Positions 1 to 64,000 of a stretch of 64,000 nucleotides of DNA are shown here, one piece after another. Each line of letters opens with the position of its first letter. Position 1 is the stretch's first letter. The position numbers were made by a program, and so were the translations under genes. The stretch comes from Neelides folsomi (lineage: Eukaryota > Arthropoda > Collembola > Neelipleona > Neelidae), in NCBI GenBank assembly GCA_034687125.1, contig JAQGBZ010000151.1, positions 62,001 to 126,000 on the forward strand. The letters run 5' to 3'. The notes below the pieces were generated by a model. That model was not told the DNA's origin. It searched no databases and saw only the letters and a program-made list of their open reading frames with translations.

Positions 1-1401
1 CTTGTCACATTTCTTCACTTATATCATTTGTGAACAATATGCTAATACTTAATAGTGTGTATAATGCGTAATAATCCACGACCTAATAACTACCTTTAAA
101 TAAATCAAAGGTAAATCATAACTTTATGGACTTGTAGCTTACGAAAGTACAAGTAAAGGTCTTTAATTTCTCTAAAGCCCAAAATTAGTATATTTACTAT
201 TTACTTATACAAATATGATTTGAACGCACGTTTATGCACGTGAGAACAAAGTGGCCTGATTATGAGCAAAAAAATTATAAGACAATCCAAAGAAAAAAAA
301 TTCACAGAATAAAGATTAACTTCGTTATGTAAGTTTACAAAATTTGGATATGAGCTTCTGTGATGTATAATTTTTTTGACTTTATAAATCACTTATGAGC
401 AATATTTTACAATTTAGGGCGATTGTGTTAATTTAATTTAATTTAATCTCAATCAAATTACTGTGTACTAAGATTTGCTTCAAAGCCAGCTCATAAGTTC
501 TGATCCATTTAATTTTTTTTAAATTTTCCAGAATTCACAAGTCCAGAAGAAATCACACTGCAAGAAATGCATAAATAATTATACTTGGTAGTTTGTTTAT
601 CTCATTGCTAGTTTCTTAAATAGTATAATAAGATCTTACCATTAAATAATGTCCAATCAATAAAATTTAAAATAATGAGCATCACGTTTTTCCGTTAGCC
701 TCGAGTAAACTGATACAATAATATGCATTACCATTAGGAGCTTTTTATTCATATTTAATGTAGCTATGTATGATATGTAATTGTATCTAATTTCATACAA
801 TTTTATACCAACAAGTTACATGTACAGGGTGGGCCATAAGTATCTTTCTTTTTTATACAATTGTTTATTTAAAAAAGAAAGATATTTATGGCTGTACATG
901 ATTGATATAAACGTCTCTCAAAGAAAAGCTTTGAATGGAAAATATTTTCGAAAATGCATTCATTTCATATTGAAAAAGTTAAATAAGTACATATAAAATC
1001 CAAGAGAGATGAATTTCAAAGCTTAATAAAGTATTGAAAGCTAATATCGATATGCTTTAAGATAATATGCTTAATAAATTAATAATCTAATGATCTTTAG
1101 AGCTTGATTGAACACACGTTTAATTTCTATTCAAGTTGAATGAAGCTTGAATGGCAAGTTATATCGAATTTGAAGATAAATGGGGTTAGTTGAGAGAATG
1201 AATTATTAAATTGGGCCCGTGGTGCCACCTTGTAAATTCCTCCTCGATGTAAATCCCTATATCAAGAAGTGATAATTTTGGTTGTCTCGGAGTGTGGAGT
1301 TTACAGATGGTGGTAGAATAGACTATGTGAACTCCAGTCCACGTCACGTCAAACAAAATTTCCCCTTTTTGTAAAATACAAAATCCGATTTCGGACAAAA
1401 A
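1..1401. other. Intergenic, upstream of KDEL receptor
   Basis: AT-rich sequence with no open frame that looks coding. The only structure I see is the hairpin at 819-900. The last few hundred bases must hold the promoter and 5' UTR of the KDEL receptor, but no clear TATA box stands out. Confidence 0.6.
819..900. repeat. Imperfect inverted repeat (hairpin)
   Basis: The two halves are near-perfect reverse complements: the left arm begins CATGTACAG and the right arm ends CTGTACATG, and both carry CCATAA followed by TATCTTTCTTTTTTA. The arms are about 33 bases, with a loop of about 16. The left arm has five extra bases (GGTGG) before CCATAA. The string CAGGGTGGGCCATAAGTATC resembles the ends of Tc1/mariner-type transposons, so this may be a solo MITE-like relic. 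That link is from memory, and no TA target duplication is obvious. Confidence 0.6.
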
Positions 1402-2706
1402 ATGAATTTGTTCCGTCTGGCAGGTGACCTCTCCCACTTAACAGCCATTTTCATATTGCTCCTCAAGATATGGAAGACACGGAGCTGTTCAGGTGATTGT
1501 TAATTATTACATTTCTGTACTGTCATTCATTCGAACACACTCGTATCGGCACTTATGAAATACGGAATCAAAGATTGATAAATATGGGCTAACTCAAAGC
1601 ATCATAATTCTTAATACCGAGTTAATGATTCTCAATTAAAAGATTTTAATTAATTTTATTTTAATGACAGGTATCAGCGGGAAGTCACAGCTTCTTTTTG
1701 CCCTAACTTATACAACGCGGTATCTTGACTTATTCACAAACTATGTCTCACTATACAATTCGACAATGAAGGTGGTTTTCATCGGAGCCAGCTACCTCAC
1801 ACTCTATTTCATTTATTTAAAATTCAAAGCGACCTACGACCATAATCATGACACATTCAGGTAATTAATTATCATTTAAAAATAAGAAAAGTAGCTCAAA
1901 TTTCAAATGATTGCGTGAATGCAATATGCTTTCTCCCGGCTTTCCGGGTACAATACTGATTAGAATTAAAAATGAATTAAAAATGAATGTCCTTTTCTAG
2001 GATCGAATTCTTGCTCATCCCAGTGACCATTTTGGCTCTCATCCTCAATCACGAATTCACCGTATTTGAAGTAAGTAATTTTGTTTATTTTAAATATTTT
2101 ATAATATCTGTAATTATATTTAACACATGATCAACATGTATATGGTATGATCTTCTGAATCTAATAAATTAATCATTAGATTTGCTGGACTTGGTCAATT
2201 TATTTGGAAGCTATTGCCATCCTTCCTCAGCTCTTCATGGTGTCGAAAACGGGAGAAGCAGAGTCGATTACAAGTCACTACCTCTTTGCTCTTGGATCAT
2301 ACAGAGGTAATAAGAAAAAAAACTCTAGAATGAAAACAGCTTTTTTGATCACAATTTATATTTTGTCTTGGGCTATTTTTGTAAATTCCTAAACATTTTG
2401 CTGTTCTTATTCCAGCTTTGTATATTCTCAACTGGATTTATCGCTACATCATGGAAGATTACTACGACTTAATTGCCATTATTGCTGGGATCCTTCAGAC
2501 CGTTTTATATTGTGATTTCTTTTATCTATACGTTACCAAAGGTAAGCTGTACTCATTGATATATTCCTCTAAATCAATGGTTTTAAAAGCCTTGTTTTTC
2601 ATAGTTTGTATGATCTCACAATTTATAAATATGCAAATTTTATATTATTAAATTAAATTTTTTGTTTTCAGTCCTTAAAGGGAAGAAGTTGCAATTGCCT
2701 GCGTAA
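1402..2706 (+). CDS. KdelR: ER lumen protein-retaining receptor (KDEL receptor)
   Basis: Multi-pass receptor that binds C-terminal KDEL/HDEL signals in the Golgi and returns escaped ER residents by COPI vesicles. Six exons: 1402-1492, 1671-1860, 2001-2070, 2180-2306, 2416-2541 and 2672-2706, all with GT-AG borders. They join in frame to 212 residues, the same length as vertebrate KDEL receptors. The protein starts [13 protein letters not shown] and carries family blocks such as [23 protein letters not shown]-like [72 protein letters not shown] and [10 protein letters not shown]. It ends [11 protein letters not shown]. Seven hydrophobic segments are spread along it. The start is fixed by the family N-terminus. 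The next gene converges on it. Identity is near certain. Confidence 0.97.
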
Positions 2707-3359
2707 GTTTTTCAAATCGTATCCATACAAGTGTAAGAAAATCACAAATTGGTTTCTAAACTGTTAATTTAATATTTTCTTAAATTGATTCTAATTCTAA
2801 TGCTAATGAATTTTGAGTTGGTGTTATTTATACACTTGTGTAATCAAATATTGTTAATTTTATAAATGATTATGAAAACCGACAAATAAAACTAATAATA
2901 AAAGTCATGTTGTAGAAAATGAATCTAATCGAATCTTTTCTTCTCAATAGGTAAATTGTCTTTATCCTAGTGCTATTAATGATGACGAAACCATAATGAG
3001 TTTATGACTTGTAAAAGTTCTAAGTACATCTATCAATGTTCGAAAAGAGAATTGATGTTTTTATTAATTACATTTAAATACTACTATACTACACTCTTTA
3101 GTTCGATTGCAACTAATTTTTATAACTTTATTCGAAAATGAAATTCTTTAATTTATTATTAAAACTAATTTATTGTTTATTCGATATTTACTTTTAAAAT
3201 TAGGTAGGTAATGTATAATACAATATATTGAATACGAGAAACTGTACACTTCTAATACAATATTTAACTTATAAATATGATACGATCCAGGTACTTTTAT
3301 ATAGTGTTCATGATATTTCCGTTTGAATGAGTAATAAACATTCAACGTTGTTTAGAACT
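2707..3359. other. Convergent 3' intergenic gap
   Basis: Holds the 3' UTRs of the KDEL receptor (+) and the monooxygenase (-). It is very AT-rich with no coding frame. Reverse-strand AATAAA signals (TTTATT on the + strand) occur around 3128-3181 and could end the monooxygenase transcript. Confidence 0.6.
2885..2890 (+). terminator. Poly(A) signal of KDEL receptor
   Basis: First AATAAA after the stop codon, about 180 bases downstream, followed by a second AATAAA-like stretch. Assigned by position only. Confidence 0.45.
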
Positions 3360-6300
3360 CTACGCCTTCTCATTTAAACTCGCACATATATTTTTATTTT
3401 CATTATCTTGAGTCAGAAATGGAGATACTTTCAGAATATCCTCCTGTGATTATCAAAATAGATACAATTTATTCTTAATAGGTAAAATGATAATTTTATG
3501 CAGTCATTCATACCTGTAGTTGATGAGGATGTCTCCCATGACCTGTGCAAAAAGCCCTATGTTGTCCATCTCTCAATCTTTTCTCGAAAGTATGTCCGAT
3601 TTTTCTGTTATCATCCCCCCATTTGAATTGGTGTAAAATTGATCTGAAAGTTGGATTGTGCACAAACTTGTCCACATTGGTCATAAGTTCAATTTCAAAT
3701 TCTTCTTTGATGGGTTTCGTCTTATTACTTTCAATTTCATTTTCATAGTCGCCAGTTCTGGATAATTAAAGTTCCTCCTTTTAAATTAGGCTAGCTTTAC
3801 ATTAAGAATTGATAATTCACTATTTTTATAATCCTTTACCTTTCGCTTAGAGAGCTGAACAGTTTCTCAGCTGAATATTTATTGAATCCCAATGCATTCA
3901 TAAATGAAAAATACTCAGGCTGAGAATTGCATTCTGCCAGATTGACCCTCGGGTAATAGTAAACAACCACTAAGCACATTTCTTCACTTGTTGATAATCC
4001 TCCCTAACATAAGGATAATCATACATTTTAAATTTTTGGAAACTTTCTTTTAATATTAATTCGAGATATGATTCATTTTACGTAAAGTGGAGTATTTCGT
4101 GTAGTTGTGTCGTAAGTGCACGAGGCTATTAGTTGATCACCGGGCAAAACTTTTCTCTTTGGTTTCACCACACGTGTTTGTTGATAATTAAAGTCGTAAT
4201 GATTATCCTATTATCGTTCAATTTCTTTTAATTGTTTTTATAATTTTACGATATAATTCTGTATTACTTTCATATATACATCATGTATCAGTAGTTTTTG
4301 TAGGCATATGTTGTATACTGTTAGAGTAAATAATAATTAAAGCATTGTTGTTTTACTTGACTAATCGGATCGAGCTCCACTCCATTCCGAATATGTCTTA
4401 AAGCAATTTTCCTTGCTGAGAGATGAGCGTGTAAAATGACCTAGAAGAAATTAAATAACATAATTGTTTATTACTATAAACTGTTTAAATATAGTATGTA
4501 ATAGGAATTGGCCTTAATCATTCCTACATTAAGTTTAAGTAAGAGATTTATTTAACAATAGACCCAATTACAATACTGGCAATAGGTATACACTAGATTT
4601 TAGGATTTCTAAGAAAGTTATGTATGGATGAAGGAGAAAGATTTCTATAAATTCGATAATTCTAATGTACGTCCCTTAGATAAAATCTTGATTAGTGTGT
4701 ATATTTGTGAAGGTAAATAACTTATTAACCTTGAATAGGGTTATTCCATCAGGAGGGAAAACAAGCTTTGTACATTCGGAAGAACAAATTCCGATTGACG
4801 TGAACTCTGGCATTTTCGGCGGAATGATCGGGAACGACTTGATTGTGTTTCCCATCCATATTGTGTTTGCATCAAATTCACGGAGCTTATCCGTATAAAA
4901 AATTCTGAATCCAGAACTGTCGGTAACTGCGTCAAATAAAGTTTACATTAGATGTACTACTCGTGGTCACGAGAGTTGTCAAAATCCTTTTTACCGACTA
5001 CCTTGCATTCTTTTCTCAGATTAATCAGTATATCACATTTTGCACCTTAATTAATCATTAGTTTATTCGAAAATATACTTGAAATTGAAATTAACAAAAT
5101 ATTTTAAATTAAATTAAAACTAAAATCCTAATTTCTTTGCTCTTCTACTTGTTGTGGATCGAGATATCCTTTGTCAATTTTCTCGCTCCATATTTTAGCA
5201 ATAAAGTCAAATGATGAAAATCTGTTTTTAATTATCTTTTTAAGTGTTCTAACTTCAATCTTTCCTGTTTTAAATTTTGGTTTCGGAAATAATGGAATTT
5301 CGAAAGTAGTCGAAAAGATATTTTGACAACTCCCGTGACCATGAGTAGTATGTACTTATAATGTTTAAGGACTTTAACTTATCTCCATTTAAAATGTTAC
5401 AAGTTACAGCTAAAAGATAAAAAATATAAGTTCTTGAAAACCTACAACTTTTTCGTTTAGGATTATCATAATGTATTTCAAATTTGAAATAAGTTGCTCC
5501 ATTGTGTTTTTCTCCTAATGGAAATCCAACATTTTCAGGCAAGCTGTCACCTAAATAATGTTCAAACAACATAATCATAGCATAAATAATATTTCATTAC
5601 GTCAAAAGCCAAATCAACGAAGTTATAGATTCGCTTTAAATAGTAACATAGATTTACCTTCAGATCCTAATCCCCATCCAAACGGTGCTGTAACGCAATG
5701 AAGCGACCATTCAAGTGGCATGTTAACCGTGTAACATCTTCCTCCTGGATGAGATGTAAATTTCTCAAAGACTGACTCCGTTCCTCCAAGATGTTCAGGG
5801 ATGAAACATTCGGACATAACCATGTGATGGACAAACTCTTTGTTTTTCTCTTCAATAAGCGGTCGAAACTGCAGCAAAATATTTATGACCATTCATAACA
5901 AAAATGCACATTGTCGTCAATATTTAAAAATAAGTTATTTGATTAAAGAAATCTTACTGCAATTGCGTGATGCTTTTTAGTTAAATTGGGGAATTTAACG
6001 ATCTTACAAAAATATGTTGTTTCTTCTGCATCGATCGTATTCTGAAATATAATAAATTACAAACTGTAAACCTACTTTTGATTATCTCATTGTTGTCCTT
6101 TTTCATAAATTTAATAAAAACTAAGCTCACATTTTCGAGATGAACGTTCCAAACTTTAACATGAGAATTGAGATCAGATTCCGAAGGGAAAGGAGACGAA
6201 TGAGTCGGAATGGTCAGATAAACACTTTTTGCTCCTCTAAATTCAGCATGGTATTTCTCTTCAAAACTTTTATCCTCAGGATCATAAAGTCCCATTGACC

Positions 6301-6905
6301 AAATTAACCTCACAGTATCATTCTATACATATAAAATATAATTAATCCGAGGTCATTATTAATTTATCAATGACTTATTAAAAAATCTAACATTGATTTC
6401 TCTGTCATGATCAACATCACAGGTATTCCATTTTCTCTTGAATCTTATAACTGTAAACCCTTCCTTTTCTTCTCCAAGTAAAAGCTCATAATTTTTCTCC
6501 TTGTCTTCTTTGGGAACTTCTTTAGCAATTCCATGCAGATCCTGTTAAAACGTTAAACAAGGATAGCGTTATTTTATCACGAGATCTTCCTTTTTGGAAA
6601 AATAATATTTGAAAAATGCCATAAACTTTAAAGACGTTTACCTTAATGTGTCCAATTCCTTCGGAGTCGACCCACCCCATTACAATATCTGCTCCGTGGA
6701 TGGATCCATGTGGGGAAAACCCCACTGCCAGATATCCCTTAGTTGGCCCCTTCATTTCCATTGTGACCCAAATGGGGTCATCGCTGAACCATTTAAGCTC
6801 AAAGTCCTTCTCAAGGGTAATTCCATCTGTCCACTTGACACCTTCCTCCGACAAGGAAATATTTCCTAGCGAAAGGAACAACAGCAGAACAAAGAAACTC
6901 CTCAT
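3360..6905 (-). CDS. Moxd1: DBH-like monooxygenase (MOXD1 family)
   Basis: Copper type II, ascorbate-dependent monooxygenase that enters the secretory path. Twelve exons, from the 5' end: 6642-6905, 6392-6541, 6131-6322, 5958-6041, 5658-5868, 5446-5550, 4730-4926, 4357-4440, 4082-4207, 3840-4003, 3514-3757 and 3360-3443. They join in frame to 634 residues (human MOXD1 is about 613). Residues 1-19 are a signal peptide, then a DOMON domain to about 160, then the N- and C-terminal copper domains. CuH ligands appear as H244, H245 (VHHM) and H287; CuM ligands as H405, H407 (LHAHL) and M480 (EEMC). Family blocks EETTYFC, EIHYDNP, DSSGFR, LPGDQLIASCTY and YYPRVNL are present. The tail ends NEKA with no hydrophobic anchor, so it is probably soluble. 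MOXD1, DBH and tyramine hydroxylase are close kin. I favour MOXD1 on overall pattern, but the substrate is unknown. Confidence 0.93.
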
Positions 6906-6996
6906 ACTCCCAAAGTTTTAATTGGAATTACAAAAATTCTTTAAATTGCACTCGAAAGACTCGGATGATCATTTATTTAAACCACCTGACCATTAA

Positions 6997-7005
6997 TTTT
7001 ATATA
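6997..7005 (-). promoter_or_regulatory. TATA box of the monooxygenase gene (candidate)
   Basis: Read on the minus strand this is TATATAAAA, about 92 bases upstream of the start codon. That leaves room for a transcription start some 25-30 bases downstream and a 5' UTR of about 60 bases. Supported by motif and position only. Confidence 0.35.
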
Positions 7006-8489
7006 ACTATGTATTTAAAAACTTGGTCTTCTGTCAAGTACCTTATAAATAATATGTATTTACCTAGTACAAATAATTAAATATTATAAATTATAAATAA
7101 AAGGCCGTTATATTCTCATAAAACGTAAATTATCAGTTTATAAGAGAAAGAGGAGAAAAGTGTCCAAGAAGGAACTTCTATCGACTACTACCAAGAGGGA
7201 ATCGAGGGAAAATAGATTCCAAGGAACTACGATGTAGTTCATGATATGTTCATGAAGTTGAGTCAAATCTTTGTGTTATAATCAAAAATGCAAACTGGAA
7301 TTCTTATATCCAGGTCCATTCACAAGTTAATGTAATAATGCAAATACATCGAATACTTTTATAAGCTAAAAGGGTTCATAATACCTGGGCAAAACACGTC
7401 ATCGAGAAATCTCGCAAAAGTGGAGGTAAGTAGTTATTTGGGGTTTAGTGGAAATACCTAACTGAAATTGAGGCTTATAAATATTTACCCTAACTATAAG
7501 TAAAATAAGTATGAGGAAGAAAAGAGCCCAGTGGAGAGATGTAATGGACTGATTGCAGTTTTAAGAAGAATGATCTCAGATCCAACCTCCTGATTTCACT
7601 CGCCCCATGTTCCAATTGAAGCTCGGACCACATGGGAAATTGAACTGAATGACGTTTCTCTTCGTTTTATTGCATGCAAAAACGGTTCTCACCATTTTGA
7701 GACCAATGTCACTAATATTCATTTTATGAATGGTGAAAATGAGATATAAATATTTTATTTATTTGCTTTTATTTTCCTCTTCATTCTTCTGATAAATTCG
7801 GATTTATGAAGGGAACACCATTAAGCTTTCATACATATAGTACTAACTAGAGTTTTTTAATACTTCATTGCACCATGAATGTTTGATTCATTTGACGTGA
7901 TTGAAAGGAAAGGAATTATGCTTAATAATATAATATAATTCAATTATAACCAAAATAAATTATTATTACATAATTACATACAATACATTTGCACATGCAT
8001 ACAGTACATACTTACACTACTGACAGTACTTACATAATACATGGCATACTTATTTAGGAAATAATAAGCTAAGGAGAAAGTGAAATAGAAAGGAATAATA
8101 TAAAATAAATGTAGCGGTGTAGCTATATTGTATTCCGGTTCAATCTCAACAGAGTTATATTTAATGTTAGAATGACAAGTCTTTAAACAATTTTATGTAT
8201 TTGAGCAGTATTTGATATATTAGGATAATAGAATTGAAATTGAATATTAAATTATCTATGAAGTTTCAGAAGGTGAATGACTTGAAGTCACAAAGTTCAA
8301 TGAACTTTGTTAATCCAAGTTTTCGCTTTTTCAACGCTTTCTCTTTTGAACAATGCGCCAACTCACATTCAGTTTGCTTTTGTTTTTGTTTTTGTTTTTC
8401 ATTTTCTTTTTTGTCTTAAAGTTTTTTGCTTTAAACTCCGGGTTTTTGTTTCAATTAAAGTTTTAAATATAAACCCCAAATAAATTAAA
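7006..8489. other. Divergent intergenic region between monooxygenase and deacetylase
   Basis: Shared upstream region of two divergently transcribed genes. It is AT-rich, with a stretch of repeated TAC/ATAC steps around 7970-8045 and a T-rich run with TTTTTG repeats at about 8375-8415, close upstream of the deacetylase start. I see no coding frame and no clear TATA box for the deacetylase. Confidence 0.55.
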
Positions 8490-10707
8490 ATGGAGTCGAT
8501 CTTTAAAGACAACTCCAGGTCAAGCTGGAGGAGTGAAGTCAATGAGAAGCACTTTTCAAAAGTTGGCTATTATTACAACGGTGGGTTTTTAAGCATTTCA
8601 ACATAATATCTTTGTTTAACATTTTTTATCTTTGTTTTAATTAAAATTATCTTATGTTATAGAACAAATGGTGCCTTATCACTTTTCCGAGCACCATCCC
8701 ATGAAGCCAATGAGAATTTGGCTTGTGCATGAATTAATCGAGGATTTGAATCTTCTTCCTCTAATGACTTGGCACAGCGTAACTATTATTTATGTTTTTT
8801 GACTGCTTTTGTGCACTATTCAATTTATTATTATTTGTTTGTTTATTCAGTAAATAAACTTTAATCTCATATTGTATTTATATACCATATTATGAGAACT
8901 GTTAGTTTTGCTGAGATTACAAATTTTATTTTTTATATTACAACTTTTAGGAACCACAAATGTGTACCGAGAAGGAACTTGAGAAATTTCACAGTGCTGC
9001 ATATATTAAATTCTTGAGCGAAGTTGAAAAAGTGGGCTTTTCACTCTATAAAAATCATTATGGTCTTACATGTATGTAAACCATTTGTACATACAATACA
9101 TATATTACTATAATACTTTTATCATTTATTACAAATTATTTATCAAGTTAATTCTATTACAAATTTTAAACAAATTTTATTAAATTTATTTAATATCAAT
9201 TAAACTAATATGTTTATACATAGTAGCCTCTCGAGCCTCTAATAAAAATACTCCAGAATGTCCTGTCTTTGATGGTCTTTACGAATTTGTGAAAAGGACA
9301 ACTAAGGCTTCCATTAGAGCAGCAGATGCATTAAACAAAAAGTTTCATCAAATTGCAATCAACTGGTCTGGTGGATTTCACCATGCTGCAAAAGAACTAG
9401 CTACAGGATTCTGTGTAAACTTTATATCTTACCTACCTTTAATATTAATAGTAGCATACATAATATGCCGTATACTAATACACCTACCCAAAATATACAC
9501 CGGGGTATAATTTAGATTTGACCATCGACCCTCGGGTATATTTTGGGTACCGGGTATAATTGAACGAATTATATTTAAGACAAATTAAAATTCATTTTAC
9601 TAAAATTTTTTACAAAGTTAAGAGCCTCTATTAGACAAAAACAGTTAGTTTAGAAGAATATTATTTTTCTTTTGTTGTACTTTTATGAAATATACAACTT
9701 TGATTAATGTTTGAGTGCTTTAATTATACATATTGCATAACATGTATTTTCTGCCAATGGCCTTCGACCCCCGGGAATATATTGCGGGTATATTTTGGGT
9801 TTATACGGCATGTCACTCTTGTGCAATAATAAACATCAAGATTAAAACATGTTAACTAGAGATTCTAATATGTATCTAACTACTATGTTTATATCCAGTA
9901 TGTGAATGACTGTGTTCTGGCCATCAAAGAACTATTAAAGTGTCATCAAAAGGTGATGTACATTGACATTGACATCCATCATGGAGATGGAGTTGAAGAT
10001 GCCTTCGTAAATTCGGACAAAGTTTTAACCGTTTCTTTCCACAAGTATGGCAAGCATTATTATCCAAACACCGGCTTTTTCAATTTTCAAAATAAGACTC
10101 AAGTGATCAACGTTCCTTTGAATGATGGGTTGACGGACGAGAACTTTGAATTTATCTTCAAGCAAATCATCAACTTTGGATTTGAAAAATTCCAACCAGA
10201 AGCTATTGTTCTCCAATGTGGTGCTGACTCCTTGGCAGGAGATCCATTAGGAGTTCTCAATTTAACAATTAAAGGCAAGATACTCTATTAAAAAAATTCT
10301 GAAAATTAATTATTTAGGAAAACGCTTTATAATAGAAACACTCAAAACATTATAATATTTATAAGTTGTAATTGATATATATAATTAAATATTATTATTG
10401 AAATTATCCAGGGCATTCAAAGGCCATTGAACATGTGAAGACCTTCAACGTTCCACTTTTGCTTCTTGGTGGCGGTGGTTACTGTCTTCAGAGGACATCA
10501 CGATGTTGGGCGTATGAAACGGCAGTTGCTCTCGGAGTTCAAGACGACATTCCTTCAGTCATTGGAAACTCTCACATCAAATCATGTTTGTCAAGTTGGC
10601 CATATGGAGAAAATCTCCATTTCCCTCCGATAGTCATGGACAATCATAATAATGAAAAAGACGTCGCAAATACACTTATCTTTGCAAAGAACACTTATCG
10701 TGTCTAG
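8490..10707 (+). CDS. Class I histone deacetylase, divergent
   Basis: Zinc-dependent lysine deacetylase of the HDAC1/2/3/8 class. Six exons: 8490-8580, 8663-8778, 8951-9071, 9224-9414, 9899-10274 and 10412-10707, joining in frame to 396 residues. Catalytic residues are all present: H162-H163 (SGGFHH), zinc ligands D198, H200 ([10 protein letters not shown]) and D283 (CGADSLAGD), and Y322 (LLGGGGY). Other family blocks are [49 protein letters not shown] and [12 protein letters not shown]. It shares features with HDAC3/HDAC1 (NLTIKGH) and with HDAC8 (AINWSGG, AGDP) and is clearly divergent from each. It has an extra N-terminus of about 22 residues and lacks the long charged tail of HDAC1/2. Intron 5 uses a GC donor (AAAG|GCAAG). 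Intron 4 holds the inverted-repeat element at 9465-9811. The start is the first ATG in the frame before the conserved block. Confidence 0.93.
9465..9811. repeat. Inverted-repeat (MITE-like) element in a deacetylase intron
   Basis: A 347-bp stretch inside intron 4 starts ATGCCGTATA and ends TATACGGCAT, perfect inverted 10-mers. Further in, the left side has ACCCAAAATATACACCGGGG. The right side has the matching inverse, GGGTATATTTTGGGT preceded by CCCCCGGG. The inner part repeats the unit CGACC-CGGG-TATATTTTGGGT in the same direction on both sides. It has no coding frame, so if mobile it would be non-autonomous. I see no clean target-site duplication, and the family is unknown. Confidence 0.5.
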
Positions 10708-10929
10708 AAAACTTCTAAATCTCTTCTAAATTAAATATTTATATATGCCTATACCTAAGAACATTCAGAATTTGTAATAATTAAAATATCCTCTTTGAAA
10801 ATGTTTTGCAGGTAAAAATATATTTTTTAGTATGTATCTGTATATTTCAGAACTTCTTAATTATGTTTTATGTTGGTTAATTTTTTAATGCTCAATAATG
10901 TTGAAACTCTGTAAAGATTCAAGAAAAAT

Positions 10930-10938
10930 TTTATTAAA
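10930..10938. terminator. Overlapping poly(A) signals for two convergent genes
   Basis: The string TTTATTAAA reads AATAAA on the minus strand, 16 bases after the WDR18 stop. On the plus strand it reads ATTAAA, some 225 bases after the deacetylase stop. One short stretch could therefore serve both convergent transcripts. Motif and position only. Confidence 0.4.
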
Positions 10939-10950
10939 AAAATAATTGAA

Positions 10951-12201
10951 TTATTTGTTTGTCTTCCCCAGCAATTTTGTTACACAAAACTCAAATAGAT
11001 TTTTATTCGTATCTGAATATTTCGCTATTTCAATATTCAGCTTAGAAATTTCTGCACTTTTACTTTCACTTTCAGTTTTCATTTTCTTCACAAGACGCTC
11101 GTCGAAGGGATCTTCTTTTTGTTGTCGATTAATGTTAAATACCGAAATCATTGGATTGTTTTCAACTTCAGTAATTTCAATGAGCTTGGGATTTTCTGGG
11201 AATTGAACAGAAGGAGTCTTGACTTTGAAATTCTCTGGATTTCCAATCCAAAACATTAAATTGGTTATACGAGCTTTGGCTGCACCTGCAACTGAAAATG
11301 TTTTGATGACTTGTTTGCCCTCCAAATCCCAAATCTGAACTTGTCCTGTTTCATCTCCACTGGCAATTCTGTTCCCATCCAACGACACTGCCAGAACTGT
11401 AATCGGAGACTCTCCTTTCTTCAACACCAAGTCGGCATAAACATCAGAAGAAATATGATGTTCGATTGATCGAGGCGGAGTAAAAAGCTTCATTTGGTAA
11501 ATGGCCCCATTTGTTGCTCCAACGAAAAAAGATAATTCTGCATCATCTGTGGTGATGGTCGTAAGTGGCAAGGGATAACTAACCGAGAGCAAAAGACCTC
11601 CATTCCATAAAGAATAAATCTTGGCTGTTCTGTCGGCCGAGCAAGTGAAAATCCTCGCTTTTCTCCCTCCACTTCCCACATGAATGTCAGAAATTGGCAA
11701 AGTGTGATGAGCCCAAGAATATTTTGGACTACTTGTATTATGAATTGCGAGAATGGAAAGAAAGTCCCAAGCAAGGGCTTGGCCATCTTGACCTCCACTT
11801 ATTAAATAAGTCCCATCGTCGTTGAACTTCAGGACGGTGACTGGGCGGTAATGGGCTGATAGAATGGCTTTCACAATTCTCCCAGTTCCGATTTGCCAAA
11901 TGTTGATTTTTTCCTCGATGGACATCACAATGTAGTTGGAACAAGGGGAGAAGACGACAGACCCAGGCTTTCCAGGACAAAGGATTCTCTTTGATGTTTG
12001 AAGATTCTGGCCCGATTGCCAAACGTGAATGAAAGGCTTGTCAACTTCTCCTACTGCGAACATCTCGTCTTTTCCCATTGTTAGGGTTTTGGTTTGGGCA
12101 GGAGGTCCACGAAGTCCGAGGAGCTTCGTGCCGCTTAAAGCGTTCCATAAATTAATACTTGATTTGGAATCAGAATCGTCAGTCGTTATCAAAATCTCCA
12201 T
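10951..12201 (-). CDS. Wdr18: WD repeat-containing protein 18 (Rix1/PELP1 complex)
   Basis: WD40 beta-propeller protein, the animal counterpart of yeast Ipi3. In the nucleolus it works with PELP1, TEX10, SENP3 and LAS1L on ITS2 processing and maturation of the 60S subunit. A single uninterrupted frame of 416 residues, close to human WDR18 (432). Recognisable blocks: SGTKLLGLRG near 25, ILCPGKPGSVVFSPCSNYI, INIWQIGTGRIV, LSAHYRPVTVLKFNDDGTYL, ISGGQDGQALAWD, WAHHTLPISDIHVG-like, DRTAKIY, and a late repeat ending GQVQIWDLEGKQVIKTF. The last 50 or so residues form a coiled coil ending FEFCVTKLLGKTNK, as in WDR18. It has no intron in its coding part, unlike its neighbours. TTTTCTACAG sits three bases before the ATG, so a 5' UTR intron is possible. 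Confidence 0.93.
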   Translation of the reverse strand: MEILITTDDSDSKSSINLWNALSGTKLLGLRGPPAQTKTLTMGKDEMFAVGEVDKPFIHVWQSGQNLQTSKRILCPGKPGSVVFSPCSNYIVMSIEEKINIWQIGTGRIVKAILSAHYRPVTVLKFNDDGTYLISGGQDGQALAWDFLSILAIHNTSSPKYSWAHHTLPISDIHVGSGGRKARIFTCSADRTAKIYSLWNGGLLLSVSYPLPLTTITTDDAELSFFVGATNGAIYQMKLFTPPRSIEHHISSDVYADLVLKKGESPITVLAVSLDGNRIASGDETGQVQIWDLEGKQVIKTFSVAGAAKARITNLMFWIGNPENFKVKTPSVQFPENPKLIEITEVENNPMISVFNINRQQKEDPFDERLVKKMKTESESKSAEISKLNIEIAKYSDTNKNLFEFCVTKLLGKTNK

Positions 12202-12273
12202 TGCCTGTAGAAAATATCATATAGAAGCCAAATTAAATAAAAAACAATCATGATTTTAAAAAAGTTATACTTA

Positions 12274-12373
12274 TATATAAAAAATTACATATTTTACATA
12301 TAAAAATTACATATATTACATATAAAAATTACATATATTACATATAAAAATTACATTACATATAAAAAATATT
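12274..12373. repeat. Tandem repeat, 22-bp unit
   Basis: About four and a half copies of ACATATAAAAATTACATATATT. Copies at 12296-12317 and 12318-12339 are identical. The first and last copies are imperfect or shortened. It lies just upstream of WDR18, possibly inside a 5' UTR intron. Confidence 0.85.
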
Positions 12374-13868
12374 AATCGATTAATCATTTACCCTATTTAA
12401 AATGAGCAGAAGAATGTATTCGGCTATTTAGTCAGATTCAGCAATTAGTTCGATTTTATTAGATCTAAAATATACAATTTTATGATAAATGAATAATAGA
12501 ACCAAAATTCTTCCAAATTCTTAATTGAATATTTTACCGTCAATCAAGAGATGTGAATTTGAAGAATCTTCTAATTAATTATCGATAGTTAAATAAAAAT
12601 TTAATTATAGCAAAATAGCACATGCTTTTCCTTTAGCCGGTTATGATAATCAGCAAATAGTCTTAACTTGAAAAAATGTCTAACTTCTCCCCTTTTACCC
12701 TTTTGATTTGTTTATGGAGTATGAGAGAGGGTATGAAGGGCAAAGAGGAAAGCAACAATGGGGAAGTTCCATTTAAAGCTCCGGCTTTTGCCCAAACTTG
12801 TACTCAAATGAGACTTTATCAAATGTTGTCCAACTATCCTCAGCTTCAAAGACCATATGAGGCGCATTTCTTAAACCTCTTCTATATTTATTTAGAGATT
12901 TGAGGAGTTTTTGGAGTATTGGGGAGATGCAGACTCCTCATCTTTTCCCTTTACCCCTTGATATGTAAAACAACAGGCACCCCCTGTAGCGTACATTTTA
13001 ACCGGAAGTCCTTGTTTTTATACTTTTTGTTTGGTTCCTTATTTTAATTCTTTTAATTATTGTGTGACGATAAATCTATCCGTTTTTTGATAAAAAGAAA
13101 CCTTTTTATCGAAGTTGTTTTATCAATGTTCTACGTAATTTTAATGAGTAATTGTTTGCCAAGTCCTTTTCATTTCTTGTTTGCTCACATTCTTCATTGT
13201 TTTTTATCTTAATTAATTGATAAAATTCCAAATGGATTATTTTATACGTGTCTTATACCACTTATGCTAATTTTAACGTTATTTTAAATCAGCGCTTTTA
13301 AAATGGAACTTACTGATTTTCATCAAGGTATGTTTACATAAAATTACTTTATTGTTATCCAATTTATTTAGTTATGTTAATTATTTTATAGTTTAAGTGC
13401 ATTAAGTTGTCACAAGTCACAAACGAAATGGATGATCCCGTATATCAGTCCTTTTTCAATTTATTTGTTTACTTTTGTTTTGAGGACAATTAAAATCCCA
13501 TTTATTTAAATGAGATCAATGAGGTTTAAATGTGGCATGGGTGGTTGGTAAGTAAAGTAAAGTTTAATCTCAATCGTGTAACCCAACTCACCGCAAACTT
13601 CATGCATGGTCTCTTTATCTAACATTAAAGTTAGTTAATGAGAAGGAATGAAAAGTCTGCCATTGGGATTTCATTGACGCCTCGGAACAATATCCCTCCC
13701 CGTCTCTTGAGGAAATACATGAGGTTAATTAAAAGGAATCTCCGATTTCCTGATAGCAGGACTGGCGGTGCGAGGAAGATCTACCGATATCTCGACAACC
13801 TCTTGACAAATAGAGGGATGAGTCTCACAGAGTCAAAGTCATTATAAATTGTAAAGCTAATCTTGGAA
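12374..13868. other. Intergenic between WDR18 and liprin-beta
   Basis: Mostly non-coding. At 13303-13327 a short ATG frame (MELTDFHQ) ends at a good donor, AAG|GTATGT, in phase 1. At 13638-13847 a 69-codon basic frame ends in the same reading frame as the candidate exon at 13869 and could be an upstream ORF. Neither resembles a known protein, so I do not call them genes. Confidence 0.4.
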
Positions 13869-14018
13869 ATGTTTGACGTTCTTCCAGAGCGACTTGTGCC
13901 TTTCATCCGCCGTGCTTCTATCGACTGGGATTTCGTTCGCGGCCAACTCCTCGACCTCTCCCAGGATGATCAACTCTTCCTCAAGAGCTGGTGCCAAAAA
14001 ATCATCCAACTCCTCGAG
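13869..14018 (+). CDS. Candidate liprin-beta first coding exon 1a
   Basis: A 50-codon frame from ATG to a donor (CTCGAG|GTAAAG) in phase 0, coding for a helical peptide with the blocks LPERLVPFIRRASIDW and LKSWCQKIIQLLE. Human liprin-beta has a short helical region with a similar leucine and acidic pattern just before its coiled coil, so this may be the ancestral N-terminus. The match is weak and from memory. Phase 0 fits the coiled-coil exon at 25970, which would give a 757-residue protein. An in-frame stop at 13845 marks it as a first exon. It could instead belong to something else. Confidence 0.4.
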
Positions 14019-16499
14019 GTAAAGAAATTTGACTCTTTTCCTTCCTCACTTCCTATCACCCAGCTCTTTTGTCATTCTCCCAAAGAGGCGATCACCACCA
14101 ACTTCCAAGTCATCTCCCCATATATTTCATTTCATCTCTTCGTACATATATTCTCAATAAGGTTCACTATACACTCACCTTATTTTTCATAAATTCATAA
14201 ATAACTACGATACGACGCTTGGTGTTCATCTTGTCGATATACATTTCTTCGAATGTAATCATGCATTCCCTTCGCAGATTCCTTGAGTGGAAATCCGAAC
14301 AAAAATAAATTTAACAATATTCGCCACTCTCAGTAAAAGATTGGAGCATTTTCTTTTTTTCACAAATACACATCTCAATGATCTGTGATTGATTGAGATG
14401 TAGAGGAAATTCAAAAATGGTTTTACCATAAACAATCTGCATTCCATTAACTTTTACTCTATTTTCACGTTACATAAATTTGTCGGCTGTCCAATTTGTC
14501 AATTTCTTTAAATTATGACTTCAATTTAACCCAATTTAAGTTTTTATTTTTAGCCATTTTAAAAACCTCACGTTCGAATCGTAAAACGTTCAGATAAATC
14601 TCTGATAATTGCAAATATTTTAATGGCTTATTTTGTTATTTATTGGTTTATAAGCATTTAATCTCAAAGCTTAAAGTCAAATAAACTTACTGACTTTTAC
14701 ATATGGAGTTTGTGTTAGGTGTATTAAATAGTTAATATTATTTTAAGAATTTATTCCATTTATCCAACTCAATAAAGAATTAATATGTTTGAATAAGTTC
14801 TCTTGTGCTAAATAAATGTTGGATAAAACCTAAAGATTCTCAGGATATGAGAAATGAGAGTACTATATTTTATAAAGATTCTTTATCTATTTAGCTTTAT
14901 TTTTAGCCTTATATTTAGACCTAACGATGCAAGAAAAGTGAACATAAAAGCGGGTATTAATTTACAAGTGCATGAGAAAATCACCCGGAACGATGCAGAA
15001 TTCCCTGCATTCACCGTGTAGGAAAAGTAAATATGAGTACAAAGTTTTTACTAAAAGAATTCGTGGGGAGGCCAAGAGAGGAACCCCTTGAGATTCCCAT
15101 AAATTGTAAATCAAGCAGATCTCGCAGCCAAACCCACCCACAACTTGCCCCTAAAAAGGCTTGAGATCCGAAAATAAGATACTCGTTTTTGTCACCATTG
15201 ACAAGACTTTTTCCATCATCTCTTCTTCCTCTTTAACAAGGCACGGGCGAATATGACGAGTGAGGAAACTCCAACTTACTATCTTGAAAGATAGTAAATA
15301 CAAATACAGTTTAAATTATATATTTCTCTATAGTGGAGATGCATCTCGTAAATGGTTCCAGCATCTTCCAAGAGTTCCAAGACCTCCAAGATGAAAAAGT
15401 TGTACTAATAATAATACAGCATCATCCACTTTCAAAAACTACTGATATTTCATTCCCTCCCTCTCTTTTATTCAGTTTCACACCCAACCCGAATATTGAA
15501 GGTGCTCTCTAAGAAAGCTAAGTGTGATCGGTTGGAAGTGGAAGCTCCAAAGCTAGTGAAGGTATGAGCGGGAGAATGGAATCTCTTGGCATCAGAACTT
15601 TGGGAAAGCATTGAGGACAGGAGTGTAGTGGGAACGATAAGAGAGAAGTAGTGGATAGGAAATGTTGAGTATTCCTACGTTCTTCTACATAAATATATTG
15701 GTGCACTAGAGGAGGGAATACGCACCCAACACCCGGACCCGGGTCTTGGAACTTTTGTATCTCCTTGGCGGCTCCCCTTCTCATCCTCGGAGTGAGGTCG
15801 AAGATTCGATGGAGCCTCCTCTTCATTCACTCGGAGACACGTCGGATTCCGGAGTGAGTCCCACATCATTTCCTGCCCATTGTCTCCCACTTCTCATTGG
15901 ATCACTCGACCTCCGCCTCATTCCGCTCCCTTATTTTCCCAAAGCCCATTAAAGAAGGAGAGCAAATGAGTCAAAGAACAAATCTCTTCTTTGCTGTCAG
16001 TTCATTCACTCCACTTTTCAACAGTATCCAACAAATTCATTTACTACGGGTGTCTTCAAGAATTTTAAAATCTTAGAAGAATCTTCGAAGCGCTTGAAGA
16101 ATATCTTCATATTTAAGAATCTTCTTTCGGTTTTTAATTTTTGGATTTATAAAAAGTTGGGTTGTAGTAAATTTGTGATTCTCAACACCTCCAGTGCTGT
16201 GCTCATCATTACATAAAACTTCATGAGCTTGGTGACATTCACTTGTAGCTTATAACTAGTTTTATATTTTTAGGAAAATATATAAATCTTGTTTTATGCT
16301 CACATTCAAACAACGAAGTTGGGTTTTTTCTCAGTTTTAAACGGATCTCAATTCGAAGAGGAGGATCCTGACTTTTAATGTGAAACCAGAGGATTTTATT
16401 ATGACAGTTTAATCTGTAATTAGGGTTTTTTGGCAACTTTTCGAGTTCCAATTTCCTTATCTCATCGGGTTCGGAAAAACGTGCAGGAGTGAGTGAATA
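14019..16499 (+). other. Non-coding, probable first intron / promoter region of liprin-beta
   Basis: AT-rich with a GC-richer block at about 15480-15960 where both strands carry frames of 60-100 codons. These look like composition effects rather than genes, since no splice-bounded or family-like frame is found. The last 300 bases before 16500 must hold the promoter or leader of the next first exon. Confidence 0.4.
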
Positions 16500-17630
16500 A
16501 TGAGTAGGAAGTTTGAGGGATTTAATAATGGTGAGAAGTACGAGAATTATCCACGGGGACGAATGAGTGTGAGCGGAGGTGGTGAAAGTCACAACCCGCG
16601 GGAGCGAAGAGGGAAGACACCCAATAAAGGTGACAGTTGGTTTTCGCAGTCCTTCGCCAATGCCGGTGGGCTCCAGCAGAATCTAAACAATGGGTTAATT
16701 GATCAACGACTCCAAGTAAGCAACGAATCCCTTGACCGGGAAGAACAATTCAAAATGAACGATTCACAAAATTCACAATTGTCAGTGTCCGGAGTGAGTC
16801 ACAAACCCCTTCCTTATCGTGGGAGCAAAACTGCCCAATATCCTCCAAATAATTCCGATTGGGATTTCCTCGCCACGTTGAATGACATCCTAAGAAAGGA
16901 AAACTTCCTTATTGAAGAAGGAGGAAAATCAGAATCAAGAGAGCCCAAAGATGAAGTGTCAAGAGGATCAAATGTCCGGAATGGATTTCCTTTATCTCCA
17001 CGACCTCCTCGTCCGGCCAGACGGTCCGATCGGAGGAAAATGGACTACACGAAGACTCGGTCAATGGACGCGAGTGAATCGATGAAAATGGGTTTAGTGG
17101 AGTTTGGGAATATTGGTGGAAATTGTCCTCCACTTCCTCTTGGCCCTCCACCGGATTCTCCTTCATACATGAACAATCCTCACAATCCGCAGTTAGTGAA
17201 TCCCCAGTTAGTGTATCAAAATTCTAATCATCCTCAATATCCATCAAATGGAAATTTGTCGAAAGCGTCGATTTCCTCAAGTTTGGACTCCATTTATGAT
17301 CGGCTCAAATCCAGCGAAATGGAATATTCGAATGGAGGAGGGCAAAGGGCTACGTTGATGGCAGTGGCTTATCCGCCAAACTATGTCCCTGGGAATTACC
17401 CTCAGGCTCCGGGCCAATTCATGCACCATCATAATCCTAATGATGGGTTTCACTATGGGAAAAACGGTGGGCCGGTCGGGTTCCCGCACCTCTACGAGAC
17501 AACTTATGGGCCACCGAGTGGGAAAAATGTTCCGAGTCCGCACTTGGCAGTGAGCAATAATAGCCTTCCTACACCTGCTCAAACTTGGATGATGCCCGAT
17601 TACAGGAGTCGGAGTTATGGGTCTTTCAAG
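16500..17630 (+). CDS. Candidate liprin-beta first exon 1b, disordered N-terminus
   Basis: Opens with ATG after an in-frame TGA (GAGTGAATAATG) and runs 377 codons to the donor TTCAAG|GTAAAT, phase 0. The peptide is rich in Gly, Asn, Pro and Ser and looks disordered. It has one possible helix, DWDFLATLNDILRKENFLI near 120-140, proline runs (SPRPPRPARR, PPLPLGPPPDSP) that could bind SH3 domains, and the segment SSEMEYSNGGG. The last faintly recalls LEYSNG in the human liprin-beta N-terminus. Its frame fits the coiled-coil exon at 25970 (predicted total 1084 residues). That it is coding is quite safe, since the frame is 1.1 kb in AT-rich DNA. Its link to liprin-beta is inference from strand, phase and lack of any other partner. 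Confidence 0.65.
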
Positions 17631-20600
17631 GTAAATCCCTTCATCATCACCTCCTTTTCAATGAGCATCGAGATTTATATTTATATTAAAATGTTATATA
17701 AGTTTTTGGTCTGATAATTTATTTTTAATGTGGGATTAAAGGTTAACGTAAATCGAGGCCAAGATTCCGTGATTGACAAAGTCACTTTAAATTGTCATAA
17801 ATTTTGCACAGGGTAATTCTTCTTTGCAAAATAATTGGATTTTTCATTTGATTAAATTACAGGGAAACTTGTTGCAAACGAATAGCACAAGGTACTCGTA
17901 ATATATAATTAAGCACTCTATATTCCACCTTCTACTATGATCTGTAATATAATGGTAGAAGAGTATGAACTTTGTTTATAATGCTGAAGTGTACAAATTA
18001 TGCTCATTGTATCACATGATGTGTCTATTTCAAACTGTTCCTGGTTTCAAAGAAAAATATATTGGTTAATGGATTTGTAAAAGATGTTTGACTCCCCTCT
18101 TCATCTCATGACATCTATTCACTCCTCTCTTTCATTCTCATCCTTTCTTCTTGCTTGAGATACTTAAACTTTTCTCACTTGATTGACATGTCTCAATTTC
18201 AATCCTCTCGAGCCTGTGATGGAACGTATGGAAATCTCTTTATAATCTCTTTCACTGTAAGGTATTACCTTACCTTAAATACATTAAAACTATTTATTAT
18301 AATATACATAATGCTACAAAAATGAACAATATAGGATCAAGTAACTCTACTTTAAATATTTTAACTGTTATAACATAGATATTAATATTCTCCTATTAGA
18401 ATGAAGCCATGATTATATTGGGAATATGTGTGAATGTGAGTTTAAGGATAGAAATAGTTCATTTGTAGAGAGATAAATGCATTCATTGTATTATTTATTG
18501 GAGGTTGGAATGAGTCCACAAAGTGAAATGAATCCAATGGGATGTGCTTGATAGTGAGCCCACTAAAACAACCAATTTTCTCCAAGTCTAAATTCCAATC
18601 TTAATATTGGAGATGAGGAAATATTATAGGGGTAGAGGCGTGAGGAAAAAGTGTGAAAGCTTAAGGAAAGCAATTTGTTTCATTAATGAGTCCCTGGTGT
18701 CGACTTTACATTGAGTTCCAAACTCGCGAGACTTCATGCTTTACCGGAAAAAACTAACATTTATTTTTAGTTTACCCAAAAAACGGGATCGGGGGAGATT
18801 TAGAGAGCTTTACTTTTACAAGTGTGTTATATTATAAAACTATACTGGGGATCGTTTCCTCAATGTTCGGCTTTCTCGGATTTCTTCAAAGAATCAATTT
18901 ACTTTCAATTCATTATTTTTCTTATTTTAATTGTGTTTGAAATTTGTTTATTCCTATTTAATGAATAATAAATTTTTCATTTATCCATTTAACAAATATA
19001 ATGAAACGAGCAGATTCCCCTTTGACCTCTACGACGAGATAGGCGAAACCTGCTTAAACAGATGAATGGGTTAGGACCTAACAGCTTCCCTGAAGATCCT
19101 AACTGAGGAGATAGACAGAGATAATTAAACAATCCCTAAAGAGATGTAAATGATCTCTGAGAGTAATGAGCTAAAGAGCTAAATGCATGAACAAATAATT
19201 GAACAGAAGCGATTAAATAAGGAAATTGTGATTAATATTTATTAATGACAAATACTGTAATAAGAATCACAAATGATTAGACTGAGCAATAAATAACAAT
19301 TAGAAAAGTAATTGTAATCAGAGAGCAGATGAGTTGAACCGTCAGCAGGGCTGCTGGGATTCGAACTGAGATAGGTGACGCCGCTGACAAGAAAATTCCC
19401 CTTCTCTCTCTTATCTTCTTATTTCATAACTTGAATTGAACTCTTCTCACCTTTAACCTTTTTATTAAAAGAAACTTTTCATAAGACTTAAATTGAAGAA
19501 TTTATTTCATTTCTTTATTTTTCAATTTGATTACTACAAAATATTATATTTCAATGAATTTGACTATCAATTGCTATTTTAAATTAGTGTACTTATACAT
19601 ATAATAAATGAAGATTTGGGATGTGTTGGAGAAGTCGTTTCGGGTCTTCCGAGTTCAATTACTCTGTTAGTGAAAAACAAATGTAAATAGGGGAGCTTGA
19701 AGGGGAGGAAGAATGAGTTAGAAGGAAAGTGGAAGAGACATCACGAATTTCCCTCTCCAACTCCCTCCATTTGGAGTTTGGGTGTACGAGATGCTCGGTG
19801 TTTTAGTACGTGATGGCATTAGAGGTGAATGAGAGGGAGAAGATGGTGGGGATGGAAGATGAATTTTTTATTAGCCAGTCAGTTAACCCGAATGAACAAG
19901 AATAATGAAGGCACACTTCACTAACGACAAGTCAACGAGAGAGATATTATTGTATTTACTGTATTTGTATGGTACTTCGATATTAGTGGAAATGGCAGTA
20001 TAGAAATGGTCTTGGAAATGAAACCATCTCCTCCCACTAAATTGAGAAATCCTTTTTGACACTTGAACTACCACGAAGATCTCATTTATTTTCCATGCTA
20101 TCGGTGAAGAGAGTGAAGAGAGTTTGAGTATGATATTAATGTTCAAATTTACAAGTGCCATTCTTCTGTGTGATTGAGATGAATGGAACTTGACAATTTG
20201 AGAAATTGAATTTTAAATTATGTTTGAATCATTTAACTCATTTAAAAAGATGAATGAATTTTTGGAATTTATGTTTCATGTTTATGGGTTAGATTTCTGA
20301 TAACACCACGATTAACGATAATAGTTGAAATTGAAATAGAAAGAAAGCAGACATCATGAATGACTCTTGTAAAAAATTATTTTTGTAGAGGGAGAATCAT
20401 TCACTTTTCACTCTCCCCTTCCTTCATCAATAAAAGATTAGAAAGATTGGAACTAAATAGGGAAAAATCGTTCTTTGGGGACGAGTCGGGTCATTAAGTC
20501 CTCTAATAAATAAAAATACTCCTCCAATAAATACTCCAATAAATGCCCCTCTTGGGAGACATCACAAAACCATTAGTCTTCATTTTACGATGTAACAATT

Positions 20601-22259
20601 GAAATCGAATAAATGCATACCTATGTAGATATCTGTATTTACGTCGATCGGTTCACTAAATGACCTTATGTTTGTAAAGCCGATATGTATTTGGTAATAA
20701 TAAATTATGTGAATTAATCCTGGCATGAACTTGAAAAACTCTCAACTCAATTCAACTTATGGTCTTATGGGTTTGACGTAAAAGTAAAGAGGGAGATTAA
20801 CTGGATAATATAAAATGTATATTTAGTTTGTGAAGCCCCCGAAGGATCCTCGGCTTCCGTTCCAAAACCTCGTCCATAATTCATAAATTCATATGAACAA
20901 TCTTTTTTTACTTCTTTTAATATGATGAAATGCTAATGAGCCCAACGTACTTTATCTGTAAGTTCATGATATTTGTGAGATATTTTTTTTATTTTCTGCA
21001 TGGATTGATGAGAATTTCCCAATTATAAATTGATGTTTAGGAGTGTTGAGGACTGGGAGTTGGACATAGGGAGATTGGGATACGTAGCAGGACAGATCTT
21101 TGAGAGTATCGTGTATCTATTCTTAGCCAAAAGTAAACTGATGTTGAGGGAGGAAATTCACTCTACTTACCTTCCATACATTCGTTCCTTCTTGTTTGAT
21201 CATTCCTCTTCCTCTTGGCTCGGCTTCTTCGCATAATGACATAAAGGGATTGTAGTGGAGGCAAAGGGAGTCCAGGCATCAGTTCGTCACTGGGTACGCT
21301 CCGAACCATTCAACACTCGCCGACTCTGCTCCCAAGTTAACTCGGGGAGTTGGAATTAATCCGGTCTGGGAGGGATTTACAAGTCCATTAGGTCTATCAG
21401 AGAGAATTCTCAACACTTCCGGCTCTTTTTTCGCTTTGTGGAATTCCCCGCTTGGCCCACGCCATGCCCCAAACCCAAAACTTCAAGTGACATATTTAAA
21501 GTGTCAAAAAAATTGGCAAGCCTTACCTTATTTATCGTTGAGTAAAGGGAGGATGTGTATTCTCATAATTTACTATTAACTATTACTTAAGTAAAGTCAA
21601 AGTAAAGTACATAACAGTGTATTTAATACAATGTTTAAACATCGTCGCGATTTGAAATTCACACGCATCAAATGGTCTGGTATAAATAAGTGCATACTTT
21701 CCATTTGTTTGAAATAGTTAGTTCTTTAGTTTAATGATGCTTTGAATAAACAAACCTTGAGTTTATTCGTGGCCGAATATCTACACTACTCAAAATGAAT
21801 CTTCAAGTTATGGTTTTATATTTCTGTTTTCAGTATTTCTCCATTTCTTGACTTAAAGTTAGTTCTCAATATGAATTTTTGACACAAATAATGAACCAAA
21901 CCGTAAAGGTGTCAAATATAAGAGTTATTTAAATGTAAGAATCAGTTTATTCGTAATTTCCATTGAACACGTGTTTGCGTTCAATTCAACTGGAGTTCAT
22001 TTAATTTAAAGTTTATTGGACTTCAGGAATTTAATTTGATTTCTCGAGAAGAAATATCAATCCTTACATTAGTGCAAGTGAAGTTGATATTTTTAATTGA
22101 TATTACTAATTGTTACATTAATGTAACTTTTTTATTCATCTTCTATACAATCTATAGTGTATGGTTCGTTTCGTTCAATTTCCTCCCAACGGGTCGGAAT
22201 TTGATGGGATTATAGGATTAATTTAAGTTTGGCTTAAAGTGAAGTTGGGTGAAGTTAAA
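17631..22259 (+). other. Non-coding, probable intron and alternative promoter region
   Basis: No family-like or splice-bounded frame found. The block at 20960-21480 is GC-richer than its surroundings. At 19355 on the minus strand there is a GTTCGAATCCC string like a tRNA B box, but no tRNA folds around it. The candidate TATA box at 21681 is listed separately. Confidence 0.4.
21681..21688 (+). promoter_or_regulatory. TATA box (candidate) upstream of exon 1c
   Basis: TATAAATA with an initiator-like TTAGTTCTTTAG about 30 bases further on. It lies 580 bases upstream of the ATG at 22260. In AT-rich DNA such motifs are common, so this is weak. Confidence 0.25.
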
Positions 22260-22770
22260 ATGGCCACGAGCCCAAGAAGCCCCCTGTACATTCAGGGATT
22301 TGAACCCCTCGTTGTGACAGAATCAGATCAATCGGAGGTTGAGACAGAAGTCGAAGAGATAACATTAAAAGCCGACAATGAGGAGAAGCCAAGGAGTGGT
22401 AAGCCAAAGAGTGAGGATGAAACTTCAGAAGAGAGCGAAGAAGAAGAGACGAGCGGTTTAGAAGAGACCGAAGAAGAATCAGCGGACTCGCAGGAGTCTT
22501 CGGGAAGCTCGAAGGATTCGGAGGAATCCCTCGTACCGGAAGAGGGAGATGGAGGGAAGGAATTCGGGGTGGCGACCAAGTCTTCAATTACCGTTCAGTT
22601 CGGGAGGATGTTGAGGGAAAGGGGGTTGAGCACGGAAGTGGCGGATCAAATCTTTGAAGAAGACGATAGCCAAGAAACCATCCTTGGCAGGAGGAAAACT
22701 CTGCAAAAAATGAGATCTTTTGACTTTAAAAAAGCAAAAGGGGAAATCCATGAGCTTGAGAAGAATGAAA
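22260..22770 (+). CDS. Candidate first exon 1c, acidic Ser/Glu-rich, phase 1
   Basis: From ATG (after an in-frame TAA at 22224) the frame runs 170 codons to the donor AATGAAA|GTAAAT. Residues 35-100 are a run of Glu, Ser and Asp, typical of a disordered acidic tract. After it comes a folded-looking part with the blocks VQFGRMLRERGLSTEVADQI and RRKTLQKMRSFDFKKAKGEI. Unlike the other first exons, it ends in phase 1. It cannot join the coiled-coil exon in frame but does fit the exon at 27373, giving a predicted 603-residue protein with linker and SAM domains only. It could also belong to a separate gene nested in the liprin-beta intron. I do not recognise the sequence itself. Confidence 0.55.
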
Positions 22771-24772
22771 GTAAATCAAATCTAATTTTCCTTATCCTTT
22801 TTACCTTTACCTTGTCGGGCACTTTGATAAATATCCTGCTTCTCCCTTTTCAAATGGAATGCTCATAAATTATTATAGTGATTTACTAGTTTTTATCGAA
22901 TTCTAATAAGTCAATTGGAATGATTGGCTTCTGCTTTTGCAACAGCCATTCTTTTTCAAATCTAATACCCATTTATCAGTATTATTCTTATGTAATGATT
23001 ACTTATTCAGAATAAATAAATCTAGATCTATGATATCGAGATACCTTGATTAAGTTTTTATATTTTAATTTCCAGGATCTTAAAATGTAAATAAATAGAA
23101 TTAGTTTATCAGTAGTTATCTGCTGTAAAGAGAGTAAACATGAAAAAAATATTAAAGCAATGCTATCCATTAAAAGCATTTTTATCTAACGTAATCAGAC
23201 AATCGAGGCATTTGAGGCTAACTATGCGTCTTAAGATTAAACTCTCCCCATTCCTTCCAATATTCAGGATCATGGTTAGCTATTCGGAAAGGAATTTGCA
23301 ATCCTAAATGCATGTGCTTACATTTACTAATAATACTTGGACTTGGAGCAGACCTGAAGTGTGTGAGTGAAATACAAGGATTTAAAAATGCACTGGGTGT
23401 ATAATGATAGTTGGAGAATCTTATTAGCCCTTCTTTTACCACAAGTACATTAATCCAAAGTGACAGGAGACATAGGTTCTGCAGGATAAAGTTTTATTTA
23501 ATTTACCATAACTCTCTTGACTTTAAGCTATACACTTGTAAAAATGCATTTGTAAATCATCCTGCCTACTAAATAGATTGACTGACTCGAGATTGAGCTT
23601 AAGTATGCTGAAGTGTGTACTGAACATATATGAATGTATAGAGTACATACATGAACTTTATGTTGTGTGTATTGTGGGTGTACTCTCCTGGGATTGAAAT
23701 TAGGGAGCGGGTAAAAGTATGAAAGGAATCTTTTAATGATGTGGAGCGAAGATGGAATTTGTTGAAAGTCGCTCTCTCTCTTTCCCTCCCCCATCTCGTC
23801 TTGTAAAAAATTAATCGACTTTTCGCCCTATCACAGAAACGTTTTATTGAGCAGCGCTCGACTGCCTTTTAAGATCTTAATATTTGTACCATTATAAATG
23901 CAGATATTCTTATAGAAGATTTAAACCATGCAGTCAGAGTTAGTTGAGTTCCCTTATTATTAGGGAAGTCTACAAGTATACTCGATTACCCGTATTAATT
24001 TTTCTCCATGTTCATTCATTGAGACATTGGAATATGGAGAGAGGTGATGAGGATGAGCCGGTAATAGGATGGAATGAGTGGGCCAAAAGTTGCTGGTCAA
24101 TTTACTTTAGATTTATTGGCGATGGCGGATGTTATTTGGTTGGGGCTCTGTGAAAGCTATCTTTTCTCTTTGTGTATTTTTGTAACTGGAAGTGAACTCT
24201 GGAGAGATTAGGAGTTTTAGGAGCTTGTTGGGTTGGAAGGATGCGGGAGGAGAAGGAGGCGCCTTCCTTCACTCCTCACTTACTATCACGACGAGGTCTC
24301 TTTTCTCTCGCTTAAAGCTGTTCCGTGCTTGACTTTGACTTTACTTGTTGCTCCTTCCGTCTCTTGGCACACGGCCGGGTATTTGGACTTTGACTCTCCC
24401 ATACTTCCCTATTAGACTTCGCTTATACAACCAAGTGAGAACTGAGTGAGTGAACCAAAAGTTGTTCGCTCAACGTTCAACCTCATTTCGCGGACTTCTT
24501 TTCTACTCCGGAACTGAGTGGGGAAGGAACTGAGTTCGGGTCTCGATTTATGAACCCGGGAGAGTTAACTTCAAAACACCGCCTAGTTAAAATACAAAAC
24601 AGGTTTAAGTTTTTCAATTATTAATCGGCTGTCAATTCTTGCTTCCAACACCCGCGAGCCGCCCAGTTTCTCACCCGTAGCAAAGTGCCCTTCTTTCTTC
24701 TTTGTCGTTTATTTTTCTTATTCTTGAGAGTTTATTTTGGCTCTCCGATTGACTCTAGTGGCAGGGCGGAGG
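22771..24772 (+). other. Non-coding, intron plus leader of exon 1d
   Basis: No supported exon. Acceptor-like sites near 22946 and 23077 lead at once to stops in the frame needed by exon 1c, so I find no linking exon. From about 24240 the GC content rises toward the ATG at 24773, as expected for a promoter and 5' UTR. Confidence 0.4.
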
Positions 24773-27700
24773 ATGGAATCGTCACCGCTGATTTCCCCAC
24801 CACTCCAACTTCCCACAGACCCCGACAACACCCAGACGCTCACCAAGAAACCCAAAAGTGGAAAAGGGAAAAAAACCATTTTGGGTGTGGGACTCCCGCC
24901 GATTCCGCCAACAAGTGCACAAGGGATGAACCACGACAATTCTCCATCTTCTCATCCAAGAAATTCCCGCACTTCGAGGTCCCAAGAGAAAGAGACGTTT
25001 AGCTGCAGTGGTAGTGTGTATGATGGAACATATCGTTACAAGTCTCCTTCAAGAAATTTTATTCCAAGGGATTCTCCCAAGAATGACCAACCGATCATTA
25101 TTGGGAAGTCTGGAAAGAAGAAATTGAATAAAAGATACGCTTCCTCTCTCCCTGATCGGGAGGAGGATGAACGGAATTTGGCAGCGTCTCCGCTTTCCAC
25201 TTATGAATATTCCTCCTCGTCTTTCTACTGTCCTCATGCTCATTTGCAAGGAAGTTTACAAGGGAGTTTAATTGGTGGTGGGAGGAAGTTGGAATATCCC
25301 AAGCCCACGAAACACTGTAAGAATAAACATTTGTGGGCGAGGTCATCGGTGGAACGAGAAGTGTTTTCAAATGCTCCTGTGTCTTCCAATAACCGCCATT
25401 CTTCATATCATCCAACGGTTGGGTCGTCGGGCTCGATGTTTGGTCCTGAGGGATGTCATCATCATTTGCCTTTTTTGAGTCGACCGACAAGCCCGGTTTT
25501 CCTTGACTCATGTGGGTCAGATCGCGGGATGTGTAATTCATGTGCTACGAAAACATTTCCAAGGGTTTCCTCTCGAGTCTCCATGTCTTGTCATTGCTGT
25601 CGGCATCATTGTGGTAGTGGGAATGGGGGTGGAAGTACAAACATGGTGGTAAGTTTTGTGTAGTACAATTTTCACTTTAAAGGCATTGACTATGTTTCAT
25701 AATTCTCTTCACATAGGTGATGGAAAAAATTGTCACAATTTCTAAATTCATGTTTCAAAAATAAAGATCATAAAAGGTTCATGTTTATGCCATGTATCCT
25801 TAAATTCCTTAAATTGTCATCAAAGATTTTTATTTTTACATAATGAAGTATTCATATTATAGATATTCATAATGAAGTAAATATACCACTACCACCAGCA
25901 AACTATTGATAAAATGATTAAATAAGTTTATAATAAACAATTGTTTAATTTTAATTTTTGGATTTAAAGGGATCTCTTTTGGGATTGGATTATGAAGATC
26001 GTTTACTGCGACTTGAATCCGACAAGGACACGCTCCACCTTCAAGTTTCAGTTCTTTCTGACCAAATCGAGGCTCAAACTTCTAAAATTCAAGATCTCGA
26101 GAAGATGCTCGATGACAAGCGGATCGTTCTTGATACGACAGAAGATCAACTGCAAAGAGTCAGAAATGTCCTTATTTACTTTCCCCTCACTCAAGGGTTC
26201 GAAGCATTTGAAATATTTCTTTTTTTCTCCTCGTAGGAGCTTTTGACGAGATCTTCACTCGAGACTCAAAAGTTGGAGCTTCTGACTGAAATATCTAGCA
26301 TGAGGCTCAAACATGCTTCGCTCGAGAGGGAGAATCTCGAACTTAAAGATCGTTACAGCAGTGGGAAATCAACAACAGATCTCTACTACCAAGATGGACA
26401 TAGGATGTGGGAAAAACCTCCACTTGGACCAGTCGGCAGCAATCGGCCCATTTCTCCTCTTTCTCATAATCCTCATAATTTTGATTCGGGGACGGGGCCA
26501 AGACCTCGGCCGACCAATAATGAATTCTCAAATCCTCCTCCAAGGAACCGGGTAAAATACGTGACTAAGAAGCATAATGTTTTACACTTCTTCATATCAC
26601 TGAAGTTTTTGTGTATCACTTAATGCTATCCTTAGGTGCTTTATATGCTCAATTAAATATTGTATTATTAAATCATTTCAATTATTTTAAATTCCAGACT
26701 CCACCGGCAAATGCATTTCGAAGAGTGGACCAACAGTCGTTTGGAACGCTGCCAAGACGAGCTCAAAATTCCCAGTTGTCAACCTTTAATGGGAATAATT
26801 CATCTCCGGACCGCGGAGGGAATAAGGGGAATTCCATGAGCAGTGGCAATATCCATGCCATCAACTTCACTGGCAGCAAAGGCCAGTCCATCTCCTTTCA
26901 ACAATCTCCTATGGTGGAGGGTGACGGGGGCGCAAATGCTTATCCATCCACTCCCGCGAACGCTTACATTCAAGAAAACTCCTCTGGGCACAGGAGCACT
27001 TCTGCTCCAAACTTAGGTTTCATTTATTCCTATGCTTCTCATTTCACTTTGCTTCCGTTGGTACTTTACTTACTTTTCAGTATTCGATTTTTAGCATTAC
27101 TTTTTTACTTCATTACCTCATTTGCATTTGCTATTAAAACTTCGAAGTATTTTTGCGGCTGATTGGATGTTTAACAATAATAGTTAAATTTTTTATTGGT
27201 TCTTATGATTATAGAAAAACATGTTAAAGTGTAGTTGATTTGAATGTTAACAGGGAAGATTTAAATATTGTGAATAACAAGGAGTGAACATTGCTTGTCT
27301 GAGGGTGTTGACTATGTAATGAACGAGAAGTTATTAAAGATTGTGTATTTTCTCAAAATCGTGTTTTTACAGCTGCGATTGAACGAGACGATTGGCAAAG
27401 GAGGACGACAAATAACACAAATAGCAACAGTGGGATTGGTCTCAAATCTCCGACGAGCGGAGGTGGGCACAAGTCAAGAGGGATTATGCGGATTCTTGGG
27501 AAATTGAAGAGGAGCAACTCTGGTGGGTTGGATAACGATGTTGCTCCAGCTGAAGGGGGTGTTTTGCCTTTTTCACGAGGAGGCCTCCGGGCCACTGCTG
27601 CTCCGAGACTCGGATGGATGAGGGAATTAAGCCCAGCTAAAAAGTAAATTATTTACTCTCTGTCTCCCCAAAGTTTACTAAATAAATGTTAAATGTAAAA

Positions 27701-29214
27701 TAAATATACTAAAATAAAACGTTGATCACTAGGCCTGATGGACCCATTACAAGTTGGGATTCGGATGCTGTTGTGACTTGGCTCAATTATTTGGGCCTTG
27801 GAATGTATGCCAATGAAGTTAAACGATGGGTCAAAACAGGCCAGCAGCTTCTTGATGCTTCAACTCCTGAACTTGAGAAAGAGCTTGGTGTAAAGGTGAT
27901 TATTTAACATTAATTAAAAAATTATCAAATTGTTTGAGTTAAGACCAATAAGGCATTTAATATTTTTATTGTCTTTTAAAAGAAACTAGAAGAATTAAAG
28001 TGGAAAATGTAAATATTATTTATTTTTACAGAATATCTTGCACAGGAAAAAGTTAGCTTTGGCTATCCATTCTCTTAAAAATCCCGACGAAGAAGATGCT
28101 GCAGGAAGGCTTGATTATCATTGGGTGATTCGATGGCTGGATGACGTTGGACTTCCACAATACAAAGAATCCTTCGCTGAAGCTCGAATTGATGGGAGAG
28201 TTTTGGGTCAATTGACGGCTGAAGATCTCATTAGTTTGAAAGTCACGAGTGTCCTTCACCACGCGAGCATTAAGAGAGGAATTCAGCTTCTTCGGATCCA
28301 CCGGTTTAATCCGGGTTGCTTATGTCGGAGAAGTGGACCGAATTCAACCTCTGTTCCTGTTCTTCCAAATGGAAATGGAGATTTAGGCCTTGGATTGACT
28401 GGGCCGAAGTATGTGGCTACTTGGACCAATCACCGAGTCATGGAGTGGCTTAAAGCTATTGATTTAGCTGAATACGCACCCAATTTGAGAGGCTCAGGTT
28501 TTTAAAGAATTCAATGTTAAAGATTTAATAATTAATTGACCTTGATATATTTACCTTAATGTATAAGTGTTAAAATGGGTGTATTTTTAATTTAATTATT
28601 TTAAGGTGTTCACGGAGCGCTGATCATTTTTGAACCACGCTTCAATTCGGAGCTTCTCTCAGTTTTACTTTCAATCCCCAATAATAAAACTCTGCTTCGG
28701 AGACATTTAACGTTGCAATTTAGTGAATTACTTGGACGCCATATTGTTCAAGAAAAGCGAGTTCTTGAATTAGCCAGTGAATTTGTGCCGATAAATCCTA
28801 CAACTAAAGTTAAGGTAAACAAGAACAACAAATAAAGAACATTCTTAATATTAAATATGATATTATCTATTTTAATTGGGTTAATCAATTGCTTTGTTAA
28901 TTGTGTTGTTAATTGTTTGTATTTATGTGCAGATATCTGTGAGATCAAAGTTTCCATTACGAAGGAAAAGGATGAGCAGTGAATTTAGCGAAGATCCTAT
29001 TTGTCCCTTGGATTGGAATGTCTATCCGTTTAAAACTGATTCGTTAATGCAGGTATTAATGCTTAAAGATATAATTTTCCTCTTTAAATAGTTTTTTAAT
29101 ATAGAAGTGGATGATAATATTTATCTTTTGTTGTATTTTCAGCTTACGACAATAGAAAATTTAGATGAAGAACCTGGAAATAAAAATGGAGGAGATAAAA
29201 TTAGCATTATTTGA
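24773..29214 (+). CDS. liprin-beta: Liprin-beta (PPFIBP), main body with first exon 1d
   Basis: Scaffold protein of cell contacts and synaptic active zones that pairs with liprin-alpha through its SAM domains. Exons: 24773-25648, 25970-26158, 26237-26551, 26698-27016, 27373-27643, 27733-27895, 28032-28497, 28606-28814, 28933-29052 and 29143-29214, joining in frame to 999 residues. Residues 1-292 are a disordered N-terminus with eight cysteines at 228-280. From 293 comes a coiled coil of about 110 residues (LHLQVSVLSDQIEAQTSKIQ, ELLTRSSLETQKLELL), much shorter than in vertebrates. Then a linker with STSAPNL, SRGIMRILGKLKRSNS and AAPRLGWMREL. The three SAM domains lie near 661-729, 738-805 and 838-905, the last holding the block EYAPNLRGSGVHGALI. 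The C-terminus is short. Exon 1d is the nearest first exon, with ATG after an in-frame stop at 24725. Exons 1a-1c offer other N-termini. Confidence 0.92.
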
Positions 29215-30900
29215 AATTATCTATCTCAAATTAGCTCAAATCTTTACAATATCCTAATTGAAATTGTGAAACACACGCAGCTATCATTAGATTCTCTTCC
29301 TTAATATCTAATGATTTTGACAAACTTCAATACATTTTAAAAACTAAACATGACACACTGAGATTACATTTTTATAATTATTTGGTTTACCTTGCAAGCT
29401 ACATTTTAATATATTTTATGCATTTAAAGTCAAAATGAAGAATATTGGCTTATTTTACAAACAATATAAAATATTGTCTTAATTTATTGCTTACATACCT
29501 ATCTATCTGTAACTTATTGTTATTTAATTTTTGCACTTAATTTTTGTTAATCATGTGTATTATAAATACATGTTTATATTACATGTCTGTGCTGAATATC
29601 TGCCAAAATATTTGAATGATATAATTACTTCGGAAGTTTATATTAACTTGCTTTATATGTATGTACTCTACGTACGCGAATAGTTAAATACTTGTGTAGA
29701 TACTATTTAATCACTCAAACAAGACTAAAATAATAAACAAGAGCTATAAATATATTATTCCTATTCTCCGCTACTTTATTATTTAAAGTTAATTAGTTTT
29801 TTTAATTGATTAATTGTTTATGGTTAATGATATTGGATCTTATTACAATTAAAATTAGTAAAGTTCATTCAAAGATCTGGATATATTTACTATTGTTCAT
29901 TTATTAATGATGTTGAAGGCATTCTGCTTATTTTAACCATTGTATAAATTATAATTAATATTGCTGTTAAAAGAGTTTACCTAATTTAAATACTGTACGC
30001 TTACATAAATAAATGATATAGGTATAGTAAATAAAATAATGAATTATTATTGGTTTTAATAATTTCTGTTAATAAGTGTAAATAATTCATGCGGTATACT
30101 TTTCCTACAACATTTCATCTTATTCATATGGGCATTAATTGCAATTTACGAATAGTATATGGTTTATATTGTATACTATTTACTACACAGTAAATTAAGT
30201 GTAAACTGTGTAAATGATTTTAGTTTAAGTTTTAAAATATGAATATTAAATGATCAGTGTTAATATAAAATTTTTGATATAATAATATGAAATATTTATT
30301 TAAGCATGTCATTTCATATTCATATCAGTCCTAACCTCATAACTCATAATATTACCATTAAATCTATCTGCGAAATTTACCTGCCTAATAAATATCCGAA
30401 CTCTGTTTTAGTTGAAATAATTATAAAGTTTAACACTAAAAGTAATAAGCATCGAGTTTTCTATATTATACTCTACCTGTACATAACCATGTGCACTTGA
30501 TTGAAAGAGGAGTCTTATTAATGCAAACTTATGAAAAGATGAGGGCAAACATGTATAAAAAAATCTTAAGCAAAAATGAATAATGGAATTGGAGACTCAT
30601 CAGAATCAAAGTTCAATTGAATTGTACGGATAATAAATTGAGTTTCTCATGAATGTATTCTTCCTTGAATTCAATTCATTCAATTGCACGGTCAAAATCT
30701 CTCAAAGGCTTCCGCTCCCAGTCGAAAGCTCTTCACTCCCTTTTTACCTTATCCACAGACCTAGGAGATTTCTTACACGTTTTCTTTATAGATAATAAGA
30801 AGTATAGCGGGCGTTCAAAGATTCCAACTAAATAGTTTCTTTCAGCTAATCTTTAGATACAATAAATTATAACTGGTATAGTTAAATAAATACCATTCAC
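29215..30900 (+). other. Liprin-beta 3' UTR and AT-rich flank
   Basis: Very AT-rich, no coding frame. The first good poly(A) signal is at 29732, giving a 3' UTR of about 520 bases. More AATAAA strings follow near 30005 and 30030. Confidence 0.5.
29732..29737 (+). terminator. Poly(A) signal of liprin-beta (candidate)
   Basis: First AATAAA after the stop codon at 29214. Position only; a few variant signals occur earlier. Confidence 0.35.
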
Positions 30901-33900
30901 AATGTCAATGAGGATTTGCAACCATGAAAAGTTCTTTCAGATTTAAACTTGTAAGCTCGGGTATTATAAATTACTCTCTTAAACACCTGTGCCACGCATT
31001 TTATATTATAGTATACCTTAATTTAACTATACTGAAAGTGCTTTAGCACCACATACTTTTTGCTATATTACGTAATGCTAATGAAGAGTTCTAACGATCA
31101 TTTAATTTGATTTTTGAGCAAAAGCGTCCATACAGCAATAAAAGGATAGACAGATTGAACGGCAGGTTTTTTGGCTTAATTGGATTTATTGGTTGAATGT
31201 GTTGAATCCAATTTCGCGAGCCATTAATTCCCATCTTGTCAAACCTTGTGAGTCGCAAAGTGAAAGAGAAATAAATGAGTCAGAGTGACTGTTAAAGTCA
31301 CTCTCTCGGAACCACGCGAACTCACCATACTTAACATTTAACTCATTTCATACCCGTTGACAAAACTCTTGGCCTTTCAACTTTAACTCACTGCTGAACA
31401 ACTGAACAGGAAATGTGGAGATGTTATGAGTCTTATGAGGATTCCTACATTGTTGGTTATAAAGATCCCACGTTGTTTTTCTTCCTTCACTCTGAGGAGA
31501 ATCAGGGAGAACATGATTACGAACATAACTTGTCTTCTAATTACTCGAGTAAATGTCGGATTCTCTAGAAAAATTGGACACGTCGAGGGTGATAAATACC
31601 AACAAGGAGAGACTTCATGGATAAATTCTCCCTCTCACCATTAATCATGCGAAGACGACTATTCCCACTTGTTCCCCATTAACCCCACGCACTCCTCGTC
31701 AACTTGTCCTTGCTTATTGACACTCACTTGAGTCACTTTACGTTAATAGATATTACAGTATAAGTCCTGTCTCCATACTTGCTTTTATAACATTAAAAAA
31801 CATTAAAAAATATGGGAAAGGAATAAAAAGGTTTTTTAACTCAATTCTTAAGGCGTTCTTAAAGGTTCATTGCGTATTTCATTCACACTTGACTGAATAT
31901 CTGGAAATACATGAGGTTTTGTATTTAAGGTGCTGGGGAAGAAAAGGTGTGAAATTGAATGTCGAACATTTTGTATAATTATATGCGTAAAAGTGACCGG
32001 GTCTGGAATATACGCACGTAGTAAAAAGATATATGTAAATAGTTAATTCCTCTGTGATCAGATGTGCTTCACTTGCAAATGCTGGTAGAAAGAGGAAAGA
32101 CAAATTCCCAAGATCTCGACCGACAAGAAAACCCTCGGTTGTGGAAATCTGCATATCAGCAAATGTCATCTGAAGAGTCAAAAATGAAACCAGTTCTTGT
32201 CATCCTTTGTCTCCCTCGCAGCTTGCCATCAGAAAGTCGTGGAGCTCGCAGGCTCCTCGGCGCTCGCACAAACTCCACACACGCAATGAAGTTTTTGCCT
32301 TTTTTTATTCACCATTTAACTCCATTTGGATTTAGACTCATTTTAATTTAATTTCCATTCTCTCTTATAAGGAAACATATCCCTGGCTCTTAATCTTTTA
32401 ATGGACCTTTGCAGTAATGGATCGAGGGCTTTCGTTCCCACCTTCCTTAATTCTCCACTTACCTCAGACCATTTCTTCCTCGATCCTTTTTTTCATTTTA
32501 TGTTTCAATTTTCTCTCAAACTTTTTTGCAAACTGCAAAACTTCTATCCGCAAACGTTTTTAAAGAGTTTTCAGATAGAGTTTTAAAAGTGGCCTAAGTA
32601 TGCATAGGATGGAATTAATTTACTTGTCACTTTTTCTGTGAATAAAATAAAATGCAAAATTAAATAAAATTGACCAAACTTTTAACTTTTAAGAATTCCT
32701 TTTAAGCCAATTAAAATATAAAGGAAAGTAATCAATTAACTTTCCGTTTCCCATTTCCCATATAATAAAATTGTTTATATTTTATTGCTTCTTATTAGCC
32801 AACATGACGAGATAATGATGGTTCCTTTCGAAATACACTTAAGCAATACGAGATGATGAGGGTTGATAAGAAGAAGGAGGATTCACTATATTTACATTAC
32901 ATAAACTATTGGTTCAACAAACGGATATAATTGTGCATAATATGTGTTCGTTCTTATAATTCTTACATTAAGATATCTATCTGCTAATTAAGATAACAAT
33001 CTTTATTTATACAAATTGTGATTAACAGTGAAGTTAGATACATAATTACAAGACAATTCTGATAATTTCCCTGAAGTTGATTAACGATGACGTTAGTTCG
33101 TTTTGGAAAAATAAGGAATTAAATTATCTATAAATTACTGAAAACAGAATATTGTAATTAATAATAAAATCTTTGTAATGATCAGTTCAGGTACGAGTTA
33201 AAACAACAATTTATTCAGCAATATTCAAATTCGTAATAAATTAAAGCAATGCTCAAAATATCTTATAAATTAAATTATATAAGAATTTATAACATGTTAG
33301 TATCTAACTGTGATTATGGATGGTTTTTATGAATAAGCTGGCCTGCTTAAGCAATGAAATATGAATCTTATGAATTTGCATTTTATAAAAATTGTAGTTC
33401 ATAAATACTTGCCTTTTTAAAGTTTTGAACCATGTAAAATTGTATAAAAGCATTATGAATTCACACTACTTTAGTTTATGATCCAATGTCGTAAATCTCA
33501 TAAATCTCATGAACTTCATAAACAATTCAATATGAAAATAATATTTTGCCAAGGCTGGCATTCTTAAACAGATACACAATCTGAAAAAATTGAATGGTTG
33601 ACGTTTCTGCCATTATTATTCTCAATGGAAGATTTTTTTAATTTGCTAATGGTAGCATGAAAAGTTTGCTGAGTGGTCTTGAAGTCCATAAAATTGTTTG
33701 GTGAATTTTGAAGTAGAATTCTCACTACTGTCTGATGTAAAGAATGGAAACGAAGAAGGTGAAAAACCACAGGAACTCTCATTTGAAGTCAATTGAACGG
33801 TGAAGTGGTGGAGATGATCCAGAGCACAACTCGGACCAAAAGCTCTCCATCAAAAGTGGACAATTACAAAATTCATTTCTCATCCAGTACGTTCTTCATC

Positions 33901-36900
33901 TCCTCCTTTGTTGAGGGAGGAAAAAAGGATTTTACGGGGTGGGAGCAAGTCATTATAGCGGCCCGACCCCAGTGGGTGGGCGAGGAAGATGCAAATTCAA
34001 TCTCTTACCCGTTTCTCATCCGGTTGATGCAAAGGGTTAATGAATTACAACTCCAACTTTAATCATTTCCCCGAATTCCTTAACTGGGAATGAGCAAGTC
34101 ATTCCTAATTAGCAAAATAAGAACACTGTTAATCATTCACTTTTCTCTTCTCATTCGTTAATTAAATAAGAATGAAAGTTCTGCTCACTCACTCATATTG
34201 TAGTCAATTCTAAAGTCACATCTGAACTGTATTCAATTGATGCATGATGGTTAAAATCTGAACTTTATTTTTTTATAAAACAAATAAATGCCTTAATGAC
34301 TAATTAAAATATCCAGTTTGGCGATTGGCTTTTATTTTTTGTTAAAAATTTATAAATATTTAACAGAGTTATATAAAAATAAATTTTCCATTGGGAATTC
34401 CCTATTTCTACTTTTAAAGTTAGATTTTACTTTATTTTTACTTTTTTTCTTCTGCATTCTCACGTTTAACAATTTCAAGATCCGTAAGATGATTCTTGAA
34501 GATCCAAGTTAAGAAAATTGTTAGATCCTAAAAAAAGTGAAGCGCGAGAATCAAAACATTAAACGTTTTTACACCAATTTAATGCCACCTTATAAAAAAT
34601 GAACGAGTCTAATTAATCTATTACCACTTACAGTTTGAATTTGAACAAAAGTGAAAGGATCATTTGAGGTCTATCATTTAAATGGAAAAGTACACAAGTG
34701 AGGGGATGTTGCCCATATCATTCAAGTGATCCTCTTCAGGTGCTGGTGAGAGGAAGTAGTTAATGTTAGTTAGAAACGAGTAAAAATGTCACAAGGAGGG
34801 TAAAACGAGTAGTGAGCTCACAGGGAGAGATCCAACGTCCAAGTCATAACAATAAAGAAGACGCGTTACCGGTCATCTAATTGAATATAAATTGAGAAAT
34901 TAAAGGGTTATTAGGGTTAGTTCCTCTCACAGTTCTTCTAATGTAGATTTGATTTAACCCATCATTGCCTATGCCCTATAGTCTTCCTTCCATCCCACCA
35001 CCATGCTCTTGGTAAATACCTAATATTATGAACATTCCCAAATGAAGAACCTCCCTTGATTACCCATCAAGTTTATCCGAGGGAAACTCGACATTTTTTG
35101 CTTCGTGGTTGCAAGAACCTTTTTCTTCATTTTGGAAGGACTCACTTTATCTTTTCCTATTTATCTTCAAGTTTCGGTATATTTCATATAAATAACTATA
35201 AATTCCTTATTTATTGTCACACGGCCCTATTCAAAAGATTTTTAAGTGTATCTTTTCATATCTAACCCACATTTGAATGATATTTTGGTAAGTGGAGTGA
35301 AGAAAGAGTTTCCAAATTCCAGATCCTTTCCAATTTATTGCTTGGACCTTTTTTCAATTTCTTGGAAATTGCGATTAGTCAACCTATAACCTTCCAAAGT
35401 AATAATGTTATAAGTGGAGATAAGTTGGAGATCGGAGGAGACAGTTGTCTTAATTGCGAAGTAAGTGTGGGTATGATGAACTGGTGAGGTGAGCTTTCGC
35501 TTTGTGTTATCGTAATAATGGTAAATGGCGTCCACGTCCATTTGAGCCGACAGGGGTTATTGGGGATGGATGACAAGTTTGTTCCTTTGGTAGAAGAAAA
35601 GCTTTATCTGTCGGAGCCGTCTGGTTCTCTTTCTCACTCCTTCTGTTTCCTCTTTTCCTTTACAAAATTCAGCATCTCTTTATTGTCTTTATTCATTATT
35701 TACATTTATTAACATACATCAGATATGACTCATATGACATATTGATATTACTTATGTATAATTAAATCCACATTACAATTTTTTTCAATTCTGTTGGTTT
35801 TTCCTATTGTAAATTTTATGTATATAGGATATGTATGGTAAGTTAAGTTGGTAAGTTTATATTATTTGTGACAAATACAGAAGCATAGACATTATATCAG
35901 ACTTGGTAGACCTTAATAACAAGTATTTCTTGTGGGGTTTGGCGAGCTTTAAAACAATACAAGTTGTGGAATATTTGCGCGAATCAAATCACGGGTCTCT
36001 TAACATGGAAAATAAAAGTAAATTGACTCATGCTGATTTTATACGACTAATGAATATTTATCATTTCCATTTGCATTGTCTCCCGTAAAATTGAGACAAA
36101 CTACAGTTAATGTCCATCTATTTTACATAATAATATGCGAAAGGTATTTTACTAGGTGTCTTCTTGTAAAATAAATTTGATTCGCCTTTCTAATTTATAA
36201 TTTGCCAAGGATTTGCTTTATACAGAATAGGTCTGTAAATGCTGATTCCACTATCTTGCTTTCTTTAATCAAGATCCTCTCAACACGCGCAAATTGACAA
36301 GAAAGTTATTTGCCTTTTACAACTATAGGCAAGAAAGAAGAAAAGGGAAACGTGCAAATTGCTAATGCAAGGACCTTAGCCCTTTTCAAATTATCTTTTA
36401 ATACAAAAATAGAGAAGTCGTTAAAAGAATAAAAAAATAAAATTCTCAACCCATCATTCCTCAATGCAACGCCGTCTTTTATTGTTTCTCTCCACACCTG
36501 TTGATTCTTTTATTCCCTAATTATCCCTTATTTTAATTGAGCCCAGTCATTAAATTTTAAACTTACCTTTTTTATTTTAAACAGCCTAAAATAAACCTCT
36601 TTTCCTTTATACCTAGAATGCAAGAAAAATGCCGCTTGGTGAATTACTCCACATAATCCTTTACAACTAAATAGCACTTACATTTAGAAAGAATTCCAAT
36701 AAAGTCTCCTTTATTTCCACACAATTGACTTATACAATTTATGCATTTTGTTTTATTCTGCTTTTATGCAATCGGTGTGACTAAAAAGAGAATCGCAGGT
36801 ATTGTTTAAAATAGTCAAGTTTAACTTAATTATTGTTGAGAATTGGGAATTATAAAAGACTTAGTTTTTATTCTGGCTGCTCTATAGGTTCATCCATGTT

Positions 36901-38716
36901 CATACTTAAATGCATGAAATGACTTGGCTTTTCCTATTCCCCCAACATCCAAGAGTTCCAAGACTTAAGAGACTCAAGACGAAGGAACGAATGTGAGAAT
37001 GTGAGTTTTAAGGATGTGAGTTGGGAGGTTGGAAAATGCAGCGGAGTCTCCGCTACTTCATTTCGTGCGAGACATCGTTGGGGAGGGCTTGTTTTCCCTC
37101 TCCTCTCATCAGAGTCAGTCAGAGGACGAATCTTACTCCAATTCCACTCACGACAACATTTTAAAATTGAGACTCCTTCAGTCTCCTTCAGTCTTCAATT
37201 GTTTTAGAGGAGTCCTACACCATTCATAAGTTGAACTCTACTATCCCTTGAGTTCTACAAGGGAAGTCTGTCGGGGTGAAGCTTTCAAAAAAGTGTCATG
37301 TGTGCTTTCTTCCCTTTGCTCAAATTGGACATGTTGGGTTCTTGAAGCTCTCTCAATTCTTTCCAAAGATTCTAACTCAACGCCGTTAGTGGAGAACAAC
37401 AATTGTGTTTTTTCTTTTTGTAAAATGAAAGATATATCTTAAAGATATAAAAGAAATTAATTGTATGTGTGGAGAATCAACGTTGTTGGTTTTCATGCTG
37501 ATTGCTCTTGGGGTAAATTAAGTTCACCACCAAGATTTTATTTTTTGACAAACTCTCTCACACCATTGGGGGTTTGTTCTTATTGTTTATGGTTTAAAGT
37601 AAATCGTGTGGTTTTGTGGTCGAACAATTTAAATCTTTAAACTTAACTTAAATGTTTAAATCATATAGAGCAATAGTTACAAAATTTCCCAAATTTTCAA
37701 CTACTTATACTTTATATCAAGTACAACAAATATATAATATAATACATAATAAGAAACATTTAGATTCAATATTAGGAAGTTAAAAAATACAATAAACATT
37801 TAAGTTTCACTCACAGTGATTTAAATCCAAGTGTCAAACGATTGTTTGTTGAGCTTTTGTGACCGGATAATAAAAATCAAGATTTAATTCCTTGAATGCA
37901 CAAACCCAGTTTGAGAGTGTTTAGAAGGAATAAAGATTTGCTTCGACTTTGCAGTCAACATGAAATGGAAAGTGCCATGGAATAAAATGGATTAAGAGGA
38001 TGAGAATGATTACAAATAAAAAACAAGAATGTCAATAGGCGCAAACAATCAGAATTGATATTGAAGAACTTGGAATTCCCAACTTTCAATTTATATCCCG
38101 CTTCTCTTTAATTTCATTTTGTGTGGTGCGGGGAATCTTGACATTTGACATTACAAATCTCCAACTTGGAGTCGACAAAACGAGTGAGGAAAAAAACGTT
38201 GATTATATCCAAGTGCTCCACACTATACTTTGAACCTATCTCCCTTAAGCCAATACCTATACAGGTGAAGTTATCTGCAGTCTATGAGTTCCCTATCGCT
38301 ATCTTTCATTGACCACATCAGGTCCATTCAATTTACATTAAAATAAAGGATCAGCTTGTTGGGGAGTCTTATCAAAGAATCGAAGATCAAGGAATGGAAA
38401 GATGAATAAAATTCTCATTCACACTGAGCGAATATTGAAATCAAACAGCTTCTGATCATTTTGCTTCACATACTGAAACATCTAAACCAATGTTCGCTGC
38501 TGTAGATTTAACTCGTTTTTCCTATATAACTATCAAAGTTATCTGAAGAAAAATTTGTATTGTTTTATATTGTTGTGAAGCAAGTAAGTGAATTAAGTGG
38601 TTGTCCCACACTGTGCAGCCCAAAGAGCTAAAGTGGTTAATTTGACCAAAGTGAGTGTGAGATGGAAAAACAATGAAAACAAATTGCGTTTTTAGATAAC
38701 AAAATCCTCATAAAGG
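30901..38716. other. Intergenic region with alternating composition
   Basis: No frame here is splice-bounded or family-like. Blocks of higher GC (about 31.2-31.7, 33.8-34.0, 35.5-35.7 and 37.0-37.4 kb) alternate with AT-rich stretches. They may be regulatory sequence or non-coding exons, but the sequence alone does not say. The last 200 bases are the likely leader of the exon at 38717; TATATAAC lies at about 38524. Confidence 0.35.
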
Positions 38717-39401
38717 ATGATGAATCCCAGAAGACTTAAGCAATTGAGCAAGAGCAAAGGAATTCAAAAGGGGATTGTGCGGGGCAGAGAAGTTCCAAAA
38801 GAAGTTAGCTGGAACGAGGAAGATTCAGTTGAAAGAGGAACAATTGCCATTCCACCTGATGGTTACTACGACCAGGATTTCAACGACAAGAATTCCTCCC
38901 CGAAGAGTCCTGAAGGCGACTCAGGAAATGGTGACGTTGAGGACGTCGACTCGGGCGGCTCAATAATGAATAAAAGCTACGAGTCAGAGAAGGATAATGA
39001 ATTCAATGAGGAATGTTCCTCAAGTGAGGAATCGAGCGAGAGTGAGAGGACAAAACTCTCAAACTCATATCGAACCTATCTCTACCGGGTGGAGAAGTTG
39101 AAAGAGACCCTTGTGAACTGGGATAAATTCCTCATGCGGAACCACATCACTCGCCCTGACTTCTTCTGCCGTCACAAGGAGAGAGAGAGTCTACAGCAGA
39201 TCGTTGACGAATTCCAAGATGTGACCCGAAGACATAGGGCAGGCCTGGTGGCAATTGGTGCGCTTCCGCCCACTCACCTCATCAGACACAAAGACCGGAA
39301 GTTCGACAGCAGGTCGTTGAGGAGCCATCGGAGGAAGACACATAAGGAAATTGCTCAGAGGAGAAGCAGAAGTCAAATTTCGAGTAGGGATTCCGGGAAT
39401 G
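38717..39401 (+). CDS. Candidate first coding exon of an unknown gene (A)
   Basis: Begins ATGATG after an in-frame TAA at 38711 and runs 228 codons to the strong donor GGGAATG|GTAAGA, phase 1. The first 115 residues are charged and disordered, with acidic and Ser-rich runs (ECSSSEESSESERTKL). The second half looks folded and helical (YRVEKLKETLVNWDKFLMRN, ESLQQIVDEFQDVTRRHRAG) and ends in a basic Arg/Ser stretch. I do not recognise the family. No partner exon is found in the window, so the rest of the gene is probably beyond the right edge. The exon at 50008 also ends in phase 1 and may be an alternative start of the same gene. Confidence 0.6.
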
Positions 39402-42400
39402 GTAAGATCATTTTACTTTTATACATTACCAACCTGTTGCTCATTTCCATTTCTTGAGCAAAGACAATACCACAATGCAATTTGATATTCATTACGCCCA
39501 AGTTCAAGTTTTTTCATTATAAACTAACTAATTCTAATAAATAATAGGAATCAAGAAACTCCGATTTATATCACTTTTAATTTTTTAACGTCTATTTAGT
39601 AGCATATTAAATCTCACGTTAATTCATGCTTTGATCCGAGCTTGGATGCATATTTTGATTGGTCTCAAATTAAAATGACTCGGAGGCTGAATCAAAATTC
39701 CATCGGGTTATTAAATCCGCTTCATTGAGTTGAAAAGGCAAAAAGTGTTAAATAGCGATAATGTTTTATGAGATTAACGTGACTTAAAGAGGAATTTTAA
39801 ATTATGATCTTCACCGTGAAAAGTATTGGAATTTTGTTTATAATAATACGCTCAATATTATACGCTTTCATCATTATTTCATCCTTTTATTGTTATTGGG
39901 TATAAAGGTGATTTACAAGGTGTCAGAAGAGTAGCGATTAAATTTCCATTATAACAAAACCGGATTTAATTCTCTTTCAATCATCTCAATTTCTCAATAT
40001 AGTATTTCTTTCTCATGACTCTACTCAAGAAATTTTTCCAATTTATTAATTTCAATAAAAAAACATTAAAAATTTTATATAGGACTATTTTTTACAATTT
40101 AACCGAATGAATTAATGAATCAACTTAAAATTTTAAAATCAAATTACAGTTTATTGTTTAATGAGGCTTAATGTTTTATCTTAAAAGTTGAGGGTAATTT
40201 AATTGGAAATTCTAAGGTTATGTTTGTTTCTCAGGATTAGGAAAAGATTGGTCACTGACGTGTTGACAAGTGGTTTCCTCTGAACTTATTTAACTTTCTG
40301 GGTAGTGCAGTGGAAGAAAAAGAATGGTCTCGATGAGAGAAACTGGAAGAAAAAGGCTCATTAAATCATGGAACTTGTCCATGACCGATCTTGTAGATTC
40401 GATGTCATTTCGCTCCAACCTCTCGCATAATAATTAGCTTCTGCGTTAATCCCCTTTTCGTCAGACCGAAACATTATATGCAGCTGAGTGAACAACACTT
40501 CTCAATTAGAATTTGACTCCTCTCAGGAATTCTCTTAATCAAGATGATGAACTAATTTAATTACTCAGCGTTAAAACTCAAACTCATTTTTATTTAGAAA
40601 CTTGTACACTTCGATATACTTCACTACAATTTATCTACCTGTATAAGAAACTGATGTAAAACTTTTATCGAAGTTGAACATTTGACATGTTTAAATTCAT
40701 TGGTGTGTAATGACTACTAATTAGTCAAGTTAATTTCCGATATTCAAACATGTGTGTTATAACTAATTTAAATGAACATTTTCTTTCTTTGGCTTGAAAT
40801 CAGGATTTATTTTATTCTTACTGAATGTGAGTTTGATTGAAATATTGTTGGATTACAGTTGGATAACCTTAAGGCTTTAGGTACTTCAAAGTTTTAATGC
40901 GATTAATTAAGAAAAGTTAGTTTGAGGTAGTAATTATATCAAGGATGTTCAAAGCGGCACTTTTTCAACAAACGACAAAAATCATTTCCAAGTTTAAGAT
41001 ACAATTGTAAGTCATGAAAGACATCGATAAAAGAACAATAGGGTGAAATTTTTATCGTTATAGAATGTCCACACGCTAGAAAATGACAGTTCCTCCTTTT
41101 CAGAAACAAAGCAAATGGTTTTCTAAGAATTCTCCTGTTTTTTGTTTAATATTATGAAAGAGTTAAAATATCGTAGGACAATTTCCATCTTTAAAGGTAT
41201 GATATATAACTTATTATACTTTAGGTAGGTAGTAATAGCTAGACATATAACTTGTACATATAATGACTTATAATGACTTATATGACAGAGGCGATACAAA
41301 ACATGCATGTAGATCACAAAGAATAAATGAGGGCTAAATTCGAGATATACCTTAAATTATTTCCAGAGAGTATTTATCAAATGCATGTTGGTTCATATTT
41401 CCAGTAAGATATCGGATTATAAGAGTTAGATGAATTTTATTTTACTAGTCGTAAGGTCTTAACATTTGCTTATTGTTTGGATAAATAATTTCACATTTTT
41501 AGGGTTTATAATTTATAATCCCAAGTCTCTCCGTGTGTGAATGAAATGGGTGAAATAAGATCTCAAACTACTCTTAGGTAGTATGTACAGATAGTATGGA
41601 AGTATTGTATTATTTACTATACCATGGGACGAAATTCATCTTGGATTTCATCCCCAACGTCCTCAAGTGACTCAGAAAACTGAGGAATGACACGGAAGAA
41701 CATTTATAAGGGAGTTGTGTGGTTTTTATAAGAAAAGAGATAATGATGTGTTACTTAAAAGGCTCCTTCTCTCTTGTCCAAAACTCGACTCACCCAGATC
41801 CCAAATCCGATTAGCCGGGGAAGTGAATTTAAGGGCCCTGGTTGAAACTCACAGGGCCGTCGGTTATTTCGTATTGATCAATCCACCTTGTCTTCTCCTC
41901 CCTTCATTCAAACACTCGCTCACCCATAAATTGAGAGATACTGTGTCTTTATATAGGGGATTTTAATTGAGATATTTAATCTCCAAAGGCATGAGACACT
42001 TTCGAGTCTCAAAGTGTCTTTATAGCCAACATGGGCGGAACCACGAGACAAAGATGGATTTCAAAAGGAAAGATCTCTCGACATTCAGAGTTCAAACTTA
42101 TTTTCTCATTAAAAGGACAACCACTCGTCTCGCTTAGAACCTCCCAAGTATTCTTGCCTATTAAGGAGTAAACTTGAGCTCTATTATTAAATATGACAAA
42201 ACAATTACATTACTGAATATAATGATTGAGAGTCTGCAAATATCTGTAGTAAATCATATGATATAATATTTATTTCAAATAAAAAGCCTTCCTTCTCAAA
42301 AGGAATTAACTGAATATTAAAAATACAATTTGATCCCATGTTGCTAAATGGCTTTCTGCATTAGTGGCATAATTTTGAATAAAAGGCATATTTGATACAA

Positions 42401-42579
42401 CCGGATAATCTGTTGTTTCAATTATTCAAATTTTTTAATACGAAAGAATGTAATGTAGGTACTACATACATTTGTTAGTTTAGAATTGCATTTATTTAGT
42501 ATAAAAAATTGAGGAAAGTAAGATATCATACACAGGTAATTATGAATTGATTGATTTACATGATTGATACAAAATTGGT
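39402..42579. other. Non-coding, probable long intron
   Basis: AT-rich, no supported frame. A ten-base direct repeat TAATGACTTA stands at 41261-41280. A GC-richer block lies at 41.6-42.1 kb, with an 83-codon frame that has no splice context or family look. Confidence 0.35.
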
Positions 42580-43145
42580 TTAATAAACATCGTTAGTTTC
42601 TTCGTAGTCGTCTCTAGCTGAACACGAACATGCACAAACATTTTGAGATGGAAAAGAAAGAGTTTCACATTGACCACCAATGTAGAGAAAAACATTTGGA
42701 TTGGGGTTCATTTGCACGCAAAATCGGAAACACGGAGATTCAGTGTCGTAAATACAGCTATCACGGAGTTTCTATCAAAAAGAATAAATTTGTTAATTAA
42801 TAATTTATGAGCTAAATCTTATTAACAATGAAATTTTAAAATTAAGGATAAATGAATAAAATTTACATCACGGCAGTCGCAAACGCAATTTCCAGAATTT
42901 ACATCACAAAAAGTAGCAGAGTAGGAAAATGCTTCTTGTTCATTGCAAGCTTCTTTGCAAATCGGATCACTTCTACTCGTACATTTACGAAGATCTCTTT
43001 CACCTTCTGCCACACGCCCACTCTGAAATCAGCAAATTCTTAATTCTTTCCCATTTTCCTCATTAATTTCACTCATTAAATAGGAACAAGGGACGAAACT
43101 CACCCACAAGAATATTAATCCCCAAATTAACCACAGTGACTTCAT
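42580..43145 (-). CDS. Secreted peptide with two CS-alpha-beta-like cysteine domains
   Basis: Three exons from the 5' end: 43104-43145, 42867-43022 and 42580-42771, all GT-AG and phase 0, giving 129 residues. The first 14 or so (MKSLWLIWGLIFLW) form a signal peptide. Each later exon carries one cysteine domain: C-x7-C-x3-C-x12-C-x6-C-x-C-x-C in exon 2 and C-x7-C-x3-C-x16-C-x10-C-x-C-x-C in exon 3. The C-x3-C followed by C-x-C pattern is that of defensin-like CS-alpha-beta folds, here with a seventh cysteine per domain. Domain 2 also has the GxC start of a gamma-core (GGQC). The mature peptide is acidic (about -8 by my count), unlike typical cationic defensins, so function is open. A 5' UTR intron is likely: ATTTTTTCAG precedes ATC-ATG, and a perfect donor CATTTG|GTAAGA lies at 43624. 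Confidence 0.82.
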
Positions 43146-43624
43146 GATCTGAAAAAATTGAAAAGTGATGAAAAAAGTTTTATAAAGTGGAGGAAGCACA
43201 AGTTTAAACTAGAAGAATTAATCAATGTCATGTGGCCGAGGAATTTAACATAATATTATTCCTCCATGTTATTATAACTCTCTGGCTCCATTGGTTAGAT
43301 AGGTCTAAAGGTCTAAACTCGATCTCTTTAACTTTTATCTGTAAGAAATGAAAATTTTGTACATGTCTGTGAGTAGTTTAAATAAGATATAAATTTTTGA
43401 ATGTATCTCTATTTGTCCCATATACAGAATCTATCTCCATTTACCTACTCTACTTTGACCATTAACAAAAGATATATATTATGTAGAGGAAAAGATATAC
43501 TGTAGGCAAATACAAATAAAATGTATGCACTCTACTATACATGTAATATTGATACCGAAGTGTTTTCTTTAAACGAGGTATAAAATAAGTAGTAAAAACA
43601 GAGTTTATAAAGATTTAATCTTAC

Positions 43625-43685
43625 CAAATGGATTAGAAAATGCACATACTCTTCTAAACTCCTTAGCCCTATTTAAATATATCAA
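43625..43685 (-). promoter_or_regulatory. Candidate 5' UTR exon and TATA-like box of the cysteine-rich peptide gene
   Basis: On the minus strand ATATTTAAAT (43671-43680) lies about 45-55 bases ahead of the donor CATTTG|GTAAGA at 43624. A transcript starting near 43645 would have a tiny first exon, then a 476-bp intron ending three bases before the ATG. A second TATAAAA at about 43178 would be only some 33 bases from the ATG, so it fits less well. Inference. Confidence 0.3.
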
Positions 43686-46600
43686 AATCTAAAAAAGTTT
43701 ACGAGTAATTTCAAATATACTTAATTGTGATTTTTTACAATTTACGTTAGTATAATTAAGTAGTACAATGAAACCGGATAAAAGTCTTAAATAAATTAAA
43801 GCTCAGAATAAGATATTAAATAAGTACATAATTTATAAACTCTAGTAGCCATATTATAAATATATCTTACACTTACATAATATGTACACAACATACATGT
43901 ATGTGCCATACGTATATAAACGAGTAGGTATTAGATTTCCTTAGTGAACATACCCTGGAAAGATAAAGATTCGCACGGATATTGATGGAAAAAAATAATT
44001 TCCCACATTAATGAACCTGGGACTGGCGAAAAGTCCTCTATACATAGAGGCCTTATGAACACAATTGTCAACATTTGAGATTAACATAAGTACACGCGAG
44101 GGAACGACATGTCTCATTAGTTTCAAGTCACTCAAGTTTAAAAGATTCCTTTTACCATTTTAGTGCTTTCATTTCCGCTCATTTACGATTTTATACTTTC
44201 CTAAGTTTCCTACTTTAATTTTCCTTTTCCCTTACAAGTCACACCTTTCAGCACCTTCAAACAATTCCATGAATTTTACATTTTCATGGTATGAAATACT
44301 CGCCATACTTTTATACAGCTTTGAAATATGTAAAATAGTTGCTGGTCTGGTCTTCCCACTCTGTTAATTTTTGTCATTCGAGTTTAATTAATTATTTATT
44401 TCATTGTGATCTTATTGCATAAGCAAACGGAAAAATAAATATACGAAAAATAATAGTGTTATACGATTTATTGCATAATTAAATATACTATAATACCTAA
44501 ATGCTACAATAAATAAGATTGTTAAATATTATTATTTTATGCTGTAATACAATAATATTTTGCAAATATTGCATGCATCTATCAGGTATTAACTATGTAT
44601 GCAATTACATAAGTATGTAACATTATAGTAAATTATTGTTAGTAAAATTGTATTGTATGTAGAACTAAATACATAATACCTATACCTAGTCAGCATAGTG
44701 GAATTGTAGAAAGAGAGACAAAGTTGTTGGACCATCAAGTTCTACACCATCTATGTCAGGGAAAAGGTTTGTTTTTCATTTGTTGTTGGTCGTTTTTTGC
44801 TACAATTCTGCCTCCTGAAGATTCCAAGCGACACCTTCGCTTGAGCCAAAGGGTTTAAACCACCTGAGTACCTGAAGAAGTCAGGAGAGTGTTCCTTCCA
44901 CCTTTGCTACCTGTCTCATCAATTTCTCATCATTTCTCTCATGGATCTTTCTACCTCTCTTGTCACAGTCTCTCTTTTGATTTTTCACTAGGTATATTAC
45001 TATTCACCTTCTTACTTTTAACTCTTTTAGTTATGCTCTTAGGTATAACTGAATAAATTTCAAGTAGGTATGTTAATTTATCGCCTCTCTTTTTATTGAC
45101 AAACCAATATCTTAGATTCAACATACATACGTCAACCGGAGGAAATCAAAGAAATTGTTTAAACAAGTACATTAAAATTATCTCGAACTAAGATATGCAG
45201 AATTTGGACCAAGTAAAATTAATTTTGAGATTAACATTAAAAAATAACGATTCACTCGCAAAGCTCCACACGTTGGTTCTTTTGGCAAATATTGATTTTT
45301 TAATAGTTTCATACATAATTATATTGTGCTTAAAGTCCAAACAACCCTAAAACAGTAATAATGACATATAAGTAAATAGTACAGAGAGAATATCCCCATA
45401 CTAATATGTATTGGTATACATCAACTTACAATTGGAGTATAATTATATCTACTCGGCATGTAATATACAACTTACTACAATTGAGACAAGATACATAAAA
45501 TAGATTTTATTGATTGACACTGGAATAATAAAATAACGTGTATGTAAAGTTAAAACAATATAAAGCAAATTGTTCTTTCTGATTTGATATTCAATGAGCC
45601 CATGTAATTCCCAAATCAATCAAGCAACTTAAAATGAACGGAATAAGCAAATAAGAATTATTTAATCAAGATTAGCAAAGTGGATCCTGTAAGAAAAGAA
45701 GCAAGGTGGGATTGACAATTCTTGTCAAAGATTGGAAAGGAGGAATATCGAAAAGTTCAAGTTTAAAGCTTAAGTTAAAAGCTCGCTCGTAAACTGAAGT
45801 TAGGACAAATGGATCGAGGCGTTGATGTATGAAGATGGCAATCAAAATGGCAAAGTCGTTGGAGGAGTCCGAACGATCCCAATCACCAATCGCCCTCCCA
45901 TTCAACTAATTCTTCCATAATTTAAATCCCCTTAAATAAAAGAGAGCAAATGTCCACAAAGGGAATAAAGAACAATGCAATTACCCCGAGTTCGCCTCTT
46001 CAAAATATTGACAGTGTAAAAGATGTCTTGAGATGTGGCCATAGGATAAGGAAAGTCTTAACCATATAAAAGTTTATATAAACTCTAAACCAACAGCCTC
46101 TTCCCAGTCTCAGGTGTTCAAGTCAATTATTGTTCTTAAATGAAGGGAGAAAAAAACGTTGGTCCCTCCAAGCCCGAAGGGAACTATTTAAAATAATAAT
46201 AAGAAACAGGGATGGTATGTATTAATAAGCTCTTCTCCCTCTCCAACCTAATGGGCACAGCCATTGAAGTACATTTTCTCTCACTCACCTTTTAATGCTA
46301 TCTTATTTCCAAAGAGCTCATCATGTGGCTAATACTCCTCCTAATCAGACCCTCAATGAGCTCAACTGATCACTGGGGAATATTATGCAGCATCTCCCGA
46401 AGTATAAAGGCGAATGGCTTATCTGCCAGCTTTACACTACTGTAATTAATGGACTTTTGTGGAGGAAAATCTGGCAGGATAATCCGAATGAATTGATATT
46501 AACCAGGAGAAAGCAATTCAAAGAGATACATACAATTTTATATACCACCAGAGGCCACAGCATTATTTTCATAAAATCCTACTAATATCTTACTTGCTTC

Positions 46601-49600
46601 CACTTTCAATTACTTAGCATTATACAATTAATAATTATAATTAAATGCAATTACTTAAATTAAGCATAAAACTAACTAGTTAAGGTAAGATATAACATAC
46701 ATACATACTAGAGTACATTGTGGTAACTATTTATATTGGTATTACGAAAGTAAATATAGTACAAATGTTAAGGTATACTACATAGGTAGGTATACACATT
46801 TCAGAATTTAATTACAAGTATGTACATGTACCATATGCACACTTGTTGAAAATGAAAATATTTATATTGTTGAATTTAGAAGCAACAAGTGGAAAAAGTC
46901 CAGAAGATTCGGAGGAGCGAGTCGAATGAGAAACAAAGGGAATTAAAGAGAGATTCCTCTGATTGCAAAGCCCTCGTTCTCTCCGCCTCTTCGTCGAGTG
47001 AATAATAAGAGTGTGTCTCATTTAAAGTCTCAACGAGCGAGCTAGTCCGTCAGCGTCTCATCTCTCTCTGATACACAGAGTTTGTATACAGAGTCGGATT
47101 ATAGATGTAGAAACTGTAGATATATTTTGTCAGTGGTTGTGTAAGATGGGAAAGAGAACAGATTCGAAATACCCTTCGTACCTTCAACAGACAGATTCAT
47201 CCCTCTCAGTCTGTTGGACGAAAAAAAGTTTAAAACTGAGAGAGAGAGAGAGGATTCCGGTTCTGGGAATTGGAATTCATCTACGAATTCTTCCCCTCCA
47301 TGCTTCTTTTAGCCACACAGCGCCCTTTTCCATTTATAAATTCATATCATTTCAGAATCATCCCAATAACTATCAAAACTCTCCCGACCACATATGGGCT
47401 CTTAATACGCAATGAGCCGTTGAGGCTGATGAAGGATGGAATAGGAGAGAGGTTAAAGACGGGCAGAGGGTTGAAATTCATTTTGATTAGGGTTCATCAA
47501 TTGATGGGCGATCAAGTGGGATGAAAAGGAGGGTTTGAGTGGGAAAAAATGTAAGTAGGTAATGAGAAGAGATGGGGGCGGTTGTTATTAAGAGAGGAAG
47601 AAATATGTGGAATGTCGAGTCCCCCACTCCCTCAGCGCTCTTTCACATCATCAATCCAGGCAGCCCACCTCACACACTCATCCGATTAATCAGTGGCAAC
47701 CGTCTAACCCTCCTTTGTTTCTCTCCCTCCCTTCGCCTTTATGTATTTTACTCATCACATCAACGTCCCTCACCAACTGAGGATGCTTCTGAGACTTCAA
47801 CATTTGAGTCTGTTCACAACATTCACATTATTTCAGCTTTTCTTCCAATATTAATGTTTGACCGTTATTATGTACTTTATTTACATACACTTTAGAAAAA
47901 ATAGACATTTGGCTCAATTAGTATTTATTATACGAGTACAAGTATATCGTATATTACATTAAATGGAAATTTTAATATTAAAAATAATTATTGTATTAAA
48001 TTAAAAAAATAGAAATGGGAAAATAGAATTTTGTTCAATTCAATAATTGACAATTTGAATTTTTGTTATTCACTTTTAAATAATAGGAATATCCGAGATT
48101 TGAATCTTGAATTTTCCAACTCCTTCCCTTTATCTTAGCCTGGAAAGGACTGAAAAGAGCTTAAGTTGATAAAATCACCAGAGTCCTTGAGTCTCTCTTC
48201 ACCAATCATCCCTCCTGTCAGCAAGTTGGAGAAGTAACGATCCAATTTACCCTGAAATAAACTGCTCTCGATTCCATTATCTTTTTATTTTCTCGTAGAT
48301 CCACTTCATCAGCTCAATTACACTTCCCTTCAGGAAAATGTAATTAATCCTTTAATTGTTGCACTTGATTGGGCCAAGTTTTCATTCATTGATTCAACAC
48401 CTGATAAGCTTCAGTTCTCCCAATAACCTGATCAAAAAGTTAAATGAATAATATTACTCAATGAATTAATTACATTACATGAATACTAATTCGAAGGCGC
48501 ATTATAGGCGTCTAAATCGCTAAATTGACTTTACTACTTGTTTTCTTTGGCAGTTGGGCGCATTAAATTGTAACGAATTGATTTCAGTTGAATTTAACAC
48601 TATTTATCTATCTCACACTTTTGTGGACCAGAACCATTAAGGAAATCTAATTGATTTATGCCTTAAATGAACCAATTAATTAATTTTTTATAACTTTCAA
48701 TATAAAAAGTTTAAAAATACATGAAATTCTTTACCGATCGACATTGTGAATAAAAAACACCATATTATAACAAATCTACCTACACCCTAGATTTGCATAA
48801 ATATTCTGTGTGATGTTATTATATTAGATAGAAGATATTGAAATCGAGTAGCAAATTCTTTTCTTTAAAATATAACACCTCGGATCCTTATATGAAGATT
48901 GAGGATTATTATAATATGCATAAGTAGCTTTACCATAATGTATGGTATATATCTGTATGTATATTTGAGTTTGCAATTCCATTCCCTCAACATGTCAAAA
49001 AAATAAAATGACTAAAGGTTCAAGATTAGTAATGAGAAAAATATTTGTTAAAATTATTAAACTATGACAGGTTCTCAAATTTAACTATTTCTTGGAAATA
49101 GTGAGAAGGTTAACAATGGTTCTTTGACTCATCCATGTACCATAGAGAAAAGTGATGTAAAATTGTGATCGAAGTAGGATCAACTGGATTCTTGACTCCA
49201 GTTGGATCTCACACCTGTCTTGTGCATTATTCAGACTCCAGCGGTCTGGGAGTCTCTATGATCCCGAGGAGGGCTGTTTTTGTTTTGGACTTGGGATTTG
49301 CCCTCAGGACTCCCAGGTCCTCTCAGCATTATTTAGAGATCTTTGGTAGTGTCGGGAGGAGAGTGCCTACTTGAGCGTACGTATTCGAGCCTGGTAGTTA
49401 AAGAACAGGTAGGTTCTCCCACCGAGACCAAAGGTAGATTTCTAATGGTAAATCCAGCCCTCGGCCCTCTTTCCTACCTCCACATTGTGAGTCCGCAGAG
49501 CCCAAGACCAAGGCCTGAGCAGGTACCGGAGTTAGTTTGGGTCAGGTGCGCGGTCCCTCCACACCTCACGCTCTTCCTCCATTTCCATTAGAATAATAAG

Positions 49601-50007
49601 AAACTGTTCCTTCGCTGTCTCGAATTGAAACTGTCTTAAGCCCAAATTCCCCTCTCCCTCTCACAATAATAGTGTTCATCAACGATCGGAAATTATTCGT
49701 TCTCTTGTGAAGTCAATTAATTACTTATTATGACTCGAGACGTTCATTTGTTCCTGTGTCTTGTTAAACTCTAATTTAACTCCCATTCAATTCCCATTGA
49801 ACGTGTGATGTACTGAACGTCAGTTCAGGTAGGATTGGATTCAGAACTCGGGGTATAAGAAGAAGTAGAATTGGGAGCAAATCTACTCCACTTTTATTAC
49901 ACTGTTGATGTAACCATCTTTTTATGATATGAAGTGGAAGTGTGACTCATTTGGTGAACTTTGAGTGTGGAAACCGGCGGAAGGACTCCTAACGTACAAC
50001 GAATGAA
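43686..50007. other. Non-coding, AT-rich with GC-richer blocks
   Basis: No supported frame. Seen here: a 14-base perfect palindrome ACATACATGTATGT at 43891-43904; a six-base-stem hairpin CAAGCG...CGCTTG at 44825-44843; (ACAT) steps at about 46690-46705; and GC-richer blocks at 45.6-46.4, 46.9-47.8 and 49.15-49.65 kb. A TATAAG at 49854 is about 150 bases ahead of the ATG at 50008. Confidence 0.35.
47238..47252. repeat. Short (GA)n microsatellite
   Basis: Seven and a half uninterrupted GA units. Confidence 0.85.
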
Positions 50008-50113
50008 ATGGCCACAATCGGCTACTCAAAAGTGTTCATTCTGGACAAGTATTTTACCGAGTGGCAGAAATTCTGGGAAACGGAGAAAAAAATCCAAGGC
50101 ATGCATATGCAAG
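50008..50113 (+). CDS. Candidate first coding exon of an unknown gene (B)
   Basis: From ATG (after an in-frame TAA at 49990) 35 codons run to the donor ATGCAAG|GTGAGG, phase 1. The peptide starts MATIGYSKVFILDKYF and goes on TEWQKFWETEKKIQ. It is aromatic and charged, with an even, helix-like pattern and protein-like codon use, so it looks like a conserved N-terminus rather than chance. I cannot name the family with confidence. Its phase equals that of the exon at 38717, so the two could be alternative first exons of one gene continuing past the window. Confidence 0.5.
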
Positions 50114-53100
50114 GTGAGGATATCTTTTGGATCTCCTCAGCTCCTGAACCAATTGATATTTATGACCAAGTCTCGCTTCTTTACTAGAATGAGGTTTTGG
50201 CCATTTGTCAAGCTCATTTCACCCATCAAATAGTTCAGCCTCTGCTAATTACTTTTAACCTCTACTTCAACCTTTTACTTGTCCCATTGATCGGCCTCAT
50301 ATTCTCCTCATATTCTCCCCATAGAATAATATGAGGAGCATGAGTTTATTTAGAATATGATTAGGAAAATAGGTTGGAAATAAAGAAAAGGGTGAGCAGG
50401 AGGAGGTTGCAAGATGCGCTATGTTGAGCCTCATCGCTCCAAGGGACAATCCGACTTGGAAACACTGACTTAATCTCCAACTCGCTCCTTGTGCTCTCTT
50501 TTCCTTTAATCATCACACAAACAGTTTCATACAAATAATATTATGGAAATATTATTTGACTTCACTTGTTACATTATTATTCTCTATCTTTAACAAAAAT
50601 AAATGTCACATGTATTAAAGTATTTGACTTATTGTCAGACTCATTAGCTTCTCAAATGGCTCAAATGTTATGAATTAAATCGGATTTTTGGATTTCATCC
50701 TTCCTAATCCTTACGTGGTAATGATTATAAAGATGACATTGCAAAAAAACACACCATGGGAGAATCAGTCATAAAGAATAATGAACATTTTGAGGTAAAG
50801 ACGTTGGTTGAAAATAAATGTTTTTAGTTCCTTGATTCCATGTTTGAATTCTCTACTTATCTTTCTCTAAAGAGGAATTTTTTGTTTAAGATGGTTTAGC
50901 AAACGAAAAGAACTTCTTATAAGTCTCATGTTCTATTGGATATGTAATGTATTTACAATGCGACTTACTCCTTTGTGCAAGCAGAATTACACGAGTGTTA
51001 ATAAAGCTCAGATTTTACGGGTTGAGCTGGGAAGGCTCGTTTGAAAGAAAACCTCTCATTATGAGAATGTTGGAAGGCGAATTGGGAAAGCCGGCTTTTT
51101 TATAATTTCGTCTTTTATTTGGACATTAGTTGGGAATTGTAGAGTTAGCGTCTGTTCGGTGTTTTTGTCCACTGAGGGAGATCCTGAGGGTGACTGGGAA
51201 AGGTGAGTGGCTCGGGTGAGGATCGTTGGAAGTCAACTTGACTTCTCAGCGGGAAGGGACATAAAATGAGAATAATTTTTCGCCCCTCCAACTCCGAATC
51301 CCATTAAGAGCTCTTGGAATCGCCTTCCTGTTTTATTTGAAGGATTTAATTAAATTTCATGGTCGTAAAGCGGACCTTACACCAAAAGGACACACAGCCC
51401 GCTTTTGAATATTTTGAATAAATAACTATATTTGGTTACTCTCCTCATAAATTTTTGTTTATGAGTAATTTATGCATAATGGCTCTGAACGGATCTTCAC
51501 ACCTAATGCGCCCGTTTGGTTTTTTGAATGTCTGGTCAATTCGCATTATTTCTCAGAGTGGATTTAAATGGTCATTTGGCATTTTGGCAAATATTCGAAT
51601 ACCTCTTTCCTATTGATAAATGCTCATAATATTCCAAAGGATCCTTGGGTTGATTAATGAAGCTGATGCCCCCGCAGAATCTACAAATGCATAAGATCAT
51701 ATTCGCAGAATATTAACGTCGCTTTATGATAAGTTTGATAAGTATTAAATTTTCTTATTAAACGTGATGTGGTACACAAAACGAGAATTGAAATGTGGCA
51801 CTTAAATCTAATGTTACTATTGTACTTCCACATTAACGACATTAGTAAACTGTCACATGGTGAAGAAAGAGGCACTTAAAATACCTGATAGTTAAAAAGG
51901 TCAATCATTTTTATTTTTCACTTTTAATTCCGGATAAGATCTTTGGAGACAACTTAATGCATGGACTATCTTTCTAATCCTATTGTGCTACGTTTCAACT
52001 TTCAACTCGTCTGTGACAACGAGGACTATGAGTCTTTGACAAAATGAAAAGCTTAAATGGAAAATGTCTTTAGCTGGCTTTAACTTTAACTGTCCCTAAG
52101 AGAAAGGTAGTTAAACCCTTCAGTTAAAACCAATGTTCGTAAAACCTTCCATGTAAATACAAAATTGAATAAATGTCGCATGTCACAAGTCTTTCAACTT
52201 CAACATCCACCAATGCGTAAATTGATTTATTAGTTGTTATTCAGTTGTTCAGAATCCCGCTATTGGTTAAATGCACAGAGGAGGAGCAGCTTTTACTTAT
52301 CAAGAGAAAAAGGTTTGAAATACAAATGTACAATAGCGGACCTTTTCATGTCAAATTTCTAATAGTTTTAAGTGGGGAGGATGATCAATCTTCAACTCCA
52401 TTACTTCTCAGGTATACCTAAGTAATGTGTAGTATGATGTTTTAGTAGACAAGAAAGATATAAATATGTTTAACCCTTATATTGAAATACATTGTATTTA
52501 TTTGAATACATAGAACAAGTGTCGTTTAAATGTGAAATGAGGATCGGTCCACTTTGACAAAAACTTTCATCGGATCACTTTGTTTTGGGTTTGTAAATTG
52601 AGGTTAAAGGATATGATACGGAATATCCGATTGACTCCAATGGTCAAATTCTAAAGTTGCCATAATCTTAAAAAGGTCTCCTCATTTTATTCCTTTTAAC
52701 TTGTTTGGAAAGAGAAAGCATTGAGTGGGTTTTGAAGTGCAAACCAAATCCATCCCTCTTTTCAAATGATAAAAATAACACCCAAATGGAACAACGGGAT
52801 AAATGCACTTCAATAAATATAACGAATACCGTCAAACTACTTGGTTTACCTTAACCTAAATCTCACTGTATAAATATTTACTTATATCGATTAAAATTTA
52901 TGTATGAGAAATGTATATGGTATTCGTAATGATCATACATATTATTGTATGTGAAATCATCTTACTTCATAAAGAAAATAATCTTAAATTATAATAAGTT
53001 TTCCAGTTTCAAAATTATTAAGATTTTACCATTTTCCACTCGTCATTCCAAGCCTTTTATTAAATATGTAATAAATGGGTAATGTGATCTGATGATATGA

Positions 53101-56100
53101 AAGAGGAAAAGGACGAGTATCATTTTATCTCGAGGAATTCCGGTTGGTGAATCAATTTGCAAAGTTGTGTTTAATAACCATATCTTGCCGCTTTTATTAA
53201 TTTTGCACAGTATGCAACTCACTTCCTCGCGGAAGAGCTCTAATAAAAACACTTTGTCGGTATTTTGAACTAACTTCTGTCGAAACAACGTCTTTTTACT
53301 CTTTAAAACAAAAGGAAATGTTGTAGGAAACATTCGAAATTCTTTTAAAGAATTCTTCCAAACAGCTCTCAAACATGATTTTAACATCATGGTTTTAGTA
53401 CAAACGGTTCCCATTTGGCGTTCCTTTCAATTTACATGAAGGATTAAAAGAATGTGGAAGTCTGAAACAAAGTCGGAGGAGATTTAGATGTTGAGATATG
53501 CAGTAGCAATGAGATGGGGAAGTGAGCATCGTCATTTAGACTCGTTATATTGCTTCAGATTACTCTTGAAAAGATTACGAAGAGACTCATCTGCGCATTT
53601 TGAGCTACTTTAACTCTCCTACCAGAGAGGTAATCAACCCAGAAGCCTTCAACTTATGAAACAATATTTCTTACGTGGAGGGCAAGAACAAGACGCATAT
53701 CCGAATTGCATTAGGTGGATTATTACAACCCCCTGCAATACACACATATGCTGAAGGTGTTTGAGGTACTTTGGTCGCTCTTAACAAACTTTATTCTTTA
53801 AATTGATTCAATCTCTCAGAAGCTCAGCCTGGCCATGTTGATCCGCTTAATGCGAATATCCATCTACCCATGCATGTGTTTTGAAAGAATTAATTGCTGT
53901 ACAATAAAGTTACCTGGCTCTTTTACACACCTTATCACTGAACAATTTAATTCAACTGGGTGCATTGTCTGTTTATTGACACAATTTGATTTAATTTTAA
54001 CTAATAAATCGTTCAGGATCTTACAAACCTTTTCATTGCCAGGTACTTTTGAGTTGATGTAAGCTGAACTTGAAATTCAAATGATACCTACACTATTTAG
54101 CATTGTAAATAATACAAGACACTATAATTTTCGTTTTATACAAAACAATAGGAATGTTTAAATGAATGAATAATTCATAGTTTAAATTTGACAAGAATTG
54201 TGCATCAACAGAATTCTTTTATTTTTGAGTATATAAAAATGTAATGTCATAACGAATGCTCTTACCTAATTTTATTATAAATATGTAAACATACCTGAGT
54301 AAATATAATGTAAGTATATGGTACAATACTAATTATTTTTTGTTATATTCTATTAAATAGTGATTTTCCCTTATTTGATTCCAATTTTGGTCAAATTGAC
54401 CGGGAGGTTGAGGAGAAAAGGAAAGAATGGAAGGAGGAACGAAAGGTCAAGCAATGGGTCAATTAAGATGAAAAGGCTCAAGGGGCCCGCCTTGTTAAAA
54501 TTCGTATCTCGTCGTTTACTTACCTCTAGATCACACATTCCTCCGGCATCCTCCCCTTCTGCCATTTAATTTACCAGGGAGCAAAAAGCGGAGAAATAAT
54601 GATTTTATTTATGGAAATCGTGAGCCTTTCAAATGGCGGAGGAAGTTGGACACGGGTTTTCAATCCACAACATCCCTTAATTTTTTACTCCTCATACAAA
54701 CACAACATCATTTCATATCCTTTGATCAAGATGACTCTTCTTGATATTCGGAGAATAAACCATACTGATACTTTCCTAGGTATATCATTTTCTTATATTC
54801 CTACTTACCATTATCTCCCTTGCATCCCCTTTTTTGCACTCTTCCTCTCATGAAGTGGGAGCATTGTAGAGTTGTAAAGTTATGGTTTCATGGATAAATT
54901 GAACTTCTCCTATCTTTCCCTTTGGTCATGGGACCATCTCCGGTTTTCTGTATATGTTTTATATGTTGGGGACGAAGGTTTGGATTTTTGGATCGGAGTG
55001 TTATTGGTAAAGGCGAAGAAGTTCACCCGAATCACGCCCATTGGCCCTAGACGTCGCCAGATTGGAACCTCATTTGTAGTCTCTTTTGTTGTGCGAATGG
55101 AGCGGAGGGAGGAAGGATGATGATGAAGGGGCACTTCACCTTCACATTGATTGTCTCTTGGTCCTTCAAGGAACGACCCTTCGGCTCCCTCCCTGCCCTT
55201 TCAAACCTCGGTAATATTTCCACGAGTGTGCGGACAGGCGGGGAGATTTTATGAATGAGAAATAAATGTTTGGGAGTCGAAACTCCTTTTTCACCTCCCT
55301 CATCTCCAAGACCCTCTCGGCTCCTGATCAGACTTCTCACTCCATTGTGAACAAGGCAGTTTGGGCTCTTCATCCGCCGACCATCATTATCATCGGGACA
55401 TGGTTCATGGGCCTTCCTAGGAAATACATAGGGAACCATAATCCACACTCAAAAGAGGGAAAATAAGTGTACGGGGACACAAACAAGAAATGCGGGGCGC
55501 GTATTGTGATCTTATACCTAATGGCTTTTTATTTTGTATATAACCTTTATAAAACCCTCTTTACTGCATGTGCTTAAAGGAGGATGTTGAACTTATTTAT
55601 TAAAGTAATTCTGTTCCCTTATAGGGACCATAGACGGATATGTTTTGTAACATGCTCCTAATACAAACTTGAAACTTGTACTAATTTTTAAATTTTTACA
55701 CAATGTGCTCAATGGGCTTCATTCACTGCGGTATTTCATTCATTCTGGTGACGATAATTAGAAAAAATGTTCAAATTTCTTGGGGTTTGAGTGGAGGGAG
55801 AAAAGTCTCTCCCGTGAGTCAGTTAACACTTTTTAGCAAGATAATTGTTAATTGAATTTAAAGAGGATAGTGCAACTAGAACACCGGAGTGTTAAATATG
55901 GCCAGATGAACATCCCACCCAACTCTCTAATTCCATTTGCACAATAACTAATCCGCTAAATTAATATTGTTATTCTTGTGGCGATAATAGGTATATCAAA
56001 CGATTGACCACGATCTTGTAATGATCATAAACACATGCAAATTTCCATGTTGTTGAATCTTTTCATTAAAATTGAAGAGTTTTCCATGTTGGCAAAACTT

Positions 56101-57558
56101 ATAATTACAGATAAGTGTCACACCTAATTATACTCGTACAGTTCATTTAAATCTGTTTAGTACATTTACAATATTGCATTTACTGCCAGTAGAGTAATTA
56201 TTATAAATTGATACATTTTTCCTTTATTTGAATTTTTTGAAATATATTTATTAATAGTAAATACAGACACAATAACATTTCATAAAATATACATCGATAT
56301 TCTTATATGTACAAATAATATACTAATATTACATGTACAGATTTGATTACATTAGAACAATATTTTTTGTTCACAATTTTATACATTTGCTCGTTTTGAA
56401 ACTATTTTATAGAAAAAATATGAAAACATTTCGTTTTTCAAATGTTGTTAAAATTGTGAATAGAAGTGAAATGGAGTAGTAAAGCAATTTGCCCAATGGA
56501 ACAACCTGAAGTTAATCATAAATGAGGGGTAGAAGGATAACTCAACGTCCCTTCCTGCATACCTGCATGTTCCTCCACACAACGGCCATCCCGAGGGTAG
56601 AGTTTTTCCTCCCTTCCTCCCGGGGCACTTTGCTTTCGGAATAAATAAATGAAATGGTGTTTGAGAAGGGGCTCTTTTGACTCTCGAGGAGAACTGGACG
56701 ACTGGAACCATTTTTACTTGTCCACGCACGGCTGCTGCTCGTCCCCATTAAAGTGAAGGAGACACTCGAACAGGTTGAAAACCTGGAAGTATTTTGGAAG
56801 GAAGAGAATGCGAGGAGTGCAGGGAGAGGTGAAACAGACTCAGGGATTATTTCTCCCTAAGTGGAACATGAAGATTTAACTAGGGAACCAACGCAGAGTG
56901 ATAAAGGTGAAATGAAGTGGGTTCGGCCACGGACGTGTTCTTCTGCATAGTAATACCTTGGTAATACCTCACTGGTCGAGGAAGCCACGATAAATACGTA
57001 TCTCGTTACCCACAAAGCTGATTCACTTTTCTGAAGGGCATTTAAGTCCCTATGCCAAGACCCTTTGTCCTCAACAACCAAAGATATGATATATCTCCCG
57101 GCTTCAAGGACCGTTCAAACTCTTGTCGACCAGGAGAGAAAAAATGGCCACTTGTTGAAGAAGACTCAACGGCACTCCTCTCATTTCCAAATATCTCCCT
57201 CGTCCGCCTCCTGAATGCTCCAACTCTCAGCGATGAAATTGAGGATCGAGTCGAAATATTTAATAACTATATCGATATCTTCAATGAGGAAGAATCCGGT
57301 TAAGAGGGAGGAACAACCGACCTAATAAGTAATCTTACAGACGAGACTATTAACCATACGCTACTACAAAACACTTAACTAGTTGGATCCATATAACTGC
57401 ATGACTTACATATTGTAAATTGTACTCAAATACAGGACTTATACTGTCTTACCGATATATAAATATATCAGTATAGTTAGTATTCATCAGCCGCGAGTTT
57501 TGCCATTTTCCAATATGTAGAGTATTGGATTTAATACCAATAAGTTCAATACCTTGAG
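50114..57558. other. Non-coding, probable intron or intergenic
   Basis: No family-like exon found. A partial tandem duplication CCTCATATTCT occurs at about 50295-50316. A 123-codon minus-strand frame at 53043-53414 is discussed under rejected items. GC-richer blocks lie at 51.0-51.3 and 54.4-55.5 kb; very AT-rich stretches lie at 52.4-53.0 and 55.5-56.4 kb. Confidence 0.35.
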
Positions 57559-57636
57559 TTCCTCCGCGTGAGGAAGGAGGAGGCAACGAATTTAATTAAT
57601 TTTGGGCTTCCTCCGCATATTAAGGAGGTGGAGGCA
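57559..57636. repeat. Pair of hairpin-forming direct repeats
   Basis: Two copies of a unit that starts TTCCTCCGC and ends AAGGAGG...GAGGCA, at 57559-57585 and 57608-57636, separated by 22 bases. Within each copy CCTCC can pair with GGAGG across a loop of about 9-10 bases. The loops differ while the arms are kept, which hints at selection on the paired form or on a repeated binding site. Confidence 0.65.
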
Positions 57637-60600
57637 GAAATGAAATGCCAGGGTCAATTACATGGATTGCATGGAGACTTCTCATGTCAGTGATGGAAGT
57701 GGTGATTTTGGCTCGGAGGAACCTTTCGAACCAAACACTCAATTGGGTTGGGCTCTTGCGAGTATTCTAATATCAGAGCCGATTCCTAATAACACCTTTA
57801 AGATGAGATCTCACGATAAGGGAAAAGATTTCATTCCGTGTCTCTCCAATCTCAAGACAATCCAAACTCATACACACGAAGTTGAAGAAGGGCTGAATAT
57901 ATTTTTACACGTATTGCCTTTTATCTAATGGCTCCTCCGACCACAAGAAGAAGTGAGGTGGAAAGCAATCTGTCTGGCCCAAGATTGACATCCATATAAA
58001 TACATGGGAAGTTAAATAGTTATATACTTTCTGGAGGAGTCTGGTGGGCTAAGGGGTTTCAATTTATCTCCATGTGCATTTACATCCCTCACTTTATGTT
58101 CTTAGGACCATAAATGCAGAGATATATTTAGGGCGGTTATGTGAGTGTGAGTAAATAATATATTGTCTTGTGCGTATATTAACTACATAGAGGTGAGGAT
58201 TTTTAAGGGCTCTTCTCCTCCACTCATTGTCTTCTTGTTTGGGAGTTATGAGGAGATGGAGGGAGGGCCGGCCAAAAAATCATTATCATCTCTGGCCGAC
58301 TTGGTATCCTATAATCATCATCTGATTGCAGCCCGCCTCGTCCTCACTGGGGGGTGCAGGGAAAAGAGTGAAGGGCCGAAAACAAGAGAAAGCCCCAAGG
58401 TCTCACCAACCCCGCACAAAAAGACCGAAAGAAAGGAGGAAGGACAGTAATTTTTTGTGGTCCCTTTTCCCACATCCAACCCTCGTCGACAGACACCGCA
58501 GTTAGGCGCAGTTCCATTGAGATACACCAGGATGTGTATAAAGAATCATCACAACTTGGAACGGCCATATAAAACCCTAAGGATTACATATCTAATTCTA
58601 CATATCTCTTCTCGGCGGATCTCGATGAGTAGGAAAGGTGTGGCGGGGAGAAAAAATCATTTCTGGATATATCCTCCTTGGCCCCTCGACCATTGTTTCT
58701 CCCCGACCACCCATCAAGATTTGGGAAACAACCCATGTGATCTTAAATAGGAAAATAAAATGAATTGCCGCAACCATCAAAGCCTGTCCTTCCCCTTTGT
58801 CCCACAATGACATTCAACAGGTGTTTGCAAAAATACTTCTAATACCCACAATAAAGTACGAGTACTCGTACAGCAATATACTTCATATTGTACACGCGGG
58901 TTAAATATGACAAAGGTCTACTCGGATACTCAATTTCAACTTTTATGTTCAATTTAACAAATGGATGGTCATTCACTTCAAGTTTGACAATTTCTTATCT
59001 TGGCTGTATTTGGGGTACATTTGAAACTCCATCGTCTTATACGAAGCATTTAAATGTAAATATTACCTACCTATTTAACCAAAGATTCTGTATATGTAAG
59101 TAGTATTGGGCATTATGTACTCGGCTCATATATTTTGTATTTATAAATATAATAAGGTCTATGGAGTCATATAAGAAGTAATAAGGTTTAATGCAAAGCG
59201 ATAAAAATTTTTGCAATTTTAATTAATCTGCGAGATCCTTGTTGAATTAAAGTTTTCTTTGTCAATTAGAAAAGACCGCCTCAGCAGCATCTTCATTGGG
59301 CCCCATAAATTATTATGACTGAGAGACGCCTCACATAAATATAAATTTTTCCTTTCGAGAGGACAAAAGACGTTCTTTATTTCCTTGAGAAGAATGGGCA
59401 GGATCAACATGTGAAGTTATATGGAAAGTGAGGTCCCGTTAAAAAAGAACCTGGGAGGCGAAATGGCCCTTTCCGCGCCGAGACGCGAATGTGGGATGAC
59501 AATGGCTATATTTATAGAAACGGCTCATTATTTTCATTCGGCCAAATTGAGTGGAGAGAAATAAGTCAATTATCCTCGCCAGTTGGGCTTTTGGAAATGG
59601 AATTAAAGGAGATTCCATTTTACACCTGTTGGTCCACCTGTCCACTTTCAATACACAAATCCATGTATTCTATCACAATTTAACCCATCCATTCTCATTT
59701 TCGAATGGCCATAAAATGGAAAGTTGTAAATTAATGCATAAATTGCCCATTCCTTAATCTTTCGCTTAATTAGGACGAAATAATTGGATTTTGGTAACTT
59801 AACGACTAAATTAAACATATTCCTTTTATCTTTATTGAACATTTCTTTATCTTTATTTTATTTCAAGATGTTTGCAATTACACGAGCTATAGATATTTAT
59901 GTATATTTTTGTGAATCTGTATAATCTGCAGATGCAAGTTGACAATTAATTTCTTTGGGTATCAAAATTCATTTGAAATGTGACACTTAAAGGCGGATGG
60001 TTAGCAAAGTTGGTATGAGAATTATTCATGTGTAGCGTTTAGGAAAATGGACACATTGCGTGCTGGGAAGCTGTTCTCAGCTTGAAACTGTCTTGATTTA
60101 TTGACTGATGGGAGTTGGAGGTTGAGTAGGCGGCTTGGAATACTCTCCACCAAACCCCACCACAAACACGTCTTCCCCATCCTTTATAGGTTAAGAAGCA
60201 GTTGGAAATGCAAATAGGAAACTGGACAAGTCTCCCATCACATCTCGTAACTTTCCATGTCAGATAAATTTGGTTCTTCAATGAATCTGCCAGGCGGGGA
60301 ATGCATAAGCATAATAAAGAAGTTCCAGAGTGACGTTCTAATAATCCATGCTAATCTTTCGCCTCCTCATTCTTTAGCACTTAAATGCCGAGAGAATGTT
60401 TTCCCTCAGGACTCGCTTAATTATTAAACCATATTAACCTTCATAAATTATTTCTTGACCCTAGAGTGTGAACCTGTTCAAAAATCAGTCAAATGAAATA
60501 CCACTAAAGCTAATCAACTCGACCACAAATCCACTCAATAGAGTTTTTAACCATCTAAATAAATATAATTTATTCCCTTGTATTTTGTAGGAGTAGGTAC

Positions 60601-63600
60601 ATATTTTGTCTACGTATACGTATTTAGCTATTAGAATTGAACATATTAATTATGTATGAAAGTTACAATAATAATGAAAGGGGATGTTCTTTGATGTCGA
60701 GATACTGAAGAACTAAAGATGATATAAAGGATAAGATTTTAAAAATTATCAATCCGAATGAAATTGAAGTCAAAGCTGGAAAGCTGATTAGTCAAAATTC
60801 AAATTTTTTGTGGTAGGAAGGGCCAGCAGAATGAGAAGAATAAAAATTGGTTCATTTGAAAAATCTTCTCTTGAAAGGATGGGACTTGGAGGTGTGTTTA
60901 AAGATTAAAATTCTCCGGTATGTACAAATAATGCACAATTGTTCCATGTTCTGAATATTGAAAGGCATAATGATAGGCAAGCAAAGCCGAGGTCTCAGTG
61001 CACACAAGAGATTCAGGTTTCTCAATTGAGACTTTCAATAATATACATAAATTCAGCTTTTAACCTAGCTTTTTTATGCAAATGACCTCAGCCGAGTTGG
61101 TGTGTTGGGCGAGGAAGTGAAGTGGATGTCCAACTCATTGTCAGCCATTCAGATTCCTGATTTGAACCTTGCTAATAAAACTCCACTCACTCAGACGTGA
61201 CTTAAGAGAAAAGAGACCTCAATTAATCCTAGAACCTCAACGTGGAGAAATTCCACTATTTCTCACTCAAATCTGGAAATGGGGAGAGATGTTGAGTGAA
61301 TTTGAGTAATTTAGTAGTCAATTGATTCCATTTGATTCCCAGATTATTATTCAAAATCCAGTGGGTGTGTAAATACAAAGGTTGTAACTTTTGTGAAAAG
61401 TCTGCTTTTTTCCGACCGTGTCAAGATTTACTATTTATACGAGAAGACTCGTCTGAATGCTAAAGACCCTTTCTCCTCAACTTATGCTCAAATGCTCTCA
61501 AGTTCTTAATGTTAGATAGCCTAAATACAACCTCTTGTTTATAGTAATATTATGCATAGGTAATGAACACATTTAATTTTCAAAACTCACCTAAAACTAT
61601 GAAAAGGCAAAGGAATAAGAAAGTGAGTGGAAAGGGGCCAGTTTCTCTTTAAAAAAGGGGCCAGTTTCTCTTTAAAGGCCCTTATTGACCAAGGCCCTTT
61701 TCTTTGGCTTACTAAATAAGCATGTTAAATGTATAGAGTTTGGAGCAGGGAGTTTTCAGGTCGGGTAATAATAATGAAATAAATTTCTCTCCTTAAGAAG
61801 GTCTTCAGAGGAGTGAAAATAAAATGAGTAGTCAACGACGGTCAAAGCCCAATAGTCCCTGATTTATTTAATGATTATTTTTATGATCATCTTCACTTGC
61901 ATTTGTCTGGTTCGGGCCCGGACTATGTAGTTTGATTTACTCAACTTGTAGGGCCAATGAGGTCCCTTTTGTGTTTTTAACTCTTCCTAATCGGCATATG
62001 GCTATGGTTCATCTCATTCATTTATTTACCATTCGTTGAAGGGTTCTAAAATGCAATTAGGAGGGTTGTGAAATGGGCAGTTAGCGATTCCTTTGAGCTC
62101 CTATGCCAAGGAATGCCTTAGAGCTTCTGACTCCTCACAATTCCTGTTTCCTATCTGATCAATGCTCTTTTTTATTCATTCGGCCCTCGTCGAGTTGCTG
62201 TTGAGGGCTCGTTATGTGACCCAACAAACTCCGTGATTTATTCCTCGTTCCTCCTTTACGAGGGAGATGAGGCGCGGAGGGAAATCATCGGTTAAACAAA
62301 CATTAGCTCGAGAAAACTCCAAATCACACTCAAAGCCCATTAGAAAGAAGATCTATAAAATTGGGGGAATTGAAATGGATTACTTTAATAGTTTCGCATT
62401 CTTTGGCATTTTACTACATTTCTGTAGGTACAAAAGTTTCACCTTCATCCGCTTGGTTCAAGATCAATTATCACAAGTGGTCTGAGCTAAGAAATAAAAA
62501 TTTCACTAGGAGCATTTAAGTGTTTTTCATATATTTTTTAAAGTTTGTTTAGGAATTGTAGGATCAACAAGTGGTTACACGACAGGAGAAATCCTTAAAC
62601 TAGAAAAGAATTGGGGAGGGTAGAATAAAAAAGAGGTCGTAAATAATCAAAATCTCTTCATCTGAAGTGAGAAAAACGAAAAGGGATGATGCGACATTTT
62701 GCGATTCAAATCAAATTAAGTGTGAATAAAAACATTTTTCATGCCAAACAGCTCTATGAATTTTAATAAACTCAGAATTTTACTCACAATAAGTAAGGAA
62801 TTAGGATGAGTAAATATATAGAAAAAGGAACAGATCTTTCTCGGTGAAGGCAAAATACACCTTTTTAGGATAGTAAAGTGCTTAGAACAATGAGTAATTG
62901 CATGTTCTGACGCTAGCAATTTGGGGTAAAAAGCCTGCAGACAAAAGTTGAAAACCCTCGTTGAACCCTTTAATTAACTCATTGTCAGCGATTTCCCGGT
63001 CTTTAATTTAGAGGTCAGATTTTGAGTTCAAAAATGGATTTTACTGAAATCTAAAAGCTAAAAAGATCTCTGAAAATCTATAAAAAACCTTCTTTTACAT
63101 TTATATAAGATTCCAGATTTACAAAATATATACCATAAACCTAATTATTAGAAGAAGTAATGTATACCTATAATTCGTTATCATACTCATAATTAAGGTA
63201 CAAGGTACAAAAAATATAAGTTATACTTTTAGTACTCTACTTACTAACAATAAGTATTAATATTATTTTAAACTTTAATAATGGAAGAAAATCTCTTCAG
63301 TAATTTTTCAGCTCTTCTTTGTTGATTTCTGTTTCAAAAATGTTCATGTTTTAACGAAAAGGACCATTTAAGTTGAAATCCCCATTAGAACTAATCTGTT
63401 TTATTCACCTTTAAATTGAGTGGATGATTTTCCATTTAAAAGAGAATGGCGCTGCTGGAGTTTTCAAGGAAGTTAATTCCTTACGCGAATCACACTTTCT
63501 CACATGGTTAAGTTTCTTTTAATTCTTTTGTTTTAGCAAATGGCCATGTAAGGAGTCATTAAGAAAATCAATCATTGCGTTGATTCGTTAAATTGTATGA

Positions 63601-64000
63601 ACGTTTTATACAATTTAAAACAATTAGGTCCTTGATAGCTTAAACATAGAACCTCATGTAGGTATTTAACTAACTTTTAAGTTATAAGTAAATGCAATTG
63701 TATAGTGCATGTAAGTGTATGTATACAACAGTTGAAACACTGTTAAGTATAGTGTGTTTAACAAATGGCCAAACTAAATACTAAGTTTATATTTGAATGA
63801 ATACATTTAGCTTAGGTAGTTGGCTTTGTGATTTTGGTCTGAAATCAAGTCTCGTTAGTAAATAAGTAATTTGCCTATAATTGGACTGAATTGGTGAATT
63901 TCAAGCCTTTAACCAAATCCTTTAAGGTAAATATTTTTATACCAAATAACATTTAAACATTCTTGTAGGATAAAAAGATGTAAAAGCTCAGGTTTAAAGT
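57637..64000. other. Non-coding to the right edge
   Basis: No supported gene. GC-richer blocks at 58.2-58.8, 59.3-59.7 and 61.0-62.4 kb carry short frames on both strands without splice context. From 63.0 kb it becomes very AT-rich. The 23-bp tandem duplication at 61631 is listed separately. Confidence 0.35.
61631..61676. repeat. Exact tandem duplication, 23-bp unit
   Basis: Two identical adjacent copies of a 23-base unit beginning AAAGGGGCCAG and ending TTTCTCTTTAAA. Their exact identity suggests a recent slippage event. Confidence 0.9.

Follow-up and report, generated by a model that had tools for sequence, protein, structure and literature searches.

A small gene of the collembolan Neelides folsomi encodes the same cysteine frame twice, once per exon. 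Is it an isolated oddity or one of a family, what fold would its two domains take, and what could such an acidic protein do? To address these questions, we analysed a stretch of 64,000 nucleotides (positions 62,001 to 126,000 of contig JAQGBZ010000151.1, hereafter the window) together with the rest of the genome, in which four further genes of the same layout were found.

A gene of three coding exons

The focal gene lies on the minus strand, where three coding exons for 129 amino acids can be read in the window sequence (Table 1). The protein runs from a hydrophobic start through two seven-cysteine domains to an acidic tail, and exon 1 would supply the first part of a putative signal-peptide-like start. 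The introns of 81 and 95 bases are both GT-AG and both in phase 0. A CAG acceptor stands 3 bases upstream of the ATG and, together with a GTAAG donor and a TATA-like box, suggests a putative 5' UTR exon. Third-position G+C is 0.23 in exon 2 and 0.28 in exon 3, against 0.42 to 0.54 at first and second positions, a pattern that coding DNA should show in a genome so rich in A+T; exon 1, which is short, has 0.57 at third positions and lacks the dip.

Table 1. Features of the focal gene, in positions of the window
Feature	Position	Strand	Description
TATA-like box, putative promoter	43669..43679	-	TATTTAAATAG; read in sequence
Putative 5' UTR intron	43149..43624	-	Donor GTAAGA at 43624, acceptor TTTTTTCAG directly upstream of ATCATG; inferred from sequence
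Coding exon 1	43145-43104	-	ATG at 43145, 14 codons, MKSLWLIWGLIFLW, hydrophobic; donor GTGAGT, phase 0
Coding exon 2	43022-42867	-	Domain 1, seven cysteines, spacings 7,3,12,6,1,1; phase 0 at both ends
Coding exon 3	42771-42580	-	Domain 2 and stop TAA, seven cysteines, spacings 7,3,16,10,1,1; GGQC motif, acidic tail
AATAAA polyadenylation-like signal	42496-42491	-	About 85 bases downstream of the stop; read in sequence

The frame C-x7-C-x3-C ... C-x-C-x-C is present once in each of exons 2 and 3. When its spacings are widened to C-x4..12-C-x3-C-x8..20-C-x3..12-C-x-C-x-C, the six frames of the window hold two matches, both in the focal gene, and dinucleotide-preserving shuffles hold none (0/200); this pattern was composed after the gene was known, so the shuffle result is a check and not a blind test. 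Computed from a mature start of our choosing, the protein has a pI of ~4.3 and a charge of ~-8, rather than the net positive charge typical of cationic antimicrobial defensins. In fact, not a single Lys or Arg occurs from GGQC through the last cysteine. The analysis supports a preliminary description of this locus as encoding a two-domain, defensin-like and acidic peptide with seven cysteines per domain. It also shows that each domain has an exon to itself, bordered in phase 0, an arrangement shared with the four other genes. Its proposal that the gene arose by exon duplication has gained only indirect support: domain 1 and domain 2 are 25% identical (BLASTP E 0.43), cysteines make up 7 of the 10 identical columns, and since the two domains are not significantly alike the duplication is either old or not shown.

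The same description placed the gene inside another one, between its first exons, and this nesting could not be confirmed. Window positions 44001-58900, translated in six frames, gave no Pfam match at E 0.01 on either strand, and the open reading frame at 38714-39454 gave no Pfam match and no significant PDB match. Elsewhere in the window are a reading frame with WD40 repeats (10954-12216, minus strand) and one with SAM domains (27999-28502, plus strand). Farther away in the genome, C509 (L012) contains reading frames of C2H2 zinc-finger proteins, the N-terminal part of which we take to resemble a ZAD domain. The mitochondrial contig C742 (L024, L025; 15157 bases), on which COX1 was identified by profile and the other genes were named by eye from translations, reads nad2, cox1, cox2, atp6, cox3, nad3, nad5, nad4, nad4L, nad6, cob, nad1. 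Its cox1-cox2 gap of ~40 bases is insufficient for a tRNA gene, an arrangement that corresponds to the chelicerate or myriapod state more than to that of insects or crustaceans. ARAGORN, run with the bacterial code, returned one tRNA only; the tRNAs may be truncated or may simply have been missed at that setting.

Relatives elsewhere in the genome

Searches with the focal gene itself returned only the gene. The protein matched zero Pfam families at E up to 10, Defensin_2 and Gamma-thionin included, and no PDB sequence, and its exons found themselves and nothing else in the 75.1 Mb, 840-contig genome. The Pfam Defensin_2 profile gave one weak match in the genome, on contig C336 (17.5 bits, E 0.41, under the cut-off), and as a control 3 of 14 other genomes also give matches. 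The exons adjoining the C336 match display C-x3-C ... C-x-C-x-C. The Gamma-thionin profile gave six matches, one of them above the cut-off, in a canonical gene on C365. Protein searches from the C336 exons, combined with the Gamma-thionin profile, traced four relatives: C336A and C336B, which lie in tandem ~0.8 kb apart, C46 and C54. In all five genes a short hydrophobic exon precedes a domain-1 exon and then a domain-2 exon, and the introns are GT-AG and phase 0 in 10/10 cases (for C54, with one of two possible acceptors chosen).

By their sequences, the four relatives are clearly related to one another, both in their second domains (C336B against C46, E 2e-10; C46 against C54, E 9e-8) and in their first (C336B against C46, E 2e-5; C336B against C54, E 7e-5). 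All three second domains that were tested against Pfam fell on a defensin-type family (E 0.003 to 0.14, none above the curated cut-off); against PDB, defensins were among the weak matches of two, and the third had none. Charge, computed in four members, extends from -31 (C336B, its long tail included) to +8 (C336A); with a member at +8, acidity is not a family trait. In C336B (C336:64786-65658; L006 886-1755) the second domain is followed by the long tail, which consists of an acidic stretch, then a glycine-rich hydrophobic segment, and an end rich in Pro, Ser and Tyr; the sole Pfam match of the whole last exon is a weak Gamma-thionin one in the domain itself.

Other cysteine-rich genes are present as well. 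Two adjoining canonical one-domain defensin exons lie at C365:49798 and C365:50768 (L028 3248 and 4158), and the gene as modelled, which includes the second, has a phase-1 intron, unlike the phase 0 of the five-gene family. C324 (L021) has two nearby reading frames for closely similar cysteine-rich domains with a C-x-C-x2-C end, presumably resembling nematode ABF-type peptides. On C256 (L027 2549 and 3264) a defensin-like exon precedes a minimal C-x3-C-x5-C-x-C-x-C piece that ends in an acidic tail, and the two may form a further two-domain gene.

How firmly does the focal gene attach to these relatives? Single-domain BLASTP links its domains to theirs at E 8e-4 to 0.049 (a ten-sequence comparison, uncorrected for composition), and among the ten domains focal domain 1 is closest to a relative's second domain. 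Profile HMMs built from three or four relatives score the focal domains no higher than shuffled copies, and hhalign gives a P of 0.0025 but a probability of 11.8. The proposed family link draws less on residues than on the layout of the gene and its cysteine frame. By these marks, the focal gene does not look like a one-off; it would belong, as a divergent member, to a small family that counts at least five genes here.

Fold and the odd cysteine

Both focal domains have the CS-alpha-beta framework C1...C2-x3-C3...C4...C5-x-C6, as given in PMC5234102, and each adds one seventh cysteine. They depart from the full invertebrate defensin pattern C-x4-15-C-x2-H-C-x6-9-G-x-C-x4-9-C-x-C (stated in a section of PMC6435467): neither has a His before C3, domain 1 has no G-x-C, the C3-C4 loops of 12 and 16 exceed the permitted 8-11, and C4-C5 is 10 in domain 2. 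AlphaFold places helix, strand and strand in that order in both domains. For domain 1 one good model was obtained among five, and its best matches among solved structures are CS-alpha-beta proteins, though weak; the domain 2 model is of low confidence and matched no fold of relevance among solved structures, which leaves domain 1 as the usable prediction. Structure prediction, the check that the preliminary description had named, supports a predicted CS-alpha-beta fold in domain 1; in domain 2 the support for such a fold is confined to the cysteine pattern, the GGxC motif and the low-confidence model, in which the elements follow in the same order.

Could the cysteine frame be convergent, the gene coming from another small cysteine-rich secreted family that merely resembles CS-alpha-beta genes? 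The missing Pfam and PDB sequence matches, the profile scores not above shuffles and the domain 2 model without a relevant match would all agree with such an origin. We nevertheless find it rather improbable, because the three-exon phase-0 layout and the domain positions equal those of four genes, three of which have second domains that match defensins weakly, because the C-x-C-x-C end recurs in all first domains and in 2/4 of the relatives' second domains, and because the CS-alpha-beta element order appears in both domain models.

The cysteine spacings of the whole family are set out in Table 2. All ten domains of the five genes carry an odd number, five or seven; counted over whole last exons the number is odd in 9/10, the exception being due to an extra cysteine in the C54 tail. 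Because the genes are related to one another, the ten counts are not independent. When the first domains are aligned on C-x3-C and C-x-C-x-C, C1 and C4 are jointly absent from four of the five. In CS-alpha-beta proteins the disulfides are C1-C4, C2-C5 and C3-C6 (as set out in part of PMC5234102), and thus the joint loss of exactly this bonded pair is what the fold predicts.

Table 2. Cysteine spacings in the two domains of the five genes
Gene	First domain	Second domain
Focal	7,3,12,6,1,1	7,3,16,10,1,1
C336A	3,14,1,1	7,3,10,5,1,8
C336B	3,25,1,1	5,3,13,5,1,1
C46	3,25,1,1	5,3,12,5,1,1
C54	3,19,1,1	5,3,10,4,1,8

That every gene has a leftover cysteine in its first domain and another in its second suggests that the domains are bonded to each other, and the idea that the free cysteine of each domain could form a bridge, raised before the relatives were known, gains from the odd counts; a putative disulfide bridge would join the two domains. 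To explain these results, we propose that the focal gene, one of at least five in its family, probably encodes a secreted two-headed CS-alpha-beta (cis-defensin-like) protein with an inter-domain bridge. As in other CS-alpha-beta proteins, each module would be closed by C2-C5, C3-C6 and C1-C4; the seventh cysteines of the two domains would pair with each other, creating one rigid two-headed extracellular protein.

The odd cysteine might instead link two molecules in a disulfide dimer, or pair within its own domain in an altered order. In C336A and C54 the second domain has it at C6-x8 instead of C6-x1, so that its place is not fixed, as either arrangement would allow. We judge both unlikely, for the two domains are odd in every gene, which an intramolecular bridge explains simply. 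The bridge model also yields a direct disulfide prediction, and the five genes, with charges from -31 to +8 in the four computed and first domains of either seven or five cysteines, form a natural series in which one can ask whether selection keeps the two modules locked.

A probable two-headed acidic protein among known systems

What would such a protein do? Because of its charge and its lack of Lys and Arg from GGQC to the last cysteine, we read the acidic member as a putative neofunctionalised protein that would bind one specific ligand outside the cell, whether in defence or in signalling, and not as a cationic membrane-permeabilising peptide, a reading to which we give an even chance. In a broader and more tentative view, which we rate somewhat below even, the family would be a lineage-specific double CS-alpha-beta class: an extra cysteine in each module forms a conserved inter-domain bridge, the first module of most members is down to two internal disulfides, and the acidic member is a two-headed binder.

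Alternatively, the gene could encode a common type of defensin, antimicrobial or immune, in a two-module variant that acts mainly by killing microbes, its acidity offset by local patches of charge. Canonical single-domain defensin genes do exist in this genome (C365), C336A is positively charged, and double defensins elsewhere are described as antimicrobial or antifungal, namely AvBD11, whose charge differs among bird species and is negative in some (in the part of PMC9138766 that treats it), and MtDef5 (likewise from part of PMC5700942). But MtDef5, according to the same text, depends on His and Arg residues within its gamma-core motifs, whereas the focal protein is acidic and has neither basic residue, Lys or Arg, across the stretch named above, and we doubt that it is mainly a killer of microbes. 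A gland secretion, saliva or similar, directed at another organism seems very improbable: venoms elsewhere have taken up the CS-alpha-beta scaffold, but nothing in the window favours this use.

Several known proteins share part of this design, as far as the available parts of the papers describe them. Nasonin-2 and nasonin-6 of the wasp Nasonia vitripennis (PMC2853521) are likewise defensin-like arthropod proteins of the CS-alpha-beta type, each with more than one domain; in nasonin-6 each domain sits on a single exon. As described, the nasonins have introns in phase 1 and four to five repeats, while the focal gene combines two domains and phase-0 introns with a seventh cysteine and a net negative charge. 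AvBD11, the avian double beta-defensin (PMC9138766), likewise has a signal exon, two domain exons and low inter-domain identity. Its beta-defensin (trans) fold is unrelated to CS-alpha-beta, and its 12 cysteines form six bonds with none odd. The same text calls multi-motif defensins rare in vertebrates and their advantage an unanswered question. MtDef5, a bi-domain plant defensin (PMC5700942), also joins a pair of defensin domains in a single secreted chain; unlike the focal product it is highly cationic and antifungal, with 50-residue domains and a 7-residue linker.

Single-domain systems bear on the introns. Scorpion BmKDfsin (PMC6435467) is, like the focal product, a secreted arthropod CS-alpha-beta peptide, of the canonical one-domain type also found here on C365; its single domain has six cysteines, its gene has a single phase-I intron, and it follows C-x2-H-C and G-x-C rules that the focal gene does not fully obey. 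A phase-I intron before the mature-peptide exon is reported there for scorpion and for other mollusc and arthropod defensins, and the focal gene and its four relatives have phase 0 instead. A phase-0 intron at the signal-peptide end is found, with the CS-alpha-beta framework, in the fungal defensin-like Zytrisins (PMC5234102), whose members were judged homologous through gene structure despite altered cysteines; as described there, they have a single domain and an extra phase-2 intron inside it.

Is the family undescribed, as first supposed? Among the titles and starts of abstracts returned by searches of open-access literature, we found no two-domain CS-alpha-beta gene with C-x-C-x-C endings, a silence that is weak evidence of absence. 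The whole combination was not found there; its parts were, one exon per domain in nasonin-6 and AvBD11 and the phase-0 intron at the signal end in fungi. Thus, the principle of multi-domain defensins with one exon per domain is already known, and it is the variant found in Neelides folsomi that appears new as far as those searches show.
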